Part shown: one piece after another, positions 1 through 49,298 of the stretch
How the letters are laid out: the number at the start of each line of letters is the position of its first letter
Position numbering within the stretch: position 1 is the first letter of the stretch
From: Gemmatimonadota bacterium
Lineage (GTDB): Bacteria; Gemmatimonadota; Gemmatimonadetes; Gemmatimonadales; Gemmatimonadaceae
Assembly: GCA_031127095.1 (NCBI GenBank)
Contig: JARIEX010000007.1
Coordinates: 1 to 49,298, forward strand
Length of the DNA: 49,298 bases
Direction: 5' to 3'
Notes under the pieces: model-generated
Told to the model about the DNA's origin: nothing
Seen by the model: only the letters and a program-made list of their open reading frames with translations
Databases searched by the model: none
Position numbers and translations under genes: made by a program

Positions 1-2087
1 TCGACTACGCGCACGATATCGCCGTACTTCTCACCGAAGAGCGCCATCGCGCCCTGCTCGACCGCGTCCGCATACGCCGACTCGCGTGTGTTCACGGGTG
101 CCGCCGTCCACACGCCGGCGTTGACCTGCGCCTCGATCTCCGCGAGTTGTGCGGGCGTCAGCGGACCGTGATGCGTGAAATCGAAGCGCAGCCGGTCGGG
201 TGACACGAGCGACCCCGCCTGATGGACATGCTCGCCCAGCACATGGCGGAGGGCCGCGTGCAGCAAGTGGGTCGCGGTGTGGTTGCGCTCGGTATCGTGT
301 CGGCGCGCACGCGGTACGACGGCGTGCGCCCGGCCAAAGGTGACCTCGCCCACGACGGTGCCGATGGCAGCAATGCGTCCATCGATCTTCTTGACATCGG
401 AAACACTGACAGACCAGCCGTCACCGGTAATCGTGCCGTGGTCGGAGACCTGCCCACCTGACTCCGCATAGAAGGGCGTGTCCCGCAGCATCACCGCCAC
501 CCGTCCGTCGGGGAGCGTACGTACGGCCGTTACGACGGTCACCGCTTCGGTGACATCGTAGCCGACGAACCGCCCCAACGCGGCCGCCTGCTCCTGATCG
601 TGCGTCCACTGCGTCGGATCGCCGAACTCGTCGGCACTGACGGTGATCTGTCGCGACTTCCGGTCGTCTTGCGACTGCTTCCGCTGTGCCGCAAGCGCCT
701 GCTCGAAGCCAGAAATGTCCACGAGATAGCCACGCTCACGCGCCATCAACTCGGTGAGGTCGATCGGGAAGCCGAACGTGTCGTACAGGCGGAAGGTATC
801 CTCGCCCGAGATCGTCCCGCGCATGGCCGTCGAGCCCTGCGTCGACGCCGTCGGCGCGAGCTCCTCGAAGCGCGACATGCCGGCATCGATCGTTGTGAGG
901 AACCGCTCCTCTTCGGCGCGCGTCGTATCCAGAATATGCTTGCGACGGACGTGCAGCTCGGGATAGAGATCGCGCATGGTCTCGATGACCACCTCGACCA
1001 CGTGCACCAGTGTGGGGTCGCGCCGGCCCAGCAGCCACGCATGACGCACCGCGCGACGGAGAATCCGGCGCAGCACGTACCCGCGCCCCTCGTTGCTCGG
1101 GAAGACGCCGTCCGCGAGCAGGAAGGCCGTGGCGCGCGCGTGATCCGCGATCACGCGGAACGATGCCGGATCGATCTCGCGACCGTCCTTGCCGAATGCC
1201 GTCCCAAGACCGACGCCGGGCCGGTACGGATACCCGATGCCGACGACCTCCTCCACGCGCGCGATGAGCGGGCGGAACAGATCGGTGTGAAAGTTATTGG
1301 TCACGCCCTGCATGACGGCGGCGATGCGCTCGAGCCCGGCGCCGGTATCCACCGACGGCTTGGGGAGCGGCACCAAGGTGCCGTCTTGCTGCCGGTCGAA
1401 CTGCATGAACACGAGATTCCAGATCTCGAGGAAACGTCCGGCCTCGGCGCCCTCAACGAACGCGTCGAGCGAATAGTCGGAGATCTCGGTGTTCGTCCAC
1501 TCGCCGTGCGCGTCCTTCGGGAACGCCCAATCCGGGGCCATGTGCGCGAGATCCACGTAGATCTCCGTGCACGGGCCGCACGGACCGGTGTCAGCCATCT
1601 GCCAGAAGTTGTCCTTGGCGCCCAGTCCGTAGATGCGATTGTCGGGGACGTCGGCGACGTCCTTCCAAAGCTGCCGCGCCTCGTCGTCCTCGTGGAACAC
1701 CGTGACGCGAAGATGCTCGCGCGGGATCTTCAGGTCCTCGGTGATGAACTCCCACGCGAAGCGGATCGCATCACGCTTGAAGTAGTCACCGAACGAGAAG
1801 TTGCCGAGCATCTCGAAGAAGGTGTGGTGGCGTGCCGTATGGCCGACCTGCTCGAGGTCGTTGTGCTTGCCGCCGGCCCGCACGCATTTCTGCGACGTGG
1901 TCGCGCGGCGGTTGCCATCGGGCGCGTCCTCCATGCCGAGAAACACCTTCTTGAACTGGACCATGCCTGCGTTCGTGAACAGCAGGGTGGGATCATCTGC
2001 CGGGACGAGCGCGGAGCTCGGACGGACGGCGTGGCCATTCTTCGCGAAGTAGGCCAGGAATCGGGCGCGGATATCGGACGCATGCAT
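1..2087 (-). CDS. alaS: alanine--tRNA ligase, 3' end cut by window edge
   Basis: Class II aminoacyl-tRNA synthetase that charges tRNA-Ala in the cytoplasm and clears mischarged Ser/Gly through its editing domain. About 695 codons are visible; the family usually has 870-900 residues, so the C-terminal part lies outside the window. The N-terminus MHASDIRARFLAYFAKNGH is the typical AlaRS start, followed by the catalytic core (RATTSQKCVRAGGKHNDLE, then TGPCGPCTEIY). The editing-domain zinc motif NHTATHLLH (HxxxH) is present near residue 600. The second zinc motif (CxxxH) should follow just beyond the edge, since the visible part ends at GDIVRVV. The gene lies 40 bp downstream of recX, a recA-recX-alaS order common in bacteria. 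A TATATT box 9 nt before the ATG may give it its own short-leader transcript. Confidence 0.96.
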   Translation of the reverse strand, partial: MHASDIRARFLAYFAKNGHAVRPSSALVPADDPTLLFTNAGMVQFKKVFLGMEDAPDGNRRATTSQKCVRAGGKHNDLEQVGHTARHHTFFEMLGNFSFGDYFKRDAIRFAWEFITEDLKIPREHLRVTVFHEDDEARQLWKDVADVPDNRIYGLGAKDNFWQMADTGPCGPCTEIYVDLAHMAPDWAFPKDAHGEWTNTEISDYSLDAFVEGAEAGRFLEIWNLVFMQFDRQQDGTLVPLPKPSVDTGAGLERIAAVMQGVTNNFHTDLFRPLIARVEEVVGIGYPYRPGVGLGTAFGKDGREIDPASFRVIADHARATAFLLADGVFPSNEGRGYVLRRILRRAVRHAWLLGRRDPTLVHVVEVVIETMRDLYPELHVRRKHILDTTRAEEERFLTTIDAGMSRFEELAPTASTQGSTAMRGTISGEDTFRLYDTFGFPIDLTELMARERGYLVDISGFEQALAAQRKQSQDDRKSRQITVSADEFGDPTQWTHDQEQAAALGRFVGYDVTEAVTVVTAVRTLPDGRVAVMLRDTPFYAESGGQVSDHGTITGDGWSVSVSDVKKIDGRIAAIGTVVGEVTFGRAHAVVPRARRHDTERNHTATHLLHAALRHVLGEHVHQAGSLVSPDRLRFDFTHHGPLTPAQLAEIEAQVNAGVWTAAPVNTRESAYADAVEQGAMALFGEKYGDIVRVV

Positions 2088-2096
2088 AGGTGTGCA

Positions 2097-2102
2097 AATA
2101 TA
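2097..2102 (-). promoter_or_regulatory. candidate -10 box of alaS (TATATT)
   Basis: On the minus strand TATATTTG ends 9 nt before the alaS ATG. If it is a -10 element, transcription would start 2-3 nt before the start codon, giving an almost leaderless mRNA. There is no clear -35 hexamer and no Shine-Dalgarno sequence before this ATG. The same TAnnTT pattern recurs before other genes of the window. Confidence 0.4.
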
Positions 2103-2110
2103 GACGGACG

Positions 2111-2129
2111 AGCCCCCGATGCGGAGGCT
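2111..2129 (-). terminator. small hairpin overlapping the recX stop codon
   Basis: On the minus strand AGCCTCCG-CAT-CGGGGGCT forms an 8-bp stem with a 3-nt loop, using one G-U pair. It starts inside the recX stop codon and is followed by the moderately T-rich CGTCCGTCTATATTTG. It could attenuate recA-recX transcription ahead of alaS. The T tract is poor, so the call is weak. Confidence 0.3.
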
Positions 2130-2868
2130 ACTCGTGCCCGTCGTCGCCCATCGTTGCCAGCACGTCGCGTAGTACCTGCGAGATCACATGTCCGCTGAAC
2201 CCGCGCCGCTGCAAAAAACCGACAAGCCGCCGCCGCGCTATGGCGGGAGGTTGGTTCGCCAGCGCCCGGCCCCGCTTCTCGGCGAGCTCCCTGCAGGCCT
2301 GCGCCTCGTCGAAGCCGTCGTGGCTGATCGCGATGCTGACGGCGTCCTGCGCCATACGCCCCTCCACGCCTTTGCGCCGCAGCACCTGCCGCACGTGAGA
2401 CGGGGCCTCGCCACGGCGGAGACGCGCTGCGGCTTCGGCCAGCGCCACCTCTTCGTCGGAGAGGACACCGGAGGCAGCCAGGCGATCGAGCGCGTCGGCC
2501 ACGAGCGCGCGATCCGGTTGATGGCGACGGAGGCGCAGCTCCAGTTCCCGTCGCGTTTTCCGCCCGCGCGCCAGCGCGTTGACGGCCCGATCCACGACAT
2601 CGGTGACCGCCGACTCGCGGGCGAGATGCGCCACGGCCGCCGCATCCAGGGCGACGCCAGCGCGTGTGGCACCGGTGTCGCTGAGCGCGGCGATGGGGAC
2701 GGTGAATGCACGGCCGTCGGCCAGCGTCAGCACGAAGCGACCCGGCCGACGGGAGGACTCGAGCACCTGCTTGACGATGCCCGCGCCATGCTCCGGTTCG
2801 GATTCAGGCTCGGGTACGAAAAGAGCCGAGGGGCTACTCACAATGAGCCGTGGTGATCCGGGCACCAC
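2128..2868 (-). CDS. recX: RecX family regulatory protein
   Basis: RecX proteins bind RecA filaments and modulate recombinase and coprotease activity. The 246-residue product has the family layout: a basic region around ALARGRKTRRELELRLRR (residues about 98-115), repeated three-helix units with VADALDRLAASGVLSDEEVA and VRQVLRRKGVEG, and a C-terminal RRRLVGFLQRRGFSGHVI. An N-terminal extension of about 40 residues, with an acidic stretch (PEPESEPEHG), precedes the conserved part. It begins with GTG, so the true start could be a little further downstream. It lies 60 bp downstream of recA on the same strand, as expected for a RecA modulator. Confidence in the family is high and in the exact start moderate. 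Confidence 0.9.
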   Translation of the reverse strand: MVPGSPRLIVSSPSALFVPEPESEPEHGAGIVKQVLESSRRPGRFVLTLADGRAFTVPIAALSDTGATRAGVALDAAAVAHLARESAVTDVVDRAVNALARGRKTRRELELRLRRHQPDRALVADALDRLAASGVLSDEEVALAEAAARLRRGEAPSHVRQVLRRKGVEGRMAQDAVSIAISHDGFDEAQACRELAEKRGRALANQPPAIARRRLVGFLQRRGFSGHVISQVLRDVLATMGDDGHE

Positions 2869-2928
2869 TTCACATCGCGAGCGACCCCTCGGCCCTCATC
2901 TCGTACGGACACGCGGTCGTCCTGCCCG

Positions 2929-3957
2929 CTATTCCTCGGGCTCGTCAGGCACGCCGGGCGTCTCCGCCACCTTCACGCCGAGGAGCACTTTGACCTTCTC
3001 CTCGATCTCGGCCATGAGCACCGGGTTGTCCTTGAGGAACATCTTCGCGTTCTCACGGCCCTGTCCGATGCGCTGCGTGCCGTAGCTGTACCACGCGCCG
3101 GCCTTGTCGATGATACCGGCTTCCGAGCCGATATCGACGAGCAGCGACGTATGGCTGATGCCTTCCGCGTACATGATGTCGAACTCGGCCTGCTTGAATG
3201 GCGGCGCGACCTTGTTCTTGACGACCTTCACGCGGACATGCGAGCCGATCACTTCTTCCTTGTCCTTCACCGGGCCGATGCGACGGATGTCGAGGCGAAC
3301 CGAGGCGTAGAATTTGAGCGCCTTGCCACCGGTAGTGGTTTCCGGGTTACCGAACATGACACCGATCTTCTCACGCAGCTGATTGATGAAAATCACGGAC
3401 GTCTTCGAGCGCGCGATAGCGCCGGTGAGCTTGCGGAGCGCCTGACTCATGAGGCGCGCCTGCAGGCCGACATGGGAGTCACCCATGTCCCCCTCAATTT
3501 CGGCTTTAGGCACGAGCGCTGCGACGGAGTCGATCACGATGACATCGACGGCACCGGAGCGCACGAGGATTTCACAGATCTCGAGCGCTTGCTCACCCGT
3601 GTCGGGCTGGGAGATCAGCATGTTCTCCACATCGACACCCAGCTTCTTTGCGTATTCGGTGTCAAGCGCATGCTCCGCGTCGATGAACGCCGCCACGCCG
3701 CCCAGCTTCTGGGCGTTGGCCACCACGTGCAAGCAGAGCGTGGTCTTGCCGCTCGACTCCGGGCCGTAAATCTCGGTGACGCGGCCCCGGGGAATGCCAC
3801 CCACGCCGATCGCCGCGTCGAGATTGATCGCACCGGTCGGGATCGACTCGACGCGGACCTTGGAGTCGGTGCCGAGCCGCATGATCGATCCCTTGCCGCA
3901 GCTCTTTTCGATCTGGGCAACCGCGAGCGCCAGGGCCTTGCGCTTGTCGTCTGACAT
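2929..3957 (-). CDS. recA: recombinase RecA
   Basis: DNA-dependent ATPase that forms filaments on single-stranded DNA, drives homologous recombination and triggers LexA self-cleavage where LexA exists. From the chosen start [18 protein letters not shown] the protein has 342 residues, a normal RecA length. Walker A GPESSGKT is at residues 65-72, the Walker B region [12 protein letters not shown] near 140, the DNA-binding loop region [20 protein letters not shown] near 155-175, and an acidic tail ends in PDEPEE. In-frame starts at 3972 and 4005 would add 5 or 16 residues. I prefer 3957 because it matches the family N-terminus and has a GGCGGGA ribosome-binding-like stretch upstream. A promoter candidate lies at 4021-4048. 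Confidence 0.98.
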
Positions 3958-4020
3958 CACTGTTCCCGCCATAGATACCGCCGTCGTGAGTGGTGAAGCC
4001 GCCATGCCCTGGCCCGCGAG

Positions 4021-4048
4021 AATCTACCGGGAACGCGGGCGGGACCAA
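4021..4048 (-). promoter_or_regulatory. candidate recA promoter
   Basis: On the minus strand TTGGTC (4048-4043), a 16-nt spacer and TAGATT (4026-4021) resemble a housekeeping promoter. The predicted start near 4014 would give a leader of about 57 nt to the preferred recA start at 3957. The yraN-recA gap of 149 nt is unusually long for this window, which fits an independent promoter. I saw no inverted repeat that I could call a LexA operator. Confidence 0.45.
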
Positions 4049-4106
4049 TACCCGAATAAAATACGAAGAAGCTGCGATGTGGACAACTCCCCATCGCTGT
4101 CCGATT

Positions 4107-4472
4107 TCAGGACAGTGAGAAAGCGTCCTCAATGTGTAGAACACGGACATTCTGACCGATTACCAGCACCCCGATCACGTCGAACCGGTAATCGAGCTCG
4201 GCGGATCCGTGCCGATCCATCCACACCCGCGCGCTGCGCCCCAGCTCACGCCGCTTGCGGTAGTGTACGGCGGCGATCGGTCCACCGAACGCATCCCCGC
4301 GTCGTGCCTTGACCTCAACGAATGCGATCGTGTGCGCGCGCTGCATGATGAGGTCAATGTCGCGATGGCCACTGCGAAATCGGTGCGCCACACACGTCCA
4401 CCCGGCGCGCCGCATCCACCGCGCCGCGATCCGTTCACCGAGCAGCCCAAGCGCCTGCCGTTGTTTCGTCAT
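4107..4472 (-). CDS. yraN: YraN / UPF0102 family nuclease-fold protein
   Basis: Small protein of 121 residues with the restriction-endonuclease-like fold typical of the UPF0102 (YraN) family, whose cellular role is unsettled. The family signature is clear: GERIAARWMRRAGW near residues 12-25, a GHRDIDLIM segment at 35-43 carrying the acidic residues, and IAFVEVKARRG at 49-59 holding the E-x-K pair. The C-terminus RFDVIGVLV also fits. It lies between the GDPD gene (83 nt upstream) and recA (149 nt downstream), all on the minus strand. There is no good Shine-Dalgarno before the ATG. A link to DNA processing is suggested by the fold and by the recA neighbour, but no substrate can be inferred. Confidence 0.9.
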   Translation of the reverse strand: MTKQRQALGLLGERIAARWMRRAGWTCVAHRFRSGHRDIDLIMQRAHTIAFVEVKARRGDAFGGPIAAVHYRKRRELGRSARVWMDRHGSAELDYRFDVIGVLVIGQNVRVLHIEDAFSLS

Positions 4473-4555
4473 GGGCGCACGCTACAGCATGCGCGATTCC
4501 CGTGTGTCACCAAAAGCGTGCGTGCAGGATCACGGCGACGCGCGCGTCGTTGCCG

Positions 4556-5326
4556 TCAGCGACGCACCGCCAGAATAGCGGCCGGATCATCGGTGATGAT
4601 CCCCTGCACGCCCTGTGCCCAGAGCCGCACGGCCTGCCGGGGCTCATTCACCGTCCACACATGGGTGACCACGCCGGTGTGGCGCACGGCGCGCGTGATG
4701 GCCGCGATCGGCACCGGGATGCCACGGCGTACCGGCGGAATGCACAACGCCTGATACCACGGCAGCTCGACGCGGCGCCGCAGCAGCGCGGGAAGCAGGA
4801 GCCGCACCACATCGGGCGTGCTGGCGCCGAGCGCGAAACCACCACCCCGGAGCGGCAGCGTACTCGCGACGTCAAAACCGGCCACGATCACACGGTGCTC
4901 GAGGCGATGGTGCTTGATGGCCGCGTGGAGCGCGCCGGATGCGGCAGGCGTCTTTAACTCGACGATGAGCGGCAGCGTGGCCGGCACGGCCTCGATGACT
5001 TCGTCGAACGTCGGGACCCGGACACCGCGGCCGCGCCACGGAAACGTGCGCCCCTGATCGGCGGTGTACCGGGCTCCGGCATCGGCCTCACGCAGCTCGG
5101 CCAACGTCAAGGCGGCCACGGATCCGGTGCCGCTGGTGGTGCGGTCAATCGTGAGATCGTGCATGACCACCAGCACCCCATCCCGCGTAACCTGCACGTC
5201 GAACTCGATGGCGTCGGCACCGAGGGCCACCGCCTGCTGCAGCGCCTCGAGGGTGTTCTCCGGCGCGTGCGCTCTGTCGCCGCGATGCCCGATGACGGGC
5301 CGGGCGGTCGGGTCAAGCAAGATCAT
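4556..5326 (-). CDS. glycerophosphodiester phosphodiesterase family protein
   Basis: Enzyme of the GDPD family, which hydrolyses glycerophosphodiesters from phospholipid turnover to sn-glycerol 3-phosphate and an alcohol. From MILLDPTARP the product has 256 residues, typical for the soluble UgpQ-like type. HRGDRAHAPENT at residues 14-25 carries the catalytic His and metal Glu, E41 and D43 in IEFDV are metal ligands, and H56 in VVMHD is the second catalytic His. Later segments LIVELKT and VVTHVWTVNEP also match. No signal peptide is seen, so it is probably cytoplasmic. A longer in-frame start at 5371 is rejected because it lies inside the terminator hairpin at 5349-5379. A TAGATT box lies 5 nt before the ATG. 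Confidence 0.93.
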   Translation of the reverse strand: MILLDPTARPVIGHRGDRAHAPENTLEALQQAVALGADAIEFDVQVTRDGVLVVMHDLTIDRTTSGTGSVAALTLAELREADAGARYTADQGRTFPWRGRGVRVPTFDEVIEAVPATLPLIVELKTPAASGALHAAIKHHRLEHRVIVAGFDVASTLPLRGGGFALGASTPDVVRLLLPALLRRRVELPWYQALCIPPVRRGIPVPIAAITRAVRHTGVVTHVWTVNEPRQAVRLWAQGVQGIITDDPAAILAVRR

Positions 5327-5331
5327 GCGGC

Positions 5332-5337
5332 AATCTA
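5332..5337 (-). promoter_or_regulatory. candidate -10 box of the GDPD gene (TAGATT)
   Basis: TAGATT ends 5 nt before the ATG at 5326 on the minus strand, directly after the terminator of the preceding gene. A new promoter is needed here, and this spacing implies a leaderless transcript. No Shine-Dalgarno sequence is visible. Confidence 0.4.
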
Positions 5338-5348
5338 ACGAAAAGGAA

Positions 5349-5379
5349 ACGGGGCGATGCACGCTGTGCATCGCCCCGT
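5349..5379 (-). terminator. intrinsic terminator of the TonB-dependent receptor gene
   Basis: A perfect 14-bp stem (5349-5362 with 5366-5379) encloses a 3-nt loop. On the minus strand it is followed by the T-rich GTTTCCTTTTCGTT. It lies 72 nt after the receptor stop codon and separates the receptor from the GDPD gene. Confidence 0.85.
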
Positions 5380-5451
5380 CGTCACCGTGCCGTATCAGAT
5401 CGCCGAGCGGTACGGCACGACCGATCAGCGGTCAGCCGCGCCCGCCTGCGA

Positions 5452-8385
5452 CTAGAACGAGTACTGCAAACGCGTCATCACCATACGCCCGATCTCCGGC
5501 ACGCCGGGGAAGGTGCGCACGCGGTTGTCGAACAGGTTCGAGGCATTCACCGTCCAGGCGAGCTTCTGCTTGCCCATCATGAAGCGCTTCGTCATCTGCG
5601 CATCGAACGTCACGGCTTCGGAGACGTTCTCGTAGCAGTACGTGCCGGCCGGGGCCGGAGAGCAGCGGCCGGGGCCGCCCGACGCAGTCGCCGTTGCGCC
5701 GGCCTGACCCGGCGCGATCGGGAAGGCAAAACCCGTGGCGTAGACGCCGGAGTTGACGGGATACGCTTCGTTGTACCGCGAGCGCAGCTCGAAGCCGAGT
5801 CCGTTCTCATCGTTCCGGTAGCGCATACCAATCGACCCACGCGAGTTGGGCGAGTTGGACATCAACGGCAGGCCATTCCCGCCGTTCAGACCACGGAAGA
5901 CGTTCTGGCTCTGGTAGCTGTAGGCCAGATCCATCGTCACCCGCTCGGAGGCGGCCACCGTGGTGGCGAGATCGAGACCGCGCACCCACAGCTTGCCGTT
6001 GGACGTGAGGTACGTCGCGTACACCGCGTTCGGCGCCGTGGCACCGTTGGCGAAGGTCACGACACCGACCGGCAGCGACGCGACGCTCGGCGTGACGGCT
6101 CCCGCAATTCCGCTCACGATGGCACCGATCTGCGCCGGCGTGAGGCCGAGCTGCGCGAGCTGCGGCCCGAGGCCGGCGGCGAGCTGCTGCCCGAGATATC
6201 CGCCCAGCTGCTGCGGATTCCCGAAGAACACGTTCGGCGTCGCCAGGGCGGCGCCGGTGCCGACGTCACCGCGCTCCTGACCCCACAGCGCGACGTCGAA
6301 CGTGACCTTGCCACCCACCGTGCCCTTGTAGCCCACCTCGAACGTGTTGTTGAAGGCGGCGGCGAGCGGGTCAATGTCACGGACCGCATCCGTAGCGAGC
6401 GCGGTCGTCGCGGACGTGAGGTACGAGACGCGCGTCGCGAGATCGGCGTTGGTCGGCGTGCGGGTGCCCAAGTACTGCACCGCCCCGCTGGCCAGCTGCT
6501 GCGCGATGGCGGCCGGCAGGCCGGCCTGCTGCAGCGCGCCGGCGATACCGGGCGTGAGGCGCGGAGCCAGCGCCTGAATGGCACCCGGGAACGCGGCCGC
6601 GGCACTGGCGCCGACGAAGTTGCCCTGCGCGGCATACGCCGACTTCATGCAATAGGCACCGAACGCGCTGCCGGTGGAGCAGCTGCGGTTGAACTGCCAC
6701 CCCTGCTTGGGCGGATTGCCACGCGCCTTCACGTCAAAGCCCGACCCGCCGGCGTTCGGCGTCTGGATCAGATCGAGGAAAAAGTTGAAATTGGCCGGCG
6801 TCGAAAACGCGCGGTTGAACGTGACGCGGATGTTCTGATTGGCGTTCGGCTTCAGAATCAGCGCGGCGCGCGGCGAGAAAAACTGGCCGGCGATGACGTT
6901 GTTCCCGTCGGCGCGGGCCGCCAGCAGCACTTCAAGCTGCTTGATCGGCTTGGTGGACGACTGAATGTAGGCGCCGTACTCGGTGACGTTGTCCACGAGC
7001 TCATTGGAGCCGTTGATCGTGCCGCCGGTGCGCGGATTCGTCCAGATGTAGTCAGCGCCGTACGTGAAGCTCTGCTTCTGGCCGAGATCAAAGCCGTGCT
7101 GCAACTGCGCCGCGGCCACCCGGGACTGATCGACGATCGGCTGGCCGGAGCGCAGCAGGTACGTGCCCTTGTCCGAGGTCGACGTGTCGTTGCCGGCGTC
7201 GCTGGAATTGAGGAAGGCCTGGGCGAACAGCTTGTTCCAGCGGAAGCGCTGCTGAAGGCTCAGGTACGTCCAGTTCTTGATCTGCGACGACCCGTTGGCG
7301 CCGGTCAGCTCGATGCCGCTGAGGACGTTGGTGTAGCCCAGCGTGCTGATCGCTTCCATGCCCTCGCGCGGACGCACGTCGAGACGCGCCTCGCCGGTGT
7401 AGCGCTGCAGATCGAAGTCACGCGCGTTCGACTTCCCGCGGCGTGCGGCAGGCACGTACGCGGCGTTCGGGAAGGTCGTGGGTTCGGACCGGTCGTTGTA
7501 CTCCCAGTCGCGGCCTTGCATGTATTCGCCCGACAGCTTGTACGCGACCTTCTCGTTCACCTTGCCGGCATGGCGAAGTCCGGTGCGCAGCACCGACCGC
7601 TCGCCGCCGTCCACGCTGATCGTCGTCCCCTGCGACTGGAACGGCGACTTCGTGATCACGTGGAGCACACCGTTGGAGCTATTCGGCCCGTACAGCGCTG
7701 ACGCCGGTCCGAGGAGCACTTCCATGCGGTCGATGTCTTCGTTCGTGCCAGTGAACAGGAACGGCACGTTCACGCGCAACGACGGCACACCCGCGAAGCG
7801 ATAGTCCTGCAGCATCAGCATGCTGCCGCTGAACGCGTTGTTGAAGCCACGCGCCACCACGTTGGCTTGCGCGATACCGCCCTTGTTGATGTCGACGCCG
7901 GGCGTCGACCGCAGGTGGTCGGTCACGGTCACGGCGGGCCGCTCTTCAATCTGCTGGCTGGTGACCGTGAGAATCTGCGCCGGCGCGTCGAGCACCTTTT
8001 CAGGGCGGGCACGGCTGGCTGTGACGACCGTCTGCTCGAGCACGTTCGCGCGCGGCGTCATCGCAATAGTGAGGGCGGTGCCGGGGCGCACGCTGGCCGA
8101 ACTCTTGGGCGCAAAACCGATCGCCGACACGGTCACGCTGTACGATCCGTCCGGCAGGTTGACGATGCGGAAGGCACCGTCGGCGGCGCTCACGGCACCG
8201 TACGATGCTCCGCCAGCCATGGCGGCTTTGATGGTGGCATTCTCGATCGGCATGCCGGTTTCGGCGTTGGTCACCTTTCCGGTGATCGTACCGGATTGCG
8301 CCGCCAGACCGGTGGCCGCGGCGGGAGCGACCCCCAATGCCAGCAGGGTAGCCGCAAAGACTCGTCGGACGCGAAACAGAACCAT
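5452..8385 (-). CDS. TonB-dependent outer-membrane receptor with carboxypeptidase-regulatory-like domain
   Basis: Outer-membrane transporter driven by TonB; the substrate is unknown. The start at 8385 gives 977 residues and is preceded by GAGG in CCCGAGGTGTGTG. Residues 1-30 form a signal peptide ending AATGLAAQ. Residues about 33-110 are a carboxypeptidase-regulatory-like beta-sandwich (GTITGKVTNAETGMPIENA), LEQTVVTASR at 116-125 is a TonB-box-like segment, and the plug follows to about 240 (LRSTPGVDINKGG). The rest is a 22-strand-type barrel ending in aromatic LQYSF. Two Ala/Gly-rich hydrophobic insertions (about 588-635 and 723-775) and two close cysteine pairs (about 566-580 and 905-917) are unusual. 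The signal-less extension up to 8493 is rejected. It is a single-gene unit with its own terminator. SusC-like polymer uptake is possible, but no SusD partner is adjacent. Confidence 0.92.
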   Translation of the reverse strand: MVLFRVRRVFAATLLALGVAPAAATGLAAQSGTITGKVTNAETGMPIENATIKAAMAGGASYGAVSAADGAFRIVNLPDGSYSVTVSAIGFAPKSSASVRPGTALTIAMTPRANVLEQTVVTASRARPEKVLDAPAQILTVTSQQIEERPAVTVTDHLRSTPGVDINKGGIAQANVVARGFNNAFSGSMLMLQDYRFAGVPSLRVNVPFLFTGTNEDIDRMEVLLGPASALYGPNSSNGVLHVITKSPFQSQGTTISVDGGERSVLRTGLRHAGKVNEKVAYKLSGEYMQGRDWEYNDRSEPTTFPNAAYVPAARRGKSNARDFDLQRYTGEARLDVRPREGMEAISTLGYTNVLSGIELTGANGSSQIKNWTYLSLQQRFRWNKLFAQAFLNSSDAGNDTSTSDKGTYLLRSGQPIVDQSRVAAAQLQHGFDLGQKQSFTYGADYIWTNPRTGGTINGSNELVDNVTEYGAYIQSSTKPIKQLEVLLAARADGNNVIAGQFFSPRAALILKPNANQNIRVTFNRAFSTPANFNFFLDLIQTPNAGGSGFDVKARGNPPKQGWQFNRSCSTGSAFGAYCMKSAYAAQGNFVGASAAAAFPGAIQALAPRLTPGIAGALQQAGLPAAIAQQLASGAVQYLGTRTPTNADLATRVSYLTSATTALATDAVRDIDPLAAAFNNTFEVGYKGTVGGKVTFDVALWGQERGDVGTGAALATPNVFFGNPQQLGGYLGQQLAAGLGPQLAQLGLTPAQIGAIVSGIAGAVTPSVASLPVGVVTFANGATAPNAVYATYLTSNGKLWVRGLDLATTVAASERVTMDLAYSYQSQNVFRGLNGGNGLPLMSNSPNSRGSIGMRYRNDENGLGFELRSRYNEAYPVNSGVYATGFAFPIAPGQAGATATASGGPGRCSPAPAGTYCYENVSEAVTFDAQMTKRFMMGKQKLAWTVNASNLFDNRVRTFPGVPEIGRMVMTRLQYSF

Positions 8386-8538
8386 CACACACCTCGGGAG
8401 GGAGGAAAGAACTTCGAGGTCGCTCAACCCGCAGGAAGGGGCGCGGGAAACGGGGCACGATATGCAGTCCCTATGTTCGCCGGAGGGTCGCACATCGTCA
8501 ATACGTGACGCGACAGTTACGCGGGATAACCGGGGTTT
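8386..8538. other. intergenic region between the receptor gene and ftsK
   Basis: This 153-nt gap must carry the promoter of the receptor gene. A TTGACG lies at 8501-8496 on the minus strand, but the best downstream hexamer (ACATAG) is 19 nt away, so I do not call a promoter. There is no hairpin good enough to be a terminator for ftsK, and no iron-box-like palindrome or riboswitch was recognised. Confidence 0.4.
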
Positions 8539-10860
8539 TTATGTACCGCAGATCCGATCCAGATCCTGCACACCAACCAGCACATCACGGGGGCGCGCGG
8601 CCCCCTCGGAGGGGGCCAGCACGCCTGCCGACTCCAGTTGATCGATGATCCGGGCAGCCCGGCCATAGCCGATCTTGAGTCGCCGCTGCAGGAGCGACGT
8701 GGAGCCCTGGCGGTGCTGGATCACCACCTCCGCGGCCTCGCGGAAGCGCGCATCACGCGCGTCAGGACTGCGCCCGCCGTCCTCCTCATCGCCGCCGCCC
8801 GCTCGCGCTTCGATCTCACGCACGGTTTCGAGAATGTCGGGCTCGGACACAATGCCCTCCCCCGCCTCGTGCCGAGCGCGCGCATCGGCGTACCACGTCA
8901 ATAACCGCTCGGTATCCTCACTGGACAGATACGCCCCCTGCAGTCGGGACGCCTCCGACTTGCCCGGCGGCATGAACAGCATGTCGCCGTTGCCGAGCAG
9001 CGACTCGGCCCCCGCGCCGTCGATAATCGTCCGGCTGTCCACCTGCGAGGCCACCCGGAAGGCAATCCGGCACGGGAAATTCGCCTTGATCAACCCGGTA
9101 ATGACATTCACGCTCGGACGCTGCGTCGCAAGAATGAGGTGGATGCCGATCGCGCGCGCCTTTTGCGCGAGCATGGCGATGGGCGTCTCGACCTCCGCCT
9201 GCACGGTCATCATGAGATCGGCCATCTCATCGATCACCACGACGATGTATGGCAGGATGCCGCCGGCGTAGGTGCGATCCTCGAACCCGACCTCCGGATT
9301 GCGCGGCTTCTGCAGCGCCGCCCCTTCCCCGTCGGCGTGCTGCTGCACGCGCCGGTTGAACTCCTGCAGGTTGCGGCAGGCGTTGGCCTCGAGCAGCCGG
9401 TACCGGTCCTGCATCTCCATGACGGCCCACTTGAGCACCGCGGCCGCATCACGGTTGTCCGTGATCACCTTGTGCCGAAGGTGCGGGAGCGCGTTGTACA
9501 CACTCAGTTCCACCATTTTGGGATCGACCATCAGGAACCGGAGCGTGCGCGGCGTATGCCGGTACGCAAGGCTCGTGATGATCGTGTTCACGCACACGGA
9601 TTTGCCGGAGCCGGTCGCGCCGGCGATCAGCAGGTGCGGCATCTTTGCGAGATCCGCGATCACGGCGCGCCCCTCGAGATCCTTGCCGAGCGCGATGGGG
9701 AGCGCCGCTCGCAGTTGACGGAACTCCGCCGATTCGAGCACCTCGCGCAGCACCACCATTTCCGGTGTCGGGTTCGGCACCTCAACCCCGACCGCCCCGC
9801 GCCCGGGAATCGGCGCCACGATCCGGATGCTTGGCGCGCGCATGGCGAGCGCCAGATCGTCCGCGAGGGCCGCGATCTGGCGCACCTTCACGCCGGGCGC
9901 CGGCTCGATCTCGAACTGCGTGACTGTCGGCCCGGTCGTCCGGCCGACGAGCTCACCATCCACCTTGAACGTGCGCAGCGTGGCCATGAGCTTCTCGCCG
10001 GCCAGGTCGAGTTCGCGTTTGCCCGCCTCCGCATTGCGTGCGGGCGCCGCGGTCAGCAGCGTGGTCGGTGGCAGGTCGTCACTGAACGCCGCCGGCTCCG
10101 ACGCCGCCTCGAGCGTGGCCTCCACCGCAGCGGACGTCGATGCGGGTTCCTTGCTCCCCTTTTTGGGCCGTACCGATTCACGCGACGAGTCCGACGGTGC
10201 GATACGCCCCTCCGGCGGGTCCAGCGCCAGCACCTCGCGCGCCAAGACTGGATCGATCGCGGGTAGCTCGGCGGGATCGGGCGCGAGCAACTCCGCCATC
10301 GACTTCCGTCGCTTCGGTGTGGGCGCGGCATCCGACTCCGGTGCGCCACGGCGGACACCGGAGCCGATGAGGAGTCGGATCGGATTCCATCGCAGCGTGG
10401 CCACCGTGAGCGCGCTCGTGGCCAACAGGAAGAAGACCCACGCGCCAGCCGACCCGAATCCCTTCCGCAGGTAGTGCGCGGCAAAGCTGCCCCACAGTCC
10501 GGCACCGTCGGAGGCTGCCGGCTGCCCTCCCAACGCGAGACCGATCGCGACCGGCACGAGCGCGACCGTACCGGCAAAGAGGACCCCCCAATCGCTGGCG
10601 TCGGCGGCGCGGGCGATGCGGCCGAACAACGTGAGCGCGACGACCAGGCATCCGATCGCCACGATCGCCGCGCCGGGAATGCCGACCGTGCCCACCAGCG
10701 CGCAGCGCACCCAAGTGCCGGTCGGCCCGAACACCCCGGTGGCGTCGAGACACGCAGCGCCGGTCGCGGGGGCGTTGAACACGAGCGCACCGGTCACGAA
10801 CACCGCCAGCAGGGTCAGCGCAATCGCGGAAAGCTCTCGTTTCAAGCCCGTGGCGTCCAC
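8539..10860 (-). CDS. ftsK: DNA translocase FtsK
   Basis: Septal DNA pump that moves chromosome dimers and terminus DNA at division. The product has 773 residues. It has four hydrophobic N-terminal segments (about 10-30, 55-78, 90-112 and 138-158), a Pro/Ala/Ser-rich linker (about 175-290), and the RecA-like motor with Walker A GATGSGKSVCVN at about 414-425 and a Walker B region IVVVIDEMADL near 540. The C-terminal winged-helix gamma domain (STSLLQRRLKIGYGRAARII) reads KOPS sites. The start is GTG at 10860, 3 nt after the comB stop, with no obvious ribosome-binding site. It is the last gene of the long aroQ-acc-pilT-comB chain. Confidence 0.96.
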   Translation of the reverse strand: MDATGLKRELSAIALTLLAVFVTGALVFNAPATGAACLDATGVFGPTGTWVRCALVGTVGIPGAAIVAIGCLVVALTLFGRIARAADASDWGVLFAGTVALVPVAIGLALGGQPAASDGAGLWGSFAAHYLRKGFGSAGAWVFFLLATSALTVATLRWNPIRLLIGSGVRRGAPESDAAPTPKRRKSMAELLAPDPAELPAIDPVLAREVLALDPPEGRIAPSDSSRESVRPKKGSKEPASTSAAVEATLEAASEPAAFSDDLPPTTLLTAAPARNAEAGKRELDLAGEKLMATLRTFKVDGELVGRTTGPTVTQFEIEPAPGVKVRQIAALADDLALAMRAPSIRIVAPIPGRGAVGVEVPNPTPEMVVLREVLESAEFRQLRAALPIALGKDLEGRAVIADLAKMPHLLIAGATGSGKSVCVNTIITSLAYRHTPRTLRFLMVDPKMVELSVYNALPHLRHKVITDNRDAAAVLKWAVMEMQDRYRLLEANACRNLQEFNRRVQQHADGEGAALQKPRNPEVGFEDRTYAGGILPYIVVVIDEMADLMMTVQAEVETPIAMLAQKARAIGIHLILATQRPSVNVITGLIKANFPCRIAFRVASQVDSRTIIDGAGAESLLGNGDMLFMPPGKSEASRLQGAYLSSEDTERLLTWYADARARHEAGEGIVSEPDILETVREIEARAGGGDEEDGGRSPDARDARFREAAEVVIQHRQGSTSLLQRRLKIGYGRAARIIDQLESAGVLAPSEGAARPRDVLVGVQDLDRICGT

Positions 10861-10863
10861 CGG

Positions 10864-11613
10864 TCAGCCCGCCGCGGTGGTCACGGCATCGAGCTGGAGC
10901 TGGCGGTCTCGGTATCGCACCGCACGATCATACTGATCAAGTCGGAGGGCGTGTTCGACATCGTGGGCAAAGCCGGCGGCGGCAAGCGAGGTGGCATGGC
11001 CCGCCTCCGAGCGCACCGAGCCGACGCCCCCCTGGAACGGCCGCTCCACTAACTCGGCGACGCGGGCGCCGTCGCCGCGCACCACCTCGTCATGCCCCGC
11101 AGCAATGCCACGGACGAGTCGCCCCGCACAGACGACGTCTTCGAGGGCGACGCGCCGCTCATGCCCGGCGCAGATGATGGTCACGTCTGCACCCACGGCG
11201 ACGGCCGTCCGAACAGCGGCGACCGTCGCAGCCGCCGTGACAAATGCCGCCAGGAAGCAGGCACGAGCGCCATGCGTCGCCACCAGCGCCATCGTCCCGT
11301 TGGTCGTCGTGTACAGAATCGTCCGCCCCGCCACCGTGTCCGGCGTGAACTCCGCGGCGGAGTTACCCAGGTCGAACCCGTCAATACGGACCATGCGCCG
11401 TTCCCCCGCCAGCAGGACCTCGCCCCGTGCAAACCCCCGTGCACGCAGTGCCGTCTCTTCAACTGTGTCGAACGGAATCACCGCCCGCGCCCCCGCGTGC
11501 AGCGCCGCCGCGACCGTCGTGGCCGCCCGCAGCACGTCGATCACCACCACGACCCGATCAGCCACATCGGCGGGCACGATGTGCGCCTCGCCGAGCAGCA
11601 CATCGATCCGCAC
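10864..11613 (-). CDS. comB: ComB-family 2-phosphosulfolactate phosphatase
   Basis: Family of Mg-dependent phosphatases that convert 2-phosphosulfolactate to sulfolactate in coenzyme M or sulfolactate metabolism. The 249-residue product shows the family features: VVVIDVLRAATTV near residues 22-34, LYTTTNGTMAL near 100-110, VTIICAGHERRVALEDVVCAG near 145-165, and a C-terminal region with SLAAAGFAHDVEHAL. It starts with GTG and overlaps the accC stop by one base (TAGTG), so translation is probably coupled. No ComA or ComC partner is visible in the window and the neighbours (accC, ftsK) are housekeeping genes, so its true substrate is uncertain. Confidence 0.88.
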   Translation of the reverse strand: MRIDVLLGEAHIVPADVADRVVVVIDVLRAATTVAAALHAGARAVIPFDTVEETALRARGFARGEVLLAGERRMVRIDGFDLGNSAAEFTPDTVAGRTILYTTTNGTMALVATHGARACFLAAFVTAAATVAAVRTAVAVGADVTIICAGHERRVALEDVVCAGRLVRGIAAGHDEVVRGDGARVAELVERPFQGGVGSVRSEAGHATSLAAAGFAHDVEHALRLDQYDRAVRYRDRQLQLDAVTTAAG

Positions 11614-12971
11614 TACGCCGGTTCCTTCAGGAGGTCAGCCCCCTCGAGCTCCAGCCACTTGGTGTGCACCTTGCCCGCTTTGAAGGCGGGGTGCTGCATG
11701 ACGCGGGCGAGAAACGGCATGGTGGTCTTCACCCCTTCGATGACAAAGCTCTCGAGGGCGATTTGCATCCGCTTGAGCGCCTCTTCCCGCGTGTTACCCT
11801 GCACGATGAGCTTGGCAATCATCGAATCGTAAAACGGCGGGACGGTGTAGCCGGCGTAGGCATGCGTATCCACCCGCACCCCCGGACCGCCGGGCTGATG
11901 AAACACGTCGAGCCTGCCCGGAGACGGCTGGAAATTGCGCGCGGGGTCCTCCGCGTTCACGCGGCACTCGATCACGTGTCCCCGGAACGCCGGCGTCGCC
12001 AGGACCGAGAGCGGCAATCCCGACGCCACGCGGATCTGCTCCTTCACGAGATCGACCCCGGTCAGCATTTCGGTGACAGGATGCTCCACCTGGATGCGCG
12101 TGTTCATCTCCATGAAGAAGAACGATCCGTCTTCGTCCAGCAGCATCTCCACGGTGCCCGCGCCGACGTAGTTGATCGCCTTCGCGCCACGCACCGCCGC
12201 CTCGCCCATCTTCTCGCGCAGCTCCGGTGTCATCACCGGGCAGGGCGCTTCTTCGATCAGCTTCTGGTGGCGGCGCTGCACCGAGCAATCGCGTTCACCG
12301 AGGTGAATGACGTTGCCGTGCATATCGCCCATGATCTGAAATTCGACGTGACGCGGACGCTCGAGGAACTTCTCAACATACACGTCGCCGTTGCCGAAGG
12401 CCGAGAGCGCTTCGGAGCGCGCCAGCTGGAAGGAGCGGAGAAAGTCATCCGGATCGCGCGCGACGCGCATCCCCTTTCCACCGCCGCCGGCAGCCGCCTT
12501 GATGATGACGGGGAAGCCGATCCCGCGCGCAAACTCGAGCGCCTCTTCGGGGTCGTCCACGGGTCCCGGCGAGCCCGGTACGATCGGCACCCCACATTCG
12601 GCCATCGCACGCCGCGCCGAGGCCTTGTCGCCCATCACGCGGATCTGCTCCGGCGTGGGACCGATGAAGGCAATGCCGGAGGCGCGGCAGGTCTCGGCGA
12701 ACTCCGCGTTCTCAGCCAGGAAACCGTACCCGGGGTGAATCGCGTCGGCCCCGGTGATCTCTGCGGCCGCGATCAAGCGCGGAATCTTCAGGTAGGAATC
12801 GCGCCCCGGTGCGGGCCCGATGCAGACGTCGTCGTCGGCGAACCGGACATGGAGCGACTCCCTGTCGGCCTCGGAATAGACGGCGACCGTCTGAACCTCG
12901 AGCTCGCGGCAGGCACGAATGACACGGAGAGCGATCTCACCGCGATTGGCGATCAGGACCTTTTTGAACAT
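11613..12971 (-). CDS. accC: acetyl-CoA carboxylase, biotin carboxylase subunit
   Basis: Catalyses ATP-dependent carboxylation of the biotin on AccB, the first half-reaction that makes malonyl-CoA for fatty acid synthesis. The 452-residue length is normal. The N-terminus [20 protein letters not shown] is characteristic, the glycine-rich ATP loop [11 protein letters not shown] is near residues 158-168, and the catalytic [14 protein letters not shown] is near 287-300. It starts 50 nt after pilT, so the accB-accC pair is split by pilT. A small hairpin (GGCAGGG-6 nt-CCCTGCC, 12982-13001) lies in that gap. No Shine-Dalgarno sequence is seen before the ATG. accA and accD are not in the window. Confidence 0.97.
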
Positions 12972-13021
12972 ATCGTATGGTGGCAGGGTCTCTGCCCTGC
13001 CGCCAGTCCCGCCGCCGCCGA

Positions 13022-14200
13022 TCAGAGCGCGCTGCTGCCCTGCCGGAAGCCATCCCAGTTGGTATCGCTGGTACCATCAACCCCCTGCACGCGGAGCGCA
13101 AACTCCGCCGGGCTGGTGGCATGAAACAGGGCGTTTTCATAGGAGATCACCCCGCGCGAAAACCAGTTCATCAACGACTGGTCGAAGCTTTGCATACCAT
13201 ACGCCACGCTCCCCTCCTTGATCAGGTCGGGAATATTGAGCGTGGCCGACACATCCCGGATCTGGTCGCGGACCGCCTCGGTGTTGACCAGGACCTCGCA
13301 GGCCGGCACCCGACCCGGACGATCTGCCCGCGGCACCAGCCGCAGCGACACGACCGACGACAGCGCGTTCGCCAGCGCGAAGCGCACTTCGCTCTGCTGA
13401 TGCGGCGGGTAGAACGAGAGGATCCGGTTGATCGTCAGCGTGGCATCGGTGGTATGCAGCGTCGAGAAGACCAGATGGCCCGTACCCGCAGCTTTCAGGG
13501 CCACGTCCAACGTCTCGAGGTCTCGGATTTCACCGATCATGATGACGTCGGGATCCTGTCGCAGCACCCGGCGCAGGGCCTGCGCGAAGGACGCCGTATC
13601 GGTGCCCACCTCGCGCTGATTGATGTGGCTCTGCACATCCCGGTGCACGAACTCGATCGGATCCTCGATCGTGATGATGTTCGCGGTGCGTCGCTCATTG
13701 ATGTGGTGCAGCATCGCGGCCAGCGCCGTGCTCTTGCCGGAGCCGGTCACACCGGTCACGAGCACGAGGCCTCGGGGCTTCAGCGCCAGCTGCTCCAGCA
13801 CCGGCGGAAGATGCAGGTCGCGGATCGAGGCCGCCGCATGCGCGATGGCGCGCATCGCGAAGGCGACCGTCCCCTTCTGCTGGTACACATTCACGCGAAA
13901 ACGCCCGATGCCCGGCACATTGATCGCGAAATCGGACTCGCGCATCTCGACGAACTCCCGCAATTGCGCGGGCGGGAGCAGATGCTCCGCGAGTGACCGG
14001 AGTTCTTCCGGCCGCATCGGCGGCATGTCGAGCGGGACGAGGTCGGAGTGCAACCGCAGCGTGGGAGGCCGTCCGACCTTGAGGTGCAGGTCGGACGCGC
14101 CTTCGCGCACCATACGCTGGAGGGCCGCCTTTAAATCGAGGCCCGTGCCGGCTCCCGTCGCGTTGACGGTGACAGGCACAGCACCGGGGACCATCGTCAT
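13022..14200 (-). CDS. pilT: type IV pilus retraction ATPase PilT
   Basis: Hexameric ATPase that disassembles type IV pili at the inner membrane. The product has 392 residues from the start at 14200, 11 nt after the accB stop; a second ATG lies two codons on. It has an N-terminal PAS-like domain with [15 protein letters not shown], Walker [10 protein letters not shown] near residue 150, an Asp-box, and a Walker B/His-box stretch [15 protein letters not shown] followed by [13 protein letters not shown]. The C-terminal IPDLIKEG and [12 protein letters not shown] match PilT rather than PilB; PilU cannot be fully excluded. A longer open frame to 14347 overlaps accB in another frame and is rejected. 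No other pilus genes are in the window. Confidence 0.94.
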
Positions 14201-14211
14201 ATCGAAGCGTC

Positions 14212-14766
14212 TCAGCCGGTCGGGTCGAGGCGATAGAGCACTTGGCCGTACTCGACGGCGTGCGTGTCCGTGACGTTCACTTCGCGCACCACGCCATCGA
14301 ATTCGGACTCGAGCTCGTTCATGATCTTCATCGCCTCGATGATGCACACGATCTGTCCCTTGCTGATGCGATCGCCGACATTCACATACGGCTTCGCGCC
14401 AGGCTCGGGAGCAGAGTAATACGTGCCCACCATCGGCGACTTGATCTCGAGCAGCGCGACCTTTGGCGCCTCGGCCTTCGGCGCCGCGACCGCACCCTCT
14501 CCGGCAGGACGCTCCGCCCCGACGGCGGGCAACACGGGAGCCATCGCCACCGGCGCGGCGATCTGGGGGGCGACCGTCATGGCCGCGACGCGCTGTTGGG
14601 AGCTCTTCGAGATACGAAGCTTCATCCCCTTGTCCGAGGAGATCTCGATGGAATCCACCGTGGAGCCGTCGAGCATCTCGATCAGCTTTTTCACGTAGCG
14701 CAGGTCGATCATGGCGGGGGAGTCAAAGGGAATCACCGGCGCGGATCGCGCCGAGGGTACAGACAT
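14212..14766 (-). CDS. accB: acetyl-CoA carboxylase biotin carboxyl carrier protein
   Basis: Carries the biotin that AccC carboxylates and the carboxyltransferase discharges. The C-terminal biotinyl domain (residues about 105-184) contains EAMKIMNE with the biotin-accepting Lys147, and the VGTYYSAPEPGAKPYVNVG start typical of bacterial AccB. A Pro/Ala-rich linker (about 65-100) joins it to an N-terminal helix MIDLRYVKKLIEMLD. The start at 14766 overlaps the upstream M24 peptidase stop by one base (TGATG), giving 184 residues. An internal ATG at 14712 that begins the conserved MIDLRYVKKL is a real alternative. Confidence 0.96.
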   Translation of the reverse strand: MSVPSARSAPVIPFDSPAMIDLRYVKKLIEMLDGSTVDSIEISSDKGMKLRISKSSQQRVAAMTVAPQIAAPVAMAPVLPAVGAERPAGEGAVAAPKAEAPKVALLEIKSPMVGTYYSAPEPGAKPYVNVGDRISKGQIVCIIEAMKIMNELESEFDGVVREVNVTDTHAVEYGQVLYRLDPTG

Positions 14767-15899
14767 CAGGAGAGCTCGTGCAGGTCCCGCGGGAAACCCG
14801 TGAGGACCCTCGGACCAGCGCTTGACACCAACACATCATCTTCGATTCTCACCCCACCCCAGCCAGCCCGGTAAATCCCGGGTTCAATCGTCACGACCGT
14901 GCCGGCAGCGAGGGGAGCCTCGACGGTTCGGGCGAGGCGGGGTGCCTCGTGCACTTCCAACCCGATCCCATGACCGAGCGAGTGTCCGAACGCCTCACCA
15001 AACCCATGGGCGTCAATGTAGTCTCTCGCGACCGCATCTGCAGCCATCCCCGCCATTCCGACCCGAAGCGCGCCCGAAGCACGCGCGTTCGCTTCACGCA
15101 CGATGTCATACACGTCCCGCTGCTCCGCGGTGGCCTTGCCCAACACCACCGTCCGCGTGATATCGGAGCAGTAGCCGTCCGCGACGGCCCCAAAATCGAT
15201 CAGCACGAAATCGCCGGTTGCGAGCAGGCGCTGTCCGGCGCGGGCGTGCGGAAGCGCCGTCCGGGGACCCGACGCGACGATGGTCGGAAACGGAAAGGCT
15301 TCGCTGCCGGCGTCACGCAGCTGCTGCTCGAGAATCCCGGCGACGGCCGTCTCACTCAGCCCGACGCGCAACTGCGGGAGGGTGGCATGCAACGCGCGTT
15401 CCGCGATCACCACCGCTCGGTTGATGCGCGCCAATTCGCCGGCATCCTTGACCATCCGGAGGCGCTCCACGATATCCGCGGTCGGGCGCCACGACCATCG
15501 CGCGCCCTGCTCCAGCAGTCGTGCGAAGTCCTGATGCACCAGATGCGCCGACTCGAATCCGACCCGGTCGACCCCCGTCACGCCGTTCAGCTGCGCCCAG
15601 AGTCCGTCCCAGAGGCTCGACCGCTCGATGCGCACGCTCGCCGACGCGCCGACCTCGTCCCACACCTGCGTAGCGTAGCGCACGTCGGTTAGTAGCGCGC
15701 TGTGTCTGGCCGTGATGACCAGCAGCGCGTTGCTGCCGGAGAATCCGGTGAGATAGCGGATATTCGGCAACGAGGAGATCAGCAGCGCATCCAGGTCAGC
15801 CTTGGCCAGCGCGTCGCGCACCGCCCCCTGACGCTCCCCTCGACGGTCGGCCACAGCATCCTCCCTGCCGGCCCCCGGCGCGACGGCGCTGTTGGTCAC
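14766..15899 (-). CDS. M24 family Xaa-Pro aminopeptidase
   Basis: Metallopeptidase of the pita-bread (M24B) family that removes N-terminal residues preceding proline. The 377-residue product has the N-terminal creatinase-like domain (LDALLISSLPNIRYLTGFSG at about 36-55) and the catalytic domain with all expected ligands. These are the two Asp in VLIDFGAVADGYCSDITRT, the His in HSLGHGIGLEVHE (near 310), the Glu in TIEPGIY (near 338) and the Glu in GVRIEDDVLV. It starts at GTG, with a GTGA overlap with the aroQ stop, and its stop overlaps accB. The efp gene, which often sits between such a peptidase and accB, is absent here. Confidence 0.93.
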   Translation of the reverse strand: MTNSAVAPGAGREDAVADRRGERQGAVRDALAKADLDALLISSLPNIRYLTGFSGSNALLVITARHSALLTDVRYATQVWDEVGASASVRIERSSLWDGLWAQLNGVTGVDRVGFESAHLVHQDFARLLEQGARWSWRPTADIVERLRMVKDAGELARINRAVVIAERALHATLPQLRVGLSETAVAGILEQQLRDAGSEAFPFPTIVASGPRTALPHARAGQRLLATGDFVLIDFGAVADGYCSDITRTVVLGKATAEQRDVYDIVREANARASGALRVGMAGMAADAVARDYIDAHGFGEAFGHSLGHGIGLEVHEAPRLARTVEAPLAAGTVVTIEPGIYRAGWGGVRIEDDVLVSSAGPRVLTGFPRDLHELS

Positions 15900-16336
15900 G
15901 CCCCGCGGCGGAGTGCGGCCACGAGCCCCCGCAGTGCGAACGCGTAGCCATCGGCGCCCAAACCGGTCACCGTGCCGATCGCCACACTCGCCAGCATGCT
16001 GTGGTGCCGCTCCGGCTCGCGCGCAAACACGTTCGACAGGTGGACTTCAACAAAGGGGATGGCCGTCGCCGAAAACGCGTCGCGCAGGGCCAGTGAGGTG
16101 TGGGTATAGGCGCCAGCATTCACCACCACTCCGTGCACGATCCCTCGCCAGCCGTGGAGGATGTCGATCATGACGCCCTCACTGTTCGACTGCGCCGTCC
16201 GGAGTTCGACGCCGAGCTCCGCCGCGACAGCAGTCAGCGCGACCGTGATGTCGTCGAGTGTGGCCGAGCCGTAGATGTGTGGCTCGCGCGTTCCCAACAG
16301 GTTGAGATTCGGGCCGTTCAGCATCCCCACGATCAT
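15896..16336 (-). CDS. aroQ: type II 3-dehydroquinate dehydratase
   Basis: Third step of the shikimate pathway, converting 3-dehydroquinate to 3-dehydroshikimate. From MIVGMLNGPNLNLLG the product has 146 residues, exactly the family size. Catalytic Arg17 and Tyr22 lie in GTREPHIYG, the substrate loop NAGAYTHTS is near 73-81, and EVHLSNVFARE near 97-107 contains the catalytic His region. The start at 16336 makes an ATGA overlap with the upstream TPR gene, and the stop makes a GTGA overlap with the peptidase gene. An in-frame start at 16360 adds eight residues not found in the family and is rejected. Confidence 0.96.
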   Translation of the reverse strand: MIVGMLNGPNLNLLGTREPHIYGSATLDDITVALTAVAAELGVELRTAQSNSEGVMIDILHGWRGIVHGVVVNAGAYTHTSLALRDAFSATAIPFVEVHLSNVFAREPERHHSMLASVAIGTVTGLGADGYAFALRGLVAALRRGA

Positions 16337-18330
16337 ACGTTGCCGAGTCCTTTCAGCCACGCGGAGAACTGCGCGAGATCGTCGCTGACGGCGGCCGACG
16401 GCGGGTCCACCCCCGCGGGCGGAGTCGGCACCGGGGAGACGGGCGTCCGCGCGGGTGTCACGAGCGTCGCGGGGTTGGCCGTCGCGGGATCGGGGAAGAA
16501 TCGATCAAACGAGAACGGATCCGCGGTGGGCTCGGCAACCGCTCCGGATACCATCGGCGTCGCCGACCGCACCGGCGTCTCGGCCCGTGAGCTTCCACTG
16601 AGTATCGACACGTCGAACGGCAGACCGGCGCCGACCTCCGACTCGAGGTCGATCGGTGCGAACGCATCGGCCAATGCGCGAGCTGCCTGATCATCCGCCC
16701 CCGAGGTCTCACCGCTGAACAGCGACGCAAACCCCTCGGCCGACACCGCCACCGACGCGCTCGGCGGTGTGCGCCGTGGGACCCGCCGTGCGGCGAGTCG
16801 GGAGAAACGATCGCGCGCCGTGAGCCGGCTGCCCTCGGCACCCGGCTCGGATGGAGTCGGCGCCGGAAGCGGCGGTGTCCAGGCCGGCGTGGACATCCGG
16901 GGGACGAGAGGAGCCAGTTCGTCGGCCAATCGGTCCTGCAACTCCGAGAGACGCGACGCCAGTACGGGATCATAGGGGCGGCGACGCACCAGCTCTTCGT
17001 ACACCGTGATGGCGCGGGACGTGAATCCCTGCGCAACCAGCAACTCCCCCATCGTCTCCGTCACGAAGGCCGCCCCCGCTGTCTCGTCGGACACGACGTC
17101 AGCGACACTCGCCTCTGGCGTGGCGTCCGGCGTCACGCCCGACAGATCGAGCGACCCAATCTCCGACATGTTCTCGGAAGGAAGCGGCTCACGAAGCGGT
17201 TCATCCAGCGGTTCATCCAGCGGTTCATCCAGCGGTTCGTCCAGCGGTTCGTCCAGCGGTTCGTCCAGCGGTTCGTCCAGCGGTTCGTCCAGCGGTTCGT
17301 CCACCAACTCGTCCGCCGGCTCCACCCACGAGCGGTCGAGCGGGACGTGCACCACATCATCCGGTTCCGTGCCGAATGCCTCCACGGCATCGCGCGTCAC
17401 GGGCACGACGGGAAGCGTGTGGCCTCGCGGCGCATCCATGCGTTCGACCAGGACCGAGGTATCAGGCCACTCCGGCGCGAGCAACCCCTCCTCGAACGCC
17501 TCGGCATCGGGGACTAATTCGGAAAACCCGAACGGATCATCGGTCGGCGCTTCAGAAATGACGGCGGGGACGGAGACTTCGACCTCGAACGTGCCGGACT
17601 CAGCCCCCGACACGTCAGCGTCGGCCGTCAGAGGAGCGCCATTCTGCGAGTCCTCGAGAAGTTCAGCCGACGATGCCGAGGGGGGGGCGTCGCTGAGGCT
17701 GGCCGACTCCATTGCATCCAGGTCGAACAACGGGACGTCGTCGCGCGCGGCGACCGGTGACGCGGTCACCGCGCTTGAGTCGAATGACGTCTGCAGCACC
17801 AATGCGACGGGCTCCGACGAGCGCGCGTCGACCGCGCCAACGGCTGCGGTAGGGTGCGCGTCATCGAACGGCACTGCCGACGCGACGGCAGGCACCGGCA
17901 GCCTCGCACGAGGCGGCGTCGCAACGGCGGCCATCGTGGTCAGCGCGGCCAGCTGTGCGGCAATGTCATCGTTCCGCGGATCAGCGTCGAGCACGCGCTC
18001 GTACCAACGACGCGCGGAGGCGCTGTCGCCCTCGAGTTTGGCGATGTCCCCGAGATGACGAAGCGCCTTGAGGTTTTCCGGATCGAGGGCAAGGGCCTGC
18101 TCGAACACGGTGCGTGCCTCAGCCCATTCCCCGGATTCATGCAGGGCCTGCCCGAACACGATGTATCCACTCATGTGCTCGGGCTGCCGTGGCAGGAACT
18201 CGCGGCAGAGGGCGATCGCCTCCGTCAGATTTCCCGCCTTACGGAGTTCGTTCGCCAGGGGGGCGAAGTAGCGGCGTGGATTGTCCGCGAACTTGATCCG
18301 GAGTTCGTCGATCCGGGCAGCTGTGCTCAT
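16333..18330 (-). CDS. acidic TPR-repeat protein with DEPL tandem repeats
   Basis: Unassigned 665-residue protein. Residues about 1-130 are tetratricopeptide repeats (LTEAIALCREFLPRQPEH, WAEARTVFEQALALDPEN, ARRWYERVLDADPRND), normally a protein-docking scaffold. The middle is a long acidic, Pro/Ala/Ser-rich, probably disordered stretch containing nine DEPL units in a row. One more TPR-like unit follows (SRAITVYEELVRRRPYDP), then more disorder and a C-terminal DDLAQFSAWLKGLGNV that looks like a short amphipathic docking helix. There is no signal peptide or membrane segment, so it is likely cytoplasmic. It is the first gene of the aroQ-accB-pilT-accC chain and overlaps aroQ by ATGA. A gene with a similar plan lies at 22080-24617. 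Function unknown. Confidence 0.85.
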   Translation of the reverse strand: MSTAARIDELRIKFADNPRRYFAPLANELRKAGNLTEAIALCREFLPRQPEHMSGYIVFGQALHESGEWAEARTVFEQALALDPENLKALRHLGDIAKLEGDSASARRWYERVLDADPRNDDIAAQLAALTTMAAVATPPRARLPVPAVASAVPFDDAHPTAAVGAVDARSSEPVALVLQTSFDSSAVTASPVAARDDVPLFDLDAMESASLSDAPPSASSAELLEDSQNGAPLTADADVSGAESGTFEVEVSVPAVISEAPTDDPFGFSELVPDAEAFEEGLLAPEWPDTSVLVERMDAPRGHTLPVVPVTRDAVEAFGTEPDDVVHVPLDRSWVEPADELVDEPLDEPLDEPLDEPLDEPLDEPLDEPLDEPLDEPLREPLPSENMSEIGSLDLSGVTPDATPEASVADVVSDETAGAAFVTETMGELLVAQGFTSRAITVYEELVRRRPYDPVLASRLSELQDRLADELAPLVPRMSTPAWTPPLPAPTPSEPGAEGSRLTARDRFSRLAARRVPRRTPPSASVAVSAEGFASLFSGETSGADDQAARALADAFAPIDLESEVGAGLPFDVSILSGSSRAETPVRSATPMVSGAVAEPTADPFSFDRFFPDPATANPATLVTPARTPVSPVPTPPAGVDPPSAAVSDDLAQFSAWLKGLGNV
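17197..17304 (-). repeat. 12-bp minisatellite, nine units, inside the TPR gene
   Basis: Nine head-to-tail 12-mers fill this stretch without gaps: three cggttcatccag followed by five cggttcgtccag and a final cggttcgtccac (plus strand). The unit is a multiple of three, so copy-number change keeps the frame and only changes the number of DEPL tetrapeptides. The block-wise order of the two variants points to recent slippage or unequal exchange. Confidence 0.97.
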
Positions 18331-18594
18331 CCGTCGAGTGCCCAAAGGGTGATGGTTCCCAGCCCAGTGCAAGGTCCCCGGGCCGCGCGCGCAGCCGGGG
18401 TGCCCGACTGCAACTTATAGGGTACGACCGTTCGGGGAAGCCATTCGCTGCCCCCGCCACATGAAGTCTCATCTGTCTTGCTATTACCGAGGTGCGGCGG
18501 CTAGCTTTCCGGACTCTTCGGCATACGCCTCTCCCATGGAGGTGCGTGTGCCTTTCTGTTTGTCCAGCTTTTCCGACCCAAGGAGTCTCGCCCC
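18331..18594. other. divergent intergenic region
   Basis: This 264-nt gap separates the TPR gene (minus) from the foldase gene (plus) and should hold both promoters. For the minus strand, TATAAG at 18419-18414 is a possible -10 without a good -35. For the plus strand, see 18478-18507. No repeat, operator or RNA structure was recognised, and the small frames in it have no family features. Confidence 0.4.
18478..18507 (+). promoter_or_regulatory. candidate promoter of the foldase gene
   Basis: TTGCTA (18478-18483), an 18-nt spacer and TAGCTT (18502-18507) resemble the other boxes of the window. The predicted start would leave a leader of about 80 nt. Weak on its own, but it is the best match in the divergent gap. 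Confidence 0.3.
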
Positions 18595-20427
18595 GTGCTG
18601 CAATCGATGCGGAGCGCCGCGAAATACATCTGGATCGTGCTGATTGTGGCCTTCGTCGGCAGTTTCCTCTTGTACGAGACCTCAGGTCTCGCAGGCCGCT
18701 CGCCCGTGACGACCACCACCGCGATCGCAACGGTGAACGGCGAAGACATCCTGTTGACCTCGTGGCAGAACGCCGTGGCCACCCTCGAGCAGCAGCAGCA
18801 ACAGCAGCTCGGTCGTGGGATCACGCTCGACGAACGAAAAACGCTCGAAGACCGTGCGTTCGACGAACTCGTCACAGAGCTCCTGCTCCAGCAGGAGTAC
18901 ACGCGTCGCGGGATCACCGTGACTGACGACGAAATCCTTCAAGCGGCACGCGTTGCTCCGCCGCCGCAGGCCCAGCAGTCGCCGGACCTCCAGACCGACG
19001 GCCGTTTCGACATCCAGAAGTACCAGCGCCTGCTCGCCAGCCCCATGGCGCGGCAGTCCGGCATGCTGGCGGGCCTCGAAGCGTACTACCGCAACGAGAT
19101 CCCCAAGCAGAAGCTGTTCGATCAGATCGCGTCCGACGCGTACGTCTCCGATGAGCGCCTCTGGCAGATCTATCGCGACCGCCACGACAGCACCCAGATC
19201 AGTTACGTACTGGTCGGTCAAAGCGCCCTCACGGACACGGCCGTCACTGTCACGGACGCCGAGATCGCGCAGTTCTTCGAACGGAACAAGAAGCGATTTT
19301 CGCGACCCGGGCGCGCGGTCGTCTCCCTGCTGACGGTCCCGCGCTCTGTGACCTCGGCGGACACCGTCCAGGCCAAGACGCGTGTCGACCGGCTCCGTGC
19401 GGAGATCGTCGGCGGCGCCAAGTTCGAGGACATCGCCAAGCGTGAATCCACCGACAGCGTCTCCGGCGCGAACGGCGGCGCGCTCGGCAAGGGCGGGCGT
19501 GGTCGGTTCACCCCGAACTTCGAGACCGCGGCCTACGCACTCAAGACCGGCGAGCTGTCGCAACCGGTGTTAACGCCGTTCGGGTGGCACCTGATCCGGG
19601 TTGACGAGCGAAAGGGCGATACGCTCGACGTGCGTCACATTCTCATCGCCATCGGGCAGAGCGACTCCAGCGCCACGCGGACAGACCGCCGCGCTGACTC
19701 TCTCGCCAGCATCGGTGGCAGCCAGGAAGACCCGACGCTGTTCGATAAGGCGGCCAAGACACTTGGACTCTCGCCGGCCTCGGTCGTGGTGTTCGAGAAG
19801 GAACCGCTGTCCTACGCCGGCCGCTATGTCCCGAGCGTCAGTGCCTGGGCGTTCTCGGGGGTTCGTGCCGGTGAAACCAGCGACCTCTTCGACTCGCCTG
19901 ACGCCTACTATCTGGCGCGCGTGGACTCGATCACCGCCGGTGGCCAGCAGCCGCTCGCCGAGGTGAAGGACGACATCCGCCGTCGACTCTCCAAGGAGCA
20001 ACGCATCGAGAAGCTGCGTCCGATCGCCGCGCAGCTGGCGACGGCGGCGCGTGCCTCGACGCTCGAGGCAGCCGCCGCGCAGAAGGGGCTCTCCGTTGAG
20101 AAGTCGGCACCGTTCGCCCGCGTCGACGCCGTGCAGGGGATCGGCCAGTTCGAGCCTGCCATCGGGGCATCATTCACCGTGCCGGTCGGTCAGATCGGTG
20201 GTCCGTTCAAGGCCGTCGACGGCATGGTCGTCCTCCGTGTTGACAGCCGCACCGAAGCTGCCCGCCCCGCCTTTGAAGCGGAAAAGGCGACGCAACGTCA
20301 GCAACTGCTACAGTCAATCCGCCAGCAGCGGGTCGATGAGTTCCTGGTGAACCTCCGCGAGAGCGTCAAGGTCGCGGACAAGCGCACGACCGTGTTGTCA
20401 GCCTTGCGACGTCAGGCGACGCCCTGA
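18595..20427 (+). CDS. SurA/PpiD-like peptidyl-prolyl isomerase
   Basis: Membrane-anchored periplasmic foldase of the SurA/PpiD type, likely assisting secreted proteins as they leave the Sec channel. The product has 610 residues: a short cytoplasmic tail, one membrane segment (about 10-28, YIWIVLIVAFVGSFLLYE), a SurA-N/PpiD-like chaperone domain, a parvulin rotamase domain (about 235-345, with GGALGKGGRGRFTPNFETAA and PFGWHLIRVD), and a second, degenerate C-terminal region. The GTG start at 18595 follows AGGAG by 9 nt; an ATG lies four codons on. It is the only plus-strand gene here and ends at a bidirectional terminator. PpiD is the nearer relative given the single N-terminal anchor, but the chain is closer in length to PpiD than to SurA only by general comparison. 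Confidence 0.88.
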   Translation: MLQSMRSAAKYIWIVLIVAFVGSFLLYETSGLAGRSPVTTTTAIATVNGEDILLTSWQNAVATLEQQQQQQLGRGITLDERKTLEDRAFDELVTELLLQQEYTRRGITVTDDEILQAARVAPPPQAQQSPDLQTDGRFDIQKYQRLLASPMARQSGMLAGLEAYYRNEIPKQKLFDQIASDAYVSDERLWQIYRDRHDSTQISYVLVGQSALTDTAVTVTDAEIAQFFERNKKRFSRPGRAVVSLLTVPRSVTSADTVQAKTRVDRLRAEIVGGAKFEDIAKRESTDSVSGANGGALGKGGRGRFTPNFETAAYALKTGELSQPVLTPFGWHLIRVDERKGDTLDVRHILIAIGQSDSSATRTDRRADSLASIGGSQEDPTLFDKAAKTLGLSPASVVVFEKEPLSYAGRYVPSVSAWAFSGVRAGETSDLFDSPDAYYLARVDSITAGGQQPLAEVKDDIRRRLSKEQRIEKLRPIAAQLATAARASTLEAAAAQKGLSVEKSAPFARVDAVQGIGQFEPAIGASFTVPVGQIGGPFKAVDGMVVLRVDSRTEAARPAFEAEKATQRQQLLQSIRQQRVDEFLVNLRESVKVADKRTTVLSALRRQATP

Positions 20428-20444
20428 CCGACTGGCCAGCACAG

Positions 20445-20481
20445 AAAAGCCCCCGCGATGCCAAGCATCGCGGGGGCTTTT
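20445..20481. terminator. bidirectional intrinsic terminator
   Basis: A perfect 12-bp GC-rich stem (20449-20460 with 20466-20477) and 5-nt loop is flanked by AAAA on the left and TTTTTCTTT on the right. It can therefore stop both the plus-strand foldase transcript and the minus-strand tatA transcript, whose genes converge here. Confidence 0.9.
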
Positions 20482-20532
20482 TCTTTGTCAAAGAGTCGCG
20501 ACCAAGCGGCCGCGGACATTCTTGCGCCAAAC

Positions 20533-20790
20533 TCAGTTCAGCAAGCGCTTCGGCTCAGGGCGCTCTTCCTCGGCGGTTTCGACCGCGGACGCGGTGCCGC
20601 CGCCGACACGATCGTTGCGCGGCGCCGGCTCGGTGATCTGCCGCTGCGCGTCACTCAGATTTCGCTTGAACTCGTTGATCCCCTTTCCAAACGAACCCGC
20701 GATTTCGGGAATACGCTTCGCGCCGAACAGGAGCAGGACGATCACGAGGATGATCATGATCTCCATGAAACCGAAATTCTGTAAACCCAT
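20533..20790 (-). CDS. tatA: Sec-independent translocase subunit TatA/TatE
   Basis: Small pore-forming subunit of the twin-arginine export system, which moves folded proteins across the inner membrane. The 85-residue product has the classic plan: a short N-terminus, a single membrane helix with the acidic residue at its start (FMEIMIILVIVLLLFGAKRI), the hinge-like IPEIAGSFGKGINEF amphipathic helix, and a charged tail ending EPKRLLN. Absence of a TatB gene nearby suggests a two-component TatAC system, but other copies may exist elsewhere. It is the last gene of the TPR-polyprenyl synthase unit. tatC is about 12 kb away within the Tol-Pal cluster. Confidence 0.95.
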   Translation of the reverse strand: MGLQNFGFMEIMIILVIVLLLFGAKRIPEIAGSFGKGINEFKRNLSDAQRQITEPAPRNDRVGGGTASAVETAEEERPEPKRLLN

Positions 20791-20800
20791 GGGGAAACTC

Positions 20801-21079
20801 CTAGAAGAGGGACCGCGCGATCAGGTAGGCGATCAATACTCCCAGGAGGCTCAGCAGCGAGACATCCAGGGCGACAGGTCCAATGGCGAACTTCAATATA
20901 ACAAGATCGATGGGAAGCGGCCCGACCGCTGGGGTCACCCCGGTGGTCAGGAACTCTTTCACCGCGCCCGCCGGCAGGAAGCGTCGGGCGACCTGCGTGA
21001 GGAGACCTCCGGATACGAACCCAGCGGCCAGCACGGCAACGTGAAACACCGGACGGTGCTTAGAGGGTCCACGGCCCAT
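20801..21079 (-). CDS. small membrane protein resembling DUF4321
   Basis: A 92-residue protein of unknown function with two hydrophobic segments (about 11-30 and 68-90). The C-terminal part, with GPLPIDLVILKFAIGPVALD followed by a membrane helix ending in a basic residue, resembles the DUF4321 family as I remember it; this is family recognition by eye, not a search. It starts with an ATG that overlaps the stop of the polyprenyl synthase gene by one base (TAATG) and is followed 10 nt later by tatA, so the three are probably cotranscribed. Confidence 0.65.
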   Translation of the reverse strand: MGRGPSKHRPVFHVAVLAAGFVSGGLLTQVARRFLPAGAVKEFLTTGVTPAVGPLPIDLVILKFAIGPVALDVSLLSLLGVLIAYLIARSLF

Positions 21080-22083
21080 TACCAGCGCCTCTCGACGACG
21101 TAGGCGATGGCATCCGCGAGGGCAGTACGTGAGGACCCGTCCGGGAGATCCGCCAACGATTCCTCGGCCTCCCTCGAGAACTGGTCGGCCCGCCGACGGG
21201 CATAGTCGAGACCGCCATGCACCCGCACGAGCTCAACGACCTCAGCGATGGCCTCGTCGTCGGGCTCCGGATCAGCGAAGAGCGACTCAACCCGGCCCCG
21301 GGCCGCCGAGTCCATCTCGCGCAGCGCCGCGATGAGTGGGAGGGTGACCTTGTGCTCTTTGAGATCGTGACCGCTCGGTTTGCCGGTCATCTCCTGCCCT
21401 TCCGTGTAGTCGAGCAGGTCATCCGCGACCTGAAACGCCATACCGAGCCGTTCGCCGAACCGCAGGAGCGATCGACGATGCGCGGGGGCGCCACACACAG
21501 CACCGACCTCACACGCGGCCATGAAGAGCGACGCGGTTTTGGCCCGGATCAAGGTGTCGTAATCACTTTCCGAAAACGCCAAGGCATCGTACGCAGCGAG
21601 TTGCCGCAGCTCGCCAAGCGTCATTTCGTTCGAGGCCTGCGTGATGGCCTTCATCGCTTCCAGATCGCCCAGCATGACGAGTTCGCGCAACGCCCGCAGA
21701 TACAGGTAGTCGCCCATGATGACCGACACCTGGTGACTGAAGAGCGCATTGACGGTCGGCCGTCCCCGACGCAACACGGAATGGTCGACCGCATCATCAT
21801 GCACGAGCGTGGCGACGTGAATCAGTTCGATGATCGCGGCGAAGGTGATCGCACGCGGCGGCGCCTCCCGCTCGAGACTGCTCGACAGCAACAACAGCGT
21901 TGGGCGGAAGAGTTTCCCCTTCATGCCCATCAGGTGCTCCTGCACGTCGTTCACCAGCGGCACATCGGCAGACACGATGCGCCAGAGTTCCTGAGACACC
22001 TTGGCCAGATCGTCGCGAACGGGCGCCTGGATGTCGCGCAGGGCCGCCGCCAACGCTGACGGCGTCCGCGTGGAGAGCGTCAT
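21079..22083 (-). CDS. trans-polyprenyl diphosphate synthase
   Basis: Prenyl chain-elongating enzyme of the IspA/IspB/HepT class, condensing isopentenyl diphosphate with allylic diphosphates; the usual product in this context is the side chain of menaquinone or ubiquinone. The 334-residue product has both Asp-rich motifs: DDAVD (near residue 96) preceded by LIHVATLVH, and DDLLD (near 222) in AFQVADDLLDYT, plus GKPSGHDLKEHKVTLPLIAA. Length and the residues before the first DDxxD favour a long-chain synthase, but product length cannot be told from the sequence alone. The start forms an ATGA overlap with the upstream TPR gene and the stop overlaps the DUF4321-like gene. Confidence 0.92.
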   Translation of the reverse strand: MTLSTRTPSALAAALRDIQAPVRDDLAKVSQELWRIVSADVPLVNDVQEHLMGMKGKLFRPTLLLLSSSLEREAPPRAITFAAIIELIHVATLVHDDAVDHSVLRRGRPTVNALFSHQVSVIMGDYLYLRALRELVMLGDLEAMKAITQASNEMTLGELRQLAAYDALAFSESDYDTLIRAKTASLFMAACEVGAVCGAPAHRRSLLRFGERLGMAFQVADDLLDYTEGQEMTGKPSGHDLKEHKVTLPLIAALREMDSAARGRVESLFADPEPDDEAIAEVVELVRVHGGLDYARRRADQFSREAEESLADLPDGSSRTALADAIAYVVERRW

Positions 22084-24617
22084 CGCGCCACCTGATCGAG
22101 CGCCGCCAGTCTGGCGGCAGTATCACGGAAATGAATGTCGGTCGCGTACACGCGCTGATAATAGCTACGAGCCTCGTCCCACCGCTTCAGGGCCTCGCAC
22201 GAATATGCGAGGAGGTAAAGCACGCCCACCCGTTGTTCATCGTCCAGTCCGGGCTCATGAAGCGCCCGGGAAAGTACGGTCGCGGCAACCTGATGCCGCC
22301 CCTGCTCCACAAAACACTGCCCTAACGCCTCGTAGGCCGGGAGCCGATGTGAGCGGCTCCGCAACGCCTTCTGGAACTCCTCGATCGCGTCGTCGAGCAG
22401 CCCCATTTCCTTGTACGCAACCCCGAGGTCGTAATGACTGTCGTAATCGTCCTCACCGAGCGAACGCGCGACCCCCTCCTTGAAGTGCCTGAGGAGCGCG
22501 TGAAAGTCGGCCTGTTCGTCTCCACTGATCGTAGGCTCCCGCATCCGCATGCGGGTGGACGTCGGCGCGTCCTCGTCGCGGAGCCACTCCGCCAGATTGA
22601 CGAACGGTCCGTCGGCGCCCGGTTTCGGTGGGGCGGGCGGCGCCGCACTCCCTAGCGCAGCACGGGCACGGCCATCGTACGGATCGATCTCGAGCACGCG
22701 CGCGTACACCGCCCGGGCCCGCGCCTCCTCACCGATGCGCACCAGCGCATCCGCCAGATCCAGATAGGCGACGCGGAGACGTTGCTGATCCTTCAGCCGC
22801 ACGGACAGTTCCACGCGCTTCTGGTGGAACGCAATCCGTTCCGGACTGACCTGCACCAAGGTGTCCGCGATATCGGCACTGGCGGACAGCTCGCCCTGGG
22901 CGGCCAGCCCCTGCTGGGCGGTCTCCAGTTCCGCGAGTGCGGCATCACGCTCGCCTGCCTCGAAGAGCGCCTCCGCCAGCCGGCGACGGAGAAGCCAGTC
23001 CTGCGGATGTCTGGCCACCGCGCCCCGCAGCGCATCCCGCCGGGAGGTGGCCACCATCGTGGCTTCGGTCGCGACTGCGGCCATCGGCAGCGCCGGCGTC
23101 ACCATCACCGGCCGCTCCGACCCGGCCGCGACCCGTGCCTCGCCCGACGCTCGGCCTTGCGGAATCGGTCGGTTCGCCTCGCCGGAAAGCGAGCCGTCAT
23201 CGCGGTGCCCGAGCCCGGTTTCGCCGCTGGGGGCGCCAGCGAATGGCACGCGACCAGTCCCGGCCTCCGTGACCGCCGATGTCGTCATGGCCGCAAGACC
23301 CGCCGTGATCAGCGCATCGTCCAGCAGCAACGGCGGAAGTTCACCCGGGAGGATGAAGTCATGCGGATCGATCCGGAACACCGAACGGGTGTCAGCGACG
23401 GCCGTCTCCGCCGCCAGGGCGGACTGTGCACCCGCCACGATCGCCGCGTCCAACTCCGGGACATCGGTGACATCGAGTGGCTCGATCCCAACGGCCGGTT
23501 CGGCTGCGTCGGGCTCAATCCACGCGACGGGGGCGTCCGGTGCCGGGACCTCACTTCGGATGATCTGCGCGACACCCGGATCCTCGGTCGCCTGACCGAA
23601 CTCCTCCGGTTCAAACTCCGCGAGCCACACCGGCCCGCCCGGCACCGCGGCCTGATCGCCCGTGGCGTTCGGCTCGAACCCAGCCTCCTGACGCACCCCG
23701 GCCAGCCCACCGGCGTCCGGCAGCCACGTCACATCGCTCGGATGGACCGTTGGATCAACGACGAGATCGGGCGACTCCAGATACTCGACAGTCAGTCCGG
23801 CCAGCGGAGGCTCACCCAGGTCGGTGTAATCACCGGAGGCCTCGAGTCCTTCGAGTTGCTCGACGCGTGCCACCGGGGGCTCCGTGACCGACGCGCTGGC
23901 GGTGTCGGCCACCGGTTTCGCAACCGCGACCGCCGGGAGTGCCGCAACGGCCAGAGGTGTCGGCACGCGCGGTGTCCGCAGCGGTGTGCGTCGTGAGGCC
24001 GGCGCGCCGTAATCCACCTCGAGAAAGATCAGATCTTGCGACTTCTCCCGACCGGGCAACCGGGGCTGCTCTTCGAGGGCGACAGAGGCCGCCGACGGCG
24101 TCAAGCGCCGCCGCAGCACGATGCCCGCGCGATCCGCGTGCTCATCGACCAGCCGACGCACCTCGGTCAACTCGGGCATCAGGTCGGCCACCTCTGCCAG
24201 CGCCCGCATCCCCTCGTCGACGCGCTCCTCTTGCTGCATGCGCGTGGCATACTCCAGGAAGTTTCGCGTGGCGTCCCCGCGCAGTCCCTTACGGGCACAG
24301 ATACGCCCCAAGGTGAAGTACACGTTCGCACGGCCGGGCGCGTTCCGCAGGATCTTGTTGCACAGCGCGATGGCGTTGTTGAACAACCCCGCGTTCGTGT
24401 AGTGCTCGACCGCCCGCTCATAATACGTGATCGCATCGGGCACGCGTCCCTGACGCAGCGCGAGATCACCAACCTTGTTGAGCAGCGCGACATCAACGTC
24501 CTCGCCGGCCTGCTCGCTCTCCTCGATGGCTCTCACATACGAGGCAATCGCGCGGTCGATCTGTTTCAGCTGCTCGAACTCAGCCGCCTTCTTCCGGTGC
24601 TTCGCGGCGTTGGACAT
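22080..24617 (-). CDS. large TPR-repeat protein with disordered acidic centre
   Basis: Unassigned 845-residue protein. The N-terminal ~150 residues are TPR repeats (QLKQIDRAIASYVRAIEESE, DAITYYERAVEHYTNAGLFN, ARKGLRGDATRNFLEYATRM). A long Ala/Pro/acidic stretch (about 190-530) seems disordered. The C-terminal ~300 residues are again TPRs (RAVYARVLEIDPYDGRARAA, YDLGVAYKEMGLLDDAIEEF, EALGQCFVEQGRHQVAATVL). No signal peptide or membrane helix is seen, so it is probably a cytoplasmic scaffold. Its plan resembles the TPR protein at 16333-18330, and both head operons of otherwise housekeeping genes. Here polyprenyl synthase, a small membrane protein and tatA follow, coupled by ATGA. A promoter candidate lies at 24707-24735. 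Confidence 0.85.
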   Translation of the reverse strand: MSNAAKHRKKAAEFEQLKQIDRAIASYVRAIEESEQAGEDVDVALLNKVGDLALRQGRVPDAITYYERAVEHYTNAGLFNNAIALCNKILRNAPGRANVYFTLGRICARKGLRGDATRNFLEYATRMQQEERVDEGMRALAEVADLMPELTEVRRLVDEHADRAGIVLRRRLTPSAASVALEEQPRLPGREKSQDLIFLEVDYGAPASRRTPLRTPRVPTPLAVAALPAVAVAKPVADTASASVTEPPVARVEQLEGLEASGDYTDLGEPPLAGLTVEYLESPDLVVDPTVHPSDVTWLPDAGGLAGVRQEAGFEPNATGDQAAVPGGPVWLAEFEPEEFGQATEDPGVAQIIRSEVPAPDAPVAWIEPDAAEPAVGIEPLDVTDVPELDAAIVAGAQSALAAETAVADTRSVFRIDPHDFILPGELPPLLLDDALITAGLAAMTTSAVTEAGTGRVPFAGAPSGETGLGHRDDGSLSGEANRPIPQGRASGEARVAAGSERPVMVTPALPMAAVATEATMVATSRRDALRGAVARHPQDWLLRRRLAEALFEAGERDAALAELETAQQGLAAQGELSASADIADTLVQVSPERIAFHQKRVELSVRLKDQQRLRVAYLDLADALVRIGEEARARAVYARVLEIDPYDGRARAALGSAAPPAPPKPGADGPFVNLAEWLRDEDAPTSTRMRMREPTISGDEQADFHALLRHFKEGVARSLGEDDYDSHYDLGVAYKEMGLLDDAIEEFQKALRSRSHRLPAYEALGQCFVEQGRHQVAATVLSRALHEPGLDDEQRVGVLYLLAYSCEALKRWDEARSYYQRVYATDIHFRDTAARLAALDQVAR

Positions 24618-24706
24618 GAGGTCGGGAACAGCTCCGGGAGACGGACGGAAAGATCCAGCCGAGGGCGCGCACGAGCGGCCGTCCCCCGTTGTGAACCACC
24701 CGTTGC

Positions 24707-24735
24707 AAGCTAGGGATCACCACGACGGGTGACAA
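24707..24735 (-). promoter_or_regulatory. candidate promoter of the large TPR gene
   Basis: On the minus strand TTGTCA (24735-24730), a 17-nt spacer and TAGCTT (24712-24707) make the best promoter match in the window. The -35 box lies inside the last codons of hutI, and the leader would be about 80 nt. Confidence 0.5.
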
Positions 24736-25997
24736 GCACGTCCACCGGCCCATGCCAGCGTACAGAGACGCTCGCCGAACCAATACGGCAACGCCCGGAA
24801 GTCGTCGACGGCGTGCACCGCGAGGTCCGCACGGAATCCCTCCGCGAGCTGTCCGGTCGTCCCGGCGAGCCCCAACGCGGCCGCTCCATTCACGGTGCCG
24901 GCAATCCACGCCTCCGAGGCCGACATCCGGAGCTCGCTCACGGCGAGGGTGAGCACGAGTGGGAAGGATTGAAGGGGTGACGTCCCCGGGTTGAAATCGG
25001 TGGCCACCGCGACGGCTGCACCGGCATCGATCAGAGCTCGGGCGGGGGCCTGACGCCCCGTCCCCAGGAACAGCATCGTCGCGGGCAGCAGCGTCGCGAC
25101 GGTACGGGAGCGGGCCAACGCCTGAACGCCAGCGGGTGAGATCGCCGCCAGATGATCGGCGCTCACGGCGTCGATGGACGCCGCCAACGCTGCCGCACCG
25201 CCGTCATGTAGTTCATCAGCATGCAGCTTGCTGCGAAGCCCCAGCGCAGCCGCGGCCGCCAGCAGATGCCGTGTCTCCGCCACATCGAACACACCGGGCT
25301 CACAGAAGACGTCCGCAAAGGCGGCCAGCCCCTCCGCGGCAACGGCCGGGTACAACTCGCCCGTCAGGCAGTCGATCCACGTGCGGCGCCCGTCCGGCGC
25401 GTCCCGATATTCCATCGGCACCTCGTGCGCCCCCATGCACGTCGCCACGACATGCAGCCCACCGATTGCCGCGAGGCGCGCGATCACCCGGAGGGAACGC
25501 AGTTCGTCGTGTACCGTCAGGCCGTATCCGGACTTGATCTCGACGGTGGTCACGCCGCCGGCCGCGAGGGTGCGCAGCCGCGGCACGGCCAGCGCGAAGA
25601 GGTCGTCATCGGTGCGCGCACGCAGGTCTCGCACCGAGGCATGGATTCCGCCGCCCCGACGGGCGATTTCGAGGTACGGCACCCCCGTCGCACGCAGCTC
25701 GTGCTCCTCGTACCGGGCGCGACCGAACACCGCGTGGGTGTGCGAATCCACGAAGCCGGGGGCGAGCAAGCCGCCCTCACAGTCGATCTCGCGAGCCCCG
25801 GGGAAACGCCGGCGCAACGCGTCGTCGGCATCCACGCCGACAATGCGATCGCCCTGCACGGCCACGCCGCAGCCACGCCGCACGTCCGCGTCCTGCATCT
25901 CGGTACCGCGTCGCGCCCGCGCGGGCCCGGCACAGGTGACCGTCTGCGCGGCGTTCACGAAGATCGTCACGATGCCGTCGTTCCCGAGCGCCGTCAT
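24717..25997 (-). CDS. hutI: imidazolonepropionase
   Basis: Third step of histidine degradation: hydrolysis of 4-imidazolone-5-propionate to N-formimino-L-glutamate. The 426-residue product belongs to the amidohydrolase superfamily. The metal motif DSHTHAVF is near residues 83-90, EIKSGYGL near 155-162, KLHADEL near 255, and the conserved ATDFNPGTSP near 330. The ATG forms an ATGA overlap with the upstream radical SAM gene, so the two are translated together. It is the last gene of the hut operon; a promoter for the next gene begins in its 3' end. hutG or hutF for the next step is not in the window. Confidence 0.97.
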   Translation of the reverse strand: MTALGNDGIVTIFVNAAQTVTCAGPARARRGTEMQDADVRRGCGVAVQGDRIVGVDADDALRRRFPGAREIDCEGGLLAPGFVDSHTHAVFGRARYEEHELRATGVPYLEIARRGGGIHASVRDLRARTDDDLFALAVPRLRTLAAGGVTTVEIKSGYGLTVHDELRSLRVIARLAAIGGLHVVATCMGAHEVPMEYRDAPDGRRTWIDCLTGELYPAVAAEGLAAFADVFCEPGVFDVAETRHLLAAAAALGLRSKLHADELHDGGAAALAASIDAVSADHLAAISPAGVQALARSRTVATLLPATMLFLGTGRQAPARALIDAGAAVAVATDFNPGTSPLQSFPLVLTLAVSELRMSASEAWIAGTVNGAAALGLAGTTGQLAEGFRADLAVHAVDDFRALPYWFGERLCTLAWAGGRACHPSW

Positions 25998-26968
25998 GCC
26001 ATCACATCCCGTACCCGCGACATGAGCCGCAGGGGAGCCTGCGCCTCACCGCGGCACGCGTAGTAGCAGGCGTTGCAGTCAATCGGCGCATACCCGGCGT
26101 AGTCCTGCCAGCGGCCGTCCGGCTTGAAGTCCGGGCACCGCCGCACCATACCCTGCGGATCGATGTGGATCGTCGTCGATCCGCTCCGGCACGGCTCCGT
26201 CATCTCGCCGCGCACATAGCGCGGAATCTGCTCGAGGTAGTAGTCGGAGTTGGTGATGATGCCGCGCTTGCGCTGCTTGTACGCCAGCAGTTCCTGCACG
26301 ACGGCCTCCAGCTGACGCTGCTGCGCGGCGCCCAGCAGGTGCTCCCCGTTGCCGTTCTTGAAGTCGGTGTACAAGGAAAAGTTCACGCCGCCTCCGAGTG
26401 CCGCCGCGCGCTCGACGATCGGCATGAGCTGGTCGAGATTGTCGTTCTTGATGACGGTGTTGAAGCGCACGCTGCCGATGCCGGCGCCGCGCATACGCGG
26501 CACGAGATCGAGAATTTTCTGCGACAACCCGGGAATCCCGCGCGCGACGTCGTGCCGTTCATCGAGGTAGTCCAGCGAAATATTGAACTGATCCACCCCG
26601 GCATTCCACAGCGACGTGGCACGCTCGAGCGACAACAGGGCACCGTGCGTAATCAGCTGCACGTAGGTGTACCGGACCGCCTTGCGGACGGACGCGACGA
26701 TCTCCTCGAGATCACGGCGCAGGGTGGGCTCGCCGCCGGTGAACGTGACGAGCATGGGCGAGAAGCGCCGAGCGATCTCAGCGAAATCGTTCAGCTCACC
26801 CAGCCGGGCGTCCGCCGGCGTCTTCCAGTAATCGCAGAAGCCGCAGCGCGCATTGCAGCGCATCGTGACTTCGAAATTGAGCAGCACCGGGCGATCGCGC
26901 ATCCTCAGCCATGCGTATTTGCCCAGAAAGATCGGCACGTGCCACGGGCGATAGCGGCTGGACAGCAT
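25994..26968 (-). CDS. radical SAM enzyme with SPASM/twitch-like C-terminus, in hut operon
   Basis: A 324-residue radical SAM protein of unknown function. The S-adenosylmethionine-binding 4Fe-4S motif CNARCGFC uses C38, C42 and C45, and the GGEPT motif is at 78-82. The C-terminal part shows CX12GX4C (C260, G273, C278) followed by C298, C301 and C305 in DCNACYYAC, which matches a shortened SPASM or twitch domain that would bind an auxiliary Fe-S cluster. Such enzymes modify peptides, proteins or small molecules (the PqqE/MoaA/anaerobic sulfatase-maturase group). The gene is inserted between hutU and hutI with one-base (TAATG) and four-base (ATGA) overlaps, which suggests a job tied to histidine catabolism. 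No precursor-peptide gene is seen beside it. Confidence 0.88.
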   Translation of the reverse strand: MLSSRYRPWHVPIFLGKYAWLRMRDRPVLLNFEVTMRCNARCGFCDYWKTPADARLGELNDFAEIARRFSPMLVTFTGGEPTLRRDLEEIVASVRKAVRYTYVQLITHGALLSLERATSLWNAGVDQFNISLDYLDERHDVARGIPGLSQKILDLVPRMRGAGIGSVRFNTVIKNDNLDQLMPIVERAAALGGGVNFSLYTDFKNGNGEHLLGAAQQRQLEAVVQELLAYKQRKRGIITNSDYYLEQIPRYVRGEMTEPCRSGSTTIHIDPQGMVRRCPDFKPDGRWQDYAGYAPIDCNACYYACRGEAQAPLRLMSRVRDVMA

Positions 26969-28665
26969 TAGCCGCCCAACATGGGCAGCTGGATGCCTTC
27001 ACGCGCCGCGGTGGCCAGGGCGATGTCGTACCCCGCATCCGCGTGACGCGCCACCCCGATCCCGGGATCATTGGTCAGCACACGCGTCAGCCGCCGGTGC
27101 ATGCGCGCACTGCCATCCGCCACGATCACCTGTCCGGCGTGCAGCGAGTTGCCGATGCCGACACCACCGCCGTGATGGAACGACACCCAGGACGCACCAC
27201 TGGCCACATTCAGGAGGGCATTGAGAATCGCCCAGTCAGCGATTGCATCCGATCCGTCGCGCATCGCTTCCGTCTCGCGGAAGGGCGAGGCGACGCTGCC
27301 GGTATCCAGATGGTCGCGCCCGATGACGATTGGCGCTGAGACCTCGCCGCGTGCCACCAGATCGTTCAGCGCCAACGCGAACCGTGCCCGATCCCCCTGC
27401 CCCAGCCAGCAAATCCGCGCCGGCAACCCCTGAAAGGCAATGCGCTCGCGCGCGAGGGTGATCCACCGGCGCAGCTGCTGGTCGTCCGGAAACATCTCGA
27501 GCACGAGGTCGTCGGTGCGTGCGATGTCCGCCGGATCACCCGACAGCGCCACCCACCGGAACGGGCCTTTCCCCTCGCAGAAGAGTGGACGGATGTACTC
27601 CGGCACGAACCCGGGGATGCGGAACGCATCATCGATACCCGCGTCGAAGGCAACCGTGCGGATGTTATTCCCGTAGTCGAACGTGACGGCACCGCGATCC
27701 TGCAACGTGCGCATGGCACGGACATGCTCGACGACGGACTGCGTGGCCCGCGCGATATACGCCGTAGGATCCTCGGCCCGCAGGAGATCGGCCTCCTGCA
27801 GCGACATGCCGGCCGGGACGTATCCCACGAGCATGTCGTGCGCACTGGTCTGATCGGTGACCACATCCGGCTGCACGCCGCGGCGCACCAGCTCCGGCAA
27901 CACCAGCGCGGCATTGCCCACCAGCCCCACCGACAGCCCCACCCGTGCGGCTTGCGCCTCGGCGAGCCACACGAGTGCCTCATCGAGGAAGGTCGTCATC
28001 CGATCGCAGTACCGCGTCTCGATCCGCTTCGCGATGCGCGCGGCATCGACGTCGATACCCAAGACGGCCGCGCCGTGCATGGTCGCGGCGAGTGGCTGCG
28101 CGCCGCCCATACCGCCCAATCCGGCCGTGACGACGAGCCGACCTTCGAGCGTGCCGCCGAAGTGACGCGTGGCCACCGCACCGAATGTCTCGTAGGTCCC
28201 CTGCACAATGCCTTGTGAGCCGATGTAGATCCACGAGCCAGCCGTCATCTGCCCGTACATCGTCAGTCCGGCCCGCTCGAGACGACGGAACTCATCCCAG
28301 TTCGCCCACCGACCGACCAAGTTACCGTTGGCGATCAGCACGCGGGGGGCATCCTCATGGGTGCGAAACACGGCCACCGGTTTCCCACTCTGCACCAGCA
28401 GCGTCTCGTCGTCGGCCAGCGTGCGGAGCGCCCGGACGATCGCGTCGAACGCGTCCCACGACCGCGCGGCGCGCCCGGTGCCGCCGTACACGACGAGATC
28501 ATCCGGACGCTCAGCGACATCGGGGTCCAGGTTGTTCATCAGCATACGAAGCGCCGCTTCCTGCTCCCAGCCCCGGCACTGCATGACCGCGCCCCGTGGG
28601 GCACGCACCGGCCGAGGACCGCGGAGCGTGTGCCCTTCCGGTTCTGATTGCATGGCGTTTCTCAT
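26968..28665 (-). CDS. hutU: urocanate hydratase
   Basis: Second step of histidine degradation: addition of water to urocanate using a tightly bound NAD as electrophile, giving 4-imidazolone-5-propionate. The chosen start at 28665 forms an ATGA overlap with hutH and gives 565 residues, the normal length; an in-frame ATG at 28653 is also possible. The family features are [20 protein letters not shown] near the N-terminus, the NAD-binding [16 protein letters not shown] near residue 185, and the late DYGNNIRT and [10 protein letters not shown] segments. The open frame extends to 29001, but this overlaps hutH in another frame and has no family resemblance, so it is rejected. Confidence 0.97.
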
Positions 28666-30179
28666 AGGGAAAACTCCTCCGTGATCACATCGAGTGCACC
28701 GGCCGCCAGGGCGTCCGCGAGTCGGGTGATATCCGGCGCAGGCGGGCGATCGCCCTCCGACCGCGCGACATATTGACGGATGATGGCGTGCGCCTGCTCG
28801 ACCGACGTACTGCTGCGCAGCGGCCGTCGGTACTCCAGCGCCTCGGCCGCAGCGATCAATTCGATGGCCAGCACGTGACGAAGGTTGCGCACCGTCCGTC
28901 GCAGCTTGGTGGCCGCCCCCATCGCCATCGGAACCACATCTTCCTTGTTCCCATCCGTGGGGATCGAGTCCACGCTGGCGGGGTGTGCGAGTGACTTGCA
29001 TTCGCTGGCCAGCGCGGCGGCCGTCACCTGCGACATCATATGGCCGGATTCGAGCCCCGGTGAACCGGCGAGGAATGGCGGCAGTCCCTGATTAAAATCC
29101 GGATGCACCAGCCGGTCGGTCCGACGCTCGCTGATCACGGCCAGATTCGCGCAGATGATGGCCAACAGATCACTCGCCATGGCCACCGCCTGTCCGTGAA
29201 AATTACCGCCGCTCAGCAACTCGCCGGTCTCCATCACCAGCGGATTATCCGTGGCGGCATTCAGTTCGCGCGAAATGATGCCTCGCGCGAAGCGCAACGC
29301 ATCGAGCGCCGGCCCATGCACCTGTGGCACGCAGCGCAACGCGTACGCGTCCTGCACACGAGGGTCGCCGTGACGGTGCGACTCGCGGATCTCGCTGCCG
29401 GAGAGCAACTGCCGCAGGATCGCCGCCGACTCGCTCTGCCCGGTCTGCCCCCGGGCCTCCTGAATACGCGCGTCAAAGGCATCCGGGGTGCCAAGCAACG
29501 CCTCGAGGCTCATGGCCGTGGCCACGTGCGCCGCGCGCCAGAGACGGGTCAGTTCCGCGCAGGCCAGTGTCGCCACCGCCGTGTGCGCTTGGGTGCCGTT
29601 TATGAGCGCCAAGCCTTCCTTCGCTTCGAGCGTGACGGCGCCCAGACCGGCCGCATGCAGCAGCTCGAGCGACGGTGCCTCCCGCCCCTGAAACCGGGCG
29701 GTCCCCTCGCCGATGAGCGTCAGCGCGAGATGCGCCAATGGCGCCAGATCACCGCTCGCGCCGACACTGCCCTGCTCCGGGACCACCGGCCACACACCCG
29801 CGTTCAGCATCGCGATCAGCGCATCGACCACCAGCGGACGGGCACCGGCATACGCCGTGGCCAGCACATTGGCGCGCAACAGCATCATGGCGCGCACTTC
29901 CCGTTCGGGCAGCGGGTCGCCGACACCGGCGGCGTGGCTGCGCACCAGATTCCGCTGCAGCGCCGCGAGCTGGTGCGGCGCGATGGTGACTTCCGACAGC
30001 TTGCCGAAGCCGGTGTTCACCCCGTACACCGGCGCTTCCAGCGCGACCGCCCGATCGACTACATCGCGGGTCACCTGCATCCGGGCCCGCGCCTCGGGGG
30101 CCAAGCCCACCACGCGATGCCCCTCCGCCACGGCGAGCACATCGTCGATCTGCAGCGAACGCCCATCCAGCGGCAACAT
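28662..30179 (-). CDS. hutH: histidine ammonia-lyase
   Basis: First step of histidine degradation: non-oxidative deamination to trans-urocanate. The 505-residue protein has the self-cyclising Ala141-Ser142-Gly143 in [14 protein letters not shown] that forms the MIO electrophile, [10 protein letters not shown] near residue 53, and the late [19 protein letters not shown]. The start at 30179 is set by AGGAGGAGGAA just upstream, the best ribosome-binding site in the window; an ATG at 30221 in the same frame is therefore rejected. It lies only 31 nt after lptD, with no room for a clear promoter, so it is probably read from the envelope operon as well as, or instead of, any local signal. Confidence 0.97.
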
Positions 30180-30181
30180 CG

Positions 30182-30192
30182 TTCCTCCTCCT
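30182..30192 (-). promoter_or_regulatory. strong ribosome-binding site of hutH
   Basis: AGGAGGAGGAA ends 2 nt before the hutH ATG region, with the AGGAGG core at usual spacing. It decides the start at 30179 and suggests strong independent initiation within a polycistronic message. Confidence 0.75.
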
Positions 30193-30210
30193 GGCGGGCG
30201 CACCCGCGGA

Positions 30211-33186
30211 TCAGAATCCACTGGAAGACCGGTAGGTCTGCCGATCGTAGTTGAACTTGAGCTCGGGTTGCGCTTTCAGGGCAATGAAAAAGTTGAACGC
30301 GAAACTGCCACTCGGCGTCTGCGAAAACGAGAACACCGCGTTCCAGTCATGCAGTTCGCGTTGCAGACCAAGCTGCTGGCTCGCAAAACTTGCCCGCTCG
30401 ACGTCGTACTGCGTGCTCCACTGCGCCGACCAGTTCCGCGTGATGTCGAACGACATCGTGGCGGTGACGTTCTGCGTGGCCGGCTGAATGAATACGGGCG
30501 CTCCGATCGCGCTCTGCCCGGAGGTCAGTCCCGTCGCCTGTGCATTCTGTGCATTCTGCACGCATTGATCGTATACGAACACGCCGAGTGCCCGCTGTGG
30601 TTCGCACAGGGAGGCCGGATCGTTCACGATCTGCGTACCGCCGCGCGGCCGGCGCTGGCGCGCGGCATTGTACTGTAGATTGAGATTCCAGCCACCACCT
30701 GACGGCAGCGACATCTGCATGCCGCGCATGTTGCCACCGCCGGCGGCGTTCATCTGGCGGCTCTGCTGGTTCACATTCTGGTCGGCCACGTTGCGCGGCG
30801 CATTGGTGCTGTCAATCGCCTCGAGCGCGGTGGACATGCCGAGCAAGCGACCGAACAGTGCCACCAGCCCTGACTGCCCATTCAGCGAGAAAGTGACGCC
30901 GAAATCGGTGCGGTACGGGCTGAACGTAGCCGTGTCGGACGCGGGATCGCCCTGAAAGAGATCGTAGGACGTCCGGAAATCGAGACCGGGTAGCAGGTCC
31001 GTGCGACCAGACACCGTGAACATCTTGTCGGTGAACCCGTTTCCGGTCGAATCAGCCCGGATGAAGTCATACGACAGCGACGAGAAGTTCATGGAGAGCA
31101 GCTTGATCTTCTTCCCCGACTCCGGTGTCGAATCCGCGTCGGACTTCAGCTTCGCTTCCAAATTGGTGGCCAGACTCAGCGACACGCGGTTCTGCGCCAG
31201 GGACGACAGATACCCCACGCGCGTGCGTCCCAGCGCCTGCAGATACTCGTCGCTCACATTGGCGTTTGGCGAATAGCTGTAGCTCACGCCGGGCGAGATG
31301 GCATGGCGGAATTTCGCGACCGAGCCAATGCCGGGCAGCATGGCGTACAGCGTCGGCGAGGCTGAAAGCGCATAGCTCAGCCGTTTGGATTGCTGGACCC
31401 ACTTGCCGCCACTGCGCTCCGTGCGCACGAACAACCCCGATGCATTGTCGACGTTGTTCACCGAGATCGACGGCGACACGTTCCAGCTGCCCTGAAAGAA
31501 CCGCGGCAGACCGAACGACGTGTTCCAGTCGATGTTCGACTCGAACGTCTTGGCGTAGATACGTGTGGACCGCACAGACGTATCACGCACACCGATCAGT
31601 TCACGTTGTTCCGGAAAATCACGGAAGTTGTCAGTCATCGTGAACGTGTTGTTCCACTGCCAATCACCGATCTTGATCGGTGTCTCGAAGCCGATCTGCA
31701 TATTGCGGCGGCTCGCACTGAACCGCGAGCTGTCGATGCCGCCGCCCGCCCGGCTGTTGTAAACGAATGGGAATTGGAGCCCTTGATCGATCTTGCTTTG
31801 TCCCGTGACGCTCAACCGGAGCGACGGCGTCCAGGAGAACGGGCCACCAGCCAGCGTACCCGCCGTGACGTTCAGCGACGGGAAATCCATGTCGACCTGC
31901 GTCCGCCCGGGATACTGCACGCGGCTGCCTCCAACGCTGATCTGGGCGGGCCCGATCTTCGTCTGGTAGTTCAACTGCGACCGGATCGTAGCGTTCGCGG
32001 CGACCGGATTGATGGTGGTCTGTCGCTGGATCTGGGTATTCTGAACCCAGTTGAGCCGCGCGGTGAGCCGCGTCTGCCTCGAGAAATCCTGACTGTGATT
32101 CCAGGTGATCGACGTGTTCGTCGTGCCGTTGCGCTGCGCGAGATACGACACGGCCGTCTCGCCGCTGATGAACCGGTCCAGCCACTTGTACCGCAGTTCG
32201 ACGTTACTGCGCACAAATCCAGGATCCGATGCGGTGCTCCTGGCGCCGGAACGCCAGTCGAACGACGCTTCCGCGTTCATGTAATCGCTGATCGCCAGAA
32301 AGTACCCGATGTTCGAAATACTCCGGCGGTACGACGGGCTGTTCCGGAACAGTTCAGCGATACCGAAGTTGGGCGTGAGCATGCCGCTCCGACGACCACT
32401 ACGCACGTCCTGAAAGAAGAACGGGATCCAAAACACCGGCACCTCGCCGATGTACAGCACACCCGGGCGCGCCACCATCACGTTCTCCGAGACGAACTTC
32501 ATGTCGCGCGAGGTGAAGTGGAAATGCGGCTCGGCGTGGTCGCAGTAGCTGAACGACCCGTTTTTCGCGAACACGATGTGCCGACCGCTCACGACGGAGT
32601 CGGAGAGGATCGTCGCACGCTCGGCGCTCAGGAACAGCCGCTGGCCGGACGTGACAGACGTCGAAAAGGCGCCCATCTCTCCCTCCCGCGCCTGGAGGTC
32701 ATACTCGATCTTGCCACGCGCAATGAGATCATCGGCGTCCTGCTGCTGGGGATCACGCAGCAACACCGTATCGCCGAGGGCCAAGACGCGCTTGGTGGAA
32801 TCGTTGTAGATGATCGTGTCCCCGATGATCATCGTTTCGTCGCGCTGCACCGCCGACGGCTTTCCCTTGAGAATCAAGGCGCGTGACCCGGCATTGAAGA
32901 ACACCGTGTCCGCTTGATACTGCACCTTGCGGTATCCTTCCCGATCCAGCAGCGCCCGCATGAGGGAATCGGGTGGCGTCCAGCTGAACACGCTGCGCTC
33001 CTTGCTCAACGCCGCAATGCTGTCTTTGCCTTGGCGAGGTGCGCCCTTCCCCTGCGGTGCAGGGCGCGGCGGCTGCGGCCGCTGGGCCGCCAGGGACCAC
33101 GGCAGCACCGCAGCCACGACGCAGAGCCCCGCGATGAGCCGCGTTGCCGCACGCCAGAGGCCGACCCCCACCACGCGTGGACTCAC
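30211..33186 (-). CDS. lptD: LPS-assembly outer-membrane protein LptD
   Basis: Outer-membrane barrel that inserts lipopolysaccharide into the outer leaflet. The 991-residue product has a signal peptide (hydrophobic about 14-30, ending SLAAQ), an OstA/LptA-like N-terminal jelly roll (DTIIYNDSTKRVLALGDTVL and neighbours), and a large barrel; IGEVPVFWIPFFFQD and SGRRSGMLTPNFG (about 245-270) are hallmark sequences. It starts with GTG overlapping the tatC stop (GTGA). The mature part has three cysteines, including one in SYCDHAEPHFHF, so the two-disulfide pattern of Escherichia coli LptD is not preserved. No lptE is adjacent. This gene implies an LPS-bearing outer membrane. Confidence 0.93.
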   Translation of the reverse strand: MSPRVVGVGLWRAATRLIAGLCVVAAVLPWSLAAQRPQPPRPAPQGKGAPRQGKDSIAALSKERSVFSWTPPDSLMRALLDREGYRKVQYQADTVFFNAGSRALILKGKPSAVQRDETMIIGDTIIYNDSTKRVLALGDTVLLRDPQQQDADDLIARGKIEYDLQAREGEMGAFSTSVTSGQRLFLSAERATILSDSVVSGRHIVFAKNGSFSYCDHAEPHFHFTSRDMKFVSENVMVARPGVLYIGEVPVFWIPFFFQDVRSGRRSGMLTPNFGIAELFRNSPSYRRSISNIGYFLAISDYMNAEASFDWRSGARSTASDPGFVRSNVELRYKWLDRFISGETAVSYLAQRNGTTNTSITWNHSQDFSRQTRLTARLNWVQNTQIQRQTTINPVAANATIRSQLNYQTKIGPAQISVGGSRVQYPGRTQVDMDFPSLNVTAGTLAGGPFSWTPSLRLSVTGQSKIDQGLQFPFVYNSRAGGGIDSSRFSASRRNMQIGFETPIKIGDWQWNNTFTMTDNFRDFPEQRELIGVRDTSVRSTRIYAKTFESNIDWNTSFGLPRFFQGSWNVSPSISVNNVDNASGLFVRTERSGGKWVQQSKRLSYALSASPTLYAMLPGIGSVAKFRHAISPGVSYSYSPNANVSDEYLQALGRTRVGYLSSLAQNRVSLSLATNLEAKLKSDADSTPESGKKIKLLSMNFSSLSYDFIRADSTGNGFTDKMFTVSGRTDLLPGLDFRTSYDLFQGDPASDTATFSPYRTDFGVTFSLNGQSGLVALFGRLLGMSTALEAIDSTNAPRNVADQNVNQQSRQMNAAGGGNMRGMQMSLPSGGGWNLNLQYNAARQRRPRGGTQIVNDPASLCEPQRALGVFVYDQCVQNAQNAQATGLTSGQSAIGAPVFIQPATQNVTATMSFDITRNWSAQWSTQYDVERASFASQQLGLQRELHDWNAVFSFSQTPSGSFAFNFFIALKAQPELKFNYDRQTYRSSSGF

Positions 33187-33947
33187 TCGTCCTCGGACGC
33201 GATCCGCCGTTCGCGTCGGCGACTGATGACCTTCGACACGGTGATCGAGACCTCGTACAGGAAGTACAACGGGATCGTCAACGCAATCAGCGAGGTCGGA
33301 TCACTGCCCGGGGTGATCAGCGCCGCTGCGATGATGCAGCCGAGGAACGCGTGGCGCCGGAACTTGGACAGGTACTGCGGCTGCACGATGCCCATGGCCG
33401 ACAACAGTGCGATCACGATCGGCAGCTCGAAGATGGCGCCGAAGGCCAGACACATCGAGATCACGAAGCTCACGTATTGATCGACCGTCTGCATGATCTC
33501 AACGGAACCGCTTTGGAAGCTCATGAAGAAGCCGAGCGTGACGGGCAGGACGTACATGAAGGCGAGCGCCATACCGGCGAGAAACAGCACGGCCGCACCG
33601 ATCAATGCTGGGATGACCGCCTTCTTCTCATGCCCGTACAACGCCGGCGACAGGAATCCCCAGACCTGCCACACCAGCACCGGTGATGCGGCGATCAAGC
33701 CCAGCGTAATGGATGCGTCCATCACGATGTCGAACAGGTCGCTGACATGCGTGACCATGAGCGGCTGCTTCAGATACGGCTGAATCGGCTGCGACAGGAA
33801 CGCGATGATATCGACCTGTTTGGTATACAGCAGCGCGAACGACACCCCCACACCAAGGGCGATGGCGAGGGCACACCGGAACAAGCGCCAGCGCAGCTCC
33901 TCGAGGTGATCGAGGAACGGCATTTCAACGTGGTTACTGCTGGACAT
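33183..33947 (-). CDS. tatC: Sec-independent translocase subunit TatC
   Basis: Core receptor of the twin-arginine pathway in the inner membrane. The 254-residue product has six hydrophobic segments and the conserved N-terminal MPFLDHLEELRWRLF, which contributes to signal-peptide recognition. Also conserved are FLSPALYGHEKKAVIPAL and the glutamate-bearing ELPIVIALLSAMGIVQPQYL. A basic tail (SRRRERRIASED) follows the last helix. It begins 26 nt after cpoB and overlaps lptD by GTGA. Its place between Tol-Pal and lptD makes sense for envelope biogenesis, and tatA is encoded separately at 20533-20790. Confidence 0.96.
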   Translation of the reverse strand: MSSSNHVEMPFLDHLEELRWRLFRCALAIALGVGVSFALLYTKQVDIIAFLSQPIQPYLKQPLMVTHVSDLFDIVMDASITLGLIAASPVLVWQVWGFLSPALYGHEKKAVIPALIGAAVLFLAGMALAFMYVLPVTLGFFMSFQSGSVEIMQTVDQYVSFVISMCLAFGAIFELPIVIALLSAMGIVQPQYLSKFRRHAFLGCIIAAALITPGSDPTSLIALTIPLYFLYEVSITVSKVISRRRERRIASEDE

Positions 33948-33972
33948 CAGCGGGGTCGTCCTGAACGCGCGG

Positions 33973-34833
33973 TCAGCGCAGCGTCTTGAGTTGTTCGGCC
34001 GCGAGCTCGGCCTCGTCGCTGCGCGGATAGCGCGCGATCACCTGCTCGAGCAGCTGGCGCGCCTGCACCGTGTTGCCTTGCTGCACCATCACCTGGGCAC
34101 GCTTGTACAGCGCCGTCGGTGCCTTCGCCGACGTGGGGTGCGTGCTCACCACCGCCGCGTACGCCGCATCAGCCGCCGCCAGATTCTTCTCGCGAGCGAA
34201 CGACTCGGCAATCCAGAACTGCGCATCAGGCGCGTAGTCGGACGACGGATAGTTCGTGAGCAGCTCCTGAAAATAAATGCGTGCCGTGGCACTGGCGCCC
34301 CGGGTGAGCTGGTCACGGCCGTCGGAGTACAACTGATTCGGTCCGGGGACGCGCGACGGGACCGCGCTGTCCGCGACCGGCGGAACCACTTTTCCGGCGG
34401 CAGACGGCGGCGGCACCGCCGGTCCAACGGGCAGCGGTGCGGCGGGGGCGGCCGCCCGCGACTCGATCTCCGAACGCAACCGGGCGATCGTAGCTTGGCT
34501 CTGCCCCAGCAGCGTCTGCACCTGCAGCATCTGTTCACGGACGCCGCGCATCTCCCCGCGCACGTCTCCCTGGATACTCACCGTGCGCGCGCTCACCTTG
34601 GCGAGCGAATCACTCGCGACCTGGAGCAACCGCATGGTCTGGGTCAGCGCCTCGCGCTGGTCCAGCTGGTTCTTGAGCAGCTCCACCCGCAATGACGCCA
34701 GATCGTTCTGCACGATGCGTACATCGCCACGCGTCGCAAAGCACCCCCCCGTGGCCACCAGCACCACGAGGGGAAGGAGCCGCCACACCCGAGAGCGCAG
34801 CGAATGCCGGAATCCGAGTGCGGCGGCCGTCAT
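33973..34833 (-). CDS. cpoB: CpoB/YbgF-like Tol-Pal associated TPR lipoprotein
   Basis: Periplasmic coordinator linking Tol-Pal constriction with peptidoglycan synthesis in known systems. The 286-residue product has an N-terminal coiled-coil region (VQNDLASLRVELLKNQLDQR, about 39-130), a Pro/Ala-rich linker, and a C-terminal TPR domain (about 160-286, with ARIYFQELLTNYPSSDYAPD and ARQLLEQVIARYPRSDEAEL). The signal sequence ends VATGGC with Cys31, which suggests a lipoprotein rather than the soluble form of E. coli. The ATG at 34833 overlaps the pal stop by one base (TGATG); a GTG one codon earlier would give a four-base overlap. Confidence 0.88.
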   Translation of the reverse strand: MTAAALGFRHSLRSRVWRLLPLVVLVATGGCFATRGDVRIVQNDLASLRVELLKNQLDQREALTQTMRLLQVASDSLAKVSARTVSIQGDVRGEMRGVREQMLQVQTLLGQSQATIARLRSEIESRAAAPAAPLPVGPAVPPPSAAGKVVPPVADSAVPSRVPGPNQLYSDGRDQLTRGASATARIYFQELLTNYPSSDYAPDAQFWIAESFAREKNLAAADAAYAAVVSTHPTSAKAPTALYKRAQVMVQQGNTVQARQLLEQVIARYPRSDEAELAAEQLKTLR

Positions 34834-35390
34834 CACGGGGCGCGAAGCTGATCGCCGCCCGCGACGATCTCGAACTCATCCCGGCGATTGCGCGACCACG
34901 CTTCCTCGGTCGTCCCCTGCACCGCCGGACGCTCGCGGCCGAACGACGACGTCTCGATCCGCGACGCATCGACGCCACGATCGGTGAGGTATCGCTTGGC
35001 GGCTTCGGCCCGACGGCGACCCAACGCGATGTTGTACTCGTCGCTGCCGCGTTCATCGCAGTGTCCGGCAATGCGCACCTTCACCCCCGGATTCGCATTG
35101 AGCACGGTGATCTTCGCATCCAGATTCGTCTTCGCGTCGTCCCGCAGCTCGTCCGCATCGTACTCGAAGTAGATCGTCTCCAGCAGCCGCGCACGCGTGG
35201 CGGCCAGCTTCGCCCGATACTCTTCCATCGTGTCGCGGGCAGCCGGCGGGGCACTGGCCGGACGGGTCGGCGCCGGGGTGGCGGCCGGTGGAGCGGACGG
35301 CTGCGGTGCCGGCTCCGGCTTCTTCCGGCAGGCACCGAGAACCAGCGAGGTGGAGACGATCATCAGGGCCAGACGAGACACACGCGTCAT
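34833..35390 (-). CDS. pal: peptidoglycan-associated lipoprotein Pal
   Basis: Outer-membrane lipoprotein with an OmpA-like domain that binds peptidoglycan and partners with TolB. The 185-residue product has a lipobox ending LVLGAC with the lipidated Cys21, a Pro/Ala-rich linker (about 24-55) and the OmpA domain (about 70-180) starting TIYFEYDADEL, with the diaminopimelate-binding GHCDERGSDEYNIALGRRRA. It follows tolB by 36 nt, and cpoB overlaps its stop. The order tolQ-tolR-tolA-tolB-pal-cpoB is the classic one. Confidence 0.95.
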   Translation of the reverse strand: MTRVSRLALMIVSTSLVLGACRKKPEPAPQPSAPPAATPAPTRPASAPPAARDTMEEYRAKLAATRARLLETIYFEYDADELRDDAKTNLDAKITVLNANPGVKVRIAGHCDERGSDEYNIALGRRRAEAAKRYLTDRGVDASRIETSSFGRERPAVQGTTEEAWSRNRRDEFEIVAGGDQLRAP

Positions 35391-35426
35391 GACGAAAAAC
35401 TCCGGAGGGTAGAGTGGGAGGGGGTG

Positions 35427-36782
35427 TTACGGTGACGACAGACGAGGGGACCACGCAGATAACCGCGCTTCCGACCCGAAGGTCAGCTGGCGCGATCGCC
35501 CGCTTTCGACATCTACGATCCACAGCTGGCGCGTCCCGCCGCGCGTCGAGGAGAAAACGATGTGCCGAGAATCGGGCGCCCAGGACGGGTCGTCGTTTCG
35601 GCCATCGTTCGTCACCTGACGCACCGCCTGGTCACGCAGATTGATAGTCATGATCTGGAAGGTGCCGCCATTTCGCGACTGAAACGCGACGAGCCGGCCA
35701 TCGGGAGACCAATCCGGCCCCGCACGATAGTCGCGATCGCCGAACGAGGCCGCGGTGAGCAGCTCGAGGTTCGTACCATCCAGATCGCTAATATACACTT
35801 CCGGATGCCCGGAGCGGTCGGACATAAACGCCAGGCGTTGCCCGTCGGGACTGAAGGTCGGCTGCGCACTCGCTCGCCCACGGCCCACGGTGATCCGGCG
35901 CGCCGCCCCACCGTCAATGGGCAGCGCGTACAGGTCAGTACCACTCTCTGATCCACGGGCATAGACCACGGTGCGCCCATCCGGAGCCACCGCCGGCGAA
36001 CTGTGTTCAATCCCAGAGGCCGACACCACGGTGCGCAGCGCCCCGGTGCCAAGATCGGTCGACATGATGGGATTCCGCACCCCATCGAGCACGCTGTAGA
36101 CCAGCCCGCGCCCTCCCGGCAGCCACTGCGGCGACATGCCACTCGGTGTCACCGCCGTCACGTTCGCACGGTCGCTGTCCACCGTCCACACACGACCGCC
36201 GCGCGTGAACGCGATGCGCGTCTGTGCGATCCCTCGCTGTCCGGTAATCCACTCCTCGACCGCGTCCGACACGCCGTGCACCGCCTGTCGCCACGAGGGC
36301 GTGAGCGGCGTCGCGGGCAGCGGGAAATCCTTGCTGCTCAGGACCGTCCGCTTCTGGACATCGTGCAGCGTTACCCGCAGCCAGCCGGACGGCAGCAGCA
36401 GGGCCTGCACGATCCCGTCCACCCCGATCTTTCCGAACAGGAGATAATTCGGTGGACCGTTCACGGCAGGAGCACTCGACGTAGACACCACCGTAAACCG
36501 GTCACTGTAGTCAAAATCGCGGGACAGGATGATGGCGACGGAGTCACCACCCGCCCCTGCGACAGGCAGCACGATCAGCGAGGTCTTCTGACCAGCGACA
36601 TAGCGCGTGCTGAGGCTGACGCCGGGCGCGGGGACCTGCCCACGCGCGATCGTCGGTGACAGCACACCGATCGCCAACGCTCCGGCGAGCAAGACGGTGC
36701 TTTGCCAGACGGTCCGGCCGGAACGCGCGCGCGCGGCGGCGAATACAGTCACGGGCACACGGTCAGTTCGGTCGCAGGGCAT
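35427..36782 (-). CDS. tolB: Tol-Pal system beta-propeller protein TolB
   Basis: Periplasmic protein that shuttles between Pal and other Tol components. The 451-residue product has a signal peptide with a hydrophobic core (VLLAGALAIGVLSPTIARGQ, about 30-49), an N-terminal alpha/beta domain (about 60-190), and a six-bladed beta-propeller with repeated SPDG(R/Q)-type motifs (PTFSPDGQRLAFMSDRSGHP, WSPDGRLVAFQSRNGG, WAPDSRHIVFSSTRGG). The exact start is unclear: the ATG at 36782 overlaps the TonB/TolA-like gene by 20 nt, while GTG codons at 36758 and 36752 would start just after that stop. Confidence 0.94.
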   Translation of the reverse strand: MPCDRTDRVPVTVFAAARARSGRTVWQSTVLLAGALAIGVLSPTIARGQVPAPGVSLSTRYVAGQKTSLIVLPVAGAGGDSVAIILSRDFDYSDRFTVVSTSSAPAVNGPPNYLLFGKIGVDGIVQALLLPSGWLRVTLHDVQKRTVLSSKDFPLPATPLTPSWRQAVHGVSDAVEEWITGQRGIAQTRIAFTRGGRVWTVDSDRANVTAVTPSGMSPQWLPGGRGLVYSVLDGVRNPIMSTDLGTGALRTVVSASGIEHSSPAVAPDGRTVVYARGSESGTDLYALPIDGGAARRITVGRGRASAQPTFSPDGQRLAFMSDRSGHPEVYISDLDGTNLELLTAASFGDRDYRAGPDWSPDGRLVAFQSRNGGTFQIMTINLRDQAVRQVTNDGRNDDPSWAPDSRHIVFSSTRGGTRQLWIVDVESGRSRQLTFGSEARLSAWSPRLSSP

Positions 36783-37509
36783 AATCAAAAGTGAAATACA
36801 CGATGAGCACGTCGTCCGTCCATCCCGACGGCAGCGGTCCGAATCCTCGCGTTGATCCGACAGCCTCGATCGCTCCCATGGCGTCCAGGTCGTAACTGCG
36901 ATCACCCGACCCCTTCACCACCTCGATCGCCATCACCGAGCCGTCGCGGCGGATGGTGAATTTCACCTCCGACACGAGCGCAGCCGACACGCGCCGCGGT
37001 GTCCAGTTGATCGTGAGCTGACGCACAATGTTCGAGAGGTACCCGGGATAGGGAAACTCGATCCCGTCAATCTTCAGATTGGCGACATCGGCCCCCTTGC
37101 CACCCGTGGCCCCCGCGCCGGCTTTTGGCGCGGCGGCCGCACGCGTTGTCGCGGAGCCGCTCTTGGCGCCGGCCTGCTTCGTGCGACTGGTCGACGGCGT
37201 CGCCTTCGGCGACGGCACCACGGGTTTCGTCTTCGACGGTGTCGGCAGCACTTTCTCCTCCGCGACCCGCTCGGCACCCGCGATGTCGGGCGCTGCGGTC
37301 GTCGGCTCCGCGGCCGCCGTCACCACGCCGGCCTGCCGTGGTCCCGGTGGCGCCCCCACCAATTCGACCCGGTACACCGGGGGCCGTGGGGCGTCGGGGC
37401 GGGTGCCCCACCAAAGCGCCGCCGCCGCGATCCCCGCGTGGACCGCCACCGAAAAGAGAAACCCACCGCCCATCGGTGATGCCATCACGCCCGGTCGCGC
37501 TGCACTCAC
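36763..37509 (-). CDS. TonB/TolA-like energy-transducing protein
   Basis: Inner-membrane protein that would pass TolQR energy to TolB/Pal or to TonB-dependent receptors. The 248-residue product has one membrane helix near the N-terminus (about 16-35, FLFSVAVHAGIAAAALWW), a Pro/Ala/Lys-rich periplasmic linker (about 60-145), and a C-terminal TonB-type domain (about 155-248) with YLSNIVRQLTINWTPRRVSA and VKFTIRRDGSVMAIEVVKGS. It starts at GTG, overlapping tolR (GTGA). Position argues for TolA; the C-terminal domain reads more like TonB, so it might serve both systems. The linker is short for TolA. Confidence 0.85.
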   Translation of the reverse strand: MSAARPGVMASPMGGGFLFSVAVHAGIAAAALWWGTRPDAPRPPVYRVELVGAPPGPRQAGVVTAAAEPTTAAPDIAGAERVAEEKVLPTPSKTKPVVPSPKATPSTSRTKQAGAKSGSATTRAAAAPKAGAGATGGKGADVANLKIDGIEFPYPGYLSNIVRQLTINWTPRRVSAALVSEVKFTIRRDGSVMAIEVVKGSGDRSYDLDAMGAIEAVGSTRGFGPLPSGWTDDVLIVYFTFDYALRPN

Positions 37510-37919
37510 CGCGCGCGTTCCGGATCGGCGACGAGTCCGACGTCGGTGATACCCTTGGCCTTCATGGCAGCCACGATGCGGACGACGGTACCGTACGGCA
37601 CCCCCTCGTCGGCGCGAAGATACACGCCGCCCCCGCCCTTTCGATCGGATAACGCCTTGACGCTCCCGGCAAACTCCTCGAACGTCAGCGGCGTCTCATC
37701 CACGAAGATCGCGCCACGTCGATCGACCGTCACGACGAGCCCGCTCTTCGGTTCGAGTGGGCGCACATCGGCCGACGGCAGCGCGATGTCCACACCGCCT
37801 TGCATGATCGGCGCGGTGAGCATGAAAATGATCATGAGCAGCATCATGACGTCGATGAGCGACACGACGTTGATCTCGGCGTTGACGCCGGTCCGCTCAC
37901 GACGGCGACCGCGACGCAC
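37506..37919 (-). CDS. tolR: biopolymer transport protein ExbD/TolR
   Basis: Proton-channel partner of TolQ. The 137-residue product has a basic N-terminus (RRGRRRERTGV), a single membrane helix (about 21-42) whose Asp23 in NVVSLIDVMMLLMIIF is the conserved proton-relay residue, and a periplasmic domain (about 55-137) typical of ExbD/TolR. It lies 2 nt after tolQ and overlaps the TonB/TolA-like gene by GTGA. ExbD and TolR are hard to tell apart by sequence; the Tol-Pal context decides the name. Confidence 0.93.
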   Translation of the reverse strand: MRRGRRRERTGVNAEINVVSLIDVMMLLMIIFMLTAPIMQGGVDIALPSADVRPLEPKSGLVVTVDRRGAIFVDETPLTFEEFAGSVKALSDRKGGGGVYLRADEGVPYGTVVRIVAAMKAKGITDVGLVADPERAR

Positions 37920-37921
37920 GC

Positions 37922-38662
37922 TCAGATCCGCCCTTCGCGCACCATCAGTGCGATGAGTTCGGAGCCGAAGCCTTCCAACGCGTCGTCAAAGCGGTTGAGG
38001 CGCGACGCGTACACGTTGTACGCGAATGCCGCAGGGATTGCGACCGCCAGCGCGGCGGCCGTGGCCATCAGCGCGGTGCCGATACCGGGCGCCACCGCCT
38101 GAATGTTGCCGGACCCTTTCTCGCCGATGCCCACGAAGGCTTCGATCACGCCGAGCACCGTGCCGAAGAGGCCGATGAGCGGACTGACGCTGCCCACGGT
38201 CGCAAGCCACGGGACGTACCGGCCAAGCGACTCGCGGGCCTTCGTCCCCTCGGCGTCGAGCACGAGGCGAAGCGCTTCAACCTGCGAGCCAGACAAGCGT
38301 GCCGTCCGATCGTTGGTCGCGCCCAGCGCGGGCTTCGTGTCGTTCAGGAACGAGACCGCGCGCGCGAAGACCGCGGTGAACGCGCTCGGCCTGGCCCGTT
38401 GGGCGATCAGCATCGCGTCGTCCATGCCGCGCGCACGCTCGAAGTCCGCCACGAACGCACGGCCGTTTGTTTCGGCCACGGCAAAGCCCCGCCACTTGGC
38501 ATACATGATCGACCACGACAGCAGCGAGAGCACGGCCAGCAGCACGAGCACACTCTTGGTGATCGGATCGCTGTTGATCAACATGCCCAGCATCGACGCC
38601 GGCAACGGTGCCTCCCGCGCCGCGAGCTGCAGCAGAGGAACAAGTGCTGCAACCGCCGTCAC
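37922..38662 (-). CDS. tolQ: MotA/TolQ/ExbB proton channel family protein
   Basis: Pentameric channel subunit that harnesses proton motive force for the Tol-Pal (or TonB) machine. The 246-residue product has three hydrophobic segments: about 33-55 (SVLVLLAVLSLLSWSIMYAK), and two C-terminal ones in the conserved region (VPWLATVGSVSPLIGLFGTV near 155-175 and IGTALMATAAALAVAIPAAF near 200-220). The signature GLFGTVLGVIEAF is present. The GTG start overlaps the upstream epimerase stop (GTGA). Together with tolR it forms the motor of the Tol complex. Confidence 0.95.
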   Translation of the reverse strand: MTAVAALVPLLQLAAREAPLPASMLGMLINSDPITKSVLVLLAVLSLLSWSIMYAKWRGFAVAETNGRAFVADFERARGMDDAMLIAQRARPSAFTAVFARAVSFLNDTKPALGATNDRTARLSGSQVEALRLVLDAEGTKARESLGRYVPWLATVGSVSPLIGLFGTVLGVIEAFVGIGEKGSGNIQAVAPGIGTALMATAAALAVAIPAAFAYNVYASRLNRFDDALEGFGSELIALMVREGRI

Positions 38663-39630
38663 CGGTGCGTCTCCGTACGCGCGCGACGGTCGGCGAAGTA
38701 GCGAAACGTCTGCGCGAGCCCGTCGCGCAACGTGACCTGTGGCGTCCAGCCCAGCAGCGCCTGCGCCTTGCGTGTGTCGAGCGCCGAGCGGGCCAGCTCA
38801 CCGGCCCGCGCCGGCGCGTATTCGATCGGCGACGTCGCACCGGACACCTCGCGCAGCGTCTCGGACAACGTGTTCACCGAGGTTTCGATTGACGTCCCGA
38901 TGTTGAACGCGCGCGCATCGAGGCGGCCGCGCTCCGGAAGCGCCGCCGTGGCCGCCGCAAAGTTCGCCCTGGCCACGTCGCCCGAGAACACGTAGTCCCG
39001 CGTCTGCGCACCATCGCCGAACACCGTCAAGGCCCGACCATCGAGCAGCCGATTGCAGAAGATCGCGACGACTCCCGCTTCGCCATGCGGGTCCTGACGC
39101 GGTCCATACACGTTGCCATACCGGAGCGCGACATTGTCCAAGCCGTGGACGCGACCGTAATACGCGAGATAGTACTCGACGGACAGCTTGGCGATCCCGT
39201 AGGGCGCCTCCGGATCCTTGCTGTTCGACTCCGCACTCGGCGGTGGATCGAAGTCGCCGTACAGGGCGCCGCCCGTCGATGAAAAGATCGTCCGCGTGGG
39301 GTGCCCGCTGGCACGCACCGCTTCCAGAAGGTTCAGCGTGCCGAGGATGTTGCGCGTCGCATCGTACACCGGGTCGAGGACGCTGCGGCGCACATCGATC
39401 TGCGCGGCGAGGTGACACAGGACATCGAAGCGACCGTCGCGCACCAGTGCCGCAGCATCTGGCGTGGTGATGTCGCCGCGCACGAAGCGCGCGGACGCCG
39501 GAAGGTTTTCCTCGCGACCGCTCGACAAGTCGTCGAGGATCGTCACGTCCCACCCTTCGGCCAAGAACCTGTCCGCCACCGTCGAGCCGATGAAGCCCGC
39601 GCCGCCCGTCACCAGGACTCTCTGTGCCAT
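38659..39630 (-). CDS. NAD-dependent epimerase/dehydratase (UDP-glucose 4-epimerase-like)
   Basis: Extended short-chain dehydrogenase acting on nucleotide sugars, probably for LPS or other surface glycans. The 323-residue product has the Rossmann motif GGAGFIG at 9-15, an acidic residue after beta-2 (LDDLSSGREENL), the catalytic Ser in FSSTGGALYG, and the YxxxK pair in YGIAKLSVEYY near 144-148. GNVYGPRQDPHGEAGVV further on fits GalE-like enzymes. A GTG three codons upstream is an alternative start. It heads the Tol-Pal array and overlaps tolQ by GTGA, which is unusual company for this enzyme. The exact sugar specificity cannot be read from the sequence. Confidence 0.9.
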   Translation of the reverse strand: MAQRVLVTGGAGFIGSTVADRFLAEGWDVTILDDLSSGREENLPASARFVRGDITTPDAAALVRDGRFDVLCHLAAQIDVRRSVLDPVYDATRNILGTLNLLEAVRASGHPTRTIFSSTGGALYGDFDPPPSAESNSKDPEAPYGIAKLSVEYYLAYYGRVHGLDNVALRYGNVYGPRQDPHGEAGVVAIFCNRLLDGRALTVFGDGAQTRDYVFSGDVARANFAAATAALPERGRLDARAFNIGTSIETSVNTLSETLREVSGATSPIEYAPARAGELARSALDTRKAQALLGWTPQVTLRDGLAQTFRYFADRRARTETHR

Positions 39631-39810
39631 GCCGTTCACGCCCTCAGTTCATTGAAGTTTCCCACGGCCGCCCACGCACCGGCCTGCAGTGTGTCGGGCC
39701 ACAGAACGTCCCAATGTACACACGCGCCGACGCCCACGGGGGCCTCGGCGCATGCTGACGCTGTGATACCGGCCGAATGGCCGTCGAGACCCGAACCGAC
39801 CCATGCCGCG
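39631..39810. other. intergenic region between epimerase and LysM genes
   Basis: 180 nt with no convincing gene. A hairpin at 39724-39751 may end the LysM gene transcript. The promoter of the Tol-Pal array should lie here; TACATT at 39718-39713 is the only TAnnTT match, and it has no -35 partner. Confidence 0.4.
39724..39751 (-). terminator. possible terminator hairpin of the LysM gene
   Basis: GCGCCGA pairs with TCGGCGC around an inner GCCC/GGGC helix, 60 nt after the LysM stop on the minus strand. No T tract follows, so it may be only a structured spacer or a Rho-assisted site. Confidence 0.3.
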
Positions 39811-41247
39811 TCAGGGCGCCCGGGCAATCCGGCGAACGGTGAGACCGACGCGAATGTCGGACGCATACTGCTTGGTAATGACGGCCGCGCTGCCGCCGGT
39901 TTCGCTCCGCACGACCCGCGCCCGCGCAACGATCGCATCGGACTCCGGATGGTCCTTGGTGCCGGACCGATAGATCCCGAATTCATCACCGGCTTTCACA
40001 CCCTGCGCCGTCCCTGCCGCCAAGAGGACAAAGCTGCTCAGCGTCGGTTGCAGTTCCTGGGGGTCCGCCCAACGGATCGTGGAGATCACGTCGGCCTGTG
40101 CCAGCGGGATCCCGGCAGCCCAGACCGCCGTCAGTCCAACCGCCGGCATCAGGCGCTGCCCCTGCTCAATGCGCCCGGACTGGCGTGCCACCCTGGCCAG
40201 CGTGGGCTTGCCCGCCTCGACCCGGACGACCTCAAGCACACCGCTCGGGATCACGAGGCGCTGGATCTTGTCGAGCACGATGCCCGTTGTGACCGCCACA
40301 AGACGCTGACCGACCGCGTACGGCCGTCCGACCGGCGCCCGAACCTCGACCTCATCAGTCTTGATCGCGCGCTGAAGGTCACCGCGCTCCGACGAGAGCG
40401 GAGAACCGACACGCTGCCCGATGGTCCCGCCGGCGGCGAAATCCCCCTCCGCGACCACGAACGGCGCCGCTTCGAACTCCGCCTGACGCGGCGCCGGCGT
40501 GTTCGGGCGCAGGACGGCGCGGGTGCGTCGTTCGGCCTCGGCCGCGTCCGGGAGGTCTCGGTGAAACACCGTCTCGACTTCGCTGCTCTTCCGCGCGGCG
40601 GCCTGTGCGCCGGGGTCGGTGAGCCCGATGCGCGTTCCACCGCGCGCAGTCATGAACTCTCCCCCTCGCTGCGGCTGGAGATTGGCTCGCGTGGTATCGG
40701 GCTGGGCGGCTTCCGTGTCGACGGCGACCGCCACCTTCGGCACCGCGGCCGGCGCGCGCTTCCTGGCACCAGCCGCCACCGCGTTGCGCTTGCCGGACGT
40801 TTGCGCGGCCAGCGACCCAGTGGGACCGGCGGCCACTGGAACGGGCAGCGTCCCTTCACCCGCCTTCGCCAAGGCGACCGCCGGGACCGTCGAGTCAGCA
40901 GGTGCGGCCGCGACCACGGCGGCCTTCGCCCCGCGCACAGACTGCGACGTCGGTACGATCAACGACATCCCCACCTTCAGGGGAGCAGGCCCGGTATCAG
41001 AAATGCGATTGCGTCGTGCCAGCGCTGGCCATTGATGCCCGTCACCGTAGTACCGCGCGGCGATGCCCCAGAGCGTTTCCCCGGCGCGCACCACGTGAGT
41101 GGTGGTGGTGGTGTCCTGACCGCCTGCGAGCGCCGAGTCGGCGCCGAACAGCAGGCGACCATCAGCCTCCTGGCCATGCACGACCGCGGGCCGCCAAACC
41201 ACCAGCAGCGCGATCGTGGAAAGGATCGTGATCAAGAATCTGAACAT
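39811..41247 (-). CDS. LysM domain-containing secreted protein
   Basis: Unassigned 478-residue exported protein. The start at 41247 gives a signal peptide (MFRFLITILSTIALLVVW, cleavage likely after VVHG, residue 25). Residues about 51-99 form one LysM domain (HVVRAGETLWGIAARYYGDG through VGMSLIVPT), which binds peptidoglycan glycans. A low-complexity basic/Ala-rich linker follows, and the last ~200 residues look beta-rich with repeated short segments (VGQRLVAVTTGIVLDKIQRL, LLAAGTAQGVKAGDEFGIYR), somewhat like C-terminal domains of flagellar or envelope accessory proteins. It has its own space on both sides (about 180 and 270 nt). A role in cell-wall attachment is plausible; nothing more can be said. 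Confidence 0.82.
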   Translation of the reverse strand: MFRFLITILSTIALLVVWRPAVVHGQEADGRLLFGADSALAGGQDTTTTTHVVRAGETLWGIAARYYGDGHQWPALARRNRISDTGPAPLKVGMSLIVPTSQSVRGAKAAVVAAAPADSTVPAVALAKAGEGTLPVPVAAGPTGSLAAQTSGKRNAVAAGARKRAPAAVPKVAVAVDTEAAQPDTTRANLQPQRGGEFMTARGGTRIGLTDPGAQAAARKSSEVETVFHRDLPDAAEAERRTRAVLRPNTPAPRQAEFEAAPFVVAEGDFAAGGTIGQRVGSPLSSERGDLQRAIKTDEVEVRAPVGRPYAVGQRLVAVTTGIVLDKIQRLVIPSGVLEVVRVEAGKPTLARVARQSGRIEQGQRLMPAVGLTAVWAAGIPLAQADVISTIRWADPQELQPTLSSFVLLAAGTAQGVKAGDEFGIYRSGTKDHPESDAIVARARVVRSETGGSAAVITKQYASDIRVGLTVRRIARAP

Positions 41248-41518
41248 GGGCTGTGGGCCCCGATCCGTCGCGACGGCCGTAAACGACGGCGCCGAATGTG
41301 CAGCACGCATGAGCGAGCCTCTCAGTGAAAAGCATGCATCCCCCGGACAGGACCGGGGACGGCACTCGTCCCGCGCGCGATGCCGCGAGCGAGGTGCCTA
41401 CATCGCAGACGCCTGCGACGGGCGCGCGTAACGCCTCGTATGTCACACCGGCGGATTCCGCCGTCATACCCGCGCCGCCGGGGTCCCCCGGCGGCGCGCC
41501 CAACCACTGCACCAACGA
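41248..41518. other. intergenic region between the LysM gene and ssb
   Basis: 271 nt without a supportable gene. It holds the GC-rich inverted repeat at 41471-41498 and a small palindrome (GGCGGAATCCGCC, about 41449-41461), both just after ssb. No TAnnTT-type promoter for the LysM gene could be picked out. Confidence 0.4.
41471..41498 (-). terminator. GC-rich inverted repeat downstream of ssb
   Basis: A perfect 13-base inverted repeat (41471-41483 and 41486-41498) with almost no loop lies 20 nt after the ssb stop. A second small palindrome follows. There is no T tract, so intrinsic termination is uncertain, but the position fits a 3' end of the ssb message. Confidence 0.4.
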
Positions 41519-42019
41519 TCAGAACGGCAGATCGTCGTCCTCGTCCTCCAACGCGCCGGGAAAGTCGCCGAACTCCTCCTTTCCAGCCGTCGGCGCCGCG
41601 GCCGACTTCGGCCGTGCCGAGCTCGTCGCACGACGGGGAGGTCCGTCCATGTCCTCACCACCACCGCCGGGACGACCGCCGAGCAGCATCAGTTCCTTCA
41701 CCTTGATCTCGGTGGTGTAGCGGGTCTGACCGTCCTTGTCCTGCCACTGGCGGTACTCGATTTCACCTTCCACGTAGATCTTCTCGCCCTTTTTGACGTA
41801 CTTCTCGACAACGTCGGCGAGCCCAGACCCGCGGGCGCTGTTCCACACGACGCACCGATGCCACTCCGTCTTCTCCTGTTTCGCACCGCTCTGGTCAGTC
41901 CAGTTGCGGCTCGTCGCCAGCGAGAACTGTGCAACACGCGTCCCGCTGCCGACGGTGCGGATTTCGGGATCCCCCCCGACATTGCCGATCAAAATGGCCT
42001 TATTCAGACTGCGACTCAC
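41519..42019 (-). CDS. ssb: single-stranded DNA-binding protein
   Basis: Coats single-stranded DNA during replication and repair. From the GTG at 42019 the product has 166 residues: an OB fold (about 1-112, with SLNKAILIGNVGGDPEIRT and YVEGEIEYRQWQDKDGQ), a Gly/Pro-rich linker, and the acidic interaction tail ending DEDDDLPF. The start is fixed by GAGGAGG 4 nt upstream (42024-42030). A longer open frame to 42352 has no family resemblance and overlaps rimI, so it is rejected. A TTGGTT-17-TAGCTT promoter lies at 42061-42089. Confidence 0.97.
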   Translation of the reverse strand: MSRSLNKAILIGNVGGDPEIRTVGSGTRVAQFSLATSRNWTDQSGAKQEKTEWHRCVVWNSARGSGLADVVEKYVKKGEKIYVEGEIEYRQWQDKDGQTRYTTEIKVKELMLLGGRPGGGGEDMDGPPRRATSSARPKSAAAPTAGKEEFGDFPGALEDEDDDLPF

Positions 42020-42023
42020 GATG

Positions 42024-42030
42024 CCTCCTC
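42024..42030 (-). promoter_or_regulatory. ribosome-binding site of ssb
   Basis: GAGGAGG lies 4 nt upstream of the GTG at 42019. It selects this GTG over any upstream codon of the open frame. Confidence 0.75.
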
Positions 42031-42060
42031 GAAGTACGGTAGTGATGGGTTGTGCCGGAT

Positions 42061-42089
42061 AAGCTAGGAGGGACGTCTGACCAAACCAA
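42061..42089 (-). promoter_or_regulatory. candidate ssb promoter
   Basis: TTGGTT (42089-42084), a 17-nt spacer and TAGCTT (42066-42061) on the minus strand. The leader would be about 35 nt and contains the strong ribosome-binding site. Confidence 0.45.
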
Positions 42090-42110
42090 ACCCGAAGAAC
42101 GCCGGCGGGG

Positions 42111-42575
42111 TTATTCCGACGCCGTGACGTCCCGGCGAAGCACGAGCGCGTCCTCAATCGGATTCCGGTAGTAGCCGCGGCGTCGGCCGACGGCGAAAAA
42201 TCCGCGGGACGCGTACAAGCCACGGGCCGCACGATTCGACTCACGCACCTCCAAAAACAGCGCCACGACGCCCGCCCCGGCGGCGGCACCGAGCGCGTCA
42301 TCCAACAACTGCGCGCCAATGCCCTGACGTTGCCGCCACGGGACGGTCGCAATATTCACGATCTCCGCCTCGTCGGCCGCCTGCAGCATGATGCAGTACC
42401 CGATCACGGCCCCCCCGGCATCAGTCGCCGTCGCCATCCGGGAGAAGGGGTGCACCAGCAAATCCCGAAACGACGACATGGGCCACGGATCGCTGAACGC
42501 GGCGGACTCGATGCCTGCCATTGCGGCGATGTCGGCGGCGACGCTCGGCCGGATCGTGACGTCGGCCGGCGTCAT
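42111..42575 (-). CDS. rimI: ribosomal-protein-alanine N-acetyltransferase RimI-like
   Basis: GNAT-fold acetyltransferase; RimI acetylates the N-terminal Ala of ribosomal protein S18 and often neighbours tsaB/tsaD. The 154-residue product begins MTPADVTIRPSVAADIAAMA. It has FSDPWPMSSF near residues 27-36, the acetyl-CoA loop VPWRQRQGIGAQLL near 80-93, and LEVRESNRAARGLYASRGF further on, all close to RimI. The start at 42575 forms an ATGA overlap with tsaB; the open frame continues to 42692 but without family features. Substrate specificity is inferred from sequence and neighbour only. Confidence 0.9.
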   Translation of the reverse strand: MTPADVTIRPSVAADIAAMAGIESAAFSDPWPMSSFRDLLVHPFSRMATATDAGGAVIGYCIMLQAADEAEIVNIATVPWRQRQGIGAQLLDDALGAAAGAGVVALFLEVRESNRAARGLYASRGFFAVGRRRGYYRNPIEDALVLRRDVTASE

Positions 42576-43294
42576 GCGCTCCCTGCCGTCGAGAGCGTCG
42601 TCCCGTGCGCAGCCTCCCACTTCACCTGTGCTTCCGCCAGACGCCCGTAAGCGGGTTCCCACCCGTCCAGTGCGACGGGTGTGTCCCAGCAAACCGCCGC
42701 CACCCGCACCAGCAGAGCGGCCGCTGGGTGAACCGTGCGCACCGCCCGATCATGTGCGGGCAGCGTCCCGACGGCGAGCAGGGAACCTGCCTCGGCGAAA
42801 CCATCGAGTTGCGCTACGGTGAGGCGCTGGAGCGCACCAACCTCACGCACCAACGCGTCGTCGCCTATCCACACCGGCTGGGCATATCGCTCCCCACGCA
42901 GCGCGTCGCTGTGCACCAGATACGGGCCAGACGGGACGGTCCCAACCGCGTCAGCCGCCGCCAGCACCAGCGACGAGACGGCGAAGAGCGGGATGCCGCC
43001 CCCATGCGCGAATCCCTTGGCAATCGACGCCGCAATCCGCAGCGACGTGAAACTCCCGGGACCTGATCCGCACACGATGCCCGCGAGTCCGCCGACCTCG
43101 ACGCCGAGCTCGGCGAGCATGCTGATCACGGCGGGAAACAACTGGTCGTCGCGACCGACCCCCATGGCGACAGGACGCGTCGCCAGGCACTGCCCGGCGA
43201 CGACCAGTGCCACGGAGCCGAAGCCGGTCGAGGCCTCGAGGACGAGGAACGGCCGGCCGGGATCGGTGCCGTGGGTGGGGACGGGGGCGGTCAT
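42572..43294 (-). CDS. tsaB: tRNA t6A biosynthesis protein TsaB
   Basis: ASKHA-fold partner of TsaD and TsaE in making N6-threonylcarbamoyladenosine at position 37 of ANN-decoding tRNAs. The 240-residue product has the N-terminal VLEASTGFGSVALVVAG, the central GIVCGSGPGSFTSLRIAASI (about 70-90) and KGFAHGGGIPLFAVSSL. It overlaps rimI by ATGA. Upstream lies a 184-nt gap holding an HD-GYP fossil and a TAAACT box 6 nt before the ATG. tsaD is not in the window. Confidence 0.94.
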   Translation of the reverse strand: MTAPVPTHGTDPGRPFLVLEASTGFGSVALVVAGQCLATRPVAMGVGRDDQLFPAVISMLAELGVEVGGLAGIVCGSGPGSFTSLRIAASIAKGFAHGGGIPLFAVSSLVLAAADAVGTVPSGPYLVHSDALRGERYAQPVWIGDDALVREVGALQRLTVAQLDGFAEAGSLLAVGTLPAHDRAVRTVHPAAALLVRVAAVCWDTPVALDGWEPAYGRLAEAQVKWEAAHGTTLSTAGSA

Positions 43295-43300
43295 GGAAAG

Positions 43301-43306
43301 AGTTTA
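43301..43306 (-). promoter_or_regulatory. candidate -10 box of tsaB (TAAACT)
   Basis: TAAACT ends 6 nt before the tsaB ATG and no Shine-Dalgarno is present, so a leaderless message is possible. No -35 was recognised. Confidence 0.3.
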
Positions 43307-43358
43307 GTGTCGGTGACGGCGCTGCCCCAGTGCCGCGCCGCGAACATCCGCGCCGTTG

Positions 43359-43472
43359 GGCGTCGGTGGCGACCCCCTCGAATGCGGCGACCCGCCCGAG
43401 GATATCCATCGACCAGCGGGGATGCTTGCGCACCTCGACCAACTCCGCGTCGATCAGTCGTCGCCCCGCCGT
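43359..43472 (-). pseudogene. fossil of an HD-GYP domain (cyclic-di-GMP phosphodiesterase type)
   Basis: Between tsaE and tsaB one minus-strand frame reads TAGRRLIDAE followed by LVEVRKHPRWSMDILGRVA and then AFEGVATDA. This matches the middle of HD-GYP domains, where a phrase of the type 'pgkLtdeEfaeirkHP.ys..iL.ri..f..va' precedes the HHE motif. The fragment has a stop codon (TGA, 43473-43475) immediately upstream, no start codon of its own family, and loses similarity just where HHE and GYP should follow. It therefore looks like the remains of a once complete gene. The recognition is by eye from about 37 residues; chance similarity is possible. Confidence 0.45.
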
Positions 43473-43478
43473 TCACGG

Positions 43479-43952
43479 TCAGCGACGTGTCGGCGCGTGA
43501 ATACGAAGGAGCCGGCGGTCCGCGTGCTCCGGATCATGCGCCAGGCGCAGCTGAATGGTCTCCGGGGGCAACGTGTTCACCGCGCGGTCTGGCCACTCCA
43601 CCAACAGCACCGATGCGGTGTCGACCAATTCGTCCCAGCCCAGCAGTGCCAACTCGGCATCGGACCGGAGCCGGTACAAGTCGGCATGCACCACGCCCCC
43701 GTGCGGAGCCTCATACTGCTGAATCAGCGAGTAGGTCGGACTTGTCACGGCATCGGCCGACACGACGCCGAGGCCCTCGCAGATGGCGCGCACGAGCGTC
43801 GTTTTCCCTGCGCCAAGGTCCCCCTCGAGTGTGATCACCACCGGTCGTGTAAGAACGGCCCCCAGGGCACGCCCCCACACCTCGAGCGCGGTGCGATCCG
43901 GTGCCCGCGGTGCGCCGCGACCCAGCAAGTAGGCGAGGGAGTCAGCGCCCAC
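43479..43952 (-). CDS. tsaE: tRNA t6A biosynthesis ATPase TsaE
   Basis: P-loop ATPase that works with TsaB and TsaD on t6A. The GTG start at 43952 lies inside the last codons of uvrB (11-nt overlap) and gives 157 residues, the family length. Walker A GDLGAGKT is at 44-51 in [20 protein letters not shown], then [12 protein letters not shown] and [20 protein letters not shown] carry the typical TsaE residues, and [13 protein letters not shown] follows. The open frame continues to 44138 within uvrB in another frame and without family features. Start choice is moderately sure; GGGCGGGA ahead of the GTG could serve as ribosome-binding site. Confidence 0.92.
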
Positions 43953-46041
43953 GTTTCCCGCCCATACGCCGCAGGGGGGCGCTGCCCGGCGGACGCTTGG
44001 CCGCCGCTGCATTGCCGCGGGCCTGCTCCGGTTTCTCGCCAAGGGCGGTGCGCACCTCGAAGAGCTGGTCGCGAAGACGCGCCGCCGCCTCGAAGTCCAG
44101 CGCGATCGCCGCCTCCCGCATCGCGACCTCGAGCTCACCGACCAGGGTCAGGAGATCCTCACGCGAGCGCGCGGCGCCCTCGCCGCCGATTCGCTTCGTC
44201 GCCGGTGCGACCTCGTCGTGCGGCGCCCGCGCATCCGCCACCCGCGTGATGAGCCGCACGTCGTCGATGCTCTTGAGCACACCATGCGGCGTGATCCCGT
44301 GCAGCGCGTTGTGTTCGCGCTGGATCTGCCGGCGGCGATCGGTTTCGCCGATGGCCCGCTGCATCGATCCCGTCATGCGATCCGCATACAGGATCGCCAT
44401 CCCGTTCAGATGTCGCGCGGCGCGCCCGATCGTCTGAATGAGCGAGCGATCGCTGCGCAGGAAGCCTTCCTGGTCCGCATCAAGAATCGCGACGAGCGAA
44501 ACCTCGGGCATATCGAGTCCTTCGCGCAGCAGGTTGATCCCCACCAGCACATCGAATTCGCCCAGCCGGAGGCCACGCACGATTTCCATCCGCTCGATCG
44601 CGTCGATGTCGGAGTGCATGTAGCGGACACGCACGCCCATCTGCTGCAGGTAGTCGGTGAGATCCTCCGACATGCGCTTGGTGAGCGTCGTAACGAGGAC
44701 GCGTTCTCCCTTGCGCTCCCGGAGGCGGATTTCGTGCAGGAGGTCGTCCACCTGCCCCTTGACCGTTCGGATTTCGATCACCGGATCGAGCAGCCCCGTG
44801 GGACGGATCACTTGTTCGACCACGACGCCTTCGGACAGCTGCAGTTCGAGTTCGCCGGGGGTTGCGGACACGTTCACGAGACGCGGCACGAGCTGCATGA
44901 ACTCATCGAACACCAACGGGCGGTTGTCGAGCGCGCTGGGCAGGCGGAATCCATAGTCCACCAGTGTCAGCTTCCGGGCACGATCGCCGTTGTACATCCC
45001 GCGGATCTGCGGCAGCGACACGTGCGACTCATCGACGACCACCAGATAGTCGTCCGGGAAGTAGTCAAGCAGGCAGGCCGGACGCTCGCCGGCCTGGCGG
45101 CCGCTGATGTGCCGAGAGTAGTTCTCGATGCCTGCACAGGTGCCGATCTCCGCCAGCATTTCGAGGTCGAAGTTGGTGCGCTGATCGAGCCGCTGCGCTT
45201 CCAGCAGCTTGCCCTGCGTGCGCAGGTCGGCGAGACGCTCTGCGAGTTCCTCGCGGATGGCGACGCTCGCCCGCTCGATCGTTGGCCGGTTCGTGATGAA
45301 GTGCTTGGCCGGATAGATCGCCATCCGTTCGAGCGTCGAAATCGTCTCGCCCGTCAGCGGGTCAATCTTGGAAATGCGCTCAATCTCGTCACCCCACAAT
45401 TCAAGACGGACGGCCTGCTCCTCATAGGCCGGATAGATCTCCACGGTATCGCCGCGCACGCGGAACGTACCGCGGTCGAACGCCACGTCGTTGCGCAGAT
45501 ACTGAATGCCGACCAAGGCGCGCAGAATATCGTCCCGCGCAATTTCCTGTCCCTTCGACAACGCCACCATCCGCTCGCGGTAGGACACCGGATCACCGAG
45601 ACCGTAGATCGCGGATACCGTGGACACGATGACGACGTCATCGCGCTCCATCAGCGACGAGGTCGCCCGCAGCCGTAGCCGGTCGATGTCCTCGTTGATG
45701 CTCGCGTCCTTTTCAATGAACGTGTCACTCGACGGGACGTACGCCTCGGGCTGGTAGTAGTCGTAGTACGAGATGAAGTACTCGACCGCATTCGTCGGGA
45801 AGAATGACTTGAGCTCGCCGTACAGCTGCGCCGCAAGCGTTTTGTTATGCGACAGCACCAGCGTGGGACGCCCCCACTGCGCGATGACGTTGGCCATCGT
45901 CATCGTCTTGCCGGAGCCCGTCACACCGAGCAAGGTCTGAAAGCGGTCGCCTCGCGCGAGTCCGGCGGAGAGTTCCGCGATGGCGCGCGGCTGATCGCCG
46001 GCTGGCTCGAAAGGACTCTGAAGACGAAACGGAGCAGACAT
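43942..46041 (-). CDS. uvrB: excinuclease ABC subunit UvrB
   Basis: Damage-verifying helicase-like core of nucleotide excision repair. The 699-residue product starts [20 protein letters not shown]. Walker A GVTGSGKT is at 39-46 and the beta-hairpin with its stacking tyrosines ([19 protein letters not shown]) near 93-112. The later helicase motifs include [20 protein letters not shown] and [24 protein letters not shown] motif for UvrC binding is near the C-terminus ([20 protein letters not shown]). The tail is basic (MGGKRGR). A TATATT box lies 6 nt before the ATG, without a Shine-Dalgarno sequence. tsaE begins inside its last codons. Confidence 0.98.
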
Positions 46042-46047
46042 GGCAGT

Positions 46048-46053
46048 AATATA
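46048..46053 (-). promoter_or_regulatory. candidate -10 box of uvrB (TATATT)
   Basis: TATATT ends 6 nt before the uvrB ATG on the minus strand. If used, it would give a leaderless transcript. The -35 region is not conserved. Confidence 0.4.
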
Positions 46054-46105
46054 GCCAACGTCGGTCTTTCTTCGGGCACGACCATCGCGCGGGAGTAGGC
46101 CCGTG

Positions 46106-48280
46106 TTACACGTCCGAGGTGATTTTCTCACGGCGCGAGACGGCCGCGATTCCCTTGACGCGTCGGGCAGCCTTCATGATGCGCTCGAGGTGGGCGAGGT
46201 TCTCCACCTCCACCATGGCCGCCCCAGTCACTTTGCCGTCCGTGGTCTTCAGTTCGAGGCTCTTGATGTCAGTACCGGTGGCACTCACCGCGGCGGCCAC
46301 GTCGGCATACAGACCGCGTCGGTCGGTGCCCTCCATGGCGAGACGGACCACGAAGCGCTCGCCGGCCATCTCGTGCCAGTCAATGTCGAGCCGACGCTCC
46401 GGCTCGTGGGCCAGCAACAGCAGATTGGGACAATCCCCGCGGTGGATGCTGACGCCCCGCCCGCGCGTTACATAGCCGACCACCTTGTCGCCGGGCACCG
46501 GCTGGCAGCACTGCGAGTAGCGCACCAGCAGGCCGTCGGCTCCCTGGATACGGATCCCCTTCCCAGTCCCCCGTACCCGGTCGACGATGCGCTCAAAGGT
46601 CGTGGGTTTGACCACGGCCTCGGCGGTCTCGAGTTCGGGATGAATCGCCTTCAGCACCTGCAGCACGTGGATGTCGCCGGCACCGATGGAGGCGATCAGG
46701 TGCGAGGTATCCTTCAGCTTCAAGAGCCGTGCAATCGGCTGCAGACCGGCATCGTCGATCTTCGGCAGGCGACGTCGGCGTAACTCGCGCTCAATGATCT
46801 CGCGGCCGAGCCGCATGGCTGAGGAGCGCTCTTCCAGCCGCAGCATCTGCCGGATCTTGTGACGCGCGCGCCCCGTCCGCACATGCGCGAGCCAGTCCCG
46901 GCTCGGCTTGGCGTTCGGATTCGTCAACACCTCGACCGTCTCCGAATTCTTGAGCTCGCGCGACAGGGGCGCGATCCGCCCATTGACCTTCGCGCCGGCG
47001 CAGTGCGCACCGACCTGCGTGTGCACGGCGAAGGCGAAATCGAGCGGTGTGGCCCCCTTCGGCAACTGAATCACGTCGCCGGTGGGCGTAAACACGAAGA
47101 TTTCGTCCTGATACAGATCGAGCTTCAGGAATTCGAGGAACTCACCCGGCGTCTCCGCATCGAGCTGCAGTTCGAGCACCTGCCGGAACCAGGCGAGCTG
47201 CTTGTCGAGCTCGTCCGCATTGCGCGTGGACTCCTTGTACAGCCAATGTGCGGCAATGCCAAAATCGGCCGTGCGGTGCATATCCCGCGTGCGGATCTGG
47301 ATTTCGAACAGCTGCCGACCCGGACCAAAGACGGTCGTGTGCAGCGACTGATAGCCGTTGGACTTCGGCTGCGCGATGTAATCCTTGATGCGCTCCTGCA
47401 CCGGTGTCCACCCGTCGTGGATCACGCCAAGCGCATGATAGCACTCGAGCACATTGGGCACGATCACACGGATGGCGAGCAAATCGTAGATGTCCTCGTA
47501 GGGACGATCGCGCTGCTGCATCTTCTTGTAGATCGACCACAGATGCTTCGGGCGTCCCGTGACCTCGACGCCCACGATCCCGGCATCAGACAACCGCTTT
47601 TCGAGCGGATCGCGCAGCTGGGCGATGAACTGTTCGCGCTCCGTGCGCTTGGCCGCGACCAGCCGGGCCAGACTTTTGTAGGCGTCTGGCTCCAGATGCT
47701 TGAACGACAGATCCTCAAGCTCCCACCGCACCTTCGCCATACCGAACCGATGCGCGAGGGGGGCGTACAGGTCACGCGTTTCCTGCGCAATCCGCCGGCG
47801 CTTGTCGGGCGCCAACCAATCGAGCGTCCGCATATTGTGCAGCCGATCGGCGAGCTTGATCAGGATGACGCGGGCATCCTTGGCGATGGAGAGCAAGAGC
47901 TTCCGGTAATTCTCAACCTGACGCTCTTCACGGGAGGAGAGGGGCAGATTGGCGATCTTGGTCAGCCCGTCGACGATCTGCGCAATCTCAGGACCGAACT
48001 CGCGTTCGACGTCCTGCACCGTGATATCGGTATCCTCGACGATGTCGTGCAGGAGGCCGCTCGCGACGGTGATCGTGTCGAGCTGCAGGTCGGCGAGGAT
48101 ACGCGCCACCTCGACGCAGTGGGAGACATACGGCTCCCCGGAGTGGCGCACCTGACCGGCGTGCGCGACCTCGGAGAAGCGATACGCGCGCACGAGCAAC
48201 TCGTGGTCGAGCCGATCGTACGACGAATCGGCACTCGGCCCGAATCCGGGGATCATCTCGTGCAACGCGATCGTAGTCAC
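46106..48280 (-). CDS. spoT: bifunctional (p)ppGpp synthetase/hydrolase, RelA/SpoT family
   Basis: Makes and degrades the stringent-response alarmone. The 724-residue product has the full long-RSH plan. The hydrolase HD domain (about 30-180) contains [17 protein letters not shown] and [11 protein letters not shown] with the HD metal pair intact. The synthetase domain (about 230-350) has [16 protein letters not shown] and [14 protein letters not shown] domain (about 395-460, [20 protein letters not shown]) follows, and an ACT domain at the C-terminus (about 645-720) starts [20 protein letters not shown]. Intact hydrolase residues argue for a bifunctional Rel. It starts with GTG and overlaps radC by GTGA; uvrB follows after 64 nt. 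Confidence 0.97.
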
Positions 48281-48990
48281 AACAGCCCCGCCTCCGCAAA
48301 ACTGACGTACCGCCCACGGCCGACGATAATGTGGTCGTGTACCGGAATATCGAGTAATCGCCCCGCGGCCACCAACTGTTCGGTCACCGCCCGGTCCTCC
48401 GCTGACGGCGTGGGATCGCCGCTCGGATGGTTGTGTACCAATATGACGGCGGCCGCACGTTCCGCGATGGCCTCGCGAAAAACTTCGCGCGGATGTACCA
48501 GCGAGGAATTCAACAGGCCCCGTGTGATGAGTACATCGCGCTCCAACCGATGCTGGGCGTCAAGGATGGCCACATGGAACTCCTCGACCGGAGCCTCCTG
48601 CAAGCGGGGGGCGAAGACGGCCGCGACATCGCGCGGTCCACGAAGTGGCACGCCGGCCTCCCTGGCCTCACCCGCCATCCGACGGCCGAGTTCGAGCGCG
48701 GCGTGAATCGCGGTGGCGCGCGCCCGTCCCACACCACGGACCCTCGTCAGCGCCGCCAGTGGCATGGACCCGAGCCTACCCAGCGATCCGCCGGCCTGCT
48801 CAAGCATGAGTTGCGCGCAGGCAATGGCGGAGGATCCTCGGCCGCCGGATCCTAGGACCGTTGCGATCAGTTCGGCGGAACTCAAGGCGTGGGCTCCTAG
48901 CGCCCTCAACCGCTCACGCGGTCGATCAGCCACCGGCATCTCGAGGATCTTCAGGGCAGCGTCCGAGGACGGGCTGGGGAAAACGCGCAT
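48277..48990 (-). CDS. radC: RadC family JAB domain protein
   Basis: JAMM/MPN-fold protein once linked to DNA repair; its true role is unresolved. From the start at 48990 the product has 237 residues, the normal size. An N-terminal helix-hairpin-helix region (LTRVRGVGRARATAIHAALE) precedes the metal-binding JAMM motif HNHPSGDPTPSAED near 187-200, with the supporting Glu in PVEEFHVAILD. GGAGAG 6 nt before the ATG supports the start; the open frame up to 49263 crosses the 5S terminator and is rejected. It is the first gene after an rRNA operon and heads the spoT-uvrB run. Confidence 0.94.
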   Translation of the reverse strand: MRVFPSPSSDAALKILEMPVADRPRERLRALGAHALSSAELIATVLGSGGRGSSAIACAQLMLEQAGGSLGRLGSMPLAALTRVRGVGRARATAIHAALELGRRMAGEAREAGVPLRGPRDVAAVFAPRLQEAPVEEFHVAILDAQHRLERDVLITRGLLNSSLVHPREVFREAIAERAAAVILVHNHPSGDPTPSAEDRAVTEQLVAAGRLLDIPVHDHIIVGRGRYVSFAEAGLL

Positions 48991-49164
48991 GGGAACTCTC
49001 CGCGGGATGGGATGCAGTACTCGTCCCGGCAGGATGTCACGGCGCCGTGTATCCGGCGGTACCCCCGCTCTGCAGGTTGTTCCAACGCGACGTACCGATC
49101 CCGATCTGGCGAATACAGAGCGACGTCCCGGACAGCCGGCGACGACGCCACCGCGGCAAACACA
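48991..49164. other. intergenic region between rRNA operon end and radC
   Basis: 174 nt without a gene. The promoter of the radC-spoT unit should lie here, since the rRNA terminator closes the upstream unit. I could not pick a convincing -35/-10 pair. Confidence 0.35.
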
Positions 49165-49210
49165 GAAGCCCCCGCCACCCGGATCCGTGAGGATGGGTGA
49201 CGGGGGCTTC
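49165..49210 (-). terminator. rRNA operon terminator after 5S
   Basis: A 16-bp stem (49165-49180 with 49195-49210) with a 14-nt loop is followed on the minus strand by TGTGTTTGCC. One position pairs as G-U in the minus-strand RNA but would be a C-A mismatch in the plus-strand RNA, which supports minus-strand use. Confidence 0.85.
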
Positions 49211-49215
49211 ACAAG

Positions 49216-49298
49216 GTGCCGGCATCGGCCTACTCTCCCGCGGTCTCTCGACCGGAGTACCATCGGCGCTGCTTGGCTTAACGACCGTGTTCGGGATG
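49216..49298 (-). rRNA. rrf: 5S ribosomal RNA, 3' part (cut by window edge)
   Basis: Read on the minus strand the window end gives ATCCCGAACACGG, CGTTAAGCC, GCGCCGATGGTACT and CGGGAGAGTAGG in the right order and spacing for the 3' two-thirds of bacterial 5S rRNA. The 5' third and presumably 23S and 16S lie beyond the window. The 3' end is approximate by a few bases; a terminator follows at 49165-49210. Confidence 0.95.

Follow-up and report, generated by a model that had tools for sequence, protein, structure and literature searches.

A gene for a radical SAM protein lies between hutU and hutI in the window (the whole stretch of DNA analysed here, 49,298 nucleotides), and its place raises the question of whether it takes part in histidine use or resides there for another reason. 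To our knowledge, the histidine degradation pathway needs no radical SAM enzyme. The surrounding genes are all on the minus strand, in the order TatC, LptD-like protein, hutH, hutU, radical SAM protein, hutI, TPR protein, polyprenyl synthase and DUF4321. Histidine ammonia-lyase (hutH, 28662..30221) scored 656 bits with NF006871 (cut-off 524) and 633.5 bits with TIGR01225 (cut-off 539), imidazolonepropionase (hutI, 24717..25997) scored 387 bits with TIGR01224 (cut-off 298), and urocanate hydratase (hutU, 26968..28614) scored 935 bits with TIGR01228 over 26980-28611. All three thus passed their ordinary NCBIfam cut-offs, a point against a Hut-linked role for the radical SAM protein. The hutU gene is contained in a longer ORF (26968-29001), which has approximately 130 extra codons before the conserved start of urocanase. 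Its own start is probably near 28614, because the first ORF residue matched by the urocanase profile is 131. Upstream of the hut genes is the LptD-like outer-membrane protein (30211..33186; PF19838, 134.6 bits), and the next operon gene downstream of them encodes the TPR protein (22080..24617, assigned from Pfam TPR families and synteny), followed by the IspB-like polyprenyl diphosphate synthase (21079..22083; PF00348, 210 bits, and synteny).

The radical SAM gene itself (25994..26968, minus strand) encodes 324 amino acids from an ATG start, and the radical SAM domain (PF04055, 84.6 bits, cut-off 29.5) was its sole Pfam domain. Re-reading the sequence bore out the preliminary description as to the ORF and its length, the SAM-site cysteines C38, C42 and C45 (CX3CX2C), GGEPT at residues 78-82, and the two C-terminal cysteine motifs, C260-X12-G273-X4-C278 and C298-X2-C301-X3-C305. 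The overlaps were also as described, with one base common to the hutU stop and the radical SAM start, and four bases common to the radical SAM stop and the hutI start. This close coupling is a property of the window but not a general feature, as only 8 of the 30 measured hutU-radical SAM pairs overlap; using script-estimated start codons, the gap to hutU ranged from -4 to 284 bases and that to hutI from -32 to 1072 bases. In 64 ortholog sequences, 86 of the 324 columns were invariant, which, together with the same place across many genera, indicates that the gene is real and not a chance reading frame. The invariant residues include H108, Y200, K204, N205 and R277.

The enzyme had been called a radical SAM/SPASM-type protein, and this was correct insofar as it is a radical SAM protein with an auxiliary-cluster cysteine pattern; the seven-cysteine SPASM motif is absent. 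The SPASM motif is CX9-15GX4C-CX2CX5CX3C-C, and a Twitch-type (half-SPASM) site combines CX9-15GX4C with additional cysteines that bind a single cluster. Only C260, C278, C298, C301 and C305 are present in the window protein, of which C260-X12-G-X4-C278 with C298 and C301 would make a Twitch-type site with one auxiliary cluster. Neither a SPASM match (at E<=0.001) nor a PqqD/RRE domain was found in it with Pfam. Eight cysteines were invariant in 44 orthologs, namely C38, C42 and C45 of the SAM cluster and the five assigned by sequence to the auxiliary site. C260, C278, C298 and C301 were kept in ten A3 rows; at the fifth auxiliary cysteine, C305, those distant aligned rows that reach the column have T or I. 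The predicted structure (pLDDT 86.5, pTM 0.87) has the partial TIM-barrel fold of radical SAM enzymes according to Foldseek, and is weak over residues 301-324 (62-66), the stretch which holds C301 and C305. The first 41 of the 50 Foldseek rows listed could be assigned to known radical SAM enzymes, by their titles or otherwise, and had an rmsd of about 5-12. The nearest folds, in the first 13 rows, included BlsE, SkfB, MoaA, PqqE, SuiB and viperin (TM 0.55-0.64, large rmsd).

None of the named NCBIfam equivalogs reached its cut-off among the best 25 of the 48 families matched at E<=1e-3, and the same was true of the best 25 matches listed for L014 and for the ortholog from L144, a locus outside the family. 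For all three the best family was the PTO1314 family radical SAM protein (TIGR03961), an entry for a hypothetical equivalog without function; it aligned with residues 22-275 of the window protein but scored 94.5 bits where the cut-off is 306, and the CX2CX3C motif falls outside the matched stretch. MoaA (GTP 3',8-cyclase) has the same CX3CX2C core in a solved chain of approximately 340 residues, carries a C-terminal auxiliary cluster as well, and was the best solved-structure match by sequence; its profile, however, gave 81.9 bits against a cut-off of 284, the match ended ahead of the C-terminal cysteines, and the same genome has a separate MoaA-like protein (L002, C92, named by resemblance only). 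The top Foldseek match was BlsE (cytosylglucuronate decarboxylase; 7vob, TM 0.62, rmsd 9.3), but its profile score was 46.5 bits against a cut-off of 400 and no blasticidin genes were noticed. PqqE and other SPASM maturases share the CX9-15GX4C opening of their motif with the window protein, which scored 76 bits against 381 for PqqE and is without the seven-cysteine set, an RRE domain or a visible precursor. A characterised orthologue was not found among the NCBIfam and solved-structure sequence matches. The best reading of these motifs is an unnamed MoaA/PqqE-like radical SAM subfamily with one SAM-binding [4Fe-4S] site and one predicted auxiliary iron-sulphur site.

The resemblance to SkfB, PqqE and SuiB, which are peptide maturases, and the many weak NCBIfam matches to such maturases could mean that its substrate is a ribosomal peptide, or else an envelope protein, made from the same operon. 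We consider this unlikely, given the missing PqqD/RRE domain and the overlapping genes, which leave no room for a precursor gene between them, although a more distant precursor is conceivable. Nor was a peptide gene noticed, among ORFs of at least 60-70 codons, beside the four orthologs from outside the family described below.

The distribution of the gene was determined in the window's own family, the Gemmatimonadaceae (f1), and in two neighbouring families (f2 and f3). In a sample of 151 genomes of the order, an ortholog of at least 61% identity was present in 71 of the 73 f1 genomes and in none of the 78 from f2 and f3, five of which gave only 28-32% matches at the threshold used; hutU was present in 75 of these 78. 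In a sample of 395 genomes of the phylum, with up to five candidates per genome scored, 131 of 140 own-family genomes had an ortholog (61-97% identity), and nothing above 33% identity appeared beyond the family among the rows listed. A radical SAM branch that has no assigned function and occurs in nearly every genome of one family is thereby singled out. Of the nine own-family genomes with no ortholog, only G080 has an intact locus (L062) from which the gene is missing, and this is a true absence. Joint loss with the hut genes was considered for G032 and rejected, as the contig stops some 120 bases past hutH. The contigs of G278, G334 and G338 likewise end short of the radical SAM place: inside hutU, just behind hutH and inside lptD, respectively. 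In G363 and G376 the contig extends approximately 1.0-1.2 kb past lptD, and neither a hut nor a radical SAM match was obtained there; G331 and G375 gave no lptD match.

Within the family, the place of the gene is strongly conserved. It follows hutU on the same strand in 109 of the 131 genomes, 5-686 bases (median 23) behind the end of the profile match. The position between hutU and hutI, pointed out in the preliminary description, holds across the Gemmatimonadaceae. Such constancy over many genera, with the overlaps in the window, favours the proposal made there, that the substrate is histidine, urocanate or imidazolonepropionate, or that the enzyme is a maturase for one of the Hut proteins. 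So does the presence of hutU in 161 of the family's 179 genomes, which means that the two genes nearly always coexist. A hutU match was missing from only three of the 131 genomes: G340 and G377, where contigs break beside the radical SAM gene and hutI is present, and G253, which is 88% complete and has a hut-less locus. Since nearly every genome with the gene has hutU somewhere, there may still be a general link to histidine metabolism.

The 22 genomes without an adjacent hutU comprise twelve with a hut-less locus, two with hutH only, G340 and G377, and six which were left out (G255, G294, G386, G128, G269 and G122). In the twelve hut-less loci, one per genome (L034, L035, L038, L039, L052, L088, L089, L090, L091, L093, L096 and L097), the radical SAM gene is present, and no hutH, hutU or hutI was detected between lptD and the TPR gene by tblastn at E<=1e-8. 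In eleven of them lptD is its upstream neighbour and it starts -1 to 45 bases behind, a spacing as tight as that behind hutU at other loci; L093 is the exception, with 1.2 kb between the two. Four further loci retain hutH alone, and two of these (L056 and L057) are extra copies in G130, with the order hutH-radical SAM-TPR-ispB on small contigs. The radical SAM protein of L057 is identical to that of L060 (G144), suggesting that bins were mixed.

Mapped on a 47-ortholog tree, the hut state of the locus changes seven times (6-7 in bootstrap replicates, at least five being forced by well-supported branches), a count which does not tell loss from gain. The order lptD-hutH-hutU-hutI-TPR-ispB is found without the radical SAM gene in L065 (f2) and in L062 of G080, and is partly seen in L064; the full order in the first two implies that the hut genes were at the locus before the radical SAM gene. 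A Hut component would be expected to stay with the hut genes across lineages. Instead, the gene was kept through approximately seven separate departures of its hut neighbours, and hut genes occur without it in G080, as does hutU in the 75 f2 and f3 genomes. The role in histidine use that had been put forward is accordingly not borne out, and we regard it as improbable. The enzyme is probably not a histidine enzyme, because it stays behind lptD when the hut genes leave, and there is a good probability that it works outside the Hut pathway, as a radical SAM enzyme housed in an envelope operon to which hut genes also belonged. The gene would have entered the existing lptD-hutH-hutU-hutI-TPR-ispB operon in the family ancestor, been read with whichever gene precedes it, and remained behind lptD where the hut genes left. 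The arrangement reported in the preliminary description is thus true and strongly conserved, but it records a place of insertion and not a role in histidine use. Even a perfectly coupled operon gene can be a lodger, its position conserved over many genera while the adjoining pathway is outlived about seven times.

The hut genes that lie elsewhere in these genomes are also against a Hut-linked role. Second-site hut clusters were fetched from seven of the twelve genomes with hut-less loci (L070, L071, L098-L101 and L103) and from one hutH-only genome (L102), and none of the eight stretches holds a radical SAM ortholog. In five of the eight (L098-L100, L103 and L071) hutU is only 60-63% identical to that of the window and the gene orders are different, as if these clusters had been replaced from outside. 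In the other three (L070, L101 and L102) the identity is 69-80%. For a further four genomes with a hut-less locus (G291, G308, G140 and G393), hutU elsewhere is recorded in the search table only.

Outside the family, relatives were sought by a scan of named genomes with a 31% relative as the query, which found 215, and the best 80 of these were kept (L108-L187). They form a sister clade spread across many phyla, here called A-type, as distinct from the B-type of the window. At the matched gene, A-type proteins are 26-36% identical to the window protein, and the two types have RHDxxRxIPGL, SxYT and CX17C...CX2C features in common. They differ in that the aligned A-type rows have T or I at the third cysteine of the B-type CX2CX3C, and they separate on a tree, where the B-type clade (L144 and seven own-family rows, with 35 A-type genes for comparison) is supported at 99/91. 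Four B-type genes were identified outside the family. One is a second gene in L144, 38% identical to the window protein; the other three (L241, L242 and L243, 40-43% identity) were detected among 64 genomes from the phylum to which L131 belongs (Latescibacterota by its record) and were left out of the tree. Searches for the B-type were negative for 82 genomes from the phylum of L123 (KSB1 by its record; E<=1e-70) and for 43 of the 44 genomes of A-type loci covered (44 of the 80 loci). They were also negative for 297 genomes from the phylum of L154 (Acidobacteria by its record; E<=1e-72), a weak negative with no more than seven candidates per genome scored in the rows listed.

No hut match was seen beside the four outside B-type genes in the stretches examined. 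Their neighbours are mixed. In L242 they are URO-D and Lut genes (LutA/LutB-like), and L243 is alike by its ORFs; in L241 there are LPG_synthase_TM and a glycosyltransferase within 9 kb, and convergent ORFs which resemble fts/mur genes, named by reading their sequences. In L144, positions 5071-9537 encode in a row a cyclic-nucleotide-binding protein, an A-type radical SAM protein, an FGE-sulfatase domain protein, a VTT-like protein and the B-type radical SAM protein, and the stretch ends approximately 100 bases behind the last of these. The VTT-like protein scored 29.2 bits, below the Pfam cut-off of 33.9, and aligns with the VTT neighbours of the sister clade. Among the A-type loci, hut genes were beside the radical SAM gene in one of 80: in L164 (4147-6981), an Acidobacteria MAG, a lone hutU lies on the same strand about 100 bases upstream, with no hutH or hutI match in the stretch. 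A search at E<=1e-3 added only a 54-residue hutI-like fragment (L172), and L154, a near relative of L164, has no hutU. L164 is the one observation outside the family that favours a Hut-linked role, and we judge it compatible with chance. Outside the family, the neighbours of the homologues correspond largely to what the preliminary description had named as telling against its proposal, namely other contexts without hut genes, L164 being the exception.

The A-type neighbourhoods have a different recurrent content. VTT is a domain related to DedA, and a VTT gene is beside the A-type gene in 45 of the 80 loci, in 39 of them within 200 bases on the same strand; the remaining 35, some cut by contig ends, have no such gene. 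A CDP-alcohol phosphatidyltransferase gene is directly upstream in 10 of the 80, all of which also have the VTT gene. These counts were made with profiles built from such neighbours, and samples of one phosphatidyltransferase and three VTT proteins were above the Pfam cut-off. Recent studies point to DedA proteins as flippases of undecaprenyl phosphate (PMC10127716). Gene triples of an ABC ATPase, an A-type radical SAM protein and LolA occur in another family within the window's phylum, at 2625-5139 of L073 and 4969-7704 of L077.

The place behind lptD, together with the VTT, CDP-alcohol phosphatidyltransferase and LolA genes found next to sister-clade members, makes an envelope or lipid-linked small metabolite our leading guess for the substrate of the non-Hut enzyme, tentative as it is. 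The enzyme would cleave SAM to give a 5'-deoxyadenosyl radical, which would take a hydrogen from that substrate, and the auxiliary cluster may bind the substrate or move an electron. The guess is weakened by the absence of the sister-clade VTT type from all 16 same-family genomes tested, for which reason a VTT link for the family was set aside, and by the mixed B-type neighbours outside the family. The lptD adjacency may be as accidental as the hut adjacency. A housekeeping role apart from the envelope, in cofactor, nucleotide or sugar chemistry, with the operon place due to chance, also belongs to the non-Hut reading; its likelihood overlaps with that of the main explanation and competes only with the envelope substrate. 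We rate it not far short of an even chance. The closest profiles and folds include MoaA, BlsE, viperin and AbmM, all enzymes with nucleotide or sugar substrates, and the mixed neighbours of the outside B-type genes fit such a role as well; on the other side, in the loci looked at, no neighbour from a nucleotide or sugar pathway stood out as conserved.

The radical SAM/VTT/CDP-alcohol phosphatidyltransferase neighbourhood of the sister clade spans phyla and is the more promising lead. The A-type gene with the VTT and phosphatidyltransferase genes is possibly an undescribed lipid cassette. A wider version, which we think rather unlikely, is that a cassette of an A- or B-type radical SAM enzyme, a CDP-alcohol phosphatidyltransferase and a DedA-superfamily-like VTT protein makes and moves a radical-modified polar lipid in several phyla, the B-type branch having come to lie behind lptD in the Gemmatimonadaceae, with the hut genes there by happenstance. 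No report of the B-type gene or of this neighbourhood appeared in the titles and abstract openings of the open-licence literature matches listed. Among viral contigs, the only match was a short one at 30%. Plasmids searched by tblastn gave matches in 271 records, all below 60% identity, and the 20 listed were to PqqE, MftC, NirJ or unannotated genes at approximately 26-31% identity.
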